A program made the translations under genes and the position numbers. This document shows positions 1 through 64,000 of a stretch of 64,000 bases of DNA, piece after piece; the first letter of the stretch is position 1; every line of letters starts with the position of its first letter. Origin of the DNA: an uncultured Roseicyclus sp. (GTDB lineage Bacteria; Pseudomonadota; Alphaproteobacteria; Rhodobacterales; Rhodobacteraceae); contig CANLXA010000003.1 in assembly GCA_947494975.1 (NCBI GenBank), forward strand, positions 496,001-560,000, given 5' to 3'. Below the pieces are notes generated by a model, which saw nothing but the letters and a program-made list of their open reading frames with translations, made no database searches and was not told where the DNA came from.

Positions 1-129
1 CTTGCCGGTTCCTGTGGCACCGGCAATCAGGCCATGACGGTTGGCGTAACCCGGCAAAAGCCATTGTTTTTCGTCGTAATCCGGGCCGCCGCCGCCAACG
101 AAAATGCCCTGCTGATCCCGATCTGCCAT
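1..129 (-). CDS. HerA-like (DUF853/YjgR-type) ATPase, N-terminus only
   Basis: Only the first 43 codons are present; the gene runs off the left edge. The protein begins MADRDQQGIFVGGGG and reaches the Walker A motif GATGTGK at the very edge. The order 'short N-terminus, glycine-rich patch, HGLIAGATGTGK' is that of the DUF853 group of HerA/FtsK-type ATPases (E. coli YjgR), cytoplasmic proteins whose role is not well defined. The start ATG at 129 is the only good candidate. No downstream domains can be checked here. Confidence 0.75.
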   Translation of the reverse strand, partial: MADRDQQGIFVGGGGPDYDEKQWLLPGYANRHGLIAGATGTGK

Positions 130-195
130 GTCCCTGCCCCCGACCTGCGCCTTTTCTCGCGCATACAAATACATTTTTAACCTTTTGATGCCAGT

Positions 196-277
196 CTTGT
201 CCGTGCACCAGCCCTTGTGGCCGGTGTTGACTTCCTCCCTGTCAACTGGCCGCGTCCTTCTTGGGCGCGGTTTTTTT
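196..277 (+). ncRNA. Candidate small RNA: anti-SD loop hairpin plus intrinsic terminator
   Basis: Two stem-loops stand in tandem in a gene-free stretch. The first (226-246) is a perfect 6-bp stem GTTGAC/GTCAAC holding the 9-nt loop TTCCTCCCT, which is complementary to a Shine-Dalgarno sequence. The second (250-270) is an 8-bp GC-rich stem with loop TTCTT, followed directly by seven T residues (271-277), a textbook Rho-independent terminator. No plus-strand gene precedes it, so the terminator has no protein-coding client. The arrangement resembles the CCUCC-loop (cuckoo/CcsR-type) small RNAs of Rhodobacter and rhizobia, but membership of that family is inference. The 5' end is a guess. Confidence 0.5.
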
Positions 278-414
278 GGCCATTTGGTCAAGAAACGCTG
301 GGGTACGATCACATTTGGAAAACCCGGCAAATGCCCTGTTGACGCCTCGTTCGCCTTGGCATAGCGTCCGCCTCACAAAGTCGGCCAGTCCGACAGGGAG
401 AGAAAAAAGAACGC

Positions 415-439
415 AAAGGGTCCGTTTCGCGGACCCTTT
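415..439. other. 10-bp perfect hairpin upstream of ialB
   Basis: AAAGGGTCCG and its exact complement are separated by TTTCG, making a 10-bp stem about 190 bp before ialB. On the plus strand no T-run follows. On the minus strand a T-rich stretch follows after five bases, so it could act as a weak minus-strand terminator. Otherwise it may be part of the ialB leader. Apart from the candidate small RNA and this hairpin, nothing is recognisable between 130 and 632. Confidence 0.35.
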
Positions 440-632
440 CGCAATTGGGGCACCGGCCAGCGCGATGGCGCATCCGCCTGCCCCGAATGCCGCGTTGGGC
501 AAAGCGAGGCCGATCCGGCCCCCAGCCGCATTTTTGGCCCTGACAGACCCCGCCCCGCCGTGATAGCCAGCGCCGACGCGGGGCGCGCGACAGCCCCCGA
601 ACACCTACGATCCCGAAAAGGACGCGCTTCGA

Positions 633-1328
633 ATGAGATTGACCAAATCGCTTGCAGCCCTGAGTTTTCTTGCCGCCCTGGCCCTTCCGGGCCTCGCCAT
701 CGGCCAGACCGAGCCCGCAAATCTGCCCGACCGTTCCGAAGTTGAGGCGGGTGAGCCCTATGTTGCGGAGACGCACCGCGACTGGCAGGTCCGCTGCATC
801 CGCAGCGAGAGCGATGACATCCCCGACCGCTGCGAGATGTTCCAGTTGCTCGAAGAGGAAAACGGCAACCCCGTCGCGGAATTCCGCATCTCGGTCGCGC
901 TGTTCGAGCAAGACGACACCGTGGCCAGCGCCACCATCCTGACGCCGCTCGACACGTTGCTGAGCCCGGGCCTGCAATTGCAGATAGACGATAACCCGCC
1001 CGCCACCGTGCCCTACGCCTTCTGCCGCCCGATCGGTTGCTTCGTGCAATTGGCGCTGAGCGAATCCGACATCGCCGAATTCCAGAACGGGGCCGACACC
1101 GCCGTGCGGCTGTTCGCGCTCTTGCGCGACGAGAACGGTCAGATGGGCGGCGCGCCGGTTCCGACCTCCGCGTCATTGCGCGGCTTCACGGCCGCCTACG
1201 AGGCGCTTGAGGCCCGGATGGTCGAGATCCGCGACTTCATCGCCGCCCAGGAGGCCGAGGGTGCCGCCGAAGGCGACGAAGGGGCTGCTGAGGACGGGGA
1301 CGGCGCCGCCGAAGAGGCAACCGAATAA
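633..1328 (+). CDS. Invasion-associated locus B (IalB) family protein
   Basis: A 231-residue secreted protein with a clear signal peptide (MRLTKSLAALSFLAALALPG, cleavage expected near AIGQ). The core (about residues 45-190) carries the IalB-family features: an HRDWQVRC start, paired cysteines and the VPYAFCRPIGCFVQ segment. IalB-family proteins are periplasmic or envelope proteins of alphaproteobacteria; the family name comes from Bartonella and does not imply invasion here. The last about 25 residues are a low-complexity E/G/A/D tail. AAAGGA lies upstream of the ATG. The gene is monocistronic and ends in a strong terminator. Confidence 0.85.
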   Translation: MRLTKSLAALSFLAALALPGLAIGQTEPANLPDRSEVEAGEPYVAETHRDWQVRCIRSESDDIPDRCEMFQLLEEENGNPVAEFRISVALFEQDDTVASATILTPLDTLLSPGLQLQIDDNPPATVPYAFCRPIGCFVQLALSESDIAEFQNGADTAVRLFALLRDENGQMGGAPVPTSASLRGFTAAYEALEARMVEIRDFIAAQEAEGAAEGDEGAAEDGDGAAEEATE

Positions 1329-1351
1329 ACCATGTTACAGGTTATGTGAGA

Positions 1352-1377
1352 AGGCCCGCCCAGATGCGGGCCTTTTT
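1352..1377 (+). terminator. Rho-independent terminator of ialB
   Basis: An 8-bp GC-rich stem (AGGCCCGC / GCGGGCCT) with a 6-nt loop is followed by a T5 run, 23 bp after the ialB stop and just before the convergent ketoacyl-synthase stop. Confidence 0.85.
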
Positions 1378-1388
1378 CGTTCGGACCA

Positions 1389-2600
1389 TCATGGCGCGGC
1401 GCGCAGGGCCAGCACCGCGTTCATGCCGCCAAACGCAAAGGCGTTGGACAGAACCACGCTGACCTCTGCGTCGCGCGCCTCGTTCGGCACCACATCCAGC
1501 GCGCATTCGGGGTCGGGTTCCTCGTAGCCGATGGTCGGCGCGATCACGCCGTCCCGCAGCGCCATGATACAGGCCAGAAGCTCCACCGCGCCGGTGCCGC
1601 CGATCAGGTGGCCATGCATCGATTTGGTGGACGAGATCATCAGGTCATCGGCATGGGCACCAAAGGCATGGGCCACGGCGGCGCATTCGACCTTGTCATT
1701 GGCCGCCGTCCCGGTGCCGTGGGCGTTGATATAGCCCACCTCGTCGGGGTTCAGCTTGGCATCCTTGAGCGCCCCGATGATCGCACGGGCGGCGCCCTGC
1801 TGGGACGGCATCACGATATCGGCGGCGTCGGACGTCATGGCAAAGCCCACAACCTCCGCCAGAATATCGGCCCCTCGGCTCCGGGCATGTTCATATTCCT
1901 CGAACAGGAACACGGCAGCGCCTTCGCCCTGCACCATGCCATTGCGATTGGCGGAGAACGGGCGGCAGGCATCCTTGGACATCACGCGCAGCCCTTCCCA
2001 GGCCTTCACCCCGCCAAAGCTCAGCATCGCCTCGGACCCGCCGGTGACCATCACGTCGGCCCCGCCGCCCCGGATCAGCTGAAACGCCAAACCCATCGCG
2101 TGGTTCGATGAGGCGCAGGCCGTCGCCACGGAAAACGACGGCCCGCGCAGGTTCCATTCCATGCTCACATGGGAGGCGGCGGCATTGTTCATCAGCTTCG
2201 GCACGACGAAGGGGTGCACGCGGTTCTTCCCCTCCTCATAGACCGAGCGGTAATTCTCATCCCAGGTGTTCACGCCGCCCCCGGCGGTGCCCAGAACCAC
2301 CCCCGTGCGGGCGGCCAGATCGCCGGAGAAATTCAGGTCAGCCCCGTCCAGCGCCTGATGGGCCGCGATCAGGGTGAATTGCGTGAATCGGTCATAGAGT
2401 GCGATCTGCTGACGATTGAACAACGCCTCGGGGTCGTAGTCCTTGACCTGACCACCGATCTTCACGCTCAGCCGGTCGACATCGCGCAGTTCCAGCGGGC
2501 CGATGCCGCACCGCCCCTCGCGAAACGCGTTCAACGTCGTCGGCACATCGCGGCCCAGTGCGTTGATCGTGCCCTGCCCGGTGATGACGACGCGGCGCAT
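1389..2600 (-). CDS. Beta-ketoacyl-ACP synthase (FabF-like)
   Basis: A 403-residue thiolase-fold condensing enzyme that would catalyse decarboxylative condensation of malonyl-ACP with an acyl-ACP. The Cys-His-His triad is visible: Cys162 in VATACASSNH, His294 in NAHGTGT and His331 in the KSMHGHLIG motif. The length fits FabF (about 410). It sits 6 bp after a dedicated acyl carrier protein and downstream of lpxD, so it probably elongates a special acyl chain for lipid A rather than serving bulk fatty-acid synthesis. This parallels the acpXL-associated synthases of rhizobia (inference). The start ATG is well placed and the reading frame is intact. Confidence 0.9.
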   Translation of the reverse strand: MRRVVITGQGTINALGRDVPTTLNAFREGRCGIGPLELRDVDRLSVKIGGQVKDYDPEALFNRQQIALYDRFTQFTLIAAHQALDGADLNFSGDLAARTGVVLGTAGGGVNTWDENYRSVYEEGKNRVHPFVVPKLMNNAAASHVSMEWNLRGPSFSVATACASSNHAMGLAFQLIRGGGADVMVTGGSEAMLSFGGVKAWEGLRVMSKDACRPFSANRNGMVQGEGAAVFLFEEYEHARSRGADILAEVVGFAMTSDAADIVMPSQQGAARAIIGALKDAKLNPDEVGYINAHGTGTAANDKVECAAVAHAFGAHADDLMISSTKSMHGHLIGGTGAVELLACIMALRDGVIAPTIGYEEPDPECALDVVPNEARDAEVSVVLSNAFAFGGMNAVLALRAAP

Positions 2601-2606
2601 GGCGGA

Positions 2607-2876
2607 TCAGGTGCCTTGTTGCTCGGCCACAAGGCCTTCGACGGCCTTCACAATGGCGGCCACGGAGGAGATGTCGAAATCTGACTCTTCGGGCTGGTTG
2701 GCGTTGAAGGGTACGGAGATGTCGAAGGCTTCCTCGATCGCGAAGATCGATTCGACAAGGCCCAGGCTGTCGATACCGAGATCCTCCAACGTGGACGTCA
2801 TTGTCACGTCTTCCGGCTCCAACACGGCCTGTTCGGCAATGATCCTGATGATCTTGTCCTGAACGCTCTCGCCCAT
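2607..2876 (-). CDS. Acyl carrier protein, lipid A-associated type
   Basis: An 89-residue acyl carrier protein with the phosphopantetheine site DLGIDSL at Ser37. Start chosen at MGESVQDK because GGAGG lies 8 bases upstream; an upstream in-frame ATG (2906) would place that Shine-Dalgarno inside the coding region. The helix II region (LVESIFAIEEAFDISVPF) is acidic as expected. Its position between lpxD and a ketoacyl synthase suggests it carries the acyl donor for lipid A, as AcpXL does in rhizobia. It is not obviously orthologous to AcpXL from the sequence alone, so no symbol is given. Confidence 0.88.
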   Translation of the reverse strand: MGESVQDKIIRIIAEQAVLEPEDVTMTSTLEDLGIDSLGLVESIFAIEEAFDISVPFNANQPEESDFDISSVAAIVKAVEGLVAEQQGT

Positions 2877-2906
2877 CGCCTCTTCCCTCCGGTCTTGAAG
2901 GGTCAT

Positions 2907-4004
2907 CTAGGGTGTCTTGTCGGACTTGAAAACGGCTTTCTGCATATCCGCGACGGTGCGGGCCAGCCGTGGCAGGCGCCGGAGCGCTTTGTACATCTCC
3001 ACATGCAGGTCCATCCTGACTGCCGGATGCCCCATGACCATGCGACCGGAGGGCACGTTGGTGAACAATTTGGACGACCCGGCCGCCACAACGTCCGAGC
3101 CGATCTTGATGTTGTCGTTCACACCACATTTTCCGCCCAGAACCACCCTGTCCCCCATCTCGACAGACCCGGCAAAGCCGGTTTGTCCGCAGATCAGGCA
3201 ATCGCGCCCGATCCGGCAATTATGCCCGATATGCACGAGGTTATCGATCTTGGTGCCGTTGCCGATTTCGGTGTTGGCGATAGTGCCCCGGTCAATTGTT
3301 GCGTTGGAACCGACCTCCACATCATCGCCGATCACCAGCGACCCCAGCGAGTGGATGCGCGTCCAGCTCTGATCCGTGGCCGCATTCTCGACCGTTCCGA
3401 GGCTTTCACGGGCGGCCTCCACCATGCTTTTTTCGGGCGTCACGAAACTGAACCCATCACCGCCGAGAACCGCGCCGGGTTGTGCGATGAAGCGGTCACC
3501 GATCCGGACGTGATGGCAGATGCGAACGCCTTCATGGATGAGGGCGTCATCGCCGATCTCCGCACCCGCTCCGATGCTGACATGGGAGGCGATCCGCGCC
3601 CGCGCGCCGATCCGCGCCCCTGGGCCAACCACGACAAAGGGGCCAATAGCGGCATCCTCCCCGATCCCCGCGCTGGGATCAATCACGGCAGAGGCATGTA
3701 TGCCCGGCGCAATTGCGGGGCCTGCATCCATCGCTGCCGTCACACCGGCCATCGCGTAGCGTGGCCGTGGCGCGATGATCGCAGCTTCCAGCCCCAGGGC
3801 CTGCCAGTCCATGCCCGCCCCGATCACGGCAGCGCGCGCCTGCCCCGCGGCCAGGCCATCGGCAAACTCTGCCTTCATCGCGAGCGCCAGATCGTCCGGC
3901 CCGGCTTTGGCGGGTTCCGCGACCCCGCTCACCAAAAGATCGGCGGCGCCCAGGGCCTCTGCCCCAAGCGCCGCCGCGATGTCCTTGATGCTGTAAGCAG
4001 CCAT
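2907..4004 (-). CDS. lpxD: UDP-3-O-acylglucosamine N-acyltransferase LpxD
   Basis: A 365-residue left-handed beta-helix acyltransferase of lipid A synthesis, adding the N-linked 3-hydroxyacyl chain from ACP to UDP-3-O-acyl-glucosamine. An N-terminal uridine-binding domain (about 1-100) is followed by many hexapeptide repeats from about 105 to 320, including the conserved catalytic-histidine segment VHIGHNCRIG. The C-terminus ends in a helical cap (MYKALRRLPRLARTVADM). It is directly followed by the acyl carrier protein that probably supplies its substrate. Confidence 0.93.
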   Translation of the reverse strand: MAAYSIKDIAAALGAEALGAADLLVSGVAEPAKAGPDDLALAMKAEFADGLAAGQARAAVIGAGMDWQALGLEAAIIAPRPRYAMAGVTAAMDAGPAIAPGIHASAVIDPSAGIGEDAAIGPFVVVGPGARIGARARIASHVSIGAGAEIGDDALIHEGVRICHHVRIGDRFIAQPGAVLGGDGFSFVTPEKSMVEAARESLGTVENAATDQSWTRIHSLGSLVIGDDVEVGSNATIDRGTIANTEIGNGTKIDNLVHIGHNCRIGRDCLICGQTGFAGSVEMGDRVVLGGKCGVNDNIKIGSDVVAAGSSKLFTNVPSGRMVMGHPAVRMDLHVEMYKALRRLPRLARTVADMQKAVFKSDKTP

Positions 4005-4035
4005 GCCGCCCCCGCTTGATCCTGCGGGTTGGGAC

Positions 4036-5631
4036 TTAGCTGTTCACCCCGCGAATCTCCACCCCCAGGTTCCGGATCGCGCGCCGAAGCTCCGCGTTCC
4101 GTCCGTAGATGTCGTTGCGGAAGTTCAGGCGGCCCTCCGTGTCCACCCACGACGTCCAGTAGACGAGGTGCACCGGGATCGGCGTTTGCAAGTTCACCTG
4201 CGTCTCGCGACGCGAATCCAGAACGGTGTGGAAGAAGTTGATGGGGTCGGCTTCCTGGGCTGCCAACAGGTGATAGGCCAGCTCGAACGGGTCATCCAGA
4301 CGTACGCAGCCTGCGGAATAGGCGCGGACTTCGTGAGTCATCAGATGCTGGTCGGGGCTGTCATGCAGGTAGATGTTCCACTGGTTGGGGAACATGAACT
4401 TGACCAGACCCAGCGCGTTGCGCGGGCCGGGGGGCTGGCGCAAGTCGAACGGGAAGTTGCCCGCCGAGACGCGGCTCCAATCCACATTGGCACGGTTCAC
4501 CGGGCGGCCATTGGCCATCAGCTGCAGGTGGTTCGCACCCCCGGCCAGGATCGACGGAATATAGCCGCGCGCGATCGAGCGGGGCACGTACCACGACGGG
4601 TTGATGACCATATGCTCCATCGTGTCGGAGAATTCCGGCGTGCGCCGGTCCGATGCGGCGGATCCAATCACCGAGCGCGTGATGAAGGTGACTTCGCCGT
4701 CATCGATCACGCGGGTGTGGAAATCAGGCAGGTTCACGAAGATATGGCGCTCGCCGCGGTCGAAGTTGAGCCAGCGCTGACGCTCCATCGCAAGGATCAC
4801 TTCCGACAGATGCTCAGAAGCCGAGCGGTTCACGGCCTGGATCGTGGCGCTGCCCGCAACGCCATCGGGCGTGATGCCATTGTCGATCTGGAACTCCACG
4901 ACCGCCTGCTGAAGACGTGCGCCATAGGTGGCGGTGGCCGAACGCTCAAGGTAGCCCATGGCCATCAGACGGTTGCGAAGCTGCACCACGGCATTGCCCG
5001 TTGCGCCGGGCGCAAGCGAGCCCGCTTGGACCGTCGGGCCATAGCCGCCCTGATCGATCAGGTTTTCAAGATGCAGCTTGGCGCGCATCAGGCGAGTATA
5101 TTCGGGATGCTGCGGGGGAAGCGTGCCGATGTAATCGTAGGGATTCGCGCTTACGAACTCGGTGAACAATTCCAGCGGGTCGCGGCGCGGCAGCGTGTGG
5201 ACGATATCGCCGACGATATCGCCGGGCTCGAGGAAGCCGGAATGCACGTCCTGGGCATATTGCAGGAACAGGAGCGACGCCTGCACATCGGCCTGCCCCA
5301 TCATGTAAGGGTTGGTGGCGCCCTCAAAAGCCGCGCGGAGCGCATCGGCATCGTATCGCTGGGTGGGAAGGCCGTGATTGCTGGCCTCTGACAACGCGGA
5401 AAATAGCGCATTGCGGCGGTCAGCGGCCTCGGCGGTGGTCCAGATCGGCTGAAAATCCCGCTCGCGGTAGAACGCCGCCAACTGCTCCTCTGTTGACGAC
5501 GCCTCGGCGATGGCCTGACGCAAGGCCGAGAAGGCCTGTGCCTCGGCCTGCGTGGGCGCGACGAGCGTCACCACCATGGGCGTGCCCGCCAATGCGAGCG
5601 ACAGAAGCGAAAGCTTCGCGATTTTCAACAT
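4036..5631 (-). CDS. L,D-transpeptidase (YcbB/LdtD-type murein cross-linker)
   Basis: A 531-residue exported protein with a signal peptide (first about 30 residues). A helical scaffold domain, a peptidoglycan-binding segment (about 200-270, GNAVVQLRNRLMAMGYL) and a C-terminal YkuD catalytic domain follow. The active-site motif is SAGCVRLDDP, with the upstream HLMTHEVRAY stretch. The protein would form 3-3 cross-links in peptidoglycan or attach proteins to it, in the periplasm. GGGGAT precedes the ATG. It is followed 31 bp later by lpxD on the same strand, so envelope genes are grouped here. Confidence 0.9.
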   Translation of the reverse strand: MLKIAKLSLLSLALAGTPMVVTLVAPTQAEAQAFSALRQAIAEASSTEEQLAAFYRERDFQPIWTTAEAADRRNALFSALSEASNHGLPTQRYDADALRAAFEGATNPYMMGQADVQASLLFLQYAQDVHSGFLEPGDIVGDIVHTLPRRDPLELFTEFVSANPYDYIGTLPPQHPEYTRLMRAKLHLENLIDQGGYGPTVQAGSLAPGATGNAVVQLRNRLMAMGYLERSATATYGARLQQAVVEFQIDNGITPDGVAGSATIQAVNRSASEHLSEVILAMERQRWLNFDRGERHIFVNLPDFHTRVIDDGEVTFITRSVIGSAASDRRTPEFSDTMEHMVINPSWYVPRSIARGYIPSILAGGANHLQLMANGRPVNRANVDWSRVSAGNFPFDLRQPPGPRNALGLVKFMFPNQWNIYLHDSPDQHLMTHEVRAYSAGCVRLDDPFELAYHLLAAQEADPINFFHTVLDSRRETQVNLQTPIPVHLVYWTSWVDTEGRLNFRNDIYGRNAELRRAIRNLGVEIRGVNS

Positions 5632-6021
5632 ATTATCATCCCCGTAGAAGAAATGCGTGTGCAGCCGTCAATGGGTCACCCTCGCGTGAACACATCGTTA
5701 AGTCCATTCACGAATTCGCAAGTTTTCCATCTTAGTTTCTTTGTTGCAACGGAGGTATTCCCGCCCTTTCGCGGCCACAACGCTGACTGCGTGATCGCGC
5801 TCCGCAAGGGGCCGGGCTCGGCGAAAACCAGCCAAACCGGCAAAAAGTCGCCGAAAACCGGGGGCATAGGTCAGATTTTGGGCAACGGCACTTCCAAAAA
5901 AGTGTCGATTGTGTCAAATCCCCCACACTAGCCGGTGGGGATGGCACACATTTTTGTGAGGATCGCATGGACAAGCGGTCGTGTGTTGGTGAAACGGGCA
6001 GATAAAAGGGGCAAGACACCC
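5632..6021. other. Divergent promoter region between ldt-type and DUF882 genes
   Basis: A 390-bp gap between two divergently transcribed murein genes. It must hold both promoters. I see only a small hairpin, CCCCAC/GTGGGG at 5921-5940. No credible coding sequence is present; the short open frames here lack protein-like composition. Confidence 0.5.
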
Positions 6022-6582
6022 ATGAAGGACACGACTTTTTCGCGCCGTGCGCTCTTGCGCGCGTTCGCTGCTACCACTGTTGCGGCCGCACCTGTGATGG
6101 CCAATGCAACAGGCTTCCTCCGGGGAGCAGGGGATATCCGCCGCATCAACATGTACAATGGCCGCGCCGGTGAAAGCCTCAACATGATTTACTGGATCGA
6201 GGGCGAGTACATTGCCCCGGCCCTCGAAGAGATCAACTATTTCATGCGCGACTGGCGCAATGATCAGGTGATCGACATCAACATCCGCAACATCGACATC
6301 ATGGCGGCGGCGCACAACCTGCTGGAAACCCATGAACCCTATACGCTCTTGTCGGGCTACCGCTCGCCGGAGACGAATGCGATGCTGCGCCGGCGCTCGT
6401 CGGGCGTTGCGCGGAACTCGCGGCATATGCGTGGCGAAGCTGCCGACCTGCAACTTCAATCGCGCTCGGTCGGGCAGATCTTCAGCGCGGCGCGGTCGTG
6501 CAATGCCGGTGGCGTCGGGCGTTATTCGCGCTCCAACTTCGTGCACATGGATTGCGGCCCGGTCCGCAGCTGGGGCGGCTGA
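6022..6582 (+). CDS. DUF882 murein peptidase, Tat-exported (MepK-like)
   Basis: A 186-residue protein with a twin-arginine-type leader (MKDTTFSRRALLRAFAAT). The mature part is a compact M15/D,D-endopeptidase-like domain (DUF882, E. coli MepK/YcbK family) with the zinc-site pattern GYRSPETN ... SRHMRGEAADL ... NFVHMDCG. It would cleave peptide cross-links in the periplasm. Start chosen at 6022 because it opens the Tat signal; the frame extends further upstream without protein-like sequence. It faces the L,D-transpeptidase, a related cell-wall job. Confidence 0.87.
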   Translation: MKDTTFSRRALLRAFAATTVAAAPVMANATGFLRGAGDIRRINMYNGRAGESLNMIYWIEGEYIAPALEEINYFMRDWRNDQVIDINIRNIDIMAAAHNLLETHEPYTLLSGYRSPETNAMLRRRSSGVARNSRHMRGEAADLQLQSRSVGQIFSAARSCNAGGVGRYSRSNFVHMDCGPVRSWGG

Positions 6583-6698
6583 CCGCGCGGGACAGTCCAG
6601 TTTCGCAGAGGCACGTGAACCAATCATAATGTGCCAACGTGCGAAACGCGTGTTGGTTCCCACCCGTCCACCTTGTCCGATTGCCCCCCGTATTCAAG

Positions 6699-6728
6699 AC
6701 GCCCCACGCTCACGCGGGGGCGTTTTTT
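6699..6728 (+). terminator. Rho-independent terminator after the DUF882 gene
   Basis: The stem ACGCCCC...GGGGCGT with an inner ACGC/GCG extension is followed by six T residues, about 120 bp after the DUF882 stop and before msrB. Confidence 0.8.
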
Positions 6729-6802
6729 CGTGATGCCCGTTCTGTTGGACATCCCCCGCCCTACCCCCATATCCTGACCCATACCGAATGAGGGGAGCGT
6801 CC

Positions 6803-7252
6803 ATGACCACTTACACCAAGAATCCCGACGCGATTGCCGCGCTGACGCCCGAGCAGTATCGCGTCACCCAGCAAGACGGCACCGAGCGTCCGGGCACCGG
6901 CGAGTTGCTCTACAACAAAGAGCCCGGCATTTACGTTGATGTCGTCTCCGGCGAGCCGCTTTTTGCATCCTCGGACAAATACGAATCCGGCTGCGGCTGG
7001 CCCTCCTTCACCAAGCCCATCGAACCGGCCCATGTGAACGAGTTGCGCGATGCAAGCCTCGGCATGATTCGCACGGAGGTGCGCTCGACCCATGGTGACA
7101 GCCATCTGGGCCACGTCTTCCCCGACGGCCCGCGCGATCGGGGCGGACTACGCTATTGCATCAATTCCGCCTCTCTCCGCTTTGTCCATCGCGACGAGAT
7201 GGAGGCCGAGGGATACGGATCCTATATCGATCAAGTGGAGGATGTGGCATGA
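6803..7252 (+). CDS. msrB: Peptide-methionine (R)-S-oxide reductase MsrB
   Basis: A 149-residue cytoplasmic repair enzyme that reduces the R epimer of methionine sulfoxide. The fold-defining motifs [26 protein letters not shown] and the catalytic RYCINSASL are intact. The CxxC zinc pairs found in many MsrB proteins are absent, so this is the zinc-free subtype. The start at 6803 is preferred over an ATG 15 bp upstream because GAGGGG then falls at normal spacing. It overlaps msrA by 4 bp. Confidence 0.94.
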
Positions 7253-7770
7253 GCGATCTGCAACGCGCCGTTTTGGCGGGCGGCTGTTTTTGGGGAATGC
7301 AGGATCTGATCCGTAAGATGCCGGGCGTTGAAAGCACTCGCGTGGGATATACTGGTGGCGATGTGCCCAACGCGACCTATCGCAATCACGGCACCCATGC
7401 GGAGGCGATCGAGATCATCTTTGATCCCGCGCGCATTTCCTACCGGCAGCTGCTGGAATTCTTCTTCCAGATCCACGATCCGACCACGCCCAACCGGCAG
7501 GGCAATGATCGCGGGATGAGCTATCGGTCGGCGATCTATTATGTCGATGACGATCAGAAGGCCATGGCCGAAGAGACCATTAAGGATGTGGATGCGTCAG
7601 GCCTCTGGCCGGGCAAGGTGGTAACCGAGCTTGAGCCCGTCGGCGATTTCTGGGAAGCGGAACCCGAACATCAGGATTATCTGGAGCGGATCCCGAATGG
7701 CTATACCTGCCATTTTGTCCGACCCAACTGGGTTCTGCCGCGCCGTGACGCCGAACAGGGCGCCGCCTAG
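7249..7770 (+). CDS. msrA: Peptide-methionine (S)-S-oxide reductase MsrA
   Basis: A 173-residue enzyme reducing the S epimer of methionine sulfoxide. The catalytic motif AGGCFWG places the active cysteine at position 13, and the [21 protein letters not shown] block is typical. Translation is coupled to msrB through an ATGA overlap, so both epimers are repaired from one transcript. Its TAG stop lies in a CTAG palindrome that also forms the stop of the convergent PfkB gene. Confidence 0.95.
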
Positions 7771-8708
7771 ATCCGCTCTGGTCGGGTTCGCCTGAGCAGA
7801 TCCGCATAGGTCACCGCGTCACACAACGCGGTGGCCGGCGTCATGACCGCTGAACTGGCGGCCGCACATCCGCAACAGAGCACCTCGGGCCAATCCGCGC
7901 CACGCTCCAAGGCAATGGCGACCGAGCCAACAAAGCTGTCTCCGGCCCCGGTCAGGGATTGGACCGGCACGTCAATGGCAGGGGCGGACCAGGCCCCCCC
8001 TCGCGTTGCGAGCACCGATCCCTCGGCGCCGCGCGCGATGATCACCGCCTCCGCAACGCCTTGCGACACAAGCCGCGCGGCCACAGCCTTCGTCTCCGCC
8101 AGGGTGACAAGCGGGTAGCCCACCAAATCTGCCGCTTCCACATCGTCCATGCGCAACACGCAGAGGTCTCGGGCATGGTCGGCCATCGCCGCAAGACCCG
8201 GCCCGGACGTATCCACGATGACCTTTGCGCCTCTTGCCTGCAATGCGTTGGCCAGCCCAACAAGGTCGTCTCCCGTCACGCCGGGCGGCACCGAGCCTGA
8301 CAGCACCACCAGATCGGTTGCCGTCACCGCCTCCAGCAGCAGGGTCTGCGCCTGGTTCAGGTCTGCCGGTGTCCAGGCCGGGCCGGGAAAGATGAAGCGA
8401 TACTGTTCCCCGGTGGCCTCTTCGATCACGGACAGGTTGTGCCGCGTCGGGCCCGGTGCGGGTAACGCAAGAAAGGGGATGCCGGCGACCGACAAGCCAT
8501 TGGTCAATTCGGCACCGGACGATCCTTGCACGGCGACCGCCGCCAAGGCCCGCCCGCCCAAAGCATGAATCGCATGCGCCACGTTGATCCCGCCGCCGCC
8601 GGGATCAACGCGTGGCGATGTGCAGCGCAACTTGTCGCGTGGGCGTAGTTGGACAACCGAGGTTTCCAGATCCAGCGCCGGGTTCAGCGTGACGGTCAGG
8701 ATCGCCAT
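7767..8708 (-). CDS. PfkB-family sugar kinase (1-phosphofructokinase/tagatose-6-phosphate kinase type)
   Basis: A 313-residue ribokinase-fold enzyme. The N-terminal [13 protein letters not shown] and the [18 protein letters not shown] block are the signature of the FruK/LacC branch, and the C-terminal [17 protein letters not shown] contains the catalytic GAGD aspartate. It would phosphorylate a sugar phosphate with ATP. The start is set at 8708, where the homology begins. It is the last gene of the ABC/cupin operon and follows the Ldh2-type dehydrogenase by a few bases, which suggests that the pathway ends in a phosphorylated intermediate. Confidence 0.85.
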
Positions 8709-8710
8709 GA

Positions 8711-9697
8711 TCAAGCGTCGGCCAAGGCCCGAACCTGCGCCCACAACGCGTCGGGAACGTCGACCGGATCCAAGTGGCGGCGGGACGCGCCGGGGATGCG
8801 CCCCGTACCGCCGTCCTGCGCAACAATATCGGCCACACGCGCCAGACGCGCGGCCATCACATCCGCCCCCGCATGGGCACTCGGATCGATCAGAATATAG
8901 GTCTGCCCCAGATCATGTGGCTTTCCGTCCGCCAGCTTCAAACCCTTTACATCCAATGAGTTGACGGAGCCCGTTAAACCGGCTGCCATCACCTCGACCA
9001 ACAGGCCGAAGGCCCATCCCTTGGGCCCGGCCGCGCTGACCAATGCACCTTTCAAGGCGGCCTCGGGGTCTGTCGTGGGCTCACCTTCCGCATCAACGGC
9101 CCATCCCGGCGGGATCGCCTCACCCGCCGCCTTGGCCATCGTGATCTTGCCCAAGGCGACCGCGGAGGTTGAGAAATCGGCGTGCATCAGGGGCGCGTCC
9201 GACCCCGGAATGCTCATGGCGATGGGGTTGGTGCCGAGAACCGGCGCGCGCCCACCCGGCGCCGCAACGATGGCCGATGCATTGGTGAACCCAAGGCCGA
9301 TCAGGCCATGGGCGGCAATCTGCTCCGTGAAGAAGCCAAGCGACGTGCAGGTATGGGCATGGGCGACCGTCAGGGTCGCCACGCCCACATCCAGGGCTGC
9401 CTCCACGGCCATCGGCAGGGCCCGCGTGAATGCCGGTTGCGCAAAGCCGAACCGCGCATCCGCCCGTACAACACCCGGTTTCGGCCTCGAGACCTCGGGC
9501 TCGACCGTTCCGTTGACGCGCCCCGATGCAAGCTGCGTGCAGTAGCTTTCGAGGTAGTAAAGCCCACAGATGATGTTCCCCGCCTCCTCGGCCCGCGCCA
9601 CGGCCCGCGCCACCTCCGCCGCCTGAAACGCGCCCGCGCCATGGGCCAGAAGCGCCGATTCGGACGCGGTGCGAATATCGCTGACGGAAACGTGCAT
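8711..9697 (-). CDS. Ldh2-family NAD(P)-dependent malate/lactate-type dehydrogenase
   Basis: A 328-residue member of the Ldh2/MDHG family (non-Rossmann 2-hydroxyacid dehydrogenases that include ureidoglycolate, sulfolactate and malate dehydrogenases). Characteristic blocks are SHGI-like NIICGLYYLESY, AHTCTSLGFFTEQIA, TNASAIVAAPGGRAPVLGTNPIA and GPKGWAFGLLVEVMAAGLTG. It would interconvert a 2-hydroxy acid and a 2-oxo acid in the cytoplasm. The true substrate is unknown. Neighbours (RraA-like aldolase, PfkB kinase) point to sugar-acid breakdown. Start taken at MHVSVSDIRTA; an ATG four codons upstream is also possible. Confidence 0.82.
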   Translation of the reverse strand: MHVSVSDIRTASESALLAHGAGAFQAAEVARAVARAEEAGNIICGLYYLESYCTQLASGRVNGTVEPEVSRPKPGVVRADARFGFAQPAFTRALPMAVEAALDVGVATLTVAHAHTCTSLGFFTEQIAAHGLIGLGFTNASAIVAAPGGRAPVLGTNPIAMSIPGSDAPLMHADFSTSAVALGKITMAKAAGEAIPPGWAVDAEGEPTTDPEAALKGALVSAAGPKGWAFGLLVEVMAAGLTGSVNSLDVKGLKLADGKPHDLGQTYILIDPSAHAGADVMAARLARVADIVAQDGGTGRIPGASRRHLDPVDVPDALWAQVRALADA

Positions 9698-9772
9698 GGA
9701 TGGCCTCAACGCTGAAACAGAGATGTGGAGCGAAGCGCAAGCATGCGGGATTTACAAGGCGTATTGACCTTT

Positions 9773-10477
9773 CTAGGTCCTGGCGGCCTCGAAGGCCGCC
9801 CACGCCTCTTCCAATCTTTCGATGCCGAAACCCGATTGCCGCGCCGGGACCAGCACGATGGCTTCGCTGGCCATCACCGTGTCGATCGCGGCCTTCAGCG
9901 CGGGGATGACATCTTCGGGGATGACCAGCGCGCCGTGCCGGTCGGCGTGGATCAGCTCTCCTTGCGCCACGTGAAGGCCGAGGATTGAAACCCGAGTACC
10001 GATCTCCCGCACATGGACAAAACCGTGGCTGACACCGATGGAGCCTGCGAGCACCGGGAACCCCTCATCGATCACATCAAGGTCGCGCATCACGCCGTTT
10101 GTCACTGCACCCGCCAGTCCAAGGCCCTTGTGCACGGCCACATGCACCTCACCCCACCAGCCCGCGATGCAATTCGGATAGTCGAGGTCCTCCACGACCG
10201 CGCAGGTTGGCCCTTGCCCCCCGGCCATGGAGCGGAAGTAGTCCATCCGCCGGGCGCGGATCGTGGCCGGGTCCTCCTGCGGCGGGGCGAGGCCTGCGAT
10301 TTTTGCCGTCCGGGCACGGCCCACGATCGGCGGGTCGCCCGGTTTGGAATGCTGCATCGTACCCCGCGTGAAGCGGTTGAAACCGCGTGCGCCTTGCGCG
10401 ACTTCGATGGCGTTACACACGGTCGGCGTGTCGACCTGACGCAGCAGAGCCAGCAAATCCTCCGGAATATCAGCCAT
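9773..10477 (-). CDS. RraA/HMG-aldolase family protein
   Basis: A 234-residue protein of the RraA-like fold, whose enzymatic members are divalent-metal 4-hydroxy-4-methyl-2-oxoglutarate or oxaloacetate lyases. The metal/substrate loop AGAVTNGVMRDLDVI with the conserved Arg-Asp is present, as is the N-terminal TPTVCNAIEVA. The context (dehydrogenase, cupin, kinase) favours an aldolase/decarboxylase role over the RNase E-inhibitor role of E. coli RraA. The ATG overlaps the stop of the bicupin gene by 8 bp. Confidence 0.83.
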   Translation of the reverse strand: MADIPEDLLALLRQVDTPTVCNAIEVAQGARGFNRFTRGTMQHSKPGDPPIVGRARTAKIAGLAPPQEDPATIRARRMDYFRSMAGGQGPTCAVVEDLDYPNCIAGWWGEVHVAVHKGLGLAGAVTNGVMRDLDVIDEGFPVLAGSIGVSHGFVHVREIGTRVSILGLHVAQGELIHADRHGALVIPEDVIPALKAAIDTVMASEAIVLVPARQSGFGIERLEEAWAAFEAART

Positions 10478-11462
10478 TCCACGTTGCCCCGGCGGGATCG
10501 TCGGTGGCCACGACATGATACATAGCCGCCTCACCGGTCATCGACGGATAGGCCGTGTGGTCCAGGTTGGCGGGCACATTCATCGTATCGCCCGGCGCCA
10601 GCGTCGTCTGCCCGGCCTCGTATTCGGCATTCGCGGCCCACTCCACGCGCCAATGCCCCTTGACCGGCATCAGGACCGACGCGCGATCATGGCGATGCAT
10701 CTCGGTCGTGGCCGAGCCGCGGGTCAAGAAACCGACTTCGAAGCCCGGTTTGTCGCGCAGCATTGCATCGGCACCGATGACCCTGGCGGGCGTCCGGTCG
10801 GCCAGCGCGACCAAGTCCCAGTAACGCGCCACGTAATGCGGCACCACGTCGGCGGTCGTGGGTTCGGGAAAGAGTTGTAATTCTTCCGCAGACAAGACCG
10901 GCATCGGGTTCACGCCATCGGGCAAGGCCTCGCCCTTCTTGGTGTCGTAGAGTTTGCCCGCTTCTGACAGGACAAGCCCGTGGTCGGCCGCATCCTCGAT
11001 CACCTGCGGCGCCCAGATCACGCCGCCCCCGGCATCGTCGCCGCCCAGAATGGCCATGATCATCCCGTAGTCATCGCCGATATTCTCGAACCCGCGAAAA
11101 ATGCCGGTGGGAATGTTGAAAATGTCGCCCTCTTCCAGCGTCACTTCGCCCGCATCACCCCAACGGCCCCAAAAGAACCGCCAGCGGCCCTTGAGAACGA
11201 AGAACACCTCCGCCGTGCGATGGGAATGCAGCGAGTTGCGGCATTTCGGCGGCTGGCCCGCCGCGCCAATGTTAAAGCCGATCTTGTCCGCGATATGGAC
11301 GTGCTGATCGGCGGATTCGGACACCCCGCCGCCGATGATCGTGAAGTTCTCCTTCTGGTCGCTGCCCGGCGTATGGGCGTCGATGAAGGCGGTCTTGCAA
11401 GGGCGCAACTCCCCGTAGCGGACGATGTTGGCGTCCATTTGCGCGGCGTTCATGTCTTTCAT
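10470..11462 (-). CDS. Bicupin domain protein
   Basis: A 330-residue protein with two cupin barrels. The first (about 60-150) shows RNSLHSHRTAEVFFVLKG followed by GDIFNIPTGIFRGFEN. The second (about 235-315) has TTEMHRHDRASVLMPVKG followed by GDTMNVPANLDH. The histidines in both barrels are in metal-binding register, as in dioxygenases and isomerases, but no specific reaction can be assigned. The start at 11462 is supported by GGAGGACGAC directly upstream. The gene lies between the SnoaL-like gene and the RraA-like gene. Confidence 0.8.
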   Translation of the reverse strand: MKDMNAAQMDANIVRYGELRPCKTAFIDAHTPGSDQKENFTIIGGGVSESADQHVHIADKIGFNIGAAGQPPKCRNSLHSHRTAEVFFVLKGRWRFFWGRWGDAGEVTLEEGDIFNIPTGIFRGFENIGDDYGMIMAILGGDDAGGGVIWAPQVIEDAADHGLVLSEAGKLYDTKKGEALPDGVNPMPVLSAEELQLFPEPTTADVVPHYVARYWDLVALADRTPARVIGADAMLRDKPGFEVGFLTRGSATTEMHRHDRASVLMPVKGHWRVEWAANAEYEAGQTTLAPGDTMNVPANLDHTAYPSMTGEAAMYHVVATDDPAGATWNG

Positions 11463-11518
11463 GTCGTCCTCCACATCAGTGGGTTTCGGTCTGGCTTGGG
11501 GGCACGCGGCCCTTGGCT

Positions 11519-12676
11519 CTATATCGTCAGGTCGGGCGCCAATTGGCGCAGCAGGTCGAATTCGTTGAACTGCATCCATTCTTCGGTGATCGTCTCACCC
11601 TCGATCTTGTGTTGGGTGATCCCCCACAAACGCACTTCGCGGCTGGTTGGTGGGCCGTAGGGACCATATCCACCATGAGTGCCGGTGGCGCTCCAGCGCA
11701 GGGAGGACCACGTCGTGCCCTGCCCGTCTTCCATGAAGTAGAGGGCTTCGGGCTCAAAACTGAGATCAGGAAACATTGCCAGCAGCGACAGGAGGGCGGA
11801 TTGATATTGCGCCAGGCTGCGGTAGCTGCGGTTCGTCGGGCCCTGGTAGGTCAACGCGGGCGCATAGGCGCGTTCCAGCCGCGACAGCATCCGGCGGTTC
11901 CACACGTCCTGCGTCATCGAACACAGGAAATCGGCCACGTCGAACGGACCATCGCCACGCGGAGCGCCATGGGCCGGTTTGCCCTGCCCCGGCACACGCG
12001 TCCGGCCCGATGCTGCGAAGAGAGGATCAGTATCTATCTGCCCCGTGGCCCGTGCCGTCGCGGCGAGCGCCTTCAGATCATACCCCAACTGCTGCAACGT
12101 TGCGCCAAGGTTGTATTGCACATGCTCCTCGAAAATCTCGTTTTCGCGGGCAACGCAATTTGCAATGCACCAGACATTTACAGGCCGCATGGTGGGCGGG
12201 CCCCAGCGGCTGTAGCCCGTGTTCGTGCCCTTGATCACGGTGCGGTGGGACGTGTGAAAGCCCCGCTCCGCATCGCCGGCCCAGATGATCTCATCGGCAT
12301 AGAGCTTCACGTCCGGGAACGCGTTGATCGTGTGCGTGGTGTCGGCCACGATCTTGTCGCGCCCGTATTGCAGGCCCACGTCATCCCAAACCCGGCAATT
12401 ATGGGCGTAGCTGTCGTAGATGTAGCCTATATCCTTCTCTTCCCAGATGCGGTGGGTGATGCGGACGATGTAGTCGATGATGTTGACATACTGATCCTCG
12501 AACCCCGTCATCTCCTGCTTCACACCCTGCCCAGTGCTCAGGAACCGGTCTGTGCCACCGCGTGTATAGTCTTGGAGCGACACGGTCAGATCCTTCGGCA
12601 TAAGCTCGCGCGGAACAGCCAGAAGGCCGTTCCTTTCCTCCGTCACTGCCGGAACTTTCGCCGTTTGTGCCATCAT
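11519..12676 (-). CDS. Double SnoaL-like (NTF2-fold) protein
   Basis: A 385-residue soluble protein with two NTF2/SnoaL-like halves (about 55-185 and 235-375). Both contain the pattern of a conserved W/Y-rich strand ending in a 'GE-I-EEW-QFNEFDLLRQL' motif typical of polyketide-cyclase-like SnoaL domains. Such domains catalyse aldol-type or hydrolytic steps on small molecules or merely bind them. Two ATGs are adjacent; the first overlaps the stop of the upstream transporter ATPase by 4 bp, so it is translationally coupled to the importer. Function in the pathway is unknown. Confidence 0.72.
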   Translation of the reverse strand: MMAQTAKVPAVTEERNGLLAVPRELMPKDLTVSLQDYTRGGTDRFLSTGQGVKQEMTGFEDQYVNIIDYIVRITHRIWEEKDIGYIYDSYAHNCRVWDDVGLQYGRDKIVADTTHTINAFPDVKLYADEIIWAGDAERGFHTSHRTVIKGTNTGYSRWGPPTMRPVNVWCIANCVARENEIFEEHVQYNLGATLQQLGYDLKALAATARATGQIDTDPLFAASGRTRVPGQGKPAHGAPRGDGPFDVADFLCSMTQDVWNRRMLSRLERAYAPALTYQGPTNRSYRSLAQYQSALLSLLAMFPDLSFEPEALYFMEDGQGTTWSSLRWSATGTHGGYGPYGPPTSREVRLWGITQHKIEGETITEEWMQFNEFDLLRQLAPDLTI

Positions 12677-13740
12677 TTGTCCCCCAGCCGGATGCGATCC
12701 CCGCTATCGGGGTTGAAGAGGTAAAGATGATCGGGGTTCAGCTTGATGCCGACGGTTTCACCCTGCTCCTTGCGCAGGTGTCGATCGCCCCGGGCGATAA
12801 CCCTTTGTCTGCCCCATTGCACCGTCAGAAGTGTGCTCTCGCCGGTGTTTTCAAAGGCGTAGATCGTCACATCAATATCGCCCTGCCCGGGGTCATGGAC
12901 GCTCATGTCATCGGCGCGCACGCCGAGGATCGCGCTGGCGCGATCGGGGCCGCCGATGCCGACAAGCCGGGTGCCACCAGTGGTGATGAACATGCCGGAT
13001 TGGACGGAGCCGTTGATGAGGTTCATCGCGGGGCTGCCGATGAAACCGGCCACGAACATGTTGGCGGGGTCATTGTAGATATCGTCGGGCGTGCCAAGTT
13101 GCTGGATCACGCCGTGGCGCATGACTGCGACGCGGTCGGCGAGCGTCATGGCCTCGATCTGGTCGTGGGTCACGTAGACGGTGGTGATCTGAAGCTGCCG
13201 GCTGAGGTGCTTGAGTTCCGCCCGCATCGTCACCCGCAACTTGGCGTCGAGGTTCGACAGCGGCTCGTCCATCAGGAATACCTTGGGCGTGCGCACGATG
13301 GCGCGGGCAAGGGCCACGCGCTGGCGCTGACCGCCGGATAATGCCTTGGGCTTGCGGTGCAAAAACTCCGTCAATTCCACCTGTTCCGCGGCTTTCTTCA
13401 CGCGCGGCTCAATGTCGGCTTTCGGCGTGCCCCGCACCTTCAGGGGATAGGCGATATTGTCGAAGATCGTCATATGCGGGTAGAGGCCATAGTTCTGGAA
13501 CACCATGGCCACGTCGCGGTCCTTGGGCAGGTCATCGTTGACCATGCGGTCGCCGATCCAGATCTCGCCCGCCGTGGGGTCCTCAAGCCCTGCAATCATG
13601 CGCATCGTCGTGGTCTTGCCGCAACCCGAGGGGCCGAGCAGGACGAGGAATTCCTCGTCATGGATGTGCAGCGACTGGTCGTCGACACCGATGAAATCGC
13701 CCCAGCGTTTGGTGAGGTTGTTGAGCCGGATTTCAGCCAT
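12673..13740 (-). CDS. Sugar ABC importer ATP-binding protein (UgpC/MalK type)
   Basis: A 355-residue CUT1-family ATPase. Walker A GPSGCGKTTT, signature LSGGQRQRVALARA, Walker B VFLMDEPLSNLD and the switch histidine in YVTHDQIEAM are all intact. The C-terminal about 110 residues form the TOBE/regulatory domain of MalK/UgpC proteins. It energises the two permeases encoded upstream. A 111-bp gap with an inverted repeat separates it from the permease gene. Confidence 0.92.
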   Translation of the reverse strand: MAEIRLNNLTKRWGDFIGVDDQSLHIHDEEFLVLLGPSGCGKTTTMRMIAGLEDPTAGEIWIGDRMVNDDLPKDRDVAMVFQNYGLYPHMTIFDNIAYPLKVRGTPKADIEPRVKKAAEQVELTEFLHRKPKALSGGQRQRVALARAIVRTPKVFLMDEPLSNLDAKLRVTMRAELKHLSRQLQITTVYVTHDQIEAMTLADRVAVMRHGVIQQLGTPDDIYNDPANMFVAGFIGSPAMNLINGSVQSGMFITTGGTRLVGIGGPDRASAILGVRADDMSVHDPGQGDIDVTIYAFENTGESTLLTVQWGRQRVIARGDRHLRKEQGETVGIKLNPDHLYLFNPDSGDRIRLGDK

Positions 13741-13782
13741 GGATCGGGCCCTTTTCGCGTGTAGTGAAGCTGTTGTGATCCC

Positions 13783-13801
13783 GTAGTTTTTCCGTAACTA
13801 C
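13783..13801. promoter_or_regulatory. Inverted repeat in the permease-ATPase gap (possible operator or hairpin)
   Basis: GTAGTT and AACTAC flank a 7-nt centre, within an 111-bp gap that interrupts an otherwise tight operon. It could be an internal operator or an mRNA hairpin adjusting the ATPase level relative to the permeases. No T-run supports a full terminator. Confidence 0.3.
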
Positions 13802-13851
13802 ACTTTTCTCACCGCCCGACGTCGCGTCAAAGGCGCGCTGATGATTGAAGA

Positions 13852-14727
13852 TCATCTGACTGCCCCCATCGTCATGCCCTGGACGAAATACTTCCGGATC
13901 GCGAGCGCGAGAATGAACATCGGCAGCATGATGATGATCCCGGCGGCGGAAAGCAGGTTCCAAAGGTCCCCCTCTTCTCCCCGGAAGAGCGCGAGGCCGA
14001 TGGGCAATGTCACCGCCTCGCGGTTGGTCAGGAACAGGGCGAAGAGGAACTCGTTCCAGGCGAGGATGAAGCAGAAGATCGATGCCGTGACCAAGCCCGG
14101 GGCGGCCATGGGCAGGACGATGTTCTTGATGACCTGAAGGCGAGAGGAGCCATCAACCATCGCGGCCTCTTCCGTGTCGAGCGGTATTCCGTCGATGAAC
14201 CCTTTGATCATCCAGATCGCGAAGGGCATGACGATGGCGAGGTTGACCATGATAAGCCCGATCCGGGTGTCGAGCAGGCCGAGGTCGCGGAACATGATGA
14301 AGAAGGGCAGGATGATGACGACAGCGGGCACGAATTGCGTGGCGAGGATCACGACAAGGATCGTCGTTTCGAACTTCAGGGTGAAGCGGCTGAACGAATA
14401 GGCCGCCATGGTCGCAATCGGGATCGCGAAGATCACCGTCACGAAGGCCACGATGGTGGAATTGTAGAGCTTCGCGCCAAGGTCGTAGGGCTGTTCGAAC
14501 ACGGTCCCGAAATTCTCCAGCGTTGGTGTGAAGAACAGGCGCAACTGGTAGACTTCGACGTGGGATTTGAAGGCCGCCAGGAAAATCCAGATGATCGGGA
14601 TCAGCATGATGAAGGCGGCGATCAGGATCAGGATCGCCTGGATCATGCGCCAGAAGCGTTGCTTGCGTTTGCCGGTCCAGAATTCGGAGTTGGCGCCGGT
14701 GGTGGGGACTGCGGACTGCTCACTCAT
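13852..14727 (-). CDS. Sugar ABC importer permease (MalG/UgpE type)
   Basis: A 291-residue inner-membrane permease with six predicted transmembrane segments, starting with AILILIAAFIMLIPIIWIFL. The EAA loop that docks the ATPase is EEAAMVDGSSRLQVIKNIVLP. The protein ends in RKYFVQGMTMGAVR, the typical C-terminus of MalG-like proteins. It is paired with the MalF-like permease 4 bp upstream. Confidence 0.9.
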   Translation of the reverse strand: MSEQSAVPTTGANSEFWTGKRKQRFWRMIQAILILIAAFIMLIPIIWIFLAAFKSHVEVYQLRLFFTPTLENFGTVFEQPYDLGAKLYNSTIVAFVTVIFAIPIATMAAYSFSRFTLKFETTILVVILATQFVPAVVIILPFFIMFRDLGLLDTRIGLIMVNLAIVMPFAIWMIKGFIDGIPLDTEEAAMVDGSSRLQVIKNIVLPMAAPGLVTASIFCFILAWNEFLFALFLTNREAVTLPIGLALFRGEEGDLWNLLSAAGIIIMLPMFILALAIRKYFVQGMTMGAVR

Positions 14728-14731
14728 CGCG

Positions 14732-15604
14732 TCAATCCTTCTTGAACACGAATTTGGCGTAGAAATAGGTCAGTACCAGCATCGGGATCACCATCAGCCA
14801 CGCGACGGAGGCGGCGTAGCCCACCTGCCCGTAGCGGGTGGAGGTGATGTAGATGTAGTGGCTGAGCGTCTGGGTCGCCGTGCCCGGTCCGCCGTTCGTC
14901 AGCATGAAGACCTGATCGAAGGTCTTGAGGCTGAAGATCGCCTTGAGGATGATCACGACGGCCAGCACCGGCATCAGCTGCGGCAGGGTCACGTCCTTGA
15001 ACACACGCCAGCCGGAGGCACCATCGACCTGCGCGGCCTCGATCGTGTCTTGCGGCACGCTTGCCAGCCCGCCGATCAGCACGAGGGTCAGGAAGGGTAT
15101 CCAGCCCCAGACATCCGCCATGACGATGACCGCGAAAGCAAGGTCAGGGTCGGCGAGCCAGCTGACATCGGCCAGCGGCGGAAAGACCACGCCGAAGAAG
15201 GCGTCAAACAGGCCGAATTCCGGGTTGAACATGAAGCGGAAGGACACGCCGATCAACGCGGGGCTCATCGCGAAGGGCAGGATGAGCAGGGTCTGCACGC
15301 CCGACCGCAGTTTGCCGCCGGGGGCCAGAAGCATCGCAAGGCCCAACGCGAAGAGCGTCGTCAGCGCCACAGTGATCACGGTATAAAGGCCGGTCACCCA
15401 AACGGAGTTCCAGAAAGCGGGCTCATAGAGAAAGGCCCATGTGTAATTCTCAAATCCCAACCAGTTCTGGGGGAAATCGCCCCGGTCGGTCCGTCCCTGA
15501 TAGAAGGAAAACCGCAGGGACTCGATCAGAGGCCAGACGGCGGTGGCAAAGACCACCAAGACCGCTGGAACGACCAGCAGGTATTTCAGGGTTTGATCAC
15601 GCAT
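14732..15604 (-). CDS. Sugar ABC importer permease (MalF/UgpA type)
   Basis: A 290-residue inner-membrane permease with six predicted helices and the EAA motif EAAQVDGASGWRVFKDVTLP. The TNGGPGTATQTLSHYIY block is highly typical of the MalF/UgpA partner in CUT1 importers. It lies between the binding-protein gene and the second permease, giving the standard order SBP-permease-permease-ATPase. Confidence 0.9.
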   Translation of the reverse strand: MRDQTLKYLLVVPAVLVVFATAVWPLIESLRFSFYQGRTDRGDFPQNWLGFENYTWAFLYEPAFWNSVWVTGLYTVITVALTTLFALGLAMLLAPGGKLRSGVQTLLILPFAMSPALIGVSFRFMFNPEFGLFDAFFGVVFPPLADVSWLADPDLAFAVIVMADVWGWIPFLTLVLIGGLASVPQDTIEAAQVDGASGWRVFKDVTLPQLMPVLAVVIILKAIFSLKTFDQVFMLTNGGPGTATQTLSHYIYITSTRYGQVGYAASVAWLMVIPMLVLTYFYAKFVFKKD

Positions 15605-15649
15605 TGTAATGCGGATGGGGACGCGAACGCCCCCACCCTCCCGAAGAGG

Positions 15650-16972
15650 TTACTGGATACGTCCCGCGCGCCGCAGCACACGGTCGGATTGTTCGGCCGC
15701 CGCCATCATCAGCTCGCGCACATCGCCACCGGCGGCCGCCTCGGCAATCGCCGCCGACAGGATGTCGCCGACCTCGGGCCATTCCGGGATTTGCGGCATG
15801 ATGTCGGAGTTCTGAAGGCTGTCATAGGCCGCCGACTGGATATCGGCATTGGCCGCATTCACATCCGGATCGGTCAGCGAAGACACGTGCGTCACCACGT
15901 TGTTGATGATCGTCTCGCCGCCCACTTCGCGCTCGATTGCATTGGCGCGGTCCATATCGGGGTTCGACAGCCATTTGAGGAATTCCCAGGCCGCTTCCTG
16001 GTTCTGCGAATAGCTGGAGATCGAGAACGGCATGGAGATCGCGTAGGTCGCGGTCGTGCCCTCGTAGGATGGCATGCCGACGAAGCCGACCTGATCCTCG
16101 GTCAGGGTGGAGCTTTCCGGGTTGATGAAGCCCGAATATGCCCACCACCAGACCGGGATCATCGCGGAATTGCCCTGCATGAAGGATTGCCGTGCGTCCT
16201 GCTCCACAAAGGCCAGCGAGTTGGGGTTGGTGATCTCATGTTCCGTGTGCAGGCCGATATAGGCCTCGGTCGCGGCCAGCGCCTCTTCCGTTGTCCAGCC
16301 TGCGGTGAAGTCATCATTGAAGATGCGCCCACCGGCGGCCCAAAGGAAGTTGATCCAGATGAACAGGTTCTGCCGGTTGCCGTCATTGTTGTAATAGAGG
16401 GCCAGCGGCGCGATGTCGGGGTTGGTTTCCTTGAGGCTGTTGCCGATGGCGATCACATCGTCCCAGGTGGCGGGCGGCGTTTCAATCAGGTCCTTGCGGT
16501 AGAACATCAGCTGCGCATGGGCGCGCAGCGGGAAGCCGAGCGTCTCGCCCTCGAACTGGGCGGAGCGGGCGAAGGCGGGCGGATAGCGATCCATCGAGAT
16601 GCCGTCGCGTGCCATCAGCTCGTCTATGCGGGCCAGCCAATGGGCGTTGGGCGGTCCCCAGCTGTCGAGGTAATTGACCACGTCGAAGGCGCCATTCGCG
16701 GCGATGCCTTCGGCGTTCACCCGCTCTTGCAAGCTGCCGAACGGAATGAAGGTCCATTCCACGTTGATGCCGGTCAGCTCGGTGAATTCGGCGTCACGCA
16801 GGCGGAGGCCGTCGAATTGCGGCGTTACAACCGAAAGAATGTTGAGTGTCGTGCCTTCGTAGGGGCGACCAGGGGTCAGGCCGTAGGGGATCTCCTGCGC
16901 TGCGGCGAGCCTTGGCAAACCCGCCATCATTGCCACGGCTGACACCGTCGTGAGGAATGTCCGTCTTTGCAT
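15650..16972 (-). CDS. Extracellular solute-binding protein, sugar ABC importer
   Basis: A 440-residue family-1 binding protein with a signal peptide (MQRRTFLTTVSAVAMMAG). It contains the expected FPLRAHAQLMFYRKDL hinge region and a C-terminal lobe with AWEFLKWLSNPD. It captures the substrate in the periplasm for the permeases downstream. It is the first gene of the catabolic operon; GGGAGG precedes the ATG. The ligand cannot be read from the sequence. The co-transcribed enzymes suggest a carbohydrate or sugar-acid derivative. Confidence 0.9.
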   Translation of the reverse strand: MQRRTFLTTVSAVAMMAGLPRLAAAQEIPYGLTPGRPYEGTTLNILSVVTPQFDGLRLRDAEFTELTGINVEWTFIPFGSLQERVNAEGIAANGAFDVVNYLDSWGPPNAHWLARIDELMARDGISMDRYPPAFARSAQFEGETLGFPLRAHAQLMFYRKDLIETPPATWDDVIAIGNSLKETNPDIAPLALYYNNDGNRQNLFIWINFLWAAGGRIFNDDFTAGWTTEEALAATEAYIGLHTEHEITNPNSLAFVEQDARQSFMQGNSAMIPVWWWAYSGFINPESSTLTEDQVGFVGMPSYEGTTATYAISMPFSISSYSQNQEAAWEFLKWLSNPDMDRANAIEREVGGETIINNVVTHVSSLTDPDVNAANADIQSAAYDSLQNSDIMPQIPEWPEVGDILSAAIAEAAAGGDVRELMMAAAEQSDRVLRRAGRIQ

Positions 16973-17050
16973 CGCTGTACCTCCCAGTTGCGCGATTCTT
17001 CCGTTTTCCAGATCAGTCTACCTGCCGATGCGGGTTCCTCAAAGTATTTT

Positions 17051-17064
17051 TGCATTCGTATGCA
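17051..17064. promoter_or_regulatory. Candidate operator upstream of the sugar ABC operon
   Basis: The palindrome TGCAT-TCGT-ATGCA lies about 80 bp upstream of the binding-protein ATG. Its size and position suit a LacI- or GntR-type repressor site for the nine-gene operon, which carries no regulator gene of its own. The regulator is unknown. Confidence 0.35.
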
Positions 17065-17525
17065 TGTCGATGACGGTAATGGCCGCAGGATTTTGTCATG
17101 ATGTTTGCAGATGAGCGCAGATGACAGCGCGGGTCGCAGCCGCGACGGTTGGCTTCCACTGCACAGGGTCACTTCTGAACTCCTGAGGTCATTCATCGCT
17201 GAGAGGAAACGGTGCGGGACTGTGACTACCAGCCCTTTCAATATTACTGGTGTTTCTGCCCGTACCGACGGCGGACAAGACTTGGATCGGGACTGACTTT
17301 GCCAAACATCCGATGTCGGCTACCAGGCCAGGCAGGATGCACCCCGGTGCGATCCTTCCCATAAATTGCCGTGAATTGACCCCCGCGTCTTCCCAGTGAA
17401 GCCCGATTTGGCGTGCAACGTCTCGATGTAGGGGCGAGGCGTATGAGTTTGTCATGAGTGAACAGCAACACAGACCCGCGCAGTTGGTTTGGACTGAATC
17501 CGGTCGCCAATCCCGCGAAAGCCAG

Positions 17526-17801
17526 ATGGACACTGAAACCGCGGTCAACTTGCGGTACTATCTGGCGGAGGATTTCGCCGACGCAAAAAGCTGGGACGAA
17601 TTGATCAGTCGCCTTCAAGAAAAGGGACTTCATCTCAGGTTCGATGAGAACCGGCTGGTCTTGGTCAACGACCAGACCAGTGTCCACCTCTGCACCTGCA
17701 GTTACCTGGGTTATGGCTTCGCCAAACTGGCCGGTATCTTGGGCAAGCCCCATGTTCATGCAGACAGCAACAAATTGGTTTCGTCCGATTTCAGTGGCTA
17801 G
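17526..17801 (+). CDS. Conserved hypothetical protein
   Basis: A 91-residue protein (MDTETAVNLRYYLAEDF...) with an LAEDFADAKSWDELISRLQEKG helix segment, an LRFDENRLVLVN strand segment and a CTCSYLGYGFAKLAGILGKP tail. From memory, similar short proteins occur in Rhodobacterales, often near mobile genes, but I cannot name the family or its role. An upstream ATG at 17454 would add 24 residues without visible conservation. The gene stands alone between the sugar operon and tRNA-Arg, next to the 3' end of a tRNA, a place where islands commonly insert. Confidence 0.5.
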   Translation: MDTETAVNLRYYLAEDFADAKSWDELISRLQEKGLHLRFDENRLVLVNDQTSVHLCTCSYLGYGFAKLAGILGKPHVHADSNKLVSSDFSG

Positions 17802-18298
17802 TCCGACGCTGCGGTTCGCCACCCGTCTCCCGACGACACAGCCCGCCGCCCTCTCTTGGCTGGTCGAGCGATCCATCCACGTCTCCCGATACGCAGCGGG
17901 CGCACAGGCTGGGCCTGCCAATTGGCCGGCGGTCCAATGACTTGGCGAGATGCCGTTGTTGGTACGGATCGCTTCCTCGTCCACGATGCGAGCATGGCTC
18001 CGCCCCGTACAGATTTTGGCCGACAAGAAGAAGTCGCCCAGTGACGGGGCCTTCATGGTCCGGGCCCGAGAATCAATCCGATGATGCGCAGTCCGCGGTG
18101 TCACCGCGGACACATCCACGTCACACGCGGCGGTCGCATCAAGGTGGCAGCGAATGATTGCTCCAGGATCGTGGGGAACGGTGCCGGCGGCCTCTCCACC
18201 AGGCTGAAACTCTCCTACGCCTCTCGCATCAGCAAAGCCGCCAACGGTAACGACAGGATCGCTTGGACAACACGCTAAAACATTTTTGGAAAAAGCAG
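17802..18298. other. Gene-free stretch next to tRNA-Arg, with a 21-nt perfect inverted repeat
   Basis: No convincing gene is present. The arms GTCCGCGGTG/CACCGCGGAC with a single central T (18091-18111) form a perfect palindrome. Several short open frames look like decayed coding DNA but match nothing I recognise. Confidence 0.4.
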
Positions 18299-18375
18299 TG
18301 GCGCACCCAGTAGGATTCGAACCTACGACCTTCGCCTTCGGAGGGCGACACTCTATCCAGCTGAGCTATGGGTGC
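18299..18375 (-). tRNA. tRNA-Arg (anticodon CCG)
   Basis: The 77-nt cloverleaf folds fully: acceptor GCACCCA/TGGGTGC, D-arm GCTC/GAGT, anticodon stem TCGCC/GGCGA with loop CTCCGAA, and T-arm with GGTTCGAATCC. The anticodon CCG reads CGG arginine codons. The 3' CCA is encoded (18299-18301), and a CTGC-T5 tail follows. Confidence 0.95.
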
Positions 18376-18609
18376 CTCTGCTGCCGCTGTACTTACTCGA
18401 TATTCTCACGAGTTAAAAGTGAAGAACGACAGAGGCGCAAGCGACTGTTCCAAATGACAATTTCTTGAAGCTCCGGGCCATCACACCATTGACAGCGGCC
18501 GTCGGAGGGCGTCCCTCAGCCCCGCTGGACACCACCCGCGTGGTTGGGCCGCCCGCCTGCCCCACCACAATCGGAAAGACGTGACGAGGCGCAAACTGGA
18601 CGTCATCGC

Positions 18610-19608
18610 TCAAGCCGCCCGGGCCACCACCTCAGAAAGCGCGAGTTCCACCAATGCGGTCCCTGCCCCGTCGCGATGCGCGCCTTCGGACAAAACCCGC
18701 TTCCAGCCCCGCGCGCCGGGACGATGGGCAAAGAGGCCTAGCATGTGACGCGTAATCTGATGCAAACGCCCACCCGCGGCCAGTTGAGCGTCGATATACG
18801 GCAACATGGCCAGAACAACTTCCTCGGCCGACCGGTATGGATTTTGGTCGCCGAACACGCGTCGGTCCGCATCCAGCAGGATGTCCGCCGGCGTGTTATA
18901 GGCGGCCCGCCCGATCATCACACCGTCCAGACCCGCATCCAGATGCGAGATCGCCTCATCCAGCGTCGCGATACCGCCATTGATCGATAGGTGAAGCTCC
19001 GGATACGCCCGCTTCATCTCGTGGACCAGGCCGTAATCGAGCGGCGGAATATCCCTGTTCTCCTTGGGACTCAATCCGTCGAGCCACGCCTTGCGCGCAT
19101 GGATCGTAACGCGCCTGATACCTGCGCCCAAGACAGCTTCAAGAAACGCGGGCAATGCCTCGCGCGGCTCTTGATCGTCCACACCGATACGGCATTTCAC
19201 CGTCACCTCTACCGGGCTTTCGGCAATCATTGCGGCCGCGCAATCTGCCACAAGCTGCGGCTGGCGCATCAGAACGGCGCCGAAACACCCCGATTGCACC
19301 CGATCCGACGGGCAGCCGACATTGAGGTTGATCTCATCATATCCGTAGCCACCCGCAACCTTCACGGCCCGGGCCAATTCCGACGGATCAGACCCACCCA
19401 ACTGCAGAGCAACCGGATGCTCTGCCTTGCCAAACCCCAACAAACGGTCCCGATCCCCGTGCAACACAGCTGCGGACGTCACCATTTCGGTGTAGAGCAA
19501 CGCACGGCGCGACATCAGCCGATGCAGGTGCCGACAATGCCGGTCCGTCCAATCCATCATGGGCGCAGAAGATAACCGCGCTGCCGCGGTGGCTGCGTTT
19601 ATGGGCAT
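18610..19608 (-). CDS. dusA: tRNA-dihydrouridine(20/20a) synthase DusA
   Basis: A 332-residue flavoprotein that reduces uridine to dihydrouridine in the tRNA D-loop. The N-terminal SAPMMDWTDRHCR, the catalytic-cysteine segment NLNVGCPSDRVQSGCFG and the FMN-phosphate region SINGGIATLDEA ... DGVMIGRAAYNTP are all typical of DusA. The start at 19608 opens the conserved N-terminus. The first 19 codons and the upstream region have a diverged second copy at 27679-27855, which implies that an element has integrated here and supplied the present 5' end. Confidence 0.95.
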   Translation of the reverse strand: MPINAATAAARLSSAPMMDWTDRHCRHLHRLMSRRALLYTEMVTSAAVLHGDRDRLLGFGKAEHPVALQLGGSDPSELARAVKVAGGYGYDEINLNVGCPSDRVQSGCFGAVLMRQPQLVADCAAAMIAESPVEVTVKCRIGVDDQEPREALPAFLEAVLGAGIRRVTIHARKAWLDGLSPKENRDIPPLDYGLVHEMKRAYPELHLSINGGIATLDEAISHLDAGLDGVMIGRAAYNTPADILLDADRRVFGDQNPYRSAEEVVLAMLPYIDAQLAAGGRLHQITRHMLGLFAHRPGARGWKRVLSEGAHRDGAGTALVELALSEVVARAA

Positions 19609-19728
19609 TCAAAGGTCTCCTAGGGGCCGCTGATGGTCGGAGCGAACCCGCTGTGCACACCATACGTACACGAGGGACCTACCGCCACCCTACCCCGTGC
19701 AAAGACAGGGGTTCGGCGGTAGTTGGGC
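19552..19728 (-). repeat. Left copy of the dusA 5'-end direct repeat (probable attL)
   Basis: This 177-bp segment comprises dusA codons 1-19 and about 120 bp upstream. It matches 27679-27855 in the same orientation with no net gaps. The coding part is 48/57 identical, and a 21-bp upstream block (19684-19704 versus 27811-27831) is identical at the same distance from the ATG. Similarity stops at codon 20. Confidence 0.85.
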
Positions 19729-20019
19729 GGGTCCGAGTCCGATCCCGCTTCTGAAAACGGTCCGATCGTGGTCCAAACCTGGATTATCCTTATCCGCGAC
19801 GATGTTCGAAGAGCGGACGTTCATGCGTCGTTCGACGAATGGCCGGGGCGAGGCGATCGTGGCTGATGCTGTAACGCCCACAAAAGTCTGATACCCGTTT
19901 TGATGCCGCCATTCGGAGGCCGTGATTTCATCCGTTCAGTTCTGCATAGGACGTTTGTTACTTCAAATCAGATGGTTGTGACGCTCTAGGTGCACCATAC
20001 CTGCGACAAGAAATCCATC
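19729..20019. other. Gene-free stretch between dusA upstream region and permease gene
   Basis: About 290 bp with no recognisable gene or RNA. It lies just inside the proposed left end of the dusA-integrated element, where an integrase gene would be expected, but no integrase-like sequence is visible. Confidence 0.4.
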
Positions 20020-20961
20020 TTACCGCTCTCCACGCCGGAAAGGCGTCATCAACGCATCTGGCACTTCGGCGCGGCGGGCGACAAGCACGAGGGCCAAGAT
20101 CGACAACACGTAGGGTGCCATCAGGAATAATTGGTATGGTACGCCTTCGACCACCGTCTGGAGGCGCAACTGATAGGCATCAAAGAATGCAAAGAGCAGA
20201 GCTCCGACCAGCGCTTTACCGGGGCGCCACGAGGCAAAGACAACCAGAGCGATGCAGATCCACCCGCGTCCTTGCACCATTTCGGGAAAGAAGCTGTTGA
20301 ACGCGGCCATCGTCAGGAACGCTCCGCCAATGGCCATAAGCGCCGAGCCTGCGACCACCGCGCCGATGCGGATCAAGATCGGGTTCAGCCCCTGCGCCTC
20401 AACCGCGTGAGGGTTTTCGCCGGTCATCCGGATGGCCAGCCCAAGCGGCGTGCGGGCCAGAACATAGGCCAGGACGCCGACCGACGTCAGCGCAAGATAA
20501 GTGGGCATGGTTTGCTGAAACACGATTGGGCCGAGGATGGGAATGTCGGAGAGGAACGGTACGTCGAGAGGCAGAAACGGTTCAATCGTTGGCGGCAAAT
20601 CTCCGACCTCTACCAGCAAGCGGTAGAGGTAATAGGCCAGCGCTGAGGCGAACAGCGTGATGCCAAGTCCGGACACATGCTGCGATAGGCCGAGGGGCAC
20701 CGTCAGGATCGCATGCAAAAGCCCGATAATGGCCCCACATAGCGCCGCCACCATCAGGCCGGTCCAAAGGTCGCCGCCCATGTAAACAGTCAACCAGCCG
20801 GTCATAGCGCCCATCGTCATAATCCCCTCGATCCCGAGGTTCAGCACACCGGCCCGTTCGCATAGCAGCGCGCCAAGCACACCGAAGATCAGCGGCGTGG
20901 CGATGCGCAGGACCGCCGCCCAGAGACTGGTGTTGGCCAAGAGTTCCAGCGCTTCGATCAT
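20020..20961 (-). CDS. Nucleoside/nucleobase-type ABC importer permease (second)
   Basis: A 313-residue inner-membrane permease of the BMP-associated (BmpD/NupQ-like) type. The N-terminal LLCERAGVLNLGIEGIMTMGA is the hallmark of this permease subfamily, and about nine hydrophobic segments follow. The start at 20961 overlaps the stop of the preceding permease gene by 4 bp (ATGA). It is the last gene of the operon beginning with the CodA-like deaminase. Confidence 0.9.
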   Translation of the reverse strand: MIEALELLANTSLWAAVLRIATPLIFGVLGALLCERAGVLNLGIEGIMTMGAMTGWLTVYMGGDLWTGLMVAALCGAIIGLLHAILTVPLGLSQHVSGLGITLFASALAYYLYRLLVEVGDLPPTIEPFLPLDVPFLSDIPILGPIVFQQTMPTYLALTSVGVLAYVLARTPLGLAIRMTGENPHAVEAQGLNPILIRIGAVVAGSALMAIGGAFLTMAAFNSFFPEMVQGRGWICIALVVFASWRPGKALVGALLFAFFDAYQLRLQTVVEGVPYQLFLMAPYVLSILALVLVARRAEVPDALMTPFRRGER

Positions 20962-22001
20962 TTTCGCACCCGGTACGTTGTGAAGAGAAGTGCAACCAGC
21001 ATGGTCAGAAGGCACAAAGCCACGATGACGTCCGCGATAAAACTCGGTACGCCGGTGGCGCGGCTCATGGCGTCTGCGCCCACAAAAACGGTAGCCACGA
21101 AGATGGCGGCGGCCACGACGCCTGCCGGGTGGAGGGCTGCCAGCATCGCCACAACGATCCCCGCATAGCCAAAGCCCGGCGACATTGTGGTCGTGACCAT
21201 CGCCGTGACACCCAGGACCTCCATCGATCCCGCCAATCCAGCCATCGCGCCTGAAAACAGAGCAACGGCCATCAGGTTCCTTGGAAGCGAAATCCCGGCA
21301 AATGACGCGGCCGATGGGCTTAGGCCGACCGCGCGCGTTTCCGTCCCAAACACCGTACGCGACAAGATCAGCCAGACCACGCCTGCGGCCGCAATGGCGA
21401 TCAGGAACCCGATGTGAAGTCGGGTGCGCGCGATGAGATCGGGAAGGCGGAAGTCACCATTGACCGGGACGGACGAGGGCCAGCCAAACGCCATCGGATC
21501 GCGAAGGGGGCCCTCAACCATCATGCCGACGAAGAGGATGACGATGAAGTTGAGCAGCAGCGTCGTGACAACTTCATCGACCCCGAAGCGCAGGCGCAAA
21601 TAGGCAGGTCCCGCTAGAAGGGCTGCTCCCGCTGCCATGCCAATGACAAGCAGGACTGCGACGCCGAGCACAGGAGGCAGCCCAAGCGAATGCCCGACCC
21701 AGGCGGTCATCAGCGCGCCCATGAAAAACTGTCCCTCGCCACCAATGTTCCACAGACGTGCGCGGAACGCGATGGCGGCGGCCAGCCCAGTCAGGATAAG
21801 CGGCGTCGCGCGGGTCAGCGTTTCCGTGATGGAAAGGCGAGACCCAAGCGCACCCCGCAGCATCTCGGCGTAAGCCGTCATGGGGTTCACGCCCGCCGCC
21901 GCGATAAGGCCTGCGGCAAGGGTCAAGGCTATCACGACCGCTACGATGGGGGCTGTGATGACAAGATAAAGCGGGACGTGCGAGCGCCGTTCAAGCCGCA
22001 T
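20958..22001 (-). CDS. Nucleoside/nucleobase-type ABC importer permease (first)
   Basis: A 347-residue permease of the BMP-associated family, with ATPLILTGLAAAIAFRARLWNIGGEGQFFMGAL as recognisable core (given here by its first segment and the IGGEGQ box). The start at 22001 is preferred because GGAAGG then lies 9 bases upstream; two ATGs further up fall on or before that site. It overlaps the ATPase gene by 11 bp and couples to the second permease by ATGA. Confidence 0.87.
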   Translation of the reverse strand: MRLERRSHVPLYLVITAPIVAVVIALTLAAGLIAAAGVNPMTAYAEMLRGALGSRLSITETLTRATPLILTGLAAAIAFRARLWNIGGEGQFFMGALMTAWVGHSLGLPPVLGVAVLLVIGMAAGAALLAGPAYLRLRFGVDEVVTTLLLNFIVILFVGMMVEGPLRDPMAFGWPSSVPVNGDFRLPDLIARTRLHIGFLIAIAAAGVVWLILSRTVFGTETRAVGLSPSAASFAGISLPRNLMAVALFSGAMAGLAGSMEVLGVTAMVTTTMSPGFGYAGIVVAMLAALHPAGVVAAAIFVATVFVGADAMSRATGVPSFIADVIVALCLLTMLVALLFTTYRVRK

Positions 22002-23511
22002 CAGATCCATCCTTCCAGACACCCGCCATCATCAGGCCAAGTCTCTGCGGGTCAGCCTCGCCTACCGGGATCGGGTCCGAAAGGCGGCCCTTGACCATAG
22101 CTTGAATGCGGTCGGAGAGTGCAACGGCTTCTTCCAATTCTTCTGAGATCAATAGGATCGCGGCCCCCTCCGCGCGCGCGGCAAGCAACTCTGAATGCAC
22201 CGCGGCAATCGCGCCCTCGTCAAGGCCTCGGGTCGGTTGATTGGCAAGCAGGAACTTGGGGCCAATGGACAGGCAGCGACCAAGGATCAGCTTTTGCATG
22301 TTCCCCCCCGACAAGAGCCTTGTCCGCGTGTCGGGCGTGGCCCCGCGAATGTCGAAGCGGTCGATCAAGGTGGCCGCATAGGCCTTGCACGCGGCCTGAC
22401 GCACAAAGCCTCGCCAGGCGAATTCAGGCGTGCGCAAGCGCTCAAGCACCGCGTTTTCCCACACCGCCAGCTCGCCCACGACGCCTTCGCTGTGGCGGTC
22501 CTCAGGCACGCGGCCCACGCCCGCCCGGATCATCCCGCGTGGCCCCAGTGGGATGACATCCCGCCCCTCTAGCGTGAGCGCACCGGAGGTCGGCTGCGTC
22601 AATCCGGACAAAAGCGCGCCGAGACTGGCTTGACCGTTGCCGGACACACCGACGATGCCAAGGATCTCTCCCGCGCCAATCGTGAAGGACACGTCATCGA
22701 GTTTTCTCTCGCCTCCGGCCTCAACCCGCACCTCGTTGGCGATCAGAACCGGCGTACCGATCTTGTGATCCTGGCGCACCGGACGCTCCACCTTTCGGCC
22801 GACCATAAGTTCCGCCAATTCCTCGGCGCTGGTCTCGGCCGTCGCACGTTCGGCCACCAACTTTCCGCCTCGAAGCACAGCAACCCGATCTGATGCGGCC
22901 ATCACTTCGTGCAGTTTGTGGCTGATGAAAATCAGCGAAAGCCCCTCTTTCGCCATATCGTTCAGCGTTTCAAACAGGCGCTGTGCTTCGGGTCGGGCGA
23001 GCACCGCCGTGGGCTCATCGAGTATCAAAATCCGGGCATCGCGGTAGAGCGCCTTGAGGATCTCGACCCTTTGTCGCTCGCCAACAGACAAACGGCTGAT
23101 CTTCTTGTCCGGCGACACAGGAAGGCCGAACCGCTCGGATATCTGCAACAGCTTCTTGTGCGCTTGAGCCCGCGAAGTTGTCGGCCGCAGAAGCGACTCA
23201 GACCCGAGCATGATATTGTCCAGGACCGTCAAATTGCCCGCGAGGGTGAAATGCTGGTGCACCATGCCCACACCTGCATCGATCGCCGCGCGCGGCTTGC
23301 CGGAGGGAAGCTGCTGCCCGAACACCCGCACAATCCCCTCATCGGCGGCATAGTGGCCGAAGAGAATGTTCATCAACGTCGTTTTGCCTGCACCATTTTC
23401 CCCCAGAAGGGCCAGCACTTCGCCTTGCGCAAGGGTGAGCGAGATGCTGTCGTTGGCCGTCAACGAACCAAACCGCTTGGTAATTCCGTCAAGTTCCAGA
23501 ACAGCGCTCAC
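21991..23511 (-). CDS. Nucleoside/nucleobase-type ABC importer ATPase (tandem domains)
   Basis: A 506-residue protein with two ABC cassettes. The first has Walker A GENGAGKTTL and signature LSVGERQRVEILKAL followed by LILDEPTAVL. The second has a degenerate Walker A (GVSGNGQASL) and LSGGNMQKLILGR with Walker B region LLANQPTRGLD. This layout is typical of the RbsA/NupO-like ATPases that serve BMP-type importers. The start is a GTG inside the amidase stop (GTGA overlap). Confidence 0.9.
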   Translation of the reverse strand: MSAVLELDGITKRFGSLTANDSISLTLAQGEVLALLGENGAGKTTLMNILFGHYAADEGIVRVFGQQLPSGKPRAAIDAGVGMVHQHFTLAGNLTVLDNIMLGSESLLRPTTSRAQAHKKLLQISERFGLPVSPDKKISRLSVGERQRVEILKALYRDARILILDEPTAVLARPEAQRLFETLNDMAKEGLSLIFISHKLHEVMAASDRVAVLRGGKLVAERATAETSAEELAELMVGRKVERPVRQDHKIGTPVLIANEVRVEAGGERKLDDVSFTIGAGEILGIVGVSGNGQASLGALLSGLTQPTSGALTLEGRDVIPLGPRGMIRAGVGRVPEDRHSEGVVGELAVWENAVLERLRTPEFAWRGFVRQAACKAYAATLIDRFDIRGATPDTRTRLLSGGNMQKLILGRCLSIGPKFLLANQPTRGLDEGAIAAVHSELLAARAEGAAILLISEELEEAVALSDRIQAMVKGRLSDPIPVGEADPQRLGLMMAGVWKDGSDAA

Positions 23512-24821
23512 AGGGGCATCCCCGCGATTGGGCCGGGGTAGGCTATCGGGGGCGGGGCAATCGTTGCCGCAAGCGCAAGCAGCATTGCGTCGGAGCCATG
23601 AGGGCCAATCAGCTGTACTGCTGTCGGAATAGGGTCGGAGGTCGGCAGCGGTATAGCGAGGGCAGGAAGGCCCGCGATATTGGGAAGGGCGGCGCCCGGG
23701 GCCAGCGCCTCCATCTGTGCCAGATGTGCTGCGACGTCCGTGTGATCGGTGGGGAAGGCCCCGATTTGGGGCGGCGGACCGGACAGGATGGGCATGAGGA
23801 TCGCGTCGGTTGTGGCGAACGGGTGCGCTGCGGAGTGGCTGATCTGCTGGATACGGCGGGTGAGCGCGAAAACCTGCGGGCCCGTCATGTCGCGCCCGAG
23901 GGTCGCGTTGGCGGCCGCGAGCGGCGAAATCTCGCGCTCTGTGATTCCGTAGGCGTCCAGCCATTCCGCAAGCGAAACCGCCAGGATTTGTCCCGCTATG
24001 TCATGGGCCTCCCGCCCAAGATCATCGGGTGCTGGCGTGGGTATGATTTCGGCGCCTGTGGCCTCAAACAGGGCCGCGATCTGGCGCGTCGCTTGGGCTT
24101 GGACCAGGTCACAACGGTTCGGGATGATCAGCGCGATACGAGGCTTCTCCGGCGCGCGGCCTTTTGCAAGGAAAGGGCCAAAAACCGCAACGATGTCACG
24201 CAAGGACCGGGCAAGTATGCCTTCGCCGACGATCCCCATCAGATAATTGCCGAAATCCGGGCCCATGGGAGTTACTGAGCGTGAGGGCTTAAGCCCCCAT
24301 AACCCGCAACACGCAGCCGGGACGCGTATGGACCCCGCCGCATCGGTCGCGTGTGCCACGGCAACGATCCCTGCGGCGACGGCTGTCGCTGCCCCGCCAG
24401 AGGAGCCGCCTGGGGAAAGTGCGGTGTCGAACGGGTTCAGAACCGGTGCTTGGCCGGGCGGCTCGGAACTGAGCGCGAAGCCAAATTCAGGGGTGGTACT
24501 CAGCCCAATCGGCACAAGGCCTTGGCCGCGGAGGATCGTGAAGAAATCGCTGTCGCGGGGCGGCGAAGCCACGCGCTTGCGCAACGCCGATGATCCAGCA
24601 CAGGGCGCCAAACCTTTCGCGTGCGAGCCAAGATCCTTGGCCAGCATCGGCACGCCTGACAAAGGCCCCGGTGCGGGCGCGGGTATCGTATCATGGAGCA
24701 AAAGGCGTGCCACAGCCCCTAATCCCGCCTGCGCATCGGCACGGGCGAGAGTGGCATCCATCACGGCAGGGGCAGTTACCTGCCCCTGAGCGATAGCATT
24801 GGCAAGGGCCGTGGCGTCCAC
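23508..24821 (-). CDS. Amidase (amidase-signature family)
   Basis: A 437-residue amidase-signature hydrolase. The Ser-cisSer-Lys triad is recognisable: lysine in VPMLAKDLGSH, and the glycine/serine-rich SPGGSSGGAATAVAAG followed by DAAGSIRVPAACCGLWGLKP. It hydrolyses amide bonds of small molecules, but the substrate is unknown. It is embedded in a nucleobase-type importer operon, so it may open or trim a transported N-heterocycle derivative (inference). It starts at a GTG 3 bp after the binding-protein stop. Confidence 0.85.
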   Translation of the reverse strand: MDATALANAIAQGQVTAPAVMDATLARADAQAGLGAVARLLLHDTIPAPAPGPLSGVPMLAKDLGSHAKGLAPCAGSSALRKRVASPPRDSDFFTILRGQGLVPIGLSTTPEFGFALSSEPPGQAPVLNPFDTALSPGGSSGGAATAVAAGIVAVAHATDAAGSIRVPAACCGLWGLKPSRSVTPMGPDFGNYLMGIVGEGILARSLRDIVAVFGPFLAKGRAPEKPRIALIIPNRCDLVQAQATRQIAALFEATGAEIIPTPAPDDLGREAHDIAGQILAVSLAEWLDAYGITEREISPLAAANATLGRDMTGPQVFALTRRIQQISHSAAHPFATTDAILMPILSGPPPQIGAFPTDHTDVAAHLAQMEALAPGAALPNIAGLPALAIPLPTSDPIPTAVQLIGPHGSDAMLLALAATIAPPPIAYPGPIAGMPL

Positions 24822-24824
24822 GTT

Positions 24825-25808
24825 TTAGGCGGGCTCGTCGTTATCAATCGGCACGTCCCACTCGCCGGACTGGATCTGCGCCTGCCGCGCTTCCATGGGG
24901 GCGATCGCCTCGGCCGGGACTTCGTCGGCCACGTAGATCAGCTCATTTCCGCCGTGGGCCATGAACGAATACTCGGTGTAGTCGCGGCCTACCGGGGTGC
25001 CGGCCTGAATATCGGCAACAATGGCCTCAATCGTCGGGCCGTAATGCCAAATCGCGTTGGCGAAGACGGTTCCCGGATAACGCGGCGTGTAATCGATCAG
25101 CGATCCAATGGCGCGCACGCCGCGCTCCTCCGCTGCGTCCGCTGTGCCGATGCGTTCACCGAACAAGATGTCCGCACCCGCGTCGATCTGCGCCAACCCG
25201 GCCTCTTTCGCGCGCGCGGGATCGAACCAGGCACCGAGGAATGCGTTGAGGAAGGTCGCATCGGGGTTCACTTCCGTGACGCCCATGCGGAACGCGTTGA
25301 TCAGCAGGTTCACCTCCGGGATCGGGAAGCCGCCAACGGAACCGAAGACGCCTGTTTCCGACATTTGGCCCGCCAACATGCCCGCAAGGTACGCGGCCTC
25401 GTGATTGCGGGTGCCGAAGACACCAAAGTTATCGCCCTCTGGCCCGCCGGAGGAGCCCATGAGGAACGCTGTGCCAGGGTAGTCGGCGGCCACTTCGCGC
25501 GCCTCACGCTCGACCGCATAAGATTCGCCCCAAACCAGCTCTACGCCGCTTTCCGCGTATTCGCGCATGGCGCGGGGATAGTCGGTGGGGGCCACGCCTT
25601 CGGAGAATTCATATTCGATCAGACCCGACGCGGCCGCTTCCTGGAAGGCCAGGTGAATGCGACTGTTCCACGCATTCTCGACCGGAGAGTTGTGCACGCC
25701 TGCAATGCGGATCACGCTTTGGGCATTGGCGCGCCGAATGTATGCAGGCAAGGCGAGTGTGGCGGCGGCACCGATCAGAAGCTGTCGGCGATTGGATGTA
25801 AACGTCAT
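24825..25808 (-). CDS. BMP-family ABC substrate-binding protein
   Basis: A 327-residue periplasmic binding protein of the Bmp/PnrA-like family. It has an N-terminal export signal with paired arginines (MTFTSNRRQLLIGAAATLAL) and the PnrA-type core LAGMLAGQMSETGVFGSVGGFPIPEVN. Relatives bind nucleosides or purine bases. The start at 25808 is chosen for AAAGGA at good spacing; the frame extends 11 codons further into the preceding gene. Confidence 0.88.
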   Translation of the reverse strand: MTFTSNRRQLLIGAAATLALPAYIRRANAQSVIRIAGVHNSPVENAWNSRIHLAFQEAAASGLIEYEFSEGVAPTDYPRAMREYAESGVELVWGESYAVEREAREVAADYPGTAFLMGSSGGPEGDNFGVFGTRNHEAAYLAGMLAGQMSETGVFGSVGGFPIPEVNLLINAFRMGVTEVNPDATFLNAFLGAWFDPARAKEAGLAQIDAGADILFGERIGTADAAEERGVRAIGSLIDYTPRYPGTVFANAIWHYGPTIEAIVADIQAGTPVGRDYTEYSFMAHGGNELIYVADEVPAEAIAPMEARQAQIQSGEWDVPIDNDEPA

Positions 25809-25837
25809 GGAAGGTCCTTTCGTGATGATGGCTGTTG

Positions 25838-27133
25838 TCATTGATCTTGAGCCGTCGGCGCGTAGTCCGCCGGATCAAGCGTTTCGGGACGGTCTGGCAG
25901 GGTGAGCCGCACAATCCGGGGCTCGGTGCGCGAGATGATCTTGCCGTGTTTGATGACAGCGAGGCGTGTGGCCCGCAACCGCACAGCCTCAATCGGGTCG
26001 TGGGCTTGCAAGACGACCATATTGGCCGGACCGCCTTCGCGGATCGTGGGATCGGGCAGACCCATGGTGCGCGCGCCGTTTACGGTGACAGAGGTGAACG
26101 CCCAGTCCATCGCCTCCCGCGACGTCATTGGCACGGCGTGTATCCCCATATGCGCGACGTCCAGCATGTCGCCTGAGCCCAGAGAATACCAAGGATCCAT
26201 CGTGCAATCCTGGCCAAACGATACGTTCACGCCCGCCGCACGCAATTCTGGCACACGGGTCAGACCGCGACGACGGGGATAGGTATCGGAGCGCCCCTGC
26301 AGTGTGATATTGATCAGCGGGTTGGGAATGATGTTCATGCCCGACTCCGCAATCAGGGGGATCAACTTACTGGCGTAGTAATTGTCATAGGAATGCATCG
26401 CCGTGACATGGCTGGCGGTCACGCGGCCCCCAAGACCAAGCCGTGTCGTTTCCGCCGCGAGCGTCTCGACATGGCGCGACATCGGATCATCACTTTCGTC
26501 GCAATGCAGGTCGACCATCAAGCCGCGCTCTGCCGCGATTTCACACAACCGCACGACAGAACGGGCGCCGTCTTCCATCGTCCGTTCAAAATGCGGGATG
26601 CCGCCCACCACATCGACCCCCATATCAAGGGCACGCAGCAGGTTCGCTTCCGCAGTCGCAGAGCGGTAGAGACCGTCTTGCGGGAACGCCACCAGTTGCA
26701 GGTCGATGTATGGCGCCACGATCTTGCGAACCTCGACCAACGCCTCGACAGCCGTAAGATTATCATCACAGACGTCGACATGACTACGGATGGAAAGAAG
26801 ACCTTGAGACACGGCCAGATCGCAATACCGCAGGGCACGTTCCATGACGGCCTCAGGGGTGAGCAGCGGCTTCAGCTCCCCCCAAAGGGCAATCCCCTCC
26901 AGCAAGGTCCCCGATACATTCAACCGCGGCGTACCGAGACTGAGTGTGGCGTCCATGTGAAAATGCGGATCGGTGAACGGGGGCGAGACCAGACGACCGG
27001 CAACATCCATTTCCGTGCGGGCCTCGGCGCTGATCTGCGGCGCGATCGCGGCAACCCGGTCGGCTTCGATCCCGATGTCCAGCGGACCCTGCCGGTCTGG
27101 CAGCCGGGCCTGTCTCAAAATCAAATCTAGCAC
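25838..27133 (-). CDS. Amidohydrolase, cytosine deaminase (CodA)-like
   Basis: A 431-residue metal-dependent amidohydrolase. The metal ligands are visible in DPHFHMDATLS, in DLHCDESDD and in the terminal SFGQDCTMDPWYSLGSGDMLDVAHMG segment, which closely follows the pattern of CodA-type deaminases. It would deaminate a nucleobase-like compound brought in by the downstream importer. It is the first gene of the operon, starts at GTG (27133) behind a G-rich Shine-Dalgarno, and has a 14-bp palindromic operator candidate 20 bp upstream. Confidence 0.85.
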   Translation of the reverse strand: MLDLILRQARLPDRQGPLDIGIEADRVAAIAPQISAEARTEMDVAGRLVSPPFTDPHFHMDATLSLGTPRLNVSGTLLEGIALWGELKPLLTPEAVMERALRYCDLAVSQGLLSIRSHVDVCDDNLTAVEALVEVRKIVAPYIDLQLVAFPQDGLYRSATAEANLLRALDMGVDVVGGIPHFERTMEDGARSVVRLCEIAAERGLMVDLHCDESDDPMSRHVETLAAETTRLGLGGRVTASHVTAMHSYDNYYASKLIPLIAESGMNIIPNPLINITLQGRSDTYPRRRGLTRVPELRAAGVNVSFGQDCTMDPWYSLGSGDMLDVAHMGIHAVPMTSREAMDWAFTSVTVNGARTMGLPDPTIREGGPANMVVLQAHDPIEAVRLRATRLAVIKHGKIISRTEPRIVRLTLPDRPETLDPADYAPTAQDQ

Positions 27134-27152
27134 ATCACGCCCCCCGTTTTTC

Positions 27153-27166
27153 TTACCATATGGTAA
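27153..27166. promoter_or_regulatory. Candidate operator TTACCATATGGTAA
   Basis: A perfect 14-bp palindrome lies 20 bp before the deaminase start. The ACCA-N2-TGGT core resembles the arrangement of RutR-type sites (TTGACCA-N2-TGGTCAA), a pyrimidine-sensing TetR regulator. That would suit a nucleobase operon, but the half-sites are not identical, so the regulator is inference. Confidence 0.55.
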
Positions 27167-27666
27167 AATTCTGAGGAGTCATCTGGCCAAATGCACGAAC
27201 TGGCAAAAGAAGCGTCATGTGAACAATAATGAGGCAACGCGCGCGCCATGCATCTGTAAAGACAAGCGGATAAATGGGCACATAGCGACAGAGCGCGCAA
27301 TCGGCGAGGCTTTCGCGAAGCCCTCGACGATCAGCTAGGACGTATGACGACGGAACGAGCTGCCGGCTTGCTAAAGAAACTTTAAAGAATTTTGCTAGTC
27401 GAACCAAAGCAACCGCACATGCAACGGCCGCGTTTAGGTGCTTTGTTGGCGGAGCAGACCTGACCGGCGCTCACTTCGAACGGCTGCTTTCAGAAGGACA
27501 TGCAGCCCTTGGGAACTCGCCACCCTAGAATTCTCGTCCCCGGCGAATGCCAAAAGTCCCCGAAGAAACCAAAACCTGTCGGCTCACCGAGATGCATACG
27601 AAGTCACGCGATAGAAACATTAACCTACGCTGCACACGACACCTCACAAGCATTTGAAATTGCTCC
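27167..27666. other. Gene-free stretch at the right end of the dusA-flanked block
   Basis: About 500 bp, visibly less GC-rich than the neighbourhood, without a credible gene on either strand. It may contain decayed ends of the integrated element. I searched for an integrase remnant by translation and saw none. Confidence 0.45.
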
Positions 27667-27735
27667 CTAATCACCAACATCCATCATAGGGGTAGAAGAT
27701 AGCCTGGCTGCCTCGGTGGCTGCGTTCAAGGGCAT
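27667..27735 (-). pseudogene. dusA 5' fragment (first 19 codons)
   Basis: Reading from the ATG at 27735 gives MPLNAATEAARLSSTPMMD, then VGD and a stop. DusA begins MPINAATAAARLSSAPMMD followed by WTD, so 16 of 19 residues match and the match ends abruptly at codon 20. This is the displaced original or alternative 5' end of dusA left by integration of the intervening 8.1-kb block. Confidence 0.85.
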
Positions 27736-27855
27736 TCAGCGATCTCCTTCGGTCCGACAGCATTCGGGACGGACCCACAGTGCACACCATCCGCGCACGA
27801 TGCGTGACGCGCCACCCTACCCCGTGCAAAGGCAGGTAGTCGGCGGTGTTCGGGT
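27679..27855 (-). repeat. Right copy of the dusA 5'-end direct repeat (probable attR)
   Basis: This segment is the partner of 19552-19728. Both carry the start of dusA plus its upstream region, in the same orientation, with an identical 21-bp block exactly 76 bp upstream of each ATG. The two copies bound the deaminase/amidase/ABC importer block. Confidence 0.85.
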
Positions 27856-27910
27856 AGAGCGTCCTTCAACCAGTGGCGCGACCGAACCGAGCATTCCAAC
27901 AAATGTGGTA

Positions 27911-28207
27911 ATGTGGTGCGCTTGCGGCTATCGTTTCGGCCTGCCCAGACTCTCGATCGACATCTCGCCGGAACACCACCGGAAGCTGAAGGCCATCGCT
28001 GCTCTCAACGGGCAGAGCATCAAGGACTATGTCCTAGGTCACGCCCTTTGCAACGCCGCTGCCCTCGATGGCATGGGTGGAGACGAGGCTTTCAAGGCGT
28101 TGGCAGATTTTCTGAAGCCCAAGATCGAACAAGCGCGGCGCGGCCAGCTTTCCAGCAAGGCCGTTGAGGATATTCGGCGAGAAGAGCGCAGGCGCGCTGG
28201 GGTCTGA
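27911..28207 (+). CDS. ParD-like ribbon-helix-helix antitoxin, possibly start-altered
   Basis: The conserved region reads PRLSIDISPEHHRKLKAIAA followed by LNGQSIKDYVLGHAL, an RHH DNA-binding and dimerisation module. A C-terminal toxin-binding tail (EQARRGQLSSKAVEDIRREERR) follows, as in ParD. The family normally begins with Met directly before PRLSI; here that codon is CTG (27941), so translation must use CTG or the ATG at 27911, which adds 10 unrelated residues. The following toxin gene is broken, so the pair is probably decaying. Confidence 0.6.
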   Translation: MWCACGYRFGLPRLSIDISPEHHRKLKAIAALNGQSIKDYVLGHALCNAAALDGMGGDEAFKALADFLKPKIEQARRGQLSSKAVEDIRREERRRAGV

Positions 28208-28215
28208 CCAACTCC

Positions 28216-28518
28216 ATGCCCGGTTATCAGATTACCTTTGCTGCAGAGGAGGATCTCCGGGGCATCTGGCGGTAAACGCTCCTTTCCTGGGGCCCCGAAA
28301 AAGCTGATATGTATCTTGATCAGATCGAGGCTCGCTTCGACGCGATCGGCGATGGTCGAGTGCGCTCACGATCATTCTAGAGGTTGCCAGACGAGGTTTG
28401 CGTCCATCGTTGCCAGCATCACTACATCTTCTGGATCGTCATCGACAGTCCCGACATTATCGCCGTCCTGGACGAGAAGATGGATGTCGTTCAGAAGCTC
28501 CGGGATAGGCTTTTGTGA
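28216..28518 (+). pseudogene. ParE/RelE-type toxin pseudogene (two in-frame stops)
   Basis: The frame opens MPGYQITFAAEEDLRGIWR and then hits TAA where the family has Tyr/aromatic in 'WRYT'. Beyond it TLLSWGPEKADMYLDQIE continues, a second stop (TAG) follows RSRSF, and then HHYIFWIVIDSPDIIAVLDE and KMDVVQKLRDRL complete the family's C-terminal core. It starts 8 bp after the antitoxin stop, the usual parDE order. Two stops in an otherwise aligned frame mean that the toxin is inactive. Confidence 0.75.
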
Positions 28519-28739
28519 CCTTTCCGCGTTACAGTCGAGCTCACCCTTCATCACGTTGCCCCAGTTTGAAGGCAGTCCACACACCAGCCCGCGCAAGGGT
28601 GAAAGATTTCATGCATCGAGCTGTGCCATTGTATAGCAACGCACGCCGATGGCATGGACGGCCTCGTGCAGGATGGCTGCCGGAGCCGGCTACCGGCCGA
28701 CCTGTTGGTTCTAAGGATCATCTTGACGTCCCTCGGATG

Positions 28740-29168
28740 TCACGAAACGCGGGCGATAAACGTGCCGGACACGGCTCGGATGAGCTGGAATAGCAGGAAG
28801 CCCGCGGGCCCGAACAGGAAGGTCACCGGCAGGCATGGCGCGACCTGCCAGAACGGCATCCCGATGCTCCGACCGTGCCGGCAGATCCACGCACCGACCA
28901 CGAGGTCGAAGGCGAGGAAATGAATCCATCCCGCCATGAGCGCATCGGCGTGCGAGAAAAGCTCCCTCACCTCGGCGAAGCTGCCCAAGCCGCCGTTGGG
29001 GGCGGGAAAGGCCAAAAGGATCGCGACGTAGCCGACGGACAGCGCCGCCGGGATGACGAGACCAGCGACACGGTCTGACCAGACAGGGATAAGCGGTGAC
29101 AGCAGAAGCGCGGCCCAACCGGCCATCGCCAACATCCCCGCGAGCGAGAAGATCAAGTCATGGTTCAC
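28740..29168 (-). CDS. ABA4-like family membrane protein
   Basis: A 142-residue protein with four predicted transmembrane helices and the ABA4-like (DUF4281) pattern: LFSHADALMAGWIHFLAFDL, GAWICRHG and a LLFGPAGFLLFQLIRA-type end. Plant ABA4 acts in neoxanthin formation; bacterial members are of unknown function. It begins at GTG (29168) with AAAGGA upstream and overlaps the preceding gene by 11 bp, so it belongs to the MATE operon. Confidence 0.75.
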   Translation of the reverse strand: MNHDLIFSLAGMLAMAGWAALLLSPLIPVWSDRVAGLVIPAALSVGYVAILLAFPAPNGGLGSFAEVRELFSHADALMAGWIHFLAFDLVVGAWICRHGRSIGMPFWQVAPCLPVTFLFGPAGFLLFQLIRAVSGTFIARVS

Positions 29169-29622
29169 GGGACGTCCTTTCGGAACCAAGATGGGCGAGA
29201 TCCAGCACGACGTGGTGTGTGCCGTCGGAGGTCCGCTCCTTCGAGTGTCCCTCTGGACCGACCTCGACCCGGATCTGCTTGCGCAGGTTGGAAAAGCTAT
29301 CGAAGCGGACCACGTCAACGGCTTCGTCGAGGTCGAGCACCAGCCGGAACCACCCGGACCGGAACTGGTCGGCGGCCAGCACCGTCGCGGCGAAGGGCTG
29401 TGACAGGTAGCGCCCGGTCACCCGCCCGCCAACCTCCCAGCCTTGCGGCGGCCGGTCGCGCGACGCGGCATGAAACGCATTCCAGTCGCGGAAGCCGTGA
29501 CTCTGCGCGACCCGCTCGAGTGCCTGCGCGTGGCTGATCTTCTCGCCCTCTTCGGCGATTGTAGCACGCAGGTGCCTTGCCTCCTGCTTCGCCTGAGTTA
29601 TCGTAAGCACGTCGCGTGTCAT
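29158..29622 (-). CDS. Glyoxalase-superfamily-associated helical-domain protein
   Basis: A 154-residue cytoplasmic protein. The N-terminal AKQEARHLRATIAEEGEKIS, ending with HAQALERVAQSHGFRDWNAF, is the small helical domain that databases label glyoxalase-related. A beta-rich second half (GGRVTGRYLSQPFAATVLA ... VDVVRFDSFSNLRKQI) follows. No catalytic role is established. GGAGGT lies upstream of the ATG, which overlaps the MATE stop by 4 bp. Confidence 0.7.
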   Translation of the reverse strand: MTRDVLTITQAKQEARHLRATIAEEGEKISHAQALERVAQSHGFRDWNAFHAASRDRPPQGWEVGGRVTGRYLSQPFAATVLAADQFRSGWFRLVLDLDEAVDVVRFDSFSNLRKQIRVEVGPEGHSKERTSDGTHHVVLDLAHLGSERTSREP

Positions 29623-31007
29623 GCTGGCACCTCCTGAACCGTGGTGAAGAGACCCCAGCGCAGAGACTGCCCTCTTGCGACCTGTGCCAACACGAGGACG
29701 GTCAGGCCGACCAGCAGGAGCTCCGCGACCGGCGCTGCGAGCCAGATGCCGGGCTCCCCCATTAACCTCGCCAACGCGAAGGTCAACGGCATTGCGAAGA
29801 GGTAGGGTTTGGACAGCCCCAGGATCGCCGCACGACCCGCATCGCCGATCGCCTGGAAATGCATGGCGATCATCATCAGCGGCCCGGCGGCGAAGAATCC
29901 CGCCGAGATCACCGGCAGGATGCGCGCGACCTCTCCAATAACGACCGGGTCTGAGACGAACGCCGCGCCGATCGGTTCCGCGAAGACCGTCACGCCGATC
30001 TGCAGCGCCAGGCAATAGCCGAAGGCCGCGATGATCGCTGTCCGAAGGCTTGCGTCGCTGCGGTGGAACGCCCCTGCCCCGTAGTTGTTTCCCGTGATCG
30101 TCTGCATCGCATGGGCGAGACCAAGGAGTGGCAGGAAGGCGAAGGTGATCAATCGCGTGACGATGCCGTAGGCCGAAACGGTCGCGTCGTAGTCAGGGGC
30201 TTCCACCCATTGGAGGGCCGCGATGATCGCCCCCGACCCGAGCGCAAGCCCGAGGAAGTTGAGGCTTTGCGGCGCGCCGAGCGCGAGGATGCCACGCCAT
30301 CCCGACAGCGGCGAATGGTGCCACAGCGCCGAAGGACGCAGTCCCGTATCCCCGAAGACTCGGAAGGCGAGTATGATGCCAAGCGCCAGTGCCTGCGCCA
30401 TCGCGGTGCCATAGGCAGAGCCCGCGACGCCCATGTCCAGAAGACCGATCAGCACGTAGTTGAACGCCATGTTGCTGAGTGAAACCAGCAGGCTCATCGC
30501 CGCCATGAACATCACCAGGCCCTCATTGCGGAGGGCGTCGGAATTGACAGACAGGACGAAGACCAACGGCGCTGCGAACACGGTGACGCGGAGGTAGATC
30601 AGCCCCATCTCGGCCAACTCCGCCGACCCGCCGGCGGCCAGCAGCGCAACAGGCCGTCCGTACGCCAGAAAAAGCGCGATCAGGATCAGGCCGACAAAGA
30701 CGGCGAGCCCGTGCGCCGCGGAATAGGTGGCGTGCGCCTCGTTCACCCGCCAAGCGCCGAGTTGGCGGGCGAGGATGCTCGACATGCCTGAGGACACCAG
30801 CGTCGCCAGCGCCACGATCAGCATGTAGAGCGGGAACATCAGCGTGACGGCGGCCAACGCCTGTGGCCCTGCGAAATGCCCTAGGAAGAGCGCATCGACC
30901 ACAGCAAGAAGCCCGTTCATGCCCATGACGAAGATGATGGGAAGCGCCGTACGCGCGTAGATCGGGCCAAGCGGCCCGGTGAGAAAAGAGTTGGTATGGG
31001 ACGACAT
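29619..31007 (-). CDS. MATE-family efflux transporter
   Basis: A 462-residue inner-membrane antiporter with twelve predicted helices in two homologous halves. The N-terminal half contains FVMGMNGLLAVVDALFLGHFAGPQALAAVT and the second half NNYGAGAFHRSDASLRTAI, both characteristic of MATE proteins that expel cationic drugs or metabolites against H+ or Na+. Start set at MSSHTNS, about 11 codons inside the longest frame. It is the first of a three-gene unit downstream of the LysR gene, which probably regulates it. Confidence 0.88.
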   Translation of the reverse strand: MSSHTNSFLTGPLGPIYARTALPIIFVMGMNGLLAVVDALFLGHFAGPQALAAVTLMFPLYMLIVALATLVSSGMSSILARQLGAWRVNEAHATYSAAHGLAVFVGLILIALFLAYGRPVALLAAGGSAELAEMGLIYLRVTVFAAPLVFVLSVNSDALRNEGLVMFMAAMSLLVSLSNMAFNYVLIGLLDMGVAGSAYGTAMAQALALGIILAFRVFGDTGLRPSALWHHSPLSGWRGILALGAPQSLNFLGLALGSGAIIAALQWVEAPDYDATVSAYGIVTRLITFAFLPLLGLAHAMQTITGNNYGAGAFHRSDASLRTAIIAAFGYCLALQIGVTVFAEPIGAAFVSDPVVIGEVARILPVISAGFFAAGPLMMIAMHFQAIGDAGRAAILGLSKPYLFAMPLTFALARLMGEPGIWLAAPVAELLLVGLTVLVLAQVARGQSLRWGLFTTVQEVPA

Positions 31008-31190
31008 GACCCCGTTTTCCTTCCGGCTCAGGTCGCGCAAGGATTGGACGGGGCCCGCATTACCATCCGCGCGACGTAAACCGAGGATGACGAAGATCGT
31101 GTCTACTACAGAACTTCACCGTGACAGGATGTCGGCGGGCGGCAGGCGTCTGTTGCCTGAGCGCCCAATAGATGGACCGTCGCACTCTTG

Positions 31191-32105
31191 TCAAGCGGAC
31201 CGGTTTCCACGCCCTACGCGCTCGGCCAGGCCACGCGCCAACACGTCGAAGACCACCCTGATGCGGCGGCTGGTCTGCAACTCCCGATGGGTGACCAGCC
31301 AGATTGGAAACTCAAGCGAAGGGAAATCCGGCAAGACCTTCTCTATGCCAGGTTCAGCCTCGCCCAACGTTTCAGGCTGCATCGAGACGCCATAGCCCGC
31401 CCTTACCAGCTCCCATGCCACGACACCGCTCTCGCTCGACATTACGAAACTCTCTGCGCGAACCGGCACGCCCATGTTGTGCAGCGGGGTCATGAGGCGT
31501 TCAGGGTCGGCGTTGCCGACGAAATCGAGGGTGGCCACATCGCGCGGTGTACGCGGGCGGCCTGCGTGGTCGAGATATTTAGTCGTGGCATAGAGATTGG
31601 CGCGAAAGTCGCCCAAGTGCCGGGCAATGACGTCCGGCTGGTCCGGGCGGACATGGCGTATCGCGATGTCTGCCTCGCGCTGCGTCAGATTCTGCATCTC
31701 ACTCGACGCAAGAATGCGGACGCGGATGCCCGGCGCCGTCTGTCTCAATGGCTTGAGCACGCCCGGCAGGATCGCCGCCGACAAGAGGTCCGTACCCGTG
31801 ACCGTGACCTCTCCGGTGACATCCTGAGATTTGCCGTCGGCCACCATCGAGATGAGCGTCGCAGCCTCGCCCATCGTGCGCATGTGATCAATCAGGTCGC
31901 GCCCTGCTTCCGTCAAGGTAAGACCACGGACGCTACGTTCTACCAGCGTGACGCCAAGTGCCTCCTCCAACGCACCGATCTGCCGTCCTATCGTCGGCTG
32001 CGTTGTCTTCAGCACGCGCGCCGCGCCGCTGAACGAGCCTTCCTCCGCTGTCGCGAGGAAGGCACGCACCTGGTTCCAATCGAAGGAGACGGCCTGCCAG
32101 TTCAT
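31191..32105 (-). CDS. LysR-family transcriptional regulator
   Basis: A 304-residue LysR regulator: winged helix-turn-helix at about residues 9-68 (VRAFLATAEEGSFSGAARVL ... QPTIGRQIGALEEALG) and a LysR substrate-binding domain at about 95-295. It lies upstream of and on the same strand as the MATE gene and divergent to a methyltransferase gene. Control of either neighbour is plausible. The inducer is unknown. Confidence 0.9.
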   Translation of the reverse strand: MNWQAVSFDWNQVRAFLATAEEGSFSGAARVLKTTQPTIGRQIGALEEALGVTLVERSVRGLTLTEAGRDLIDHMRTMGEAATLISMVADGKSQDVTGEVTVTGTDLLSAAILPGVLKPLRQTAPGIRVRILASSEMQNLTQREADIAIRHVRPDQPDVIARHLGDFRANLYATTKYLDHAGRPRTPRDVATLDFVGNADPERLMTPLHNMGVPVRAESFVMSSESGVVAWELVRAGYGVSMQPETLGEAEPGIEKVLPDFPSLEFPIWLVTHRELQTSRRIRVVFDVLARGLAERVGRGNRSA

Positions 32106-32294
32106 TCATGAGCGTATAGCAGCTGGACGAACTTAAGCAATCGACCTTTCATGAGCGCATGGATGATACCGGCTGCGAAACGAGATCGGCCCGGTCTCGG
32201 CAACCGCAAGCGACACAATGTACTCCGCAGGTTCTTACGACTGGCGCATCCGCGCTGCTTCAAACCTGAAGTGCAACACGCAAAGGAACCCGGC

Positions 32295-32915
32295 ATGACT
32301 GCCCAAGCCTTCTGGGACCGGCATGCGCCCAAGTACGCAAAAAAGCCAATCGCCGATGTCACCGCCTACGAAGAAAAGCTGCGCTGCGTCACTGCGCTTC
32401 TTCGATCGACCGATCGCGTTCTTGAAATCGGCTGCGGGACAGGCGGCACAGCGAGGAAGATCGCGCCTTTCGTCGCTCATGTGACCGCCACCGACCTCTC
32501 TGCCGAGATGATCCGGATCGCCCGGTCACGATCAGGCGGAGATGCCACGGGTACACCAGAATTTCTTCAGGCGGAGGCGGCGCAACACAGTCCTAGCCAA
32601 CCGTTCGACGTCATCTGCGCGTTCAGCCTGCTTCACCTGGTGGATGACATACCCACCGTGCTGGATGCAGCATTCCACCAAATGAAACCTGGCGGTCACT
32701 TCATATCAAAGACGGTTTGTATGAAGGACGCACCGCGCTGGATGCGCGCCATCGTTCGTGTGCTCATGGCCGTGCGGATCGCGCCTAATGTGATCATCTT
32801 GAGTCGCGCTGAACTGACCCGACACCTGATCCGGGCCGGGTTCGAAATCGAGCAGACGCGGTACTTCGGAAAGAACCGACTGAGCCCGTTTATCGTCGCG
32901 CGCAAGCACGCCTGA
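32295..32915 (+). CDS. Class I SAM-dependent methyltransferase
   Basis: A 206-residue protein with SAM motif I VLEIGCGTGGTARKIAP, motif II region VTATDLSAEMI, motif IV FDVICAFSLLHLVDD and motif VI MKPGGHFISKTV. The substrate is unknown. The ATG at 32295 is preferred for AAAGGA upstream; the frame runs further up without methyltransferase features. It is followed by small membrane proteins and a second methyltransferase, suggesting one accessory transcription unit. Confidence 0.85.
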   Translation: MTAQAFWDRHAPKYAKKPIADVTAYEEKLRCVTALLRSTDRVLEIGCGTGGTARKIAPFVAHVTATDLSAEMIRIARSRSGGDATGTPEFLQAEAAQHSPSQPFDVICAFSLLHLVDDIPTVLDAAFHQMKPGGHFISKTVCMKDAPRWMRAIVRVLMAVRIAPNVIILSRAELTRHLIRAGFEIEQTRYFGKNRLSPFIVARKHA

Positions 32916-32949
32916 GGCAGACCAAGACGTTTTCACGAGAGACCGAAAC

Positions 32950-33606
32950 ATGCATGTCATTAGCCGTCGCGAATGGGCGTTCCTTGCCCTCGTGTTCCTA
33001 TACTCTTTCATTCCGGCAGTCATCGGGCTGGTCCGGCTTCCGGAGCTTCTCGGCGCTCCGGCGATCATGCCGCCGAACCCGCGTGCGGTGATCGATCCCC
33101 TCCCGATCACTTTGCATATCCTCGGCAGTTCAGTTTTCTGCCTGCTGGGGGCCGTGCAGTTCCTGCCAAGCTTGAGGCGCTACCACCCCGCCCCGCACCG
33201 GACGCTTGGGCGGGTCGTCGCGGCTGCGGGATGCGTGAGCGCGCTCACCGGGCTCTGGATGACCGTGGCTTATGCATTTCCCGACGCCCTGCAGGGACCA
33301 CTGCTTTACGGGACGAGGGTCACGCTTAGCCTCGCGATGGTCGGCCTCATCGCATGGGCCGTCGTCGCGATCCGGTCGCGAAAAATCGCCGCGCACCGCG
33401 CCGCGATGCTGCGCGCCTATGCCATCGGCCAAGGGGCCTCAACGCAGACAGCGCTCTTTCTGGTCAAGATGGGCCTCTTTGACACTGATCCGCTCGGGTT
33501 TTCCCGTGACGTCCTGATGGTCGGGGCGTGGGTCATCAACCTTGCGATTGCGGAACTCCTGATGCGCCGCGCCTTTACGCCGCGCACATCCGGTGCCGTG
33601 ATCTGA
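32950..33606 (+). CDS. DUF2306 membrane protein
   Basis: A 218-residue protein with about six predicted membrane segments. The ITLHILGSSVFCLLGAVQFLPSLR and HRTLGRVVAAAG segments, followed by KIAAHRAAMLRAYAIGQGA, are typical of the DUF2306 family (cytochrome-b561-like fold suspected, function unknown). It lies 34 bp after the methyltransferase gene. Confidence 0.78.
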   Translation: MHVISRREWAFLALVFLYSFIPAVIGLVRLPELLGAPAIMPPNPRAVIDPLPITLHILGSSVFCLLGAVQFLPSLRRYHPAPHRTLGRVVAAAGCVSALTGLWMTVAYAFPDALQGPLLYGTRVTLSLAMVGLIAWAVVAIRSRKIAAHRAAMLRAYAIGQGASTQTALFLVKMGLFDTDPLGFSRDVLMVGAWVINLAIAELLMRRAFTPRTSGAVI

Positions 33607-33668
33607 ACCCGACCGTGCTCCCGGCCTGATAGCGGCAAACTCCAGAAACAAAGAAAGAAGACACCGAA

Positions 33669-34088
33669 ATGAGACGGCTCGATCCCCATATTCTTCTGTC
33701 GGCCCTGTGGCTGTTCATACTGCTCAACATCATCTTTCGCGACATTCACCAGTTTGTCCTCGCGTCCCATATCGAGATGCTGCTGACAGGCCATTACAAC
33801 GGCATCGAGATCACCGAAGGGCTAATGCTTCTCGGCGGTTTCCTCGTCCAAGTGCCGATTGCGATGGTGCTCTTTTCGCTCCTGCTCACCCGCAGTATCG
33901 GTCGTCCAGTCACCTTCCTTGCAGCGATCGTCACGACGGGCACGCTCCTTTCCTCGGTCCCCACTGACATGGATGACACATTCCACCTCGTCATCGAGCT
34001 GGCAGCCATTGTTGCGATCCTGTGGACCGCGTGGACGTGGCCCGAGCAGGAACAGGCCGCGCCGCAGGCCGACGCAAGTTCCTCGTAA
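33669..34088 (+). CDS. Small four-helix membrane protein (DUF6326-like)
   Basis: A 139-residue protein with four predicted transmembrane helices and the segments LWLFILLNIIFRDIHQF and GGFLVQVPIAMVLFSLLL. It resembles the DUF6326 family; no function is known. It sits between DUF2306 and a second methyltransferase and probably shares their promoter. Confidence 0.65.
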   Translation: MRRLDPHILLSALWLFILLNIIFRDIHQFVLASHIEMLLTGHYNGIEITEGLMLLGGFLVQVPIAMVLFSLLLTRSIGRPVTFLAAIVTTGTLLSSVPTDMDDTFHLVIELAAIVAILWTAWTWPEQEQAAPQADASSS

Positions 34089-34137
34089 AAAAATGTGCGC
34101 ACCGCGGACATTCCGAATGAGTACCAGGAACAACAAG

Positions 34138-34794
34138 ATGTTGGCAAAAACTCCTACAGGCGATGCGGTTGATCTTTATGACAAACTCGCACCTCGCTAT
34201 GACAAACTTCATCATCGCTGGCTGCGTCATGCTGGCGGCGAGGCGCAGGCCGCCCTCGAAGGCCTGGTGCGTGCACTTGCGACGCCGAATTCGAAGTTTT
34301 TGGATGCTGGCTGCGGCACCGGCAATCTGGCACGTGCCTTGATTGCCGAGGGTTTACCCCCGGATTTGATGACGCTTCTCGACCCGTCCGCGGCCATGCT
34401 TGCGCGCTGCGCAGACATTCCTGTGCCAAAGATACAAGGACGGTTGGAGTCCTTGCCATTTGAGGATGGCACCTTCGATCTTGTGACCTGTGCTTGGGCT
34501 TTGGAAATTGTCCCCGATCCCCATCTGGCTTTGACTGAGCTTTGCCGGGTTGTTCGAGCCGGCGGCGCGCTGTGCCTCGTGTTTTGCGCGGATGAGCCCG
34601 CCCGCGGTCTCGCCGACAGACTAATGCGCCGGGCGCTTTTGCTTCGCAGGACCGGCCGGTTTATGTCCCGCTCCCGATTGATGCAGGCAATCGAGCGTTT
34701 CGAAAATTTTGAAGTGCGGGCAATTCCGAGCCATGGTCCGGCCTCGACCTTACTTGCGAGGCGGTCTGGCGCAGCAACCCAGATGTCGTTGTAG
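34138..34794 (+). CDS. Class I SAM-dependent methyltransferase
   Basis: A 218-residue protein with DLYDKLAPRYDKLHH at the start, SAM motif I FLDAGCGTGNLARAL, motif II LLDPSAAML, and FDLVTCAWALEIVPDP ... VVRAGGALCLVF. The UbiE/Methyltransf_11 pattern is clear but the substrate is unknown. The start at 34138 follows AGGA at reasonable spacing; an ATG at 34117 is also possible. Confidence 0.82.
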   Translation: MLAKTPTGDAVDLYDKLAPRYDKLHHRWLRHAGGEAQAALEGLVRALATPNSKFLDAGCGTGNLARALIAEGLPPDLMTLLDPSAAMLARCADIPVPKIQGRLESLPFEDGTFDLVTCAWALEIVPDPHLALTELCRVVRAGGALCLVFCADEPARGLADRLMRRALLLRRTGRFMSRSRLMQAIERFENFEVRAIPSHGPASTLLARRSGAATQMSL

Positions 34795-34812
34795 CGGGGC
34801 TTTGAGTTGAAA

Positions 34813-34970
34813 ATGACCAACAGAAAAGCCGTCGATACGCTTCACGCCAAGTGCCTCGAACTTGGCGGAACAGATGAGGCCCCCCCGGCCCACGCGGAGA
34901 TCATGGTTTCTACGGTGGGAGTTTCCTAGATCCGGATGGTGACAAATTGAATGCGTATGTCCCAGCGTGA
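34813..34970 (+). pseudogene. VOC-family (glyoxalase/bleomycin-resistance-like) C-terminal fragment, frameshifted
   Basis: Frame one reads NRKAVDTLHAKCLELGGTDE; after a one-base shift near a C7 run the next frame reads GPRGDHGFYGGSFLDPDGDK then LNAYVPA and stop. Together these form the last third of a small VOC protein. The N-terminal part is missing. The C7 tract (about 34881-34887) is the probable slip site. It is a remnant, not a functional gene. Confidence 0.7.
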
Positions 34971-35046
34971 CAGCAGGCAAAGAGTTGGCTGTTGAAATAT
35001 CGCGTCCAGCGGAAATAGAGCGCCGAGCACATCGAAAGACGCCGCA

Positions 35047-35172
35047 ATGAGATCTGAAATTGAATTCGTACGATTGTCTGAAATAGATCCAGCCGAAATC
35101 TTGGCGCACATGTCCGATTTTGTATCTTCAAACTGTTGGCGGCGACGGCTGCTACGCTGGAATACGCCCTGA
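35047..35172 (+). pseudogene. Possible N-terminal fragment of a GNAT acetyltransferase
   Basis: The frame from 35047 gives MRSEIEFVRLSEIDPAEILA then HMSD, similar in style to the first strand and helix of GNAT acetyltransferases. After this the frame becomes unrelated and stops at 41 residues. The match is short and from memory only, so the call is tentative. Confidence 0.3.
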
Positions 35173-35658
35173 TATCCCCGAATTTGCCCTTCTACGACGG
35201 CTCATTGCACACATGAGCCGCACGAAAATGCCCGCCATCACCAGGCTTCCTTCCGGTGCCTGGCCTTCGTCCAGATCAGACGAAAAGGTGGCTCCCGCGA
35301 GCGAAACGGCCTGAAGCCGCGACGACGCCCATCGCTGGGCCCTGCCCTCGCGGAGACCCGGGTGGATCAGCGGCCGCCGCCTACAAGCACGTCCGTCTCC
35401 CGCCTCCAGACCTTTTGCAACCTCATCGACGTGCCTATAGCCGATATGTGCGAGGTAGGGAAACCGCCCCGACGCAGCAAGGCCGCTTAAGGGAGCAGGT
35501 CAGATCACCAAAGTGGGGCTGATCACAGACACGCTGGATATCTTCGCCGAGGCGCTTTCACGCAAGGGGCACCACACCAACTTTGTTTCGGGATACCAGC
35601 CACTAGATTCCAGATCAAACCGACCCTGATCATGGGGGAGGGTTGGTTGGTTGGTGCC
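35173..35658. other. Debris region left of the methyltransferase
   Basis: No intact gene is visible. At 35503-35521 lies a sequence that recurs inverted at 36408-36426 (16 of 19 bases), consistent with an IS terminal repeat. Other short frames here show no protein-like conservation I can name. Confidence 0.45.
35503..35521 (+). repeat. Left inverted-repeat arm flanking the methyltransferase
   Basis: The arm GATCACCAAAGTGGGGCTG pairs with 36408-36426 at 16 of 19 positions in inverted orientation. Neighbouring bases (AAGGGAGCAGGTCA) resemble outer ends of IS3-family elements. Confidence 0.5.
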
Positions 35659-36375
35659 TCATACCAAGGCAGACTTTGGTATGATGTACTCTGCAACACT
35701 GTCACTCGGAAGCGAAATACCCTGCAAAAAATCCAGAATTCGCTCATCCTTGAAGTAGATGCCGGGTTCTGTGCCTTTGGGATGCTGCCAGTAGTTGGGT
35801 TTGATGAATAAGTACCCTTCTGGGTTAAGTCGCGAACCTGCGTCATTCAGGAAGAACTGCCACTCCTGTAGACCCCAAGGCTCCTCGCTTTGCGGCCCCC
35901 AATCCAACCGATCAAACTTGATCGCAAGTGCAGATATTACATCGAACCCAACAAATTCTTTGTCGAGCGGTGTGTTCGCCAGAACAGGAGCGACGCGCCA
36001 ATCAACTCCTAAGGTTCGCGCCATACGCCGGTACATGTCAGATTCAATATCCAGACCCGTCCCCGTGTGCCCGAGACACTGACAGAGGAAAAGAAAAACA
36101 CCAGAGCCACAACCTAAATCCAAGATTCGCTTCGGCTCTTCGGTTTGATGAAGACCCGCGAGCATCAAGAGTCGTGCATGATAACTAAACCATTTTTCGA
36201 GATCGAAATACTTGGAGTAATTCTTTTCCATACGAAAGATTTTGTCTGGAGAACGCTCATCTCCCTGGGCGGCAAACCTGGCCGCATATTCATCTCGAAG
36301 CCCGTCCCAGGCAACCAGGTCCATTTCAGCCATTGCTCTCTCAATAATCTCTTGTTTGGTGGGAGGCGTTTTCAT
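35659..36375 (-). CDS. Class I SAM-dependent methyltransferase, likely acquired
   Basis: A 238-residue methyltransferase with SAM motif I ILDLGCGSGVFLFLCQ, motif II GLDIESDMYRRMA and a FDVISALAIKFDRLDW motif-IV region. The substrate is unknown; relatives of this layout occur in sugar-nucleotide and cell-surface clusters. The coding sequence is visibly more AT-rich than all neighbours. It is bounded by imperfect inverted repeats and an IS3 transposase fragment, which suggests that it came in as IS cargo. GGAAAA lies before the ATG. Confidence 0.8.
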   Translation of the reverse strand: MKTPPTKQEIIERAMAEMDLVAWDGLRDEYAARFAAQGDERSPDKIFRMEKNYSKYFDLEKWFSYHARLLMLAGLHQTEEPKRILDLGCGSGVFLFLCQCLGHTGTGLDIESDMYRRMARTLGVDWRVAPVLANTPLDKEFVGFDVISALAIKFDRLDWGPQSEEPWGLQEWQFFLNDAGSRLNPEGYLFIKPNYWQHPKGTEPGIYFKDERILDFLQGISLPSDSVAEYIIPKSALV

Positions 36376-36407
36376 CTTTTTTTCCAGCTAAATGTTCGCT
36401 TGCCGAG

Positions 36408-36426
36408 CAGCCCCACCTTAGTGGTC
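36408..36426 (-). repeat. Right inverted-repeat arm flanking the methyltransferase
   Basis: The arm CAGCCCCACCTTAGTGGTC is the partner of 35503-35521. The adjoining CCAGGTTGAGG sequence leads towards the IS3 transposase fragment at 36577-36680, so it is probably the end of that element. Confidence 0.5.
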
Positions 36427-36576
36427 CAGGTTGAGGGTTAGTACATGATCTGCCTTTGGTCCATCGGGATGGTGGCCTCGGGAGCGGGTGGGTGGTCACC
36501 TTGGGTACTATGTGGACGCCTGCTTTTTGTGGTGTATCGCCGTGCCTTCGATCAGGATTTGGGCGCCGCGCGGGCT

Positions 36577-36680
36577 TTAGAAGATTTCGCCATTGAGCAG
36601 ATCAACGACGGCCGCAGCGTAGAACCAACCTTCTGCCGTTCTGATGTAGGTGAAGTCCGCCAGACGCCGGCCGCCAGCGT
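36577..36680 (-). mobile_element. IS3-family transposase (OrfB) remnant
   Basis: On the minus strand the frame reads LADFTYIRTAEGWFYAAAVV then DLLNGEIF and stop. This is the start of the DDE domain of IS3-group transposases (normally 'VWVADFTYIRTAEGW'), including the first catalytic Asp. A one-base deletion just before this segment breaks the frame (GTC TGG CG GAC). The rest of the element is missing. The surrounding stretch 36427-36749 contains no other gene. Confidence 0.7.
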
Positions 36681-36749
36681 TTTCCGCTGCGTCGGAGGGA
36701 GTAGGATGTCTGGTCCCGTGGAGAGCTGGGAGGTAGCCCACTCAATCCG

Positions 36750-37247
36750 TCAGGGCACCTCCAATTGCGTCTCAGAGGTGTTGGCCACGATCCGGCGATC
36801 CGACTGGATTACCGTCACCGACCCATCGAGGTCCATAAGCGCCAGTTCGACCTTCAGGTCTGGCGCACGGATGCGTATTTCTTCGGACAACGCCATCAGG
36901 GCCTGCCGATGTATCTCCGCTTCACGGCTCGGGTCATCGGCGCAGTCCGGTCCGATCAATGCCTTGCACGCCCCGCAATCCCGATGGTCGATCACGATCA
37001 CACGTTTGATTCCATGCAATTCGCGTGCGAGTTTCAGATGATCCCAGAATGTCCGCGCCCAGGCCGAGCCAGGATCCTGCATCACCCCAAGCGCCGCACC
37101 GGCCAACGCAACATGGTCATAATTTCCCTCAAGTCCCAGGCCCTGAAGATAGCTCGCAACGGAGCCGACAAGGCGGAAGTCCATGCAGGTCACCACCAGG
37201 GCTTCGGCCGTGTGATTTGAAGAGTTGGATGATATCGGACGGGTCAC
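36750..37247 (-). CDS. Beta-carbonic-anhydrase-like protein
   Basis: A 165-residue protein with beta-carbonic-anhydrase zinc motifs: C21-M-D23-F-R25 and H88-R-D-C91-GAC. The Asp-Arg dyad is intact. It is shorter than typical beta-CAs (about 200-220), lacking part of the C-terminal region, so activity is likely but not certain. It follows blh by 53 bp on the same strand. A role in supplying bicarbonate or handling COS/CS2-like substrates beside the persulfide genes is speculation. Confidence 0.75.
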   Translation of the reverse strand: MTRPISSNSSNHTAEALVVTCMDFRLVGSVASYLQGLGLEGNYDHVALAGAALGVMQDPGSAWARTFWDHLKLARELHGIKRVIVIDHRDCGACKALIGPDCADDPSREAEIHRQALMALSEEIRIRAPDLKVELALMDLDGSVTVIQSDRRIVANTSETQLEVP

Positions 37248-37300
37248 TGCCGATTCCTATGGTTGCCGGAGCCGCACGGGAGCGCGGCTCCGAAGGCGTA

Positions 37301-38164
37301 TCAGAGTTGGTTGATGGGGATTTTCAGGTATGACACGCCATTGCTTTCGGCGGGTGGCATTTCACCGGCACGGATGTTCACCTGAACGGACGGCAGGATA
37401 AGCGTCGGCATCGAAAGCGTGGAATCGCGGGCTTCGCGTACAGCGACGAATTCATCCTCGCTCACGCCGCCCCCTATATGCACGTTGTTGGCCTTTTCTT
37501 CGGCCACCGTCGTCTCCCACGCGTATTCATCACGGCCGGGAGCCTTGTAATCGTGACACATATAGAGCGTCGTCGCGTCCGGGAGCGCGAGGATCTTCTG
37601 GATTGAGCGATACATCTTGCGTGCATCACCGCCCGGGAAATCAGCGCGCGCGGTGCCGTAATCCGGCATGAACAAGGTGTCGCCGACAAAGGCGGCGCCG
37701 CCCGCGACAAAGGTCATACAGGCGGGCGTGTGACCCGGTGTATGCATCGCCGTCACCTCCAGCCCACCGATCCGAAACACCTCACCATCGTCGAACAGAT
37801 GTTCGAACTGGCTGCCATCGGTCTGGAAGCCCTTTTCGACGTTGAAGACGTTGGCGAAAACGTCCTGCACTTCGATAATGTGGCTCCCGATCGCGGTTGT
37901 ACCGCCGAGCTGGTCCTTGATGTAGGGCGCCGCGCTCAGGTGATCGGCATGGGCGTGGGTTTCCAGCAGCCACTCCACTTTCAAATCGTTTTCGCGCACA
38001 TGCGAGATGATCGCGTCGGCGGACGTTGTGTCGGTGCGCCCTGACTTTGGATCGAAATCGAGGACGGAATCGATGATGGCGCAGCTTTGGCTGCCCGGGT
38101 CCTTCACGATGTAGGATACCGTGTAGGTCGCTTCGTCGAAGAAGGCTTTCACTTCGGGGGTCAT
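37301..38164 (-). CDS. blh: Blh/ETHE1-type persulfide dioxygenase (MBL fold)
   Basis: A 287-residue metallo-beta-lactamase-fold protein with the iron-site motif LETHAHADHLSAAPY, the HTPGHTPACM histidine and the FVGDTLFMPDYGTARADFPGG segment of Blh-like persulfide dioxygenases. It oxidises glutathione persulfide to sulfite during sulfide detoxification in the cytoplasm. It is divergent from bigR, whose product represses blh in Agrobacterium and Xylella, so the same regulation is expected here. Confidence 0.9.
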   Translation of the reverse strand: MTPEVKAFFDEATYTVSYIVKDPGSQSCAIIDSVLDFDPKSGRTDTTSADAIISHVRENDLKVEWLLETHAHADHLSAAPYIKDQLGGTTAIGSHIIEVQDVFANVFNVEKGFQTDGSQFEHLFDDGEVFRIGGLEVTAMHTPGHTPACMTFVAGGAAFVGDTLFMPDYGTARADFPGGDARKMYRSIQKILALPDATTLYMCHDYKAPGRDEYAWETTVAEEKANNVHIGGGVSEDEFVAVREARDSTLSMPTLILPSVQVNIRAGEMPPAESNGVSYLKIPINQL

Positions 38165-38313
38165 GATGGGTTCCTCTCTTCTTTCATCTCACGTTAACGC
38201 AGCTTCGGGTGGAGGCATTGATCGTTCTCAGGTGCGCGCCCCGCCCGGCTGATAGGTCGTCCGACACGAACCAACACTTGACGAGATAGGGATACCTTCT
38301 TATCTGCGCAAGT

Positions 38314-38634
38314 ATGAATATTAAAGATATGACCTCAGCGGCAGACGATGTCTGCGAACTCATGACGCTTCTGTCGAACAAAAGCCGATTGATGATCCTG
38401 TGCCAGCTGACCGAAGGCGAAAAATCGGTCGGACAACTGGCGCAATCCATAGGCGCTCGGGAAACGGCTGTGTCACAACAGCTTGCGGTCTTGCGTCGCG
38501 AGCGGATCGTGAAGGCCCGTCGCGAAGGGCAGACGATGATCTACCGTATCGTGCGGGCCGATGTCGGGGCGCTACTGGAGTTTCTCTACGCCACCTATTG
38601 CGCCGACGGCGCAGATCAGAAGGACGCAAATTGA
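38314..38634 (+). CDS. bigR: BigR/SqrR-type ArsR-family sulfide-responsive repressor
   Basis: A 106-residue winged-helix repressor. The DNA-recognition region is SVGQLAQSIGARETAVSQQL and the wing is KARREGQTMIYRI. Cys30 (ILCQLTEGEKS) and Cys96 (LYATYC) occupy the places of the two BigR cysteines that form a disulfide or polysulfide switch. An extra Cys14 is present. It is divergent from blh and overlaps the rhodanese gene by one base. The ATG at 38329 is an alternative start. Confidence 0.88.
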   Translation: MNIKDMTSAADDVCELMTLLSNKSRLMILCQLTEGEKSVGQLAQSIGARETAVSQQLAVLRRERIVKARREGQTMIYRIVRADVGALLEFLYATYCADGADQKDAN

Positions 38635-39185
38635 TGACCTTGCGAAAAATCGACCCGAAGACCGCCCACGACTGGATCCACGCCGGGAAGGCCGTTCTGA
38701 TCGATGTGCGAGAGCCCGATGAATACATCAAGGAACACGTCCCCGAGGCGCATCTTGTCCCGTTATCGGGGTTCAACACCGAAGATTTTCCCGAAGAGCA
38801 CGACAAGATCGCGGTCTTTCACTGCAAGAGCGGCGGACGCACCGAGGCATCGGCGCCACGCATCTTGCAGACCGGATTTCGCGAAGTCTATCAGCTGGAC
38901 GGCGGGATCGAGGCATGGCGGCGGGCGGGCCTTCCCGTGAATGAAAACGTCAAAGCCCCCATCAGCATCATGCGTCAGGTCCAGATCACCGCTGGTCTTC
39001 TGATCCTTCTGGGCGTGGTTCTGTCGGTGGCAGCGAACCCCTGGTTCATCGTGCTGAGTGCCGCCGTCGGCGCCGGACTGGCGCAGGCCGGGATCACGGG
39101 CACCTGCGTGATGGCGGTGATCCTGAAACACATGCCTTGGAACCGGGTGATTTCCGGCCAGCAGCGCATCGCCGAGATTGCGTAA
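38634..39185 (+). CDS. Rhodanese with C-terminal membrane domain (YgaP-like)
   Basis: A 183-residue protein with an N-terminal rhodanese domain (about 1-105) containing the active-site loop FHCKSGGRTEA. A DUF2892-like C-terminus follows with two transmembrane helices (ITAGLLILLGVVLSVAANPW and the GLAQAGITGTCVMAVIL region). It would transfer persulfide sulfur at the membrane. It starts within the bigR stop (TGATG), so the two are co-translated. Confidence 0.9.
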   Translation: MTLRKIDPKTAHDWIHAGKAVLIDVREPDEYIKEHVPEAHLVPLSGFNTEDFPEEHDKIAVFHCKSGGRTEASAPRILQTGFREVYQLDGGIEAWRRAGLPVNENVKAPISIMRQVQITAGLLILLGVVLSVAANPWFIVLSAAVGAGLAQAGITGTCVMAVILKHMPWNRVISGQQRIAEIA

Positions 39186-39200
39186 CCGGAGGAGCAGGCC

Positions 39201-40946
39201 ATGCCATGGCGCCAGATTCTGCCAAGACTGCCCATACTGGATTGGCTCCCGGGTTATTCCCGGCAGGCGTTGACCAGCGATGGCATTGCCGGCCTGATCG
39301 TTGCGATCATGCTGGTGCCGCAAGGCATGGCCTATGCCCTTCTGGCCGGTCTGCCGCCCGAGGTGGGTCTTTATGCCAGCATCGTGCCACTCGTGTTCTA
39401 CGGGCTTCTGGGCAGTAGCCGCGCACTTGCGGTTGGCCCGGTGGCGATCGTCTCGCTCATGGTCGCGACTACCTTGGGGGAAATCGCCGAAAGCGGCACC
39501 GCTGGCTACCTTGGCGGCGCGGTTCTGCTGGCGTTCCTGAGCGGCGCGATCTTGCTTGGCATGGGTCTCGCGCGGCTTGGCTTTCTGGTCAATTTCCTGA
39601 GCCATCCTGTCATCTCGGGATTCTCGAGCGCGGCGGCATTGGTCATCGGGTTCTCGCAGCTCAAACATCTTCTGGGCTTCGACATCCCCCGTAGCCACCT
39701 GATCACCGAGACAATGGCGCACGCCATCGGCCATATCGGCCAGACCAACGTTGCGACCCTGGTCGTTGCGGCATCGGCATTCGCCATCCTCCTTGTCTTT
39801 CGCAGCCGTTTGACCGGCTGGTCGAAGGCCGCTGGTTTAGGGGATAGCCTAGCCGACGCAATTGGGAAAACCGGGCCTCTGGTTGCCGTACTGATCACCA
39901 CTTTGGCCGTCTGGGCGCTTGGGCTGGATGCGAGGGCGAACGTCAGCATCGTCTCCCAGATCCCGGCGGGCCTGCCACCGCTGACCGTCCCCACGTTCGA
40001 TCTGACCCTGGTACAGACGCTGCTTCCGTCTGCCCTGCTGATCTCACTGGTGGGCTTTCTGGAGAGTGTGTCCGTTGCCAAATCGCTGGCCAGCAAACGG
40101 CGCCAGAAGATAGACGCCAATCAGGAGATGATCGCCCTTGGCGCTGCCAATATCGGCGCGTCATTCACCGGTGGCTATCCCGTTACCGGGGGGTTCAGCA
40201 GATCGCTGGTGAACTTCACCTCTGGGGCGGTCACGCCGCTGGCCTCGATCATCACCGCCGTCCTGATTGCCATCACGGTCCTGATCCTCACCCCCCTGCT
40301 CTATTTTCTGCCCAAGGCAACCTTGGCCGCGATCATCGTGGTTGCAGTGGCGAACCTGATCGACGTGAAGAGTCTGCGTGAGGCGTGGACATACAACAAA
40401 GCGGACGCCGCCTCGCTTATCGCAACGTTCATCGCGGTTCTTGCGCTTGGCATCGAATGGGGCATCGTCGCCGGTGCGGGGCTATCCATCGCGCTCTATC
40501 TCTGGCGCACCAGCCGCCCACATATGGCGGAGGTTGGCCGCGTGGGCGAAACCGAGCATTTCCGCAATGTCCTGCGCCATGAGGTTGAAACGCACCCTGC
40601 CCTTCTGGCGATCCGCGTGGATGAAAGCCTTTATTTCGCCAACACCGCCTATCTTGAAGATGAACTTCTCGCCCGTGTGGCAGATCACCGGGAAATCGAG
40701 CACCTCGTCTTGATCATGAGCGCGGTGAACTTCATCGACACAAGCGCGCTTGAAACGCTCGAGAGCCTGACAGAGGGCCTGCACGACGCAGGTGTGGCTC
40801 TGCACCTTGCCGAGATCAAGGGCCCGGTCATGGATCGCCTCCAGCGCGTCGGGTTCCTGGACAAGCTCAGGGGTGGGCAGGTCTTTCTCAGCACCCACGA
40901 CGCTGTCAGCACGCTGACATCGGGCGGCAAGCGGCAAGCTGCCTGA
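39201..40946 (+). CDS. SulP-family anion transporter with STAS domain
   Basis: A 581-residue inner-membrane transporter. The SulP signature PQGMAYALLAGLPPEVGLYA is at about residues 35-55, some twelve membrane segments follow, and a C-terminal STAS domain (about 445-560) has the VNFIDTSALETLESL motif. Likely substrates are sulfate, sulfite-type anions or bicarbonate. The operon with bigR, rhodanese and divergent blh suggests removal of a sulfur oxyanion produced from persulfide (inference). GGAGGA precedes the ATG. Confidence 0.92.
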   Translation: MPWRQILPRLPILDWLPGYSRQALTSDGIAGLIVAIMLVPQGMAYALLAGLPPEVGLYASIVPLVFYGLLGSSRALAVGPVAIVSLMVATTLGEIAESGTAGYLGGAVLLAFLSGAILLGMGLARLGFLVNFLSHPVISGFSSAAALVIGFSQLKHLLGFDIPRSHLITETMAHAIGHIGQTNVATLVVAASAFAILLVFRSRLTGWSKAAGLGDSLADAIGKTGPLVAVLITTLAVWALGLDARANVSIVSQIPAGLPPLTVPTFDLTLVQTLLPSALLISLVGFLESVSVAKSLASKRRQKIDANQEMIALGAANIGASFTGGYPVTGGFSRSLVNFTSGAVTPLASIITAVLIAITVLILTPLLYFLPKATLAAIIVVAVANLIDVKSLREAWTYNKADAASLIATFIAVLALGIEWGIVAGAGLSIALYLWRTSRPHMAEVGRVGETEHFRNVLRHEVETHPALLAIRVDESLYFANTAYLEDELLARVADHREIEHLVLIMSAVNFIDTSALETLESLTEGLHDAGVALHLAEIKGPVMDRLQRVGFLDKLRGGQVFLSTHDAVSTLTSGGKRQAA

Positions 40947-40956
40947 GTAGCGGCCA

Positions 40957-43548
40957 TCAGGATGAGGTAGAGGGTCGACGATAGAGCGCGGCCTTGATGA
41001 CCTCCGGCACGACGACAAGGGGGACCGCCGCGCCAAGGATCATGGACCAATGGTCCAACCCGATGGGCGCGGTCATAAGAAGCGACTGCAATGGCGGCCA
41101 ATAGACCGCTGCCAGTTGCATCATCAGGCTCAGCGTGAAAGCCAAGATCAGAAACCGGTTGGACAGCCACCCGATCCGCGTGCACGGCTGGCGCAGGGAT
41201 CTGAACGCGAAGACGCTGAATTTCTCGAACACAACCATACCTGTAAAGGCGGCCGTTCGGGCGATATCCACGCCGTCGGGTAGAAACGTGAAGAAGATCC
41301 AGAGGCTCGCCGCGCCGGTATACACGCCGAACGCAGCGATCAGCAGAAGGCCGCTGAGCCCCAGAACCGGCGCTTCGGGACTGCGCGGAGCGCGTTCCAT
41401 CTGGTCTTGCTCGGATTTCTCCAGACCCAGCGCAACGGCTGTCACCCCATCGGTGACAAGGTTCATCCACAGAATCTGGGTGGCCAGGAAAATCAGGGGC
41501 CCACCCAAAAGCAGACTCAAGACGATGGCCACAACCTCACCTGCGTTCGATGCCAGCAGGTACCGCACGAATTTCCGAAGATTGTCGAATTGCCGCCGCC
41601 CTTCACGGATCGCATCGAGGATGGTGGCGAAGTTGTCGTCCAACAGCACAAGATCGGCGGCCTCCTTGGAGACATCGGTGCCGCGAATACCCATGGCGAT
41701 GCCGATATCGGCGCGTTTCAGCGCTGGCGCATCGTTCACGCCGTCGCCGGTCATGGCAACGATCTGCCCGTTGGCCTGGAAGGCTGACACGATCCTGAGC
41801 TTGTGTTCCGGTCGCATGCGCGCGAAATGCACGGAGTCGCGAACCCGCTCCTGCAGATCGGTGTCGCTTAGCTGGTCCAGCCGACCTGCATCCAGAAAAT
41901 CGGCATCAACGAGCCCTATGGCTCGCGCAATCGCCTGCGCGGTCAGTGGGCTGTCACCGGTGATCATGACCACGCGAATTCCGGCCGATTGTGCGGCGTG
42001 GACGGCCAACTTCACCTCCGGGCGCGGCGGATCGATCATACCGACGAGGCCCAGAAACGTCAGGTCGCTCTCCTCGGTGTCGTCGGATCCCGCATCGCGA
42101 GCGGCCAGGGCCAGAACCCTTTGGCCATGCCCGGCCATATCGGCATAGGCCGCCTCGATCCCGGCGCGTCGCGGGGCATCCAAGGGGACAGGCCCGCTAT
42201 CTGTCAGGATTGTCGTTGCGCATTCCAGCACGGCCTCCGGCGCACCTTTCATATGCAGTCGGGCAGTATCGCCGTTTTTCGCCAAGACGCTCATCCGCTT
42301 GCGGGCACTGGTGAAGGGCACTTCAGCCAACCGGTCGTCACGCGGATTATCGGGGGCCCAACCCTTGTGGGCCAAGGTGATCAACGCCCCTTCGGTCGGA
42401 GCGCCGATCATTGCCCACCCGTCGCCTTCTCGGTGCAGGCTGGCATGGTTGCAAACGGTCGCGGTCTGCAAGATGGCCGCAAGGATCGCATCATCGCGGG
42501 CCCGCACCTTTGCGCCGTTGCACGCGATATGCCCGGTCGGATCATACCCCGTTCCGGTGACATCGTACTCCCGATCCGCGGTCCAGACACGGGTCACCGT
42601 CATCTGGTTTTCGGTCAGCGTTCCGGTCTTGTCCGTGCAGATCACCGACGCCGCACCAAGACTTTCGATCGCCTGCAGGCGCCGCGCCAATGCATTCGTG
42701 CGTGCCATCGCAGCGGCACCAAGCGCCAACGTGATCGTCACAACCGCCGGCAGACCTTCGGGCACCATCGCGACCGCAAGCGACAATCCCGTCATGAACA
42801 TGTCCAGCGGCTCACGGCCCATCCAAACGCCCAAGGCACCGACGAGCCCCGCCACGACAATGGCGGCAACCCCGATCTGACGGGCAAGCTGTGCGAGGCG
42901 TCGCTGAAGGTTGGTTTGCCGTCCACCGACCTGAGTTGTCAGGTCCGCGATGCGACCAAATCGCGTGGTTTGACCAGTCTGCGTCACGAGGCCCTCACCA
43001 CGGCCCGAGACAATGGCAGTCCCGGCAAAGACCTGGCCCGCTTCATCCGGTTTGCCGGGCACCTTGGCCACGGCCACCGACTCTCCTGACAGCGTACTTT
43101 CATCAACCGTGATCTCGGCGCCGTCAAGCAGCTGCAGATCGGCCGGAACGGCATCTCCCGCTTCTACGATCACCAGATCACCGGGAACAAGGTCTCGCGC
43201 GGGGATGCGGGTTTCCCGCCCATCACGAACGACGATGGCCGTCGGGCCGAGCATGGCGCGCAGGGCGTCCAAGGCCGTTTCCGCGCGCCACTCCTGTACG
43301 AATCCGAGAATCGCGTTCAGGATCAGCACCAGGCCGATAACGATCGCATCGGTCCTCTCCCCCAGCCAGTAGGCGATCCCCGCGGCAAGAACGAGCAACA
43401 CGATCAGCGGTCCGCGGAATTGGTGTGCCAAGAGTACAAATGGTGACGCCATCCGCACCCTTGGCAGTTCGTTCCACCCGAACTCACGCCGCTGGGCGAC
43501 CACCTGATCTGACGTCAGTCCGGAAGAGACGGGGCGCGCGTCATCCAT
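40957..43548 (-). CDS. P2A-type (Ca2+-type) P-type ATPase
   Basis: An 863-residue cation pump. Visible elements are the actuator SGES, the phosphorylated Asp306 in ICTDKTGTLT, and the hinge MTGDGVNDAPALKRADIGIAMG. Transport-site residues match SERCA-like pumps: PEGLP in helix 4, SNAGEVV in helix 5 and ILWMNLVTDG in helix 6. Calcium export is therefore the best guess, though Mn2+ is possible. It is convergent with sulP and has a phasin gene divergent to it. Confidence 0.9.
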   Translation of the reverse strand: MDDARPVSSGLTSDQVVAQRREFGWNELPRVRMASPFVLLAHQFRGPLIVLLVLAAGIAYWLGERTDAIVIGLVLILNAILGFVQEWRAETALDALRAMLGPTAIVVRDGRETRIPARDLVPGDLVIVEAGDAVPADLQLLDGAEITVDESTLSGESVAVAKVPGKPDEAGQVFAGTAIVSGRGEGLVTQTGQTTRFGRIADLTTQVGGRQTNLQRRLAQLARQIGVAAIVVAGLVGALGVWMGREPLDMFMTGLSLAVAMVPEGLPAVVTITLALGAAAMARTNALARRLQAIESLGAASVICTDKTGTLTENQMTVTRVWTADREYDVTGTGYDPTGHIACNGAKVRARDDAILAAILQTATVCNHASLHREGDGWAMIGAPTEGALITLAHKGWAPDNPRDDRLAEVPFTSARKRMSVLAKNGDTARLHMKGAPEAVLECATTILTDSGPVPLDAPRRAGIEAAYADMAGHGQRVLALAARDAGSDDTEESDLTFLGLVGMIDPPRPEVKLAVHAAQSAGIRVVMITGDSPLTAQAIARAIGLVDADFLDAGRLDQLSDTDLQERVRDSVHFARMRPEHKLRIVSAFQANGQIVAMTGDGVNDAPALKRADIGIAMGIRGTDVSKEAADLVLLDDNFATILDAIREGRRQFDNLRKFVRYLLASNAGEVVAIVLSLLLGGPLIFLATQILWMNLVTDGVTAVALGLEKSEQDQMERAPRSPEAPVLGLSGLLLIAAFGVYTGAASLWIFFTFLPDGVDIARTAAFTGMVVFEKFSVFAFRSLRQPCTRIGWLSNRFLILAFTLSLMMQLAAVYWPPLQSLLMTAPIGLDHWSMILGAAVPLVVVPEVIKAALYRRPSTSS

Positions 43549-43613
43549 CTAGGGCAATCCAGGGAAACCGTTAACATCGCGGCCAGTTATTCCCCGACCA
43601 GCCGATCCCTGCG

Positions 43614-43627
43614 TTGCGGCAAATCAA
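43614..43627. promoter_or_regulatory. Weak FNR-type box between P-ATPase and phasin genes
   Basis: TTGCGGCAAATCAA matches the TTGAY-N4-RTCAA pattern at 8 of 10 informative positions. It sits between the two divergent starts. Alone it would not be persuasive; it is listed because stronger boxes occur in three other gaps to the right. Confidence 0.35.
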
Positions 43628-43683
43628 TACGACAGGCTTTTCCAAGGATACTATGGGGCATTCCCAAGATACGGAGCGGCCCA

Positions 43684-44040
43684 ATGCCAAACAAGATCAC
43701 CGAAACGTCAAGAACGCCTCTCAGCGGCAATCCAATGCAGGATATGGCCGACATGCAGTCGACGGCCATACAATCCCTGACGGGGATGAACACCGCTTGG
43801 TTCGAAACCCTCAGCGATATGGGAAGTGAAGTGATGTCCTTTGTCGCAGATCGCATCAAGGAAGACGTGAAGACGCAGCACGCACTTCTGCATTGCAAGG
43901 ATCCGGCCGAGCTTCAGCATATCCAGGGTCAGTTCATCCAAAAGGCCCTTGATCAATACGTGGACGAAACCGGAAAACTGATCGAGATGAGCCGAAAGAT
44001 GTTCGATACAGCAGGTGCCGCCGACAAGGCCGGACGCTAG
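43684..44040 (+). CDS. Phasin-family protein
   Basis: A 118-residue amphipathic helical protein: MQSTAIQSLTGMNTAWFETL, then long helices with KDPAELQHIQGQFIQKALDQ and YVDETGKLIEMSRKM, matching the Phasin_2-type proteins. These coat polyhydroxyalkanoate granules or act as small stress-linked proteins. No PHA synthase is nearby. GGAGCGG precedes the ATG. Confidence 0.82.
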   Translation: MPNKITETSRTPLSGNPMQDMADMQSTAIQSLTGMNTAWFETLSDMGSEVMSFVADRIKEDVKTQHALLHCKDPAELQHIQGQFIQKALDQYVDETGKLIEMSRKMFDTAGAADKAGR

Positions 44041-44053
44041 GCCGGGCCGGGTT

Positions 44054-45259
44054 TCAGAAGGTTGTACGTTCGACGATCGGCGCACCGTCCTCTAGGGCCT
44101 CGTTAGGATGTTCGACTACCCTGTCGCCCTCGACCAAGCCGTCCAACACCTCGACATACCGCGAATTGCGCTCACCCAGCTCCACCAATACGTGCTCAAC
44201 CCTGTCCCCCGTCGCGCGGAACACAGCCCACCCGTCGCCCCAGCGAAAGGTTGCGTTCAGGGGCACCAACAGAGCATTTTCGACCTCCAACTCGACGACC
44301 CGCAGGAATACGGCGAAACCATGCCCAAGGCGGCTGTGTTCCTCCAGTGGAGATGTGAACTCAAACACGACATCCACGCGCTGTTCTTCGATCCCCAAGG
44401 CCGAAACCTCGGTGCGCGCAGTGGGTTCGATCCGAAGCATCCGGGCTTCGAGTGGCGGGCCGCCCCAGCGCTCGACCGTCGCGGCTGTGCGTTCAGGCAG
44501 CCTCACTGCGTCGGCCGACAGCAGGTCGGCCACGATTTGCAGATCCGTCGGATCGCCGACGGATAACAGGCGCGTACCGGCGGCGACGGGACGTTCACTA
44601 ACCGTGTCGATATCGAGCACGACGCCATCCGCCGGGGCGATTATTTGTGTGCAGCACATGCCTTCTCCGGCGTGATCGGACGCATCGACAAGGCCCGCCT
44701 CCGCCCGATCAAGCGCACTTTGGGCCTGCAGGATCCGGGCCTCCGCCGTCGCAAGAGCGGCTTCGGCGACGAGGAGCGCCTGATGATCATTCTCAAGGCG
44801 GGTCACCGAAGCGACGCCACGCTCCACCAGGGTTTGCGTCCGGCGATATTGGGATTGAGCGAAGTTGTGTGCCTCCACGGCGCGGGTGCGGTCGGTCTGT
44901 GCCACGTTAAGTGCCGCTTCGGCCTCTCGCACCGCGGCTTCGCTTTGAAGGCGGGTCCGCGTGTCCAGCAGTCCGGGTGAAGACGGCTCGACCAGCGCCA
45001 CGATTGTTTCACCGGCGATCACCACATCGCCTACCTCGACGGGCGACCGTTGGGCAATACCGGATATCGGTGCGGCAATTTCAAACAAGTCGGCCACCTG
45101 CGTGACACCATCCACATCCACCGTCGCGACCAATCTGTCGCGGCCAACCTCATACAGGTCGACCGCGATCGGTTCGGTGCGAAAACTCACGTAGAGCAAG
45201 CCGCCGACGATTGCGGCGCCAAGCAGGCCAAGCACGATATTGCGACGGGTATGTGGCAT
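44054..45259 (-). CDS. HlyD/MFP-type periplasmic adaptor
   Basis: A 401-residue membrane-fusion protein: one N-terminal anchor (NIVLGLLGAAIVGGLLYVSF), a split barrel-lipoyl domain flanking a long coiled-coil hairpin (about 105-205), and a C-terminal barrel. It connects the FtsX-like ABC permease encoded 4 bp upstream to the periplasm or outer membrane. A CC pair in the lipoyl return strand (EGMCCTQIIAPADG) is unusual for this family. Confidence 0.85.
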   Translation of the reverse strand: MPHTRRNIVLGLLGAAIVGGLLYVSFRTEPIAVDLYEVGRDRLVATVDVDGVTQVADLFEIAAPISGIAQRSPVEVGDVVIAGETIVALVEPSSPGLLDTRTRLQSEAAVREAEAALNVAQTDRTRAVEAHNFAQSQYRRTQTLVERGVASVTRLENDHQALLVAEAALATAEARILQAQSALDRAEAGLVDASDHAGEGMCCTQIIAPADGVVLDIDTVSERPVAAGTRLLSVGDPTDLQIVADLLSADAVRLPERTAATVERWGGPPLEARMLRIEPTARTEVSALGIEEQRVDVVFEFTSPLEEHSRLGHGFAVFLRVVELEVENALLVPLNATFRWGDGWAVFRATGDRVEHVLVELGERNSRYVEVLDGLVEGDRVVEHPNEALEDGAPIVERTTF

Positions 45260-45263
45260 GGGA

Positions 45264-47627
45264 TCATTCCCTTGTTTTCATGACGGAGACGAGATTCAGC
45301 CGCCCAAGACGACGCGCGACCAACAAGACGGACGCGAACGCGGCGGCCAGAACCGCGAGGCTTGCGGAGGCGAACGTGTCGGGGTTCAAGATCAGCGGAA
45401 TGGCGTAGAGGTCGCTGGAAAACCCTTCGACCATGGATTTGGCGAAGAACCAGCCAAGGACCCATCCCAAGGGCTGCGCCACAACCGCCAGGAGCATTAT
45501 TTCGCCTATCAGGATGTAGGCGACTTCTCCGCGTGTGAACCCAAGAATGCGGAGGCTGGCCAACTCGCGCGCGCGCTCCGAGAGTTGGATACGCGCACCG
45601 TTATAGGCGACACCAAAAGTAATCAGAGCGCCAAGGAGCAGATATGTCGTTGTCGTGACCAGCACGTTCTGGCTGATCGTGTCTTCGAAACTACGCCGAT
45701 TTTCATCCATCATCATGGACCCGGCGAGCATGGGCACATCGGAGAGCGCCGCCTCGAACGCGTCACGTTGGGACGCATCCAACGTGAGGTTGATGACGGA
45801 AACCTGCGGGGCCTGCTGGAACATGCGATCAAGCGTTTCCTGGTCCATATAGGCCCCAAGTCCGAAATACTGCGTCACCAGACGTGTGACCGGTATCTCG
45901 TAGGTGCCCTGCTGGCTGCCCAGGAACTCGATCTCAACCAGATCGCCGACACCGAGCCCCAATTGCTCGGCCAGCCGTTCGGACAACATGATGCCATCGG
46001 GCGGTGCGTTGATGATCTGCCCGTCGGTATCAACCACGCGGCTGAGATCCGCATCGGGGCGGCGCGCTTCGATCGGCGTCTGCTTCTCCCTGTGTTCATG
46101 ACGCAAGATGGCTGAGAAATACTGCTGCCCTTCCGCTTGGACGACGCCGGGCAAACGACGCGCCTCTTCAAGGGCCGTTTCCGGCACCGCATTGTTGAAA
46201 TAGAGCATCGCGTGCTGCCGGTTCGATTGCCAGAACGCGGTATCAATGATCTCGTCCAGCGCGTCGGGAAAGAAGTTGGACGCCACTAGGATCGACACGG
46301 CCAGCGCCATCCCCAGAACGCTGAAAGCGGCCCGAAGGGGCCACCGCACTATGGACCGGACAATCATCATCGATGGCTGACTCAGCCGCAGCGCCACCAT
46401 GGCCCGGTCGAACCAATTGCGCTCGTAGCGAGGGGGTGCTGGCGGCTGCATGGCCGTTGCCGGTGAAAGCGAGGCAGCCTTCATGGCCGCGTTGACCGCG
46501 CCCGCGGACGCGGCAGCAAAACCGATCAGGCCCGACGCGACGTAGGGCCACCAAGACACGTTGTAGACGAGATAGGGAAAATCGAAGAACTGCGCATAAA
46601 GCCTGGCCAGCCCATAGCTCAGCCAACTTCCCGCGATCCAGCCCAATCCGACGCCGACCGCCGCAACCAGTCCGGCAAGCAGCACATAATGCATCGCGAT
46701 GGTCAGCTTGCTGTAGCCCAAGGCTTTCAGCAATCCGATCTCGGTGCGTTCCAGCTTCACGATCCGCCCCATGACCATGTTCACAAGGAAAACCGTGATC
46801 CCAAGGAAGATCGGCGGAAGGACGTAGGCCAGAACCTGAAGCTGCGTGATCTCGCCCTCGACGAAGGAATGCGACGTCTGGGTGTCGCGGTCATGGGCGC
46901 CCCAACTGCCATAGGGTTCTAGCAGGCGGTCCAATTCTTCGATCACGGGTTCGGCCCGGAACCCCGGACGCAGCATGATCGCCAGATTGTCGAAGGCACC
47001 GGTCCGTCCCAAAAGGCCGGACAGCGCGCGTTCGGGCATCCAGACAATGCCGAAATCCTCGTTATCGGGCACAAGGTTTCCCGGCCCGATCGTGTAGATG
47101 AACTCCGGCGACAGGGCGAGGCCAGCAACGGTTAACTCCCGTTCGGCGCCATTGATATTGGCGGTGAAGCCATCGCCCGGCCGCAATCCGTTGGCCTCGG
47201 CAAAAGGCTCATTGAGCAAAACCTCTGACGTACTGAGCGGATCGGGCCACCGTCCGCTGCGCAGGATCGGGACGTTCAGCATGAGCTCGCCGCTCTCAGG
47301 CAGCGAGGCGAAATGGGCCACGGTGGTTCCGGTCTTGTCCGCGATACTCAGGGTGGCTCGGGTCGTGACACGCGCCTCGGCAATTGTGACGCCCTCAATG
47401 GCGCCAATTGCATCAAGCATTGACCGCGGCGCGGACCGGACATCGGCAAAGACATCGGCGAACCGATTGCGCTCGTAATAGGTGTCGCGCGTGTCTTCCA
47501 GCGAGCGGGACATGCCGAGCGACATCAGCATGATGGCCACGCCCGCCGCCAGAACCAGTGCAATCGCCAGAAACTGGGCCCAAAGGCGGGCGAAATCCCG
47601 AAGCAGCTTGCGATCGAGGGCATCCAT
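45264..47627 (-). CDS. FtsX-like ABC transporter permease
   Basis: A 787-residue membrane protein with two FtsX-type halves: one helix, a large periplasmic domain, then three helices, repeated once. The PPIFLGITVFLVNMVMGRIVKLERTEIGLLKALGYSK segment (first part shown by its LERTEIGLLKALGY box) and RARELASLRILGFTRGEV are the classic FtsX/LolE cytosolic joints. It is a mechanotransmitter or lipid/peptide exporter rather than an importer. The start at MDALDRKLLRD lies just after the ATPase stop. Confidence 0.88.
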   Translation of the reverse strand: MDALDRKLLRDFARLWAQFLAIALVLAAGVAIMLMSLGMSRSLEDTRDTYYERNRFADVFADVRSAPRSMLDAIGAIEGVTIAEARVTTRATLSIADKTGTTVAHFASLPESGELMLNVPILRSGRWPDPLSTSEVLLNEPFAEANGLRPGDGFTANINGAERELTVAGLALSPEFIYTIGPGNLVPDNEDFGIVWMPERALSGLLGRTGAFDNLAIMLRPGFRAEPVIEELDRLLEPYGSWGAHDRDTQTSHSFVEGEITQLQVLAYVLPPIFLGITVFLVNMVMGRIVKLERTEIGLLKALGYSKLTIAMHYVLLAGLVAAVGVGLGWIAGSWLSYGLARLYAQFFDFPYLVYNVSWWPYVASGLIGFAAASAGAVNAAMKAASLSPATAMQPPAPPRYERNWFDRAMVALRLSQPSMMIVRSIVRWPLRAAFSVLGMALAVSILVASNFFPDALDEIIDTAFWQSNRQHAMLYFNNAVPETALEEARRLPGVVQAEGQQYFSAILRHEHREKQTPIEARRPDADLSRVVDTDGQIINAPPDGIMLSERLAEQLGLGVGDLVEIEFLGSQQGTYEIPVTRLVTQYFGLGAYMDQETLDRMFQQAPQVSVINLTLDASQRDAFEAALSDVPMLAGSMMMDENRRSFEDTISQNVLVTTTTYLLLGALITFGVAYNGARIQLSERARELASLRILGFTRGEVAYILIGEIMLLAVVAQPLGWVLGWFFAKSMVEGFSSDLYAIPLILNPDTFASASLAVLAAAFASVLLVARRLGRLNLVSVMKTRE

Positions 47628-47631
47628 TGCG

Positions 47632-48351
47632 CTACCACGCGATCTCGGACGGGGCGACGCGTTCGGTATTGACGTCGACATTCACGATCTTGCCGTCCTG
47701 AAACCAGATGACCCGATGCGCCATCCTGCGGATTTCGGCGTTATGCGTGATGACGACGGTCGACGTTCCCATTTCGTCATTCACATGGCGGAGCACCTCC
47801 AGGACCTGCACACCTGTCTTGCTGTCGAGCGCGCCGGTCGGTTCGTCACACAGCAAGACTTCGGGTCGTTTCGCGACGGCGCGGGCAATGGCGACGCGCT
47901 GTTGCTCGCCCCCGGACATCTCGGCCGGGAAATGATCCATGCGATGTGCAAGCCCGACACGATCCAGCGCTTCTTCCGGGGTCATCGGGTTGATTGAGAC
48001 ATCGGTCACAAGCTGGACGTTTTCGCGTGCCGTCAGGCTGGGGACCAGGTTGTAGAACTGGAAGACGAAGCCCACATGGTCGCGCCGAAACCGCGTCAGG
48101 CCGCGATCGGCCAGCGCCGTAAGCTCAAGGTCTCGAAACCAGACATGGCCCTCGGTGGCGCTGTCCAACCCACCCAGAACGTTGAGCAACGTCGATTTGC
48201 CACTGCCCGACGGCCCCAGCAACACCGCGAATTCGCCAGCAAACAGCTCAAGGTCCACACCCGCGAGCGCAAAGACCTTCACCTCACCAGTGTCATAGAC
48301 CTTGGTCAGGCCTTCGGTCCGGAAAACCGGGCTGCGATCGGGGGCGTTCAT
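47632..48351 (-). CDS. ABC exporter ATPase (MacB/LolD type)
   Basis: A 239-residue ATPase with Walker [11 protein letters not shown], signature [15 protein letters not shown] and Walker [12 protein letters not shown], the standard set of the LolD/MacB branch. It drives the FtsX-like permease encoded next. Its ATG overlaps the flavodoxin stop by 4 bp. Confidence 0.92.
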
Positions 48352-48857
48352 GCGGATTTGCTCACCGGCACGACAGCTTGCATGGCCACACCGAGCGCGT
48401 CGAGACGCGCAGCCATTTCTACGCGACCGTCAAGCTCATTGGGGATGTGGGCGGTTGCAAGGAACGCGCGCCCGAGGATCGCTGCGCATCGTTTGGCCGC
48501 GCCCGGCGGCCTTGGATCGCCAGACGTCAGAAGCAGGCCGACCGGAAGATCGGGGTGTTGGCTGCACTCGACCAGCATACCGCGCAAGGGCGGAGCGGGC
48601 TGGCCTGCCCATACCGGACCGCACACGACAACCCAGGGTCGATGCGCCAGTAACGGAACACCGGCAGAAGGTGCGGGAGAGGCGCCCGTCAAAACGCCGA
48701 TCATCCCCCGTAATATGGCGAAACCACCCAAACCATAGCCCTCGACTGACCAATCGAAAACATCAGCTCCCGTAGCGGCGGCAAGCCGTTCGGCGGCGCG
48801 TGCCGTGTAGCCCGTTCGAGAATAAACCAAAATCAATCCGGTTTGGGTGTCAGTCAT
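48348..48857 (-). CDS. Flavodoxin-like protein
   Basis: A 169-residue flavodoxin-fold protein with the FMN-phosphate loop [11 protein letters not shown] at the N-terminus and the later [19 protein letters not shown] and LLTSGDP loops. It could be an electron carrier or NAD(P)H:quinone-type reductase. It is the first gene of an operon with an ABC exporter and an adaptor, an unusual pairing, and has an FNR-type box 56 bp upstream. Confidence 0.82.
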
Positions 48858-48912
48858 GGCGAAGGGTCCCGTTCGATCCCCGCCAAGATATGCCTTGTTC
48901 AGCGTGGCGGCA

Positions 48913-48926
48913 TTGAGCCGCATCAA
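48913..48926. promoter_or_regulatory. FNR/FnrL-type box upstream of the flavodoxin operon
   Basis: TTGAGCCGCATCAA matches TTGAY-N4-RTCAA at 9 of 10 informative positions, 56 bp upstream of the flavodoxin ATG. It suggests oxygen-responsive control of the flavodoxin-ABC-FtsX-HlyD operon. Confidence 0.5.
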
Positions 48927-48943
48927 TGCGTAACGATCACTCG

Positions 48944-50203
48944 TTACTCCTTGACGTAAGGTTTTCCGTCGGCGGCTGGTGCGCGGGCACGGCCAATCAG
49001 GCCCGCCACCACGATGATCGTCGCGATGTAAGGTGCCATCGCCAGAAATTCCGACGGGATCGGTGTGTTCAGAAGTGCCAACTTCTGTTGAAGCGAGTCC
49101 GTGAAACCGAAGACCAATGCCGCCATCAATGCACCGACCGGATGCCAGCGCCCGAAGATCATCGCCGCGAGGCCGATAAAGCCACGCCCGCCCGTCATGT
49201 TCTCGTCGAACCGACCGACGGAGCCGAGCGTAAACCACGCCCCCCCGAACCCGGCGATCATGCCGCCGATGGTCACGTGAACGTAACGCGTCCAATAGAC
49301 ATCGATACCAAGCGTATCGGCGGCGCGCGGATGCTCTCCAACGGCGCGGGCGCGCAGGCCGTTTCGCGTGTGGAACAGGTAATAGGTCGAGACCGCGACC
49401 ATGATCAGCGCGCCATAGACGAAGATGTTTTGCTGAAACAACATGGGTCCGATCACCGGGATATCGCCAAGGATCGGGATCTTCAGCGCAGGGAATACCG
49501 GCGCGTTGTTGAGATGCCGCATCTCGGCGAAGACCTGGCTCGACACGAAACTCGTCAAACCCAGCACGAACAGATTGATGACCACCCCCGCGATGATCTG
49601 GTCCATCCGGTAGGTCACGACGAGGGCTGCGAGGATAAAGCCGAACAGGCCGCCAATGACCACCGCGGACAAAAGCCCACCCCACCCGCCGATCACCGAC
49701 CCCATCAGCGCGCCGGTAAAAGCCCCCGCCAATAGCATGCCCTCGACCGCGATGTTCACCACAGCCACACGTTCACACATGAGGGCGGCCAGCCCGCCCA
49801 GAGCGATGGGAACGGCCCGCACCATTGTGGCTTGCAACATCCCGGTCAGCGAAAAGGCGTTTTCCGCCGTCGCCCAGACAAGAAAGGCCAAAACGGCAAG
49901 GCCAAGGCCAAGGCCGAGCGACAGGGTCGTCCATCGCCCGCCGCCGCGCAGGAACTGTCGCACCCCCAGAAACGCGGTCAGCGCTGCCGCGATGTAGATG
50001 AAGGGCTGCGCAGGCACGACGAGGTTCGGCAGCACCCACGCATCGCGTGGACGGGATAACCGAAACGTCGCTTGACCGGGCGCATCACCCAAAACCATTA
50101 CGATAAAGGCGGCTATCAGGATCAAGATGGCCCCCACAATCCGCGTACGCCGCCGCGCCGCCTGGTCGATGATGGCGCGGGGCGCGTGTTCGGCGACGCT
50201 CAT
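48944..50203 (-). CDS. BMP-type ABC importer permease (second)
   Basis: A 419-residue permease of the nucleoside-type family, with the hallmark LMCERVAVVNIAVEGMLLAGA and about ten hydrophobic segments. A longer N-terminal part than in its homologue at 20 kb is present. The start at 50203 couples to the previous permease by ATGA. It is the last gene of a four-gene importer operon. Confidence 0.9.
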   Translation of the reverse strand: MSVAEHAPRAIIDQAARRRTRIVGAILILIAAFIVMVLGDAPGQATFRLSRPRDAWVLPNLVVPAQPFIYIAAALTAFLGVRQFLRGGGRWTTLSLGLGLGLAVLAFLVWATAENAFSLTGMLQATMVRAVPIALGGLAALMCERVAVVNIAVEGMLLAGAFTGALMGSVIGGWGGLLSAVVIGGLFGFILAALVVTYRMDQIIAGVVINLFVLGLTSFVSSQVFAEMRHLNNAPVFPALKIPILGDIPVIGPMLFQQNIFVYGALIMVAVSTYYLFHTRNGLRARAVGEHPRAADTLGIDVYWTRYVHVTIGGMIAGFGGAWFTLGSVGRFDENMTGGRGFIGLAAMIFGRWHPVGALMAALVFGFTDSLQQKLALLNTPIPSEFLAMAPYIATIIVVAGLIGRARAPAADGKPYVKE

Positions 50204-51339
50204 TCCGCATTCCCCTTCGACGCAGCGCGGAAGCCCCAAGGGAACAGGGCCCGCACCAAAAGCGGGGCCGCGATAAAGACGATGATCAGCGCCTGGATGA
50301 TGCCGATGAGGTCGATTGAAACGCCCGCATCCACTTGCATCTGGCGCCCCCCGGCTTCCAACGCACCGAACAGGAGCCCCGCAAACAGAACGCCGACCGG
50401 ATGCGACCGCCCCAGAAGTGCAACAGCGATTGCATCAAACCCTATTCCTGCCGAAAAGCCCGGACTGGCCCGGCCCAGGACGCCCAGAACCTGGTTCGCA
50501 CCGGCCAGACCGGCCAAGGCCCCCGCGGTCGCCATGGCCAGAACGATGATCAGGCCAGCACGAATACCCGCATAGCGGGCGGCGTCGGGGCTGGCTCCAC
50601 TGGCACGGAACTCGAAGCCCAGTTTCGCGCGAAACAACAGCCAGTGGACGACGAAGACGGCTGCAAGCATGACGAAAACACCCGCATGCACGCGCAAGTT
50701 CGGGTCGAGCCATTCCAGAAGTCGGGGCAGTTCCGCCGCCTCGGGAACGGACCGCGAGATCGGGTCGGACCGCCCTTCGCGCTGCACCCAATCCAGGCGA
50801 AGCATGTAGTCAAGCAAGCGATAGGAAATGAGGTTCAACATGATGGTGGAGATCACCTCATGCGCACCCGTCGCCGCGCGCAGCCATCCGGCAATCCCGG
50901 CATAGAAGGCACCGACAAGCATGCCCGCCAGAAGCGACAGCGGCATAAGTATCGCGAATGGCAAGCCGTCGAAAGTGAAGCCGAAGATCACGGCGGCCAG
51001 ACCGCCCATCAGGATCTGCCCTTCCGCCCCGATGTTGAACAGGCCCGTTCGAAAGCCAAGCGCGAGACCAAGAGCCGCCAAAACCAATGGCACTGCCGCC
51101 ACCAGCGTTTCCGAGAGGGCACCAAGCGAACCGACCGACCCGGCCAACAGCGCCACGAATGACCGTCCAATGGTCGGCAGATCGATCCCCGTCGCCAACA
51201 TGATCAATGCACCAAGCATCAGGGCCACCGCCACGGCGAATAACGGCACGATCACCAGGTCCTCGAATTGCGCCCTGCCGGGCGCCGCCCGTTGCAGCAA
51301 CCGCTCTTTCGCGGCGTCGAGGGTGTCGTTCACACTCAT
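50200..51339 (-). CDS. BMP-type ABC importer permease (first)
   Basis: A 379-residue permease with AAVPLVLAALGLALGFRTGL and FNIGAEGQILMGGLAA, the recognisable core of the YufP/NupP-like permease. It overlaps the ATPase gene and the second permease gene by ATGA junctions, so the importer is translated as one coupled unit. Confidence 0.9.
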   Translation of the reverse strand: MSVNDTLDAAKERLLQRAAPGRAQFEDLVIVPLFAVAVALMLGALIMLATGIDLPTIGRSFVALLAGSVGSLGALSETLVAAVPLVLAALGLALGFRTGLFNIGAEGQILMGGLAAVIFGFTFDGLPFAILMPLSLLAGMLVGAFYAGIAGWLRAATGAHEVISTIMLNLISYRLLDYMLRLDWVQREGRSDPISRSVPEAAELPRLLEWLDPNLRVHAGVFVMLAAVFVVHWLLFRAKLGFEFRASGASPDAARYAGIRAGLIIVLAMATAGALAGLAGANQVLGVLGRASPGFSAGIGFDAIAVALLGRSHPVGVLFAGLLFGALEAGGRQMQVDAGVSIDLIGIIQALIIVFIAAPLLVRALFPWGFRAASKGNAE

Positions 51340-52847
51340 GCCGCGATCCCGGCCATCGCCAATCCGATCTCGGATTTCTCCGGCCGGGTCGTGGTTGCAT
51401 CGAACTCGGCGACGATACGGCCTTTGAACATCACAACGATCCGGTCCGACAGCGCAAGAATCTCGTCGAGCTCGGAGGACATCAGCAGAACGCCGTCGCC
51501 TTCCTCACGGGCCGCCATCAGGCGTTCATGGATGTATTCGATGGAGCCAACATCAAGCCCCCGCGTAGGCTGCGCAGCGACCACGGCGCGGGTGTCTCGC
51601 GAAAGTTCTCGTGCCACGATGAGCTTTTGTTGATTACCGCCCGAGAGCGTACCCGCATTCGAGAAGACGGATGACGTGCGCACGTCAAACTGTGCGGCCG
51701 CACTGGCCGCCCAGTCATTGACAGCTGGCCACCGGATCTGGAGAGCGCCCGAGAACCGGTCATCATAGTAGCTGTCGAGCACCATGTTTTCGGCCACGGT
51801 GAAATCGGGGATCAGTCCGAGGCGCTGGCGATCCTCAGGGATGTGCGCCAGCCCCATCCGGTGCCGGGCGCGCACCGACATAGCCGTGATATCTTGCCCC
51901 AGGAACCGGATATGCCCGCCCGCAACCGGGCTCAGCCCCGTGACCGCCTGGATCAGCGCGGATTGCCCATTGCCCTGAACACCTGCGATGCCCACAACCT
52001 CGCCGCTGCGTACGGTCAGCGAGACATTGTCCACCGCAATGGTGTCGTCCTCGGCCACAACGGTCAGCCCTTCGATCTCGAGCATAGGCTCACCGGGCAC
52101 GTGGGGCGTGCGATCGACCGCGAACTGGACCGGACGGCCCACCATCATCTCCGCCAGATCGGCCTTGGTCGCTGTCGCAGGGTCGGCCTCACCGACAATG
52201 CGCCCACGACGCAACACGCTGATGCGATCGGCAATGTCGAGGATCTCGTTCAACTTGTGCGTGATGAACACAATTGCCTTGCCCGCTTCTTTCAGCGACC
52301 GGACGATTTCGAAGAAATCCTGCACCTCCTGCGGCGTCAGAACCGCGGTGGGTTCATCCAGGATTAGGACATCGGCCGATCGGAACAGGACCTTGATGAT
52401 CTCCACCCGCTGTTGAACACCAACCGGCAACGTTTCCACCTTCGCGTCTGGATCAACGGTGAGGCCGTACTCCTCGCTGATCTGGCGCACCTGTTCGCTG
52501 GCACTGGCCAGGTCCAGATGATCCAGCCGACCAACCGGCTCCACCCCAAGCACGACATTCTCGGCCACCGAAAACACGGGAACCAGCATGAAATGCTGAT
52601 GCACCATGCCGATCCCCGCTTCGATGGCATCCCGCGGGCCGTCGAAACATGACGCAGTGCCATCGATAAGAATCTCTCCGTCATTCGGGCGATAAAGGCC
52701 GCAGAGCACGTTCATCAGGGTCGATTTCCCGGCGCCGTTTTCTCCCAGCAAACCCAACACTTCGCCCGCGCGAATGCTCAGTGAGACATCCTCGTTTGCA
52801 ACAACCGGTCCAAAACGCTTGGTAACGCCCCGCAACTCGACGTCCAT
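51336..52847 (-). CDS. BMP-type ABC importer ATPase (tandem domains)
   Basis: A 503-residue ATPase with two cassettes. The first has GENGAGKSTL, then LPVGVQQRVEIIKVLF and LILDEPTAVL. The second has GVQGNGQSAL and LSGGNQQKLIVARELS. The second Walker A departs from GxxxxGKS/T, as is usual in this family. GGAGTT precedes the ATG. It is the paralogue of the ATPase at 22-23.5 kb. Confidence 0.92.
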   Translation of the reverse strand: MDVELRGVTKRFGPVVANEDVSLSIRAGEVLGLLGENGAGKSTLMNVLCGLYRPNDGEILIDGTASCFDGPRDAIEAGIGMVHQHFMLVPVFSVAENVVLGVEPVGRLDHLDLASASEQVRQISEEYGLTVDPDAKVETLPVGVQQRVEIIKVLFRSADVLILDEPTAVLTPQEVQDFFEIVRSLKEAGKAIVFITHKLNEILDIADRISVLRRGRIVGEADPATATKADLAEMMVGRPVQFAVDRTPHVPGEPMLEIEGLTVVAEDDTIAVDNVSLTVRSGEVVGIAGVQGNGQSALIQAVTGLSPVAGGHIRFLGQDITAMSVRARHRMGLAHIPEDRQRLGLIPDFTVAENMVLDSYYDDRFSGALQIRWPAVNDWAASAAAQFDVRTSSVFSNAGTLSGGNQQKLIVARELSRDTRAVVAAQPTRGLDVGSIEYIHERLMAAREEGDGVLLMSSELDEILALSDRIVVMFKGRIVAEFDATTTRPEKSEIGLAMAGIAA

Positions 52848-52868
52848 GGCTTGAACTCCGCGGTCAAT

Positions 52869-53897
52869 TCAGTCGGTGCCGACCACGATGGTGCCATCCG
52901 TAATGCCCGCGCGGATCTCGGCCAATTCGGCCACCAGACCGGCCGGTACGATGCCTTCGAAATCGTGGAACGGCGCAAGATCCACACCGCCATTGCCAAG
53001 GGTGCCAGTGATGATACCGCCTTCGAATTCACCCGCCCGGACCATTTCGATGACCTGATAGACCGTTGCATCCATGCGTTTCACGATTGAGGTCAGATAG
53101 ACGTGGCCGCGTTCGGGATCGGTTTGGTACATGTCGGCATCCACGCCGATGATCATCAACTCATCGGGGCCAAGCTCATTGGCCAAGGCCGCGGAACCAA
53201 GCCCCACCGGACCTGCCACGGGCAGGATGATATCCGCACCCTCCTCGTAGAGGTTCTGCGCAAAGGCGCGCCCGTCATCGAGCGACTCGAAATTGTTGGT
53301 GAATAGGCCCTGCCGCGTCTCCGGTGACCAACCCAGAACCATGACATCCGTGCCATGGCGTTGGTTGTAGTATTCGACGCCGTAGGCAAAGCCGTCCATG
53401 AAGATCGTCACGGGCGGGATGTTGATGCCGCCAAAGGTGCCGACAATGCCCGTTTCCGACATGCCGGCAGCAAGGTAGCCGCCCAGGAAGGCGGCTTCGT
53501 CGGTGGCGTAGACCTGCCCCAGAACGTTATCCAGAGACGGGTTGTAGGAATAATCCACGATGGAGAAGAGCTGGTCCGGATTGGCCTGGGCCGCCTCTTG
53601 CGTGGCATCGCCCAACAAAAACCCGATGGTGAAGATGATGTCGCAGGCCCCACCAAGCAACGAGGTGATATTGGCCTCATAATCCGTTTCGGCCTCGCTC
53701 TCCAGGAACCGCGCATCGATACCCAGATCGGCCTGGGCCTGAAGCACCCCTTCCCATGCAGTCTGATTGAAGCTGTTGTCGTCAATGCCACCGGTATCGG
53801 TGATCTGACAGGCCGTGAAGGCGTTTGCAGGCGCGGCCATGGCGAGGATCGCCATGATCGGCGCGGCCAAACTCATCGACTTTCGAAAAACCAGCAT
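52869..53897 (-). CDS. BMP-family ABC substrate-binding protein
   Basis: A 342-residue periplasmic lipoprotein-family-like binding protein (Bmp/PnrA). It has a signal peptide (MLVFRKSMSLAAPIMAILAM), the motif CQITDTGGIDDNSFNQTAWEG that defines BMP proteins, and LGGYLAAGMSETGIVGTFGG. It probably binds nucleosides or a related compound. Start set at 53897 (GGGGGAG upstream). It heads the importer operon and is divergent from the acyl-CoA synthetase operon, sharing its regulatory region. Confidence 0.9.
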   Translation of the reverse strand: MLVFRKSMSLAAPIMAILAMAAPANAFTACQITDTGGIDDNSFNQTAWEGVLQAQADLGIDARFLESEAETDYEANITSLLGGACDIIFTIGFLLGDATQEAAQANPDQLFSIVDYSYNPSLDNVLGQVYATDEAAFLGGYLAAGMSETGIVGTFGGINIPPVTIFMDGFAYGVEYYNQRHGTDVMVLGWSPETRQGLFTNNFESLDDGRAFAQNLYEEGADIILPVAGPVGLGSAALANELGPDELMIIGVDADMYQTDPERGHVYLTSIVKRMDATVYQVIEMVRAGEFEGGIITGTLGNGGVDLAPFHDFEGIVPAGLVAELAEIRAGITDGTIVVGTD

Positions 53898-53959
53898 GCT
53901 GACGTCTCCCCCAAATCCTGAAGCTGGCACGGAGTATGGGGCGCGGACCGATGGGCCGA

Positions 53960-53973
53960 TTGATCCGCATCAA
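53960..53973. promoter_or_regulatory. Perfect FNR/FnrL-type box
   Basis: TTGATCCGCATCAA is a complete match to TTGAT-N4-ATCAA in the gap between the divergent BMP importer and acyl-CoA synthetase operons. It lies 63 bp from the importer start and 139 bp from the synthetase start, so it could serve either or both. Confidence 0.7.
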
Positions 53974-54050
53974 TTACAGCTTCTCATCATGGCGGGGACC
54001 TTCAGAAAACATGCGGCGGCGCGGTCTTGGTCGCAGCACGCGATGGTGGA

Positions 54051-54064
54051 TTGAGCGAGGTCAA
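54051..54064. promoter_or_regulatory. Second FNR/FnrL-type box, nearer the acyl-CoA synthetase gene
   Basis: TTGAGCGAGGTCAA matches TTGAY-N4-RTCAA at 9 of 10 informative positions and ends 47 bp before the synthetase ATG. Together with the perfect box 90 bp away it gives this gap a two-site arrangement. Confidence 0.5.
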
Positions 54065-54111
54065 TTCACAGCTGCAGACGTCCATCATCATGGCGCGGAG
54101 GGGAGGACGCC

Positions 54112-55788
54112 ATGGACGACGCTAAGACAGCCAAGCCCGATCCGTATCAGGGCCTGACACCCCGAAACGGCCATCTCAACATCGCCCATGAAGCGCTCGA
54201 CCGCCATGTAGCGGAGGGCCACGGGGCGCAGCCCGCCATCATCTGGCTTGGAAAAACCGGAGCGCGTCAGGAGCTTACTTACGCTGAATTGGCCGACATG
54301 TCGGCTCGGTTTGCCAATGTCCTGACCGGTCATGGTTGCGCAAAGGGGGACCGGGTCTTTGCCCTTATGGGGCGCGTGCCCGAACTCTATGCGACGGCCC
54401 TTGGAACGCTGAAGGCGGGCCTTGTTTTCACCCCGCTCTTTGCCGCGTTCGGTCCAGAACCGATCAGAACGCGTATGGAGATCGGTGACGCGACGGTTCT
54501 GGTTACGACCGGGCGCATCTATCGCCGCAAGATCGCCGCATGGCGCGATCAGGTGCCCACATTGAAACTGGTCCTGATTGTCGGAGAAACCGCGCCGGAT
54601 GGCTGCGTGGCCCTTGGCCCCGCCATGGCAGACGTCTCTTCCGCATTCGAGACGGCCAAGACCGTGCCGGAAGATCCGGCGCTGGTCCATTTCACGTCCG
54701 GCACGACCGGCAAACCCAAAGGGGCGCTCCACGTCCACGATGCCGTCCGCTATCATGCGTTTTCGGGCCGCCACGCGCTGGATCTGACACCCGGCACGAT
54801 CTACTGGTGCACCGCCGATCCAGGCTGGGTTACCGGCACATCCTACGGGATCATCGCCCCCCTCGTGAATCGGGTGACAATGATTGTGGACGAGGCGGAG
54901 TTCGATCTCGACCGCTGGTACGGCATCGTTGCCAGCGAAAAGGTCGAGGTCTGGTATTCCGCACCTACCGCGATCCGCATGATGATGCGCGCAGGCGCCG
55001 AGGCCGCGGGCCCCCACGATTTCTCGTGCCTTCGGTTCCTTGCCAGCGTTGGTGAACCGCTGAACCCCGAAGCCGTAACCTGGAGCCAGGAGGTTTTCGG
55101 CCAGCCCTTTCACGACAATTGGTGGCAAACCGAAACCGGCGGGATCATGATCGCCAATTGCCCAGGTGATCCGGTCAAGCCCGGATCCATGGGCAAGCCC
55201 CTCCCCGGCATCACGGCGGGCATTGTCGCGCGTGCGGACGACAGGCTGAAGGAGCTGGCTGACGGCGAGATCGGCGAACTGGCGCTGCGGCCCGGATGGC
55301 CGTCGATGATGCGCACCTACCTTCACGAACAGGCCCGATACGACAAGTGCTTCGTCGATGGCTGGTACCTGTCCGGCGATCTGGCCATGCGTGATGGCGA
55401 TGGGCATTTCTGGTTCGTGGGGCGTGCTGATGATCTGATCAAGACATCCGGGCATCTGATCGGGCCTTTCGAGGTCGAAAGCGCCCTTCTTGAGCATGAC
55501 GCCGTGGCCGAGGCCGGTGTGATCGGCCTTCCCGATGAGACCGCCGGTGAGGTGGTGAAAGCCTATGTCACCCTCAACCCGGGATATGACCCGTCCCCGC
55601 CTTTGGAACGCGCGCTCCGCGGCCATACCCGCAAGGCGCTCGGCCCCGCTGTCGCCCCGCGAGAGATCGCCTTCCGCACGACCCTGCCCAAGACCCGCTC
55701 CGGCAAGATCATGCGCCGACTGCTAAAGGCCCGGGAATTGGGCCTGCCCGAAGGTGACATTTCCACATTGGAGACGGACGAGGCATGA
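54112..55788 (+). CDS. AMP-forming acyl-CoA (acetyl-CoA-like) synthetase
   Basis: A 558-residue ANL-superfamily ligase. Core motifs are the P-loop [23 protein letters not shown] (A5), the hinge [21 protein letters not shown] and the C-terminal catalytic lysine in [12 protein letters not shown]. The layout follows acetyl-CoA synthetases of the AcsA type rather than long-chain enzymes, but the acid is not proven. It is the first gene of a four-gene operon whose members all overlap or nearly touch. A strong Shine-Dalgarno (GGAGGGGAGGA) precedes it. Confidence 0.88.
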
Positions 55789-57779
55789 CAACGACACTCA
55801 AACCCCGGCTCGACCGCGCGCATGTCTCCGCCCTTCTGCGAGACATGATCCGCATCCGACGGTTCGAAGATAAATGCGCCGAGCTGTACACCAAGCAGAA
55901 GATCCGTGGTTTTCTTCATCTGTATGACGGCGAGGAAGCCATCGCCGCCGGGATCATCCCGGTGCTCGAACCGAAAGACGCCATCGTCGCCACCTACCGC
56001 GAACACGGCCACGCGCTGGTGCGCGGGGTACCGATGACAACCATCATGGCCGAAATGTATGGCAAGTCCGAGGGCTGTTCCGGCGGGCGCGGCGGATCGA
56101 TGCATTTGTTTGATGCGTCGACTAATTTCCTTGGCGGCAACGCGATCGTGGGCGGTGGGCTGCCTTTGGCCGCCGGGCGGGCCTTGTCGGACCGGATGCA
56201 AGGCATTGACGCCGTCACGGCCTGTTTCTTCGGGGAAGGCGCGGTTGCCGAAGGCGAGTTCCACGAGGCGATGAATCTCGCGCAACTCTGGTCGCTGCCG
56301 GTTCTGTTCGTCTGCGAGAACAACGGCTACGCGATGGGATCCGCGCTCGACCGGACCGAGGCCCAGATTGAGGTTGCGGCCAAGGCGGCGGGCTACGGTG
56401 TTGAGGCGCAACAGATTGATGGCATGGATGTCGTCGCCGTCGAAGCCGCCGCGCGCCGCGCCATAGCGCGCATCCGCGAGACTGGGGCGCCGCTGCTGCT
56501 GGAATGCAAAACCTACCGGTTCCGGGCCCATTCCATGTTCGATGCGCAGCTCTACCGCGACAAGGCCGAGATTGCGGCCTGGCGCAGGCGCGGACCGATC
56601 GTGCGTTTCCAGACCTGGCTTTTGGAGAACAACCTCATCCACGACGCCGATATTGAGGAGATCGAGCGCGACACCGATGCCGAAATAGCAGATGCCGTCC
56701 GGTTCGCCGAGACCGGCACTTGGGAAAAGGTGGAGCATCTCACCCACCACGTTCTCAGCCCGCAGCCCGAACCGCCCGCGCCGATCATACCATCGGGCCA
56801 CACGGTGGAAACGACCTACCGCGAATGCATCAAACAGGCGATCCGCGACGCGATGATACGCGACGACCGTGTGTTCCTCATGGGCGAAGACGTTGGGGCC
56901 TATGGCGGGTGTTACGCCGTGTCAAAGGGATTGATGGACGAATTCGGTGAAGATCGCATTCGCGATACCCCTCTGTCGGAATCCGGGTTCACCGGGGCGG
57001 GTATCGGTGCCGCCATTGCCGGCATGCGGCCGATCGTGGAGCTGATGACGGTCAACTTCTCGCTGCTGGCGCTGGATCAGATCATGAATACGGCCGCCAC
57101 GTTGTGCCATATGTCCGGCGGGCAATTCGGCGTTCCGCTGGTGATCAGGATGGCAACAGGCGCCGGCAAGCAACTCGCCGCTCAGCATTCCCATAGCCTG
57201 GAAGGCTGGTATGCGCATATCCCCGGCCTCAAGGTTCTCGCCCCGGCAACGCTGGAAGATGCCCGCGGCATGCTGTGGACGGCCCTTGAAGATCCCGACC
57301 CGGTCCTGATCTTCGAAAACGTGATGCTCTACAATCGCGCCGGTCAGATTGATGAAGCCGCGGGACCGGTGGACATCGCCGGTGCGGCGGTTCGGCGCGA
57401 AGGCCGCGATCTCAGCCTCGTCACCTATGGGGGCTCGCTCTTCAAAACGCTCGAAGCGGCGGAGACCCTCGCCGAACAGGGCATCGACGCCGAGGTTATC
57501 GATCTGCGCTGCCTTCGGCCCCTCGACGACGCGACCATTATGGCATCGGTCCGGAAAACGCGCCGTGCCCTGATCGTGGATGAGGGTTGGCGCACCGGAT
57601 CCCTGGCCGCCGAAATCTCAGCCCGGATCATGGAACAGGCCCTATGGTCCATTGATGCGCCCGTCGGCCGTATCTGCTCGGAAGAGGTGCCTATTCCCTA
57701 TCCGGCGCATCTGGAACAGGCCTCGATTCCCACTGTCGACCGGATCGTCGTCGCCGCACAATCCCAGTTCGGACGCTGA
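55785..57779 (+). CDS. 2-oxoacid dehydrogenase E1, fused alpha and beta subunits
   Basis: A 664-residue thiamine-diphosphate enzyme in which the alpha chain (about 1-320) and beta chain (about 335-664) of a pyruvate/acetoin-type E1 are fused. The ThDP motif is [15 protein letters not shown] leading to ENNGYAMG. The alpha phosphorylation-loop homologue [15 protein letters not shown] and the beta-chain [20 protein letters not shown] and LRCLRPLD segments are intact. It decarboxylates a 2-oxo acid and passes the acyl group to the lipoyl arm of E2. It is coupled to the synthetase gene by ATGA. Confidence 0.9.
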
Positions 57780-57782
57780 CAC

Positions 57783-59024
57783 ATGGGAGTTTTCGTGATG
57801 CCATCGCTCGGGGCCGACATGGAAGACGGTACCCTGACTGACTGGATGGTGGCCGTGGGCGACAGCGTATCGCGCGGAGATATCGTCGCCGTTGTCGAAA
57901 CCCAAAAAGGCGCCATCGAGATCGAGTGTTTCGAGGCCGGTCCTGTCACCGACTTGATTGCGCGGGAGGGTGACGTCGTCCCTGTCGGGGCGCCGTTGGC
58001 CGTGATCGGTGAGGCCGACGCGTCCGATCCCAACCGGACCGAGATCCAGGCCCCTCCGGCAGATCCGACGCCTGAACCCGTTACGTCGCGGCCACAAGAT
58101 CCACCCGTTCCCTCCGTGCCGGAGGCACACGAGCCGACGCCAATCGGAACCGCCGACGCCAGCATGAGTGATGCGGCACCGCAACAGATACGGCAATCCG
58201 CAGAAGAACCGAAAGCCTCCCCTGCAGCACGGATGCGGGCGCGGGATCTGGGCATCGACCTGACGGGCATATCTGGAACCGGCCCGGGCGGAGTGATCGT
58301 CATCGCAGATGTTGAACATGCGCTGGAGGACGTCACCCCGGCGCGCCCTCTCCGGCACCAGAAGGATGCGATGCGTCAGGCGATCGCGGCCGCCATGGTG
58401 CGGTCCAAACAGACCATCCCGCATTTCTATCTGTCGCATACCATGGATGCGCAGCCCGCCATCGATCACGTGACGCGCCTGAACGCCGACAGGCCACCTT
58501 CTGAACGTATCCTTCCGGGCGCGGTTTTTCTTCGGGCAACTGCACTTGCGGCCCGCGATTGCCCCGATCTCAACGGTCATGACAATGGCGAGGGGTTTGT
58601 GAGGGCCGACGCGGTCAATGTCGGGCTAGCCATCGCCCTACGCGGCGGAGGGCTCGTCGCGCCTGCCGTGATGGAGGCGGCCGAACTCTCACTTGCCGAA
58701 ACCATGGCGGCCATGCGGGACCTGGTGGCGCGCGCACGAACATCGAGGCTGCGCAGCCGAGAGATGACGGCGGGCACCATCACCCTGTCCAGCCTGGGCG
58801 AAAACGGCGCGGATGCCATGGCCGGGGTCATTTTTGCCCCTCAGGTCGCGATGGTCGGCCTCGGCGCGCCGCACAAGCGGCCATGGGTCGTCGATGGAAC
58901 CGTGCAGCCCCGAACGGTCGTCACGATGACGCTTTCGGTCGATCACCGCGCGAATGATGGGCGAAAGGCATCCCAATTCATCGCAGCATTCGAAACCCAT
59001 CTGAACAGACCGGACGCTCTATGA
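57783..59024 (+). CDS. 2-oxoacid dehydrogenase E2 (dihydrolipoamide acyltransferase)
   Basis: A 413-residue E2. One lipoyl domain (about 1-80) carries the lipoylated Lys42 in VVETQKGAIEIE. An Ala/Pro-rich linker, a peripheral-subunit-binding domain (about 140-180, PAARMRARDLGIDLTGISGT) and a catalytic acyltransferase domain with the DHRANDG motif near the C-terminus follow. It transfers the acyl group to CoA in canonical complexes. No E3 gene is nearby. It sits 3 bp after E1. Confidence 0.9.
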   Translation: MGVFVMPSLGADMEDGTLTDWMVAVGDSVSRGDIVAVVETQKGAIEIECFEAGPVTDLIAREGDVVPVGAPLAVIGEADASDPNRTEIQAPPADPTPEPVTSRPQDPPVPSVPEAHEPTPIGTADASMSDAAPQQIRQSAEEPKASPAARMRARDLGIDLTGISGTGPGGVIVIADVEHALEDVTPARPLRHQKDAMRQAIAAAMVRSKQTIPHFYLSHTMDAQPAIDHVTRLNADRPPSERILPGAVFLRATALAARDCPDLNGHDNGEGFVRADAVNVGLAIALRGGGLVAPAVMEAAELSLAETMAAMRDLVARARTSRLRSREMTAGTITLSSLGENGADAMAGVIFAPQVAMVGLGAPHKRPWVVDGTVQPRTVVTMTLSVDHRANDGRKASQFIAAFETHLNRPDAL

Positions 59025-59266
59025 CCCACGCCGAAATCCGAGCCGCATTCCTGCACGAGTTGATAGGGATCGCCCCCGATCTCGACCCGGCGACGATTGC
59101 CGGCGACGATCATCTACAAGATGATCTCGATCTCGACTCGATGGATATTCTCTCGCTCGTCACCGCGCTTCACGACAAGCTCGGCGTTGACGTGCCGGAG
59201 GCCGACTATCCCCAGATCTCATCGCTCGCGTCCGCCGTTCCCTACCTTGCCGGCAAGAAGTCCTGA
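59021..59266 (+). CDS. Acyl carrier protein dedicated to the E1-E2 operon
   Basis: An 81-residue acyl carrier protein with the pantetheine site DLDLDSMD (Ser40) and a typical acidic helix II. It is coupled to E2 by an ATGA overlap, so it is made stoichiometrically with the dehydrogenase complex. This is not part of standard pyruvate or acetoin dehydrogenase operons. It may accept acyl groups from the synthetase or from E2, which is speculation. Confidence 0.88.
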   Translation: MTHAEIRAAFLHELIGIAPDLDPATIAGDDHLQDDLDLDSMDILSLVTALHDKLGVDVPEADYPQISSLASAVPYLAGKKS

Positions 59267-59289
59267 TTTGACCGGTTGCGGCCTGCGGC

Positions 59290-60453
59290 TCAGGTCTCCG
59301 GCGCGCGCGACAGGGCGTATTGCGTGAAGAACGGCCCGACCAGCTCGAATATGATGGTGCTGGAGACCGTGACAGCGATGATTTGCGCTCCGTGCTCCGG
59401 GAACCGGTCCGCGCTGACCAGAGCCATACCAATGGCGACACCCGCTTGCGGCGTCAGGGCAAGGCCCATCAAAAGCCCCTCGCGCGGGGGCAGTTCCGCC
59501 AAAACCGCACCACACCATCCACCGACCAGGCGCGCCAGCATACGTGCCAGGATGTAGATCACGCCGATCCACCCGATCTGGGCCACGACAGCCAAATCGA
59601 ACAGCCCACCGGCAAGGATGAAGAAGAGCAGGACGAAGGGCCATTCGATCCGTTCGATCTCGTGAAACGGATAGTGATGATGTTTCGCAAGATTCACGAC
59701 ACAGGCCCCCGCGGTCATGCCCGCCAGAAGGTAGGAGACCTCGAACGACAGCGACAGCCCCGCGCAGATTAGAACGATGCCCAAAGCCTCAAGCAGGGAG
59801 GGTTCGCCACGTTTCAAGCGCCCCGTCAGGTAGGCGGCAGGTAATCCAATGCCGAGGCCAAGCGCGATTCCACCCCCTGCTTCCCAGGCGCCGTGCCCGA
59901 TGGCCACGATGGCACCGTCACTCCCCGTCAGGAGGGCGGCAGCCGTCAGAAGAACACTGAACACAATCAGCCCCCAGGCGTCATCGATGGCCACGATCCC
60001 CAGCAAGTTGGAGGCAAAGCGCCCCTTCCGCCCCGATTGCCGAACCACGTCCCGCGTCGCGGCGGGCGCAGTGGCTGCCGATATCCCGGCGAGGGCCAGT
60101 GCTACTGGAAGGGGCACACCGGCCAGAAACAGAGCGACGCCGACCAATGCGGCCGAGCCGACGACGACACACACCGACAGAGCGACGATTTCCCGCCCAT
60201 GTTCCGCCAATGCACGCCGTTCCAGGGAACCGCCCAACAGAAACGCAACCATGGTGAGCGCGATGGCGGTATATTCCTCCTTGGCGTCACTGAAAATCTC
60301 GGGAAGGACATCCAGACCGGGCGGGCCGAGCACGGCGCCTAGAAGGATCAGCAGCGTCACACGTGGCACATGGACGATCCGGCCGACGGCATCCAGCGCG
60401 AGGGCGGCCAGAAACAGCACGCCCAAGGTGATCATGATCGCCGCAGCTTCCAT
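59290..60453 (-). CDS. CPA2-type cation:proton antiporter
   Basis: A 387-residue inner-membrane antiporter with about twelve helices. The AIDDAWG motif in the middle provides the paired aspartates found in electrogenic NhaA/NapA-type exchangers, and the LSFEVSYLLAGMTAGACVVN region is typical of CPA2. It lacks the C-terminal TrkA-N domain of Kef proteins. It probably exchanges Na+ (or K+) for H+. It follows the pentaheme cytochrome gene by 12 bp and is convergent to the ACP gene. An internal ATG 6 codons in is an alternative start. Confidence 0.85.
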   Translation of the reverse strand: MEAAAIMITLGVLFLAALALDAVGRIVHVPRVTLLILLGAVLGPPGLDVLPEIFSDAKEEYTAIALTMVAFLLGGSLERRALAEHGREIVALSVCVVVGSAALVGVALFLAGVPLPVALALAGISAATAPAATRDVVRQSGRKGRFASNLLGIVAIDDAWGLIVFSVLLTAAALLTGSDGAIVAIGHGAWEAGGGIALGLGIGLPAAYLTGRLKRGEPSLLEALGIVLICAGLSLSFEVSYLLAGMTAGACVVNLAKHHHYPFHEIERIEWPFVLLFFILAGGLFDLAVVAQIGWIGVIYILARMLARLVGGWCGAVLAELPPREGLLMGLALTPQAGVAIGMALVSADRFPEHGAQIIAVTVSSTIIFELVGPFFTQYALSRAPET

Positions 60454-60465
60454 CGACGGGCGGGA

Positions 60466-61542
60466 TCAGGGGCGGGTGAAGGCTGTGATATCGACCTCCA
60501 CCGCCTGGCCCAGATCGGCCAGCGAGTCGTAGAGAAGTTGCAAAGCGTAATGCGGGTTGTGAGTAAAGGCACCGCTGTCCTGGCGGACAAATTGGTAATT
60601 ATAGGCGGCTCGCAATAGCCGCGGTGTCCAGCTTTGATAACGGTTGGGAAAGGCCGCTTCTCCTTCGGAAACGGATCCGTCTCCATCGGTATCGGCGAAG
60701 AAGTACGGATACGACCCCACGGCATATACCACCGGCTGGCCTGCAACCTCGGTGGCGTAGAGCATGATCGCTTGTTCCAGCGCGGCATGGAGCGTTGCAA
60801 TCGGATCCGCGATCCCCTCTGTCGTGTCGCCGTCCCCATCGAAGTCCGTGGGGGAGGTGCGGATTGCCGTGAACTCCACAACGCCTTCGTGGCAGCTTGT
60901 ACAATTGGTGATTTCGACCTGCAGGCCATGCGGCGAATGGCAAGAGGTGCACGTATTCAGGTCAGCCACGTGGGTGAACTGCCCGGCATAGTCGCGGCCC
61001 GGATATTCGTATCCCCCATGCGCTGCGCTGCCTTGTATGGTGGCACCGGCCACGGCGTAATGCGAGTTTACAAAACCCAATTCGGGCTGAACCGTATCGT
61101 CCGCCTGCCCCGCGATGGCGGCATCAACCGCACCGGTGGAGGCCCGCCCCTGATGGCAGACCGAGCAGACGGCAGAGCCTCGATCCAGGGACAGGTGAAC
61201 GCCGGAGGGGAACGGCACCTCAGACAGCTCGGACGCCGTGGCCGCGTGGCATGATGCGCAGCCGATGACCGAGCCCAAGGGCACCGGATGATCAATTGCC
61301 CCAACGGTCTCCATGGGCGACCCCAGGTAATCAAGCAATCCGATGGATGAATGGCATACGGCGCATTGGCCGGTGATCTCCCCGTCCTCGTTCCAATGCG
61401 TGAACGCCTCGGATGCGCGGTTGGCGTGGGCCGAATCGAGCCAGGCTTCGGTGATCTCGGTCAACGTCGGCCGATCATCCTGTGCAAGCGCTGCGGCGGC
61501 GGAGGCAACAAGGACGGCCAAGACGGTGGAGGGGCGGAGCAT
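60466..61542 (-). CDS. Periplasmic pentaheme c-type cytochrome with Ca2+-binding loops
   Basis: A 358-residue secreted protein with signal peptide MLRPSTVLAVLVASAAAALA and five CxxCH haem sites: CAVCH, CASCH, CSVCH and CTSCH twice. After the haem region come two EF-hand-like loops, DFDGDGDTTEG and DTDGDGSVSEGE, in a C-terminal helical part. It would shuttle electrons in the periplasm. It is divergent from the Nqr-like operon with an FNR-type box between them. Start chosen at the second ATG, where GAGG lies 10 bases upstream. Confidence 0.82.
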   Translation of the reverse strand: MLRPSTVLAVLVASAAAALAQDDRPTLTEITEAWLDSAHANRASEAFTHWNEDGEITGQCAVCHSSIGLLDYLGSPMETVGAIDHPVPLGSVIGCASCHAATASELSEVPFPSGVHLSLDRGSAVCSVCHQGRASTGAVDAAIAGQADDTVQPELGFVNSHYAVAGATIQGSAAHGGYEYPGRDYAGQFTHVADLNTCTSCHSPHGLQVEITNCTSCHEGVVEFTAIRTSPTDFDGDGDTTEGIADPIATLHAALEQAIMLYATEVAGQPVVYAVGSYPYFFADTDGDGSVSEGEAAFPNRYQSWTPRLLRAAYNYQFVRQDSGAFTHNPHYALQLLYDSLADLGQAVEVDITAFTRP

Positions 61543-61619
61543 GATCGGCATTCCTCAGGCAATGGGCATGGAAACGGGTTAGCTATCCCCGCATTCCGCC
61601 ACAGCGCCCGGCGGAGGCA

Positions 61620-61633
61620 TTGACGAAAATCAA
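61620..61633. promoter_or_regulatory. FNR/FnrL-type box between cytochrome and Nqr-like operons
   Basis: TTGACGAAAATCAA fully matches TTGAY-N4-RTCAA. It lies 77 bp from the cytochrome start and 76 bp from the nqrA-like start, near the middle of the divergent gap, so it could control both. A TTG at the same place is therefore unlikely to be a start codon. Confidence 0.65.
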
Positions 61634-61709
61634 TTCGGGCCCTGCCGCGCCAGCGCAGTCTTGCGTCACGCGCCTCCTGCACCTTCAAGCGACACATCAT
61701 CGGACCAGC

Positions 61710-62867
61710 ATGACCGCCACTGACATCGCCGCATCCAATACGATTGCAGCAGCTCTTCTGGGCGCGGATTACCCCAATCTGCGCATCCGCCCGGAAGTTC
61801 AGGAGGGTGACAATGTCGCCCCCGGGCAAATCCTGTTTCGCGACGCCAAATACCCGGAAATCGCTTTTGCGGCGCCGATCCAAGGGCGGGTCACCTCGAT
61901 CCGGCTTGCGGCTCGCCGTATGCTGTCGGCAGTGACATTGGCGCCGGCCGATGCCAGCGTGGTGGCCCCGGATGACCGGATCGGCCCCGACCAAAGCATC
62001 CGCGACTACCTGTTGGCGCGGGGGATGTGGCCCGCCTTCGTTTCGCGGCCATTCGGCGGCCCGCCGCACCCCGATGCCAAGACCGCAGCCATTGTGGTAT
62101 CCGCCGTCCCGAGCAGCCGTGTCGCACCGGATCCCGGTGACGTTTTGCGTGGGCAGAGCGACGCGTTCACCCGCGGCATGGAGGCCATCGCCGAGCTTAC
62201 CGATGGCTCGGTTCACCTGTGTCTGGCCAACACATCACGAATTGATGCACCCGCATTGCCACGCTTGCAGGTCCACCGGCGGTCCGAGCGCCGTTGGTCG
62301 AGCCCTGCCGCGCAAGTCGCCCGGGTCGCCCCCGCCAGCCCGGGGCGTGCGACCTGGACCATCGGCTATCAGGATGTCGTTGCCATCGGGCATCTGCTGG
62401 AGACGGGGCGATACGATCCTGTTCGCCGGGTCGCATTATGGTCGGACACAACCCGCCCCGCACCGACATTGAATGTGCCACTGGGTGCGGATCTCAGCCA
62501 ATTGCTGGGGCAACCGGGCCCGGAACATCAGATATGGTCAGGCGCCGCGCCATCTGGCCGCGTCAGTGCCTTCCTAGGCCGCCACCATCTTGACGCGAGC
62601 GTCGTGGCGCACGCCCGTCCGGCCCCGAAGAAACCACACCCGATCATCCCGCTTGCAGGCCTCGGGCGGGCTTTGCCGATCCGCTTACCCGCAATCCCGC
62701 TCATGCGATCGCTGGCCGTGGGCGATGCGGAGACAAGCGCAAGGTTGGGATGCCTTCAATTGCTGGAAGACGATATCGCGCCGCTTACCGCGATCTGCAC
62801 AAGCGGAACAGACTACGCGCGCCGACTGCGCGATGTGTTGGACAGACTGCGGAGCGATCTGTCGTGA
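61710..62867 (+). CDS. NqrA-like subunit of a divergent Na+-NQR/Rnf-family complex
   Basis: A 385-residue soluble protein recognisable as NqrA by ALLGADYPNLRIRPEVQEGD, then NVAPGQILFRDAKYPEIAFA and APIQGRVTSIRLAARRMLSA, corresponding to the N-terminal biotinyl-lipoyl-like domain. It is about 60 residues shorter than Vibrio NqrA. The rest aligns only weakly by eye. Start taken at MTATDIAASNT; an upstream TTG (61620) coincides with the FNR box. It overlaps the nqrB-like gene by 4 bp (GTGA). Confidence 0.72.
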   Translation: MTATDIAASNTIAAALLGADYPNLRIRPEVQEGDNVAPGQILFRDAKYPEIAFAAPIQGRVTSIRLAARRMLSAVTLAPADASVVAPDDRIGPDQSIRDYLLARGMWPAFVSRPFGGPPHPDAKTAAIVVSAVPSSRVAPDPGDVLRGQSDAFTRGMEAIAELTDGSVHLCLANTSRIDAPALPRLQVHRRSERRWSSPAAQVARVAPASPGRATWTIGYQDVVAIGHLLETGRYDPVRRVALWSDTTRPAPTLNVPLGADLSQLLGQPGPEHQIWSGAAPSGRVSAFLGRHHLDASVVAHARPAPKKPHPIIPLAGLGRALPIRLPAIPLMRSLAVGDAETSARLGCLQLLEDDIAPLTAICTSGTDYARRLRDVLDRLRSDLS

Positions 62868-63661
62868 AAGCGCTGACACACGTCATGCAGGGGCGCGGGG
62901 CGATCAGCCTGATCGCTCTCCAGATCATCGCGGTGGCCCCCCCTCTGGCCATCGTCCTGGTGGAGCGCGGGCCGCCTGCCATTGTTCAGTTCGGGGCCGC
63001 GTTACTGATCGTTTTGGTGTGGGATTACGCCTTTGCAAAGGTGCGGCACCACAGATTTCTGCCGCAAGGGCTGACCACCGCCGCGATCTTCGTATTGCTG
63101 ACCCCACCCGATATCCCGATCTGGCATGTGGCCGTCACCCTGTCTTTGGCCACCGTCATCGGAGAGCTTGTTTTTGGCGGGCGCGGCTTCGGTTTCCTGT
63201 CACCCGCGACGGTTGCATTGGCCCTTGCCCTCCTGTCGCTTCCCAACCTCGAACTGCCAGAGCCGTCGACCCGCGCGGCGCTGGCCTGCCTGCCGGGGCT
63301 TGCCCTTCTGTTGCTGACTGGGCTGTGCAGCCTCTCCGTGCTTCTGGCCTTCGCCACGGCCATGGGCGGCATCCATTTTTTGGCGGCGCCCACTGACCTG
63401 GCCCAACTGGCCCTTGTGGCCGTCCCCGCCTTCGTCTTCTTGATCGCCGACCCGACCGCGTCCGCCGTCACACTCGGCGGACGGGTGCTGTATGGCGGGG
63501 CCGCCGGAGCGCTGGTCTGGGTTTTCGGCGGGATAGCCATGGAACCAGCTACGATCAATCCGATGATCTTCGCCGCCCTCACCGCCAGCCTCTTTGCCCC
63601 CCTCTTTGACCATGTGGCGATCGCTCTTCAGACGCGGGCCGGACGGTTGCGCCATGGATGA
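62864..63661 (+). CDS. NqrB/RnfD-like membrane subunit, short and lacking SGAT
   Basis: A 265-residue membrane protein with about nine hydrophobic helices. The ELVFGGRGFGFLSPATVALAL segment corresponds to the 'FGG-G-NFLNPALT' box of NqrB/RnfD. NqrB proteins are about 400 residues and carry a flavin-bearing threonine in an SGAT motif; here that motif is absent and the protein is truncated in this part. It starts at GTG. It may form a quinone-side subunit without the covalent FMN. Confidence 0.7.
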   Translation: MKALTHVMQGRGAISLIALQIIAVAPPLAIVLVERGPPAIVQFGAALLIVLVWDYAFAKVRHHRFLPQGLTTAAIFVLLTPPDIPIWHVAVTLSLATVIGELVFGGRGFGFLSPATVALALALLSLPNLELPEPSTRAALACLPGLALLLLTGLCSLSVLLAFATAMGGIHFLAAPTDLAQLALVAVPAFVFLIADPTASAVTLGGRVLYGGAAGALVWVFGGIAMEPATINPMIFAALTASLFAPLFDHVAIALQTRAGRLRHG

Positions 63662-64000
63662 GCACCAGACCGCTGCCCCTCGGCCACCCGGCGGTGAGAG
63701 TCCGGCGAAGATCATGACAGTGTCATTCCTCGTCGCGCTTGCCTGTTCCCTTGTTGTCTCCGCCGCCGCCATCTGGCTCGAACCGCGACAGCAGGCGCAT
63801 CTGGAGGCCGAACGCGCGGCCCGCATGGCCGCGATGCTGGACACCTTGCCGGGCATGGCAGACGTTTTGGCCGAGAGCGGTGCGGACAGTCTGAACACCT
63901 ATCTGGTGGACCTGTCGACCGGGCAGTTTATCGACGATGTCCCGCCCGACACCTACGACATGACCGCCGCCGCAAATGACCCCGAGACCGCCGTTGCCAT
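63654..64000 (+). CDS. NqrC-like subunit, N-terminal part (cut by window edge)
   Basis: The first about 115 codons are present. An N-terminal tail is followed by one transmembrane helix, TVSFLVALACSLVVSAAAIW, then LEPRQQAHLEAERAARMAAML, as in NqrC ('V-CS-VVS-AAV-L-P-Q'). The periplasmic FMN-binding domain with its SGAT site lies beyond the edge. The ATG overlaps the nqrB-like stop by 8 bp. Confidence 0.75.
   Translation, partial: MDEHQTAAPRPPGGESPAKIMTVSFLVALACSLVVSAAAIWLEPRQQAHLEAERAARMAAMLDTLPGMADVLAESGADSLNTYLVDLSTGQFIDDVPPDTYDMTAAANDPETAVA

Follow-up and report, generated by a model that had tools for sequence, protein, structure and literature searches.

A metabolic island without its own integrase at the 5′ end of dusA in Roseicyclus: a probable CIME-like passenger

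The dusA locus and its insert

In the window (the whole stretch analysed, 64,000 nucleotides), dusA occupies 18610–19608 of the minus strand, an ORF of 332 codons. Its start is present twice, in the same orientation and ungapped, at 19552–19728 and 27679–27855; the left copy is the actual start of the ORF and the right copy is an orphan. The sub-blocks D1–D3 are all spaced exactly 8127 bp, start to start, and a search of the whole genome with the left copy returned only itself and 523679–523847 (window 27679–27847), with 78% identity and E = 1.5e-28. The duplication described in the first-pass annotation is thus real. Counted by eye, the coding parts differ at 9 of 57 bases, which reproduces the earlier 48/57 agreement, and the similarity does end where it had been placed, directly after codon 19 (ATG ATG GAT); the orphan dusA starts of other genera end at the same place. 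The identical upstream block exists too, but it measures 22 bp and begins 75 bp from the ATG (19683–19704 = 27810–27831), not 21 bp at 76 bp.

The left copy together with the DNA between the copies forms module M1 (19561–27687, minus strand, 8127 bp), an island whose ends were both recognised. All its genes lie on the minus strand: two ABC permeases of the BPD_transp_2 type (20020–20982 and 20958–22001) and a double ABC ATPase (21991–23532), none of the three with a fixed start codon; an amidase (23508–24821, PF01425); a BMP/PnrA-type solute-binding protein (24825–25808), which, among solved structures, scores best against the atrazine periplasmic binding protein 6pi5; and a cytosine deaminase (25838–27133), matched by NF005748 with 749.7 bits against a cut-off of 438. 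Profile matches confirm that the cargo is non-phage, with a CodA-type deaminase at its head. The absence of an integrase from the block also holds, since the window contains no match to PF00589 or PF00239, and the Pfam matches of the listed M1 and M2 genes include no integration or conjugation gene.

M1 is flanked on both sides by the core ATGATGGAT (19552–19560 and 27679–27687, minus strand), which lies within a longer direct repeat; the left core joins M1 to the dusA body, as sequence comparison indicates. The proximal end (19561–19728, minus strand) comprises the dusA start and about 120 bp upstream and aligns with a family of ends called here class B. It bears an arm pair GTGTAC/GTGTGC at 19655–19671 (minus strand), 11 bp apart, at −111/−100 from the core, with one mismatch in 12. 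The distal end (27632–27687, minus strand) consists of the core, ATTTCA and an arm GTGTGC at 27632–27637 (+50), and is the only match to the end pattern in its own genome.

The cargo is not simply a native locus of the genus: the deaminase occurs at ≥50% identity in 8 of 37 genomes, its own included, and in genome G011 a 7.5-kb block at an unrelated locus is 87% identical in DNA to the M1 cargo. At three other loci G011 and the genome of the window are 72–78% identical, so that the higher identity of the block points to horizontal transfer. No dusA start was found at the cargo loci of the four genomes scanned (G011, G019, G015 and G013; G037, G043 and G020 were left out). GC composition is uninformative on foreignness (M1 61.6%, M2 61.2%, flanks 62.2%).

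Beyond M1 lies module M2, from 27688 to about 35119, with parDE, MATE, LysR and methyltransferase genes. The orphan dusA start (27679–27855, minus strand) is its class-B proximal end, with arms at 27782–27787 and 27793–27798 (one mismatch in 12). About 47 bp from it, on the plus strand, a ParD antitoxin gene (27902–28207, start uncertain; PF09386, 2.4e-26) is followed by a ParE pseudogene (28216–28512), which keeps similarity over its full length with in-frame stops; ParD is 70% identical to that encoded at the same place in G407. The remaining cargo (28740–34794) includes, in order, genes for ABA4-like, Glyoxalase_8, MATE, LysR, methyltransferase, DUF2306, DUF6326 and methyltransferase proteins, and the dusA island of G286 has homologues of all eight, mostly in the same order, with one moved and inverted.

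After M2 comes an older dusA upstream region, class A (35120–35486, minus strand), which breaks off about 4 bp short of the ATG; it adjoins dusA in G010, G004, G009 and G286. Overlapping it on the plus strand is the N-terminal relic of a dusA-type tyrosine integrase (35228–35499), in two frames with a stop codon, which is the sole match of its genome to the integrase of G009; the genome holds no intact one. A search for such relics at the cargo ends had been suggested; one exists, just outside the interval first described. At 35120 there is neither a ATGATGGA core nor an arm, and a third orphan start with core, searched for there, is absent. Since M2 lacks its distal end, an insertion of M2 on its own is proposed from its proximal end only.

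The closest congener, G010, whose DusA is 95% identical to that of the window, provides the empty site. It is collinear with the window on both flanks and lacks about 15.5 kb at dusA, where the gene directly adjoins DNA homologous to 35120–35486; about 15.5 kb were therefore inserted in the window. The DNA identity of the dusA body is about 87% up to 19567, close to the 86% of the downstream flank; homology then ends, within 7 bp of the core, and the dusA 5′ end of G010 differs from that of the window. Compared with this empty site, dusA of the window is chimeric, with codons 1–19 and the upstream region borne by the island and the body native, which bears out the site-specific insertion with a replacement start proposed earlier. 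The first-pass annotation had expected strains without the block to join dusA to the parDE remnant. Instead, G010 skips parDE as well and joins at 35120, which indicates that two islands are stacked here and that the 8.1-kb block is not the whole of it; that block is the dusA-proximal half of the insert, with M2 and the class-A region beyond. Separate units, and not one composite insertion, are also favoured by G190, where a class-B island with parD has nothing further inserted proximal to it.

Class-B ends in Rhodobacterales

Of 394 family genomes, 19 carry class-B ends. These form one sequence family, with which the left dusA start groups, as had been anticipated, and which shows no alignment to class A, the class that bears integrases. 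Five dusA starts are stacked in Marivita hallyeonensis. Of 29 class-B ends, 17 have the arm pair with at most one mismatch and 21 with at most two; in the other 8 it is degraded. The distal pattern core-N40-GTGTGC gave 12 matches in 10 of the 394 genomes (reversed-pattern control, 0). In G314 and G178 the distal end lacks the arm.

In a collection of 84,980 species, CCNATGATGGAYGGTGGNGATT was matched 22 times in 21 stretches, annotated as Rhodobacterales genera or MAGs (six genera checked) and, in one case, as a MAG identified no further than alphaproteobacterial. A dusA-like N-terminus precedes 21 of the 22 matches. Outside the pattern itself, GTGTGC at +50 is exact in 18 and TTTCA at +28 in 16, and each is found within one base in all 22.

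Islands without a recombinase span 2.5–12 kb. The class-B islands of seven genomes (G000, G407, G292, G424, G178, G190 and G348) are free of PF00589 and PF00239 matches, and a serine recombinase was thus rejected for these. Over the 19 class-B regions (including L041), the only matches to an integrase profile were fragments of a single broken gene, located in G314 at 3 kb past a class-B orphan. Phages and plasmids were rejected as vehicles of the class-B end, which had no match at E 0.01 in 50,697 phage or 72,556 plasmid records; the end pattern was likewise matched in no viral contig.

Group-1 integrases and a candidate conjugative carrier

The arm pair recurs in 4 of 4 group-1 dusA integrase loci, against 0 of 7 other dusA integrase loci. 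These four integrases are 77–94% identical and so share descent; the loci are not independent. The 11-bp arm spacing is identical in both settings, whereas the arm-to-core distances differ (class B −111/−100, group 1 −148/−137). Judged from this likeness, the M1 arms may be recognised by an integrase encoded elsewhere. In G209, an island with the distal core-N40-GTGTGC end has an intact group-1 integrase on its dusA side; in the MAG contig L152, an 836-bp remnant combines this distal end with a class-A start at dusA and part of a group-1 integrase, and has no arm pair within two mismatches. Intact group-1 integrases occur in only two of the 19 class-B genomes (G209 and G420), and truncated ones lie beside dusA in G010, G004, G286 and L152 and, displaced, in the window.

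The G009 integrase, encoded beside dusA, is a tyrosine recombinase (PF00589) with 34–37% identity over 81–86% to the integrases of phages mEp460, BcepMigl and BcepIL02, which are listed as homologues of those of dusA-specific islands (Farrugia et al. 2015, PMC4482086). Both group-1 elements examined, those of G009 and G209, carry T4SS genes: CagX/VirB9-like and TrbI in the former, and VirB11-like, VirB8, TrbI and a TraG-type coupling protein (searched in G209 alone) in the latter. By gene content they would be ICEs, with integrase, T4SS and, as seen in G209, coupling protein. A search for the far end of the G009 element did not find it.

Origin and significance of the islands

Since M1 and M2 have arm sites like those of an ICE-borne integrase and no recombinase, they would behave as CIME-like elements, and we consider it likely that they are integrase-less passengers of a dusA-targeting ICE, stacked at dusA and now stranded. 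The dusA start would be a hot spot where islands accumulate. An older class-A element would already have decayed to its integrase stub when M2 arrived, the proximal end of which would now be the orphan at 27679; M1 would have followed, and dusA today would use its start. Each island would insert at the core ATGATGGAT, in codons 17–19, and exchange the promoter region and codons 1–19 of dusA for its own copy, displacing the previous start. The arm sites would be those of a dusA-specific tyrosine integrase, presumably of the G009 type, riding a T4SS-bearing conjugative element by which the islands may have been transferred.

A history of plain decay, to which we give a sizeable chance though short of even, is that M1 and M2 arrived as ordinary dusA islands, each with an integrase that was later deleted; the insertion would be the same, with no integrase-less lineage. 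The truncated group-1 integrases at dusA fit such decay, and CIMEs are described as decayed elements in the sections available of PMC5704250. However, one broken gene accounts for every integrase piece in the 19 class-B regions, the islands of seven genomes lack both recombinase profiles, and their ends are a single family unalignable with class A. Insertion in trans by some other, unrecognised recombinase, not of the G009 type, is unlikely: the rarity of intact group-1 integrases in class-B genomes and the different arm-to-core distances speak for it, but the arm motif and spacing are those of group-1 loci and of none of the seven others, and the same distal end accompanies a group-1 integrase in G209 and L152.

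Gene transfer agents occur in this bacterial group, and small islands (2.5–12 kb) without a recombinase might have spread as dusA-linked segments by homologous recombination after transformation or such transfer. This is quite improbable, as a homology switch within 7 bp of the core, next to a dusA body at flank identity, is hard to reconcile with it, and the orphan starts all end at the same codon. Least credible are a tandem duplication of the dusA start in place and ancestral synteny. One sequence in two copies 8 kb apart could suggest the former, yet the copies are merely 78% alike, the orphan matches the ends of other genera (79%) as well as it matches the left copy, none of 20 relatives (three with less than 13 kb of upstream DNA) has a second copy upstream of dusA or the M1 operon beside it, and the empty site in G010, with its different 5′ end, refutes both, in line with the earlier reading.

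The islands proposed here as CIME-like passengers resemble known systems in part. Both dusA islands and tandem accretion are already known. A survey of 94 dusA-specific islands of 4.8–185 kb found the integrase to be the only gene common to all (PMC4482086); M1 shares their target at the dusA 5′ end, island-borne start and short direct-repeat att sites, and one of them carries pyrimidine utilization (rut) genes. M1 and the class-B islands checked have no integrase, unlike those islands; as M2 has none either and the genome only a relic, M1 works like a dusA-specific island but is none. The available sections of that survey hold no description of arm sites such as those of class-B ends. As in CIMEs (PMC5704250, as far as its available sections describe them), M1 keeps a putative attL and attR, integration and transfer genes are absent, and elements of the same target stand in tandem. 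The islands differ from CIMEs in displacing a gene's 5′ end along with the DNA upstream of it and in having ends that form one family over many genera; their co-mobilization is putative. Vibrio dusA elements, one tandem pair of which is IEVpaBan1a/1b, share the target, but have genes for Int and for the directionality factor RdfN and are mobilized by IncC plasmids (PMC8409611, available in part), whereas M1 and M2 have no integrase. The accessible parts of the literature searched describe no integrase-less lineage of dusA islands that has conserved arms; the islands of the survey were found through their integrase (PMC4482086), so that integrase-less ones would be missed.

More tentatively, the dusA start of Rhodobacterales could be a cassette array, in which an ICE integrase loads integrase-less metabolic cassettes in trans or in cis, newest first, each newcomer taking over dusA expression: a single-gene, promoter-swapping counterpart of the integron. 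Cassettes of this array would follow the plan of upstream region, first dusA codons and arm pair (sometimes with parDE), then operon, then core and distal arm. The conserved ends offer a search handle independent of the recombinase, their position in the stack orders the insertions, and they would tie small metabolic operons of Rhodobacterales to a conjugative carrier. Each insertion would exchange the upstream region and N-terminus of the tRNA-modifying enzyme DusA, with possible effects on expression or fitness.

The duplicated dusA start and the extent of the insertion

The dusA ORF lies on the minus strand at 18610–19608, and its first 19 codons, together with about 120 bp of upstream DNA, are repeated in the same orientation at 27679–27855, each part of the repeat being displaced by 8127 bp. 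The duplicated start was found nowhere else in the 4.55-Mb genome, searched in full (9 contigs), and the two copies are 78% alike (E=1.5e-28). The duplication described in the first-pass annotation is thus borne out, with the trivial correction that the copies share an identical upstream block of 22 bp. A tRNA-Arg gene (CCG; 18299–18375) lies directly downstream of dusA. This side may be a second integration site, since the relative G006 has an integrase about 4.5 kb downstream of dusA.

The dusA regions of 20 relatives were compared, with about 14 kb of upstream DNA each (less in the stretches L035, L041, and L047). A second dusA start was found in none of the 20. The cargo operon of the dusA-proximal module (M1, 19561–27687) did not adjoin dusA in any of them either, the sole similarity there being to paralogues of the ABC ATPase and permease, at 25–35% identity. 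The closest relative, G010 (DusA 95% identical), is collinear with the window: 51457–36925 matches in four blocks at 90–96%, 35486–35120 at 83%, and the body of dusA, starting at 19567, at 87%, while its dusA begins with a different sequence, the older upstream type (class A). Given these blocks on both sides, window positions 19568–35119 are therefore absent from G010. The earlier reading, in which strains without the M1 block would have dusA joined to the parDE region, holds in that G010 lacks the block, but its empty state skips the parDE region too. Hence the insertion is 15.5 kb long and consists of M1 and a second module (M2, 27688 to about 35119), split by a displaced, or orphan, dusA start at 27679. 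The congener G001 has a degenerate dusA start which, by eye, resembles the type found at the dusA-proximal ends of both modules (class B).

Two smaller differences from G010 were observed. The 1.4-kb segment 35487–36924 contains a methyltransferase gene and adjoins a carbonic-anhydrase-like gene and an integrase stub, G010 having only 92 bp between its matches there; the GC content of 35120–36924 is 55.5%. In addition, about 730 bp (41471–42200) within an 863-aa ATPase-like ORF are missing from G010, where the matches on either side directly adjoin each other.

An integrase relic and the cargo of the two modules

PF00589 integrases adjoin dusA, divergently from it, in several relatives, and the class-A upstream region of G009 includes the start of one. 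Positions 35228–35487 match the N-terminal 85 residues of the G009 integrase at 53–62% in two frames, and this protein, searched against the entire genome, gave a sole match, 35269–35499, with one stop inside. A dusA-integrase relic, which the earlier reading proposed to look for at the cargo ends, is present at 35228–35499, as a stub homologous to the N-terminus of the G009 integrase. Seven PF00589 matches occur in the genome, all of them outside the window, and none of the five regions compared with a profile of dusA-adjacent integrases matched it. On the basis of the relic and of the lack of another dusA-type integrase among the regions compared, the window holds the stub of an older dusA-integrase element, common to G010, and then two younger insertions.

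M1 encodes a CodA-type cytosine deaminase (749.7 bits to NF005748, whose cut-off is 438), an amidase, ABC subunits, and a BMP-type binding protein whose best solved relative is the atrazine periplasmic binding protein (6pi5); the module likely serves to take up a nucleobase or similar ring and deaminate it. The whole operon also occurs in G011 (L065, 5561–13019) at 87% DNA identity, in another chromosomal place and with no dusA starts.

M2 carries ABA4-like, Glyoxalase_8, MATE, LysR, methyltransferase, DUF2306, and DUF6326 genes, and in-frame stops interrupt the window ParE. The dusA island of G286 (DusA 62% identical) has homologues of all eight M2 cargo genes (MATE 91%, Glyoxalase_8 83%, LysR 81%, ABA4 76%, DUF2306 73%, DUF6326 59%, methyltransferases 54%), largely in the same order, with one methyltransferase moved and inverted; these homologues indicate that M2-type cargo has passed from the dusA islands of one genus to those of another. 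Elsewhere, islands carry fumarylacetoacetate-hydrolase, Ldh_2, and GntP-type genes (G407) or, by eye only, agmatinase-like and peptide-ABC-like genes (G348 and G178).

Class-B islands and their ends in other genera

The orphan copy, used as a query, matched 19 of 394 family genomes, an even draw of about one per genus from a larger group. Nine of the 19 have two matches; in eight of the nine these share a contig and an orientation, with 2.8 to 12 kb between them, and in G209 they fall on two contigs. Where dusA was located (ten genomes), the orphan lies upstream on the same contig and in the same orientation in nine, 2.8 to 83 kb away, the exception being G420, with different contigs. The orphans read ...APMMD and then depart from the dusA sequence. 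Alignment of 29 class-B ends (27 from relatives and two from the window) revealed conserved upstream blocks around TTTGCACGGGG-TAGGGTGGC and GTGTGCG-TATG-GTGTGCAC.

Past the att core at codons 17–19, ATGATGGAT, the orphans run into a second conserved sequence. When the core was extended by ten bases (CCNATGATGGAYGGTGGNGATT), 22 exact matches were obtained, in 21 stretches from an 84,980-species genome collection, named Marivita, Nioella, Jannaschia, Rhodovulum, Ruegeria, Roseovarius, Boseongicola, and Anianabacter (six of these genera, checked for taxonomy, are Rhodobacterales), besides MAGs labelled Rhodobacteraceae or Paracoccaceae and one with no finer label than alphaproteobacterial. Codons resembling dusA precede 21 of the 22, L138 being the exception. 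Outside the search pattern, TTTCA at +28 is exact in 16/22 and GTGTGC at +50 in 18/22, both within one base in all 22. The M1 distal end is of the same type (core 27679–27687, ATTTCA, GTGTGC 27632–27637) and is the only match of Core-N40-GTGTGC in its genome; this pattern gave 12 matches in 10 of the 394 family genomes, and a reversed-pattern control none. G314 and G178 have a second, different distal end with no arm site (GTGTGC). Near 2972–2986 kb, G314 (L105) has a broken integrase, class-B starts spaced by 10 kb, and identical distal ends spaced by 11.4 kb, possibly a duplication inside a stack.

Repeated stacking is seen in G407 (probably Marivita hallyeonensis DSM 29431), where a 776,414-nt contig has starts at 621377 (dusA), 632969, 635482, and 643590, and a fifth near 663,760 (L149, assigned through matching coordinates), the islands between them, four in all, measuring about 11.6, 2.5, 8.1, and 20 kb. 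In the second of these, as in M2, parDE stands beside the class-B end; BMT5-like and AlkB-like (2OG oxygenase) genes come next. One parD-bearing island occurs in G190 (probably Anianabacter salinae ASV31), and ParD-like genes at 65–72% also in L137, L144, and L145. A Mu F-like protein (PF04233; L109, 10206–11075) is encoded inside the 2.8-kb class-B island of G190.

Arm sites, integrases, and the proposed mechanism

No PF00589 or PF00239 match was found between dusA and orphan in G000, G407, G292, G424, G178, G190, or G348. An integrase profile matched only G314 among the 19 class-B regions, in fragments of a disrupted gene lying 3 kb past a class-B orphan. An intact integrase of the G009 type (group 1) occurs only in G209 and G420 among the 19 genomes, itself beside dusA, the class-B start being the displaced one.

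Eleven dusA-adjacent integrases comprise group 1 (G009, G034, G420, and G209; 77–94% identical) and seven others, at 28–35% to it. All four group-1 loci, which share descent and so are not independent, carry two copies of GTGTGC with a spacing of 11 bp, at -148/-137 relative to the core, against none of the other seven; three of these (G003, G019, and G314; 70–83% alike) have TACAACA repeats in common and no GTGTGC pair. In class-B ends the pair lies at about -111/-100, within one mismatch in 17/29 and within two in 21/29. The chance background is near zero, since three pairs within one mismatch were found when 548 kb of retrieved DNA was scanned on the plus strand, and three loci of that set (G010, G004, and G009) carry one beside dusA on that strand. 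Thus the integrase-less ends bear the group-1 arm motif, though the surrounding sequence fails to align. In group-1 elements (L044, about 13870–13890; L131; L132) the pair lies directly at the integrase start, so the bound integrase could repress its own gene.

The G209 island extends from dusA to a class-B orphan 56 kb away, with the intact integrase close to dusA and the arm-bearing distal end at the opposite extremity. A dusA element remnant in the MAG contig L152 (2577–3413; 836 bp between two cores) has, in order, a common-type distal end, a group-1 integrase fragment (G009 residues 14–180 at 56–65%), a class-A-like start, and a dusA body matching for codons 10–42 only (33 codons); its arm pair is degraded. 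Judged from T4SS genes, the group-1 element would be conjugative in the two cases examined: next to its integrase G009 encodes TrbI and a protein of the CagX/VirB9 type, and G209 a TraG-type coupling protein, VirB11-like ATPase, VirB8, and TrbI. No far end of the G009 element was detected within about 34 kb. Its integrase resembles those of phages mEp460, BcepMigl, and BcepIL02, listed as DAI homologues in PMC4482086.

Every insertion at the core swaps the dusA upstream region and 19 codons, stranding the old start on the far side. From position in the stack, the class-A element (now the stub) would have come first, then M2, then M1. The M2 far end was apparently lost by deletion, since class-A homology breaks off about 4 bp short of its ATG and no core remains. 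Both modules are probably fixed in place, because the genome has no intact G009-type integrase.

Islands at dusA with replacement starts (PMC4482086), one tandem pair (PMC8409611), and CIMEs (PMC5704250) are already known. The literature searched, which did not extend to most subscription papers, contained no account of dusA islands that lack an integrase and form a family defined by sequence, nor of the arm sites of such islands. M1 differs from a DAI island in having no integrase, and for this reason we consider it CIME-like, with putative mobilization.
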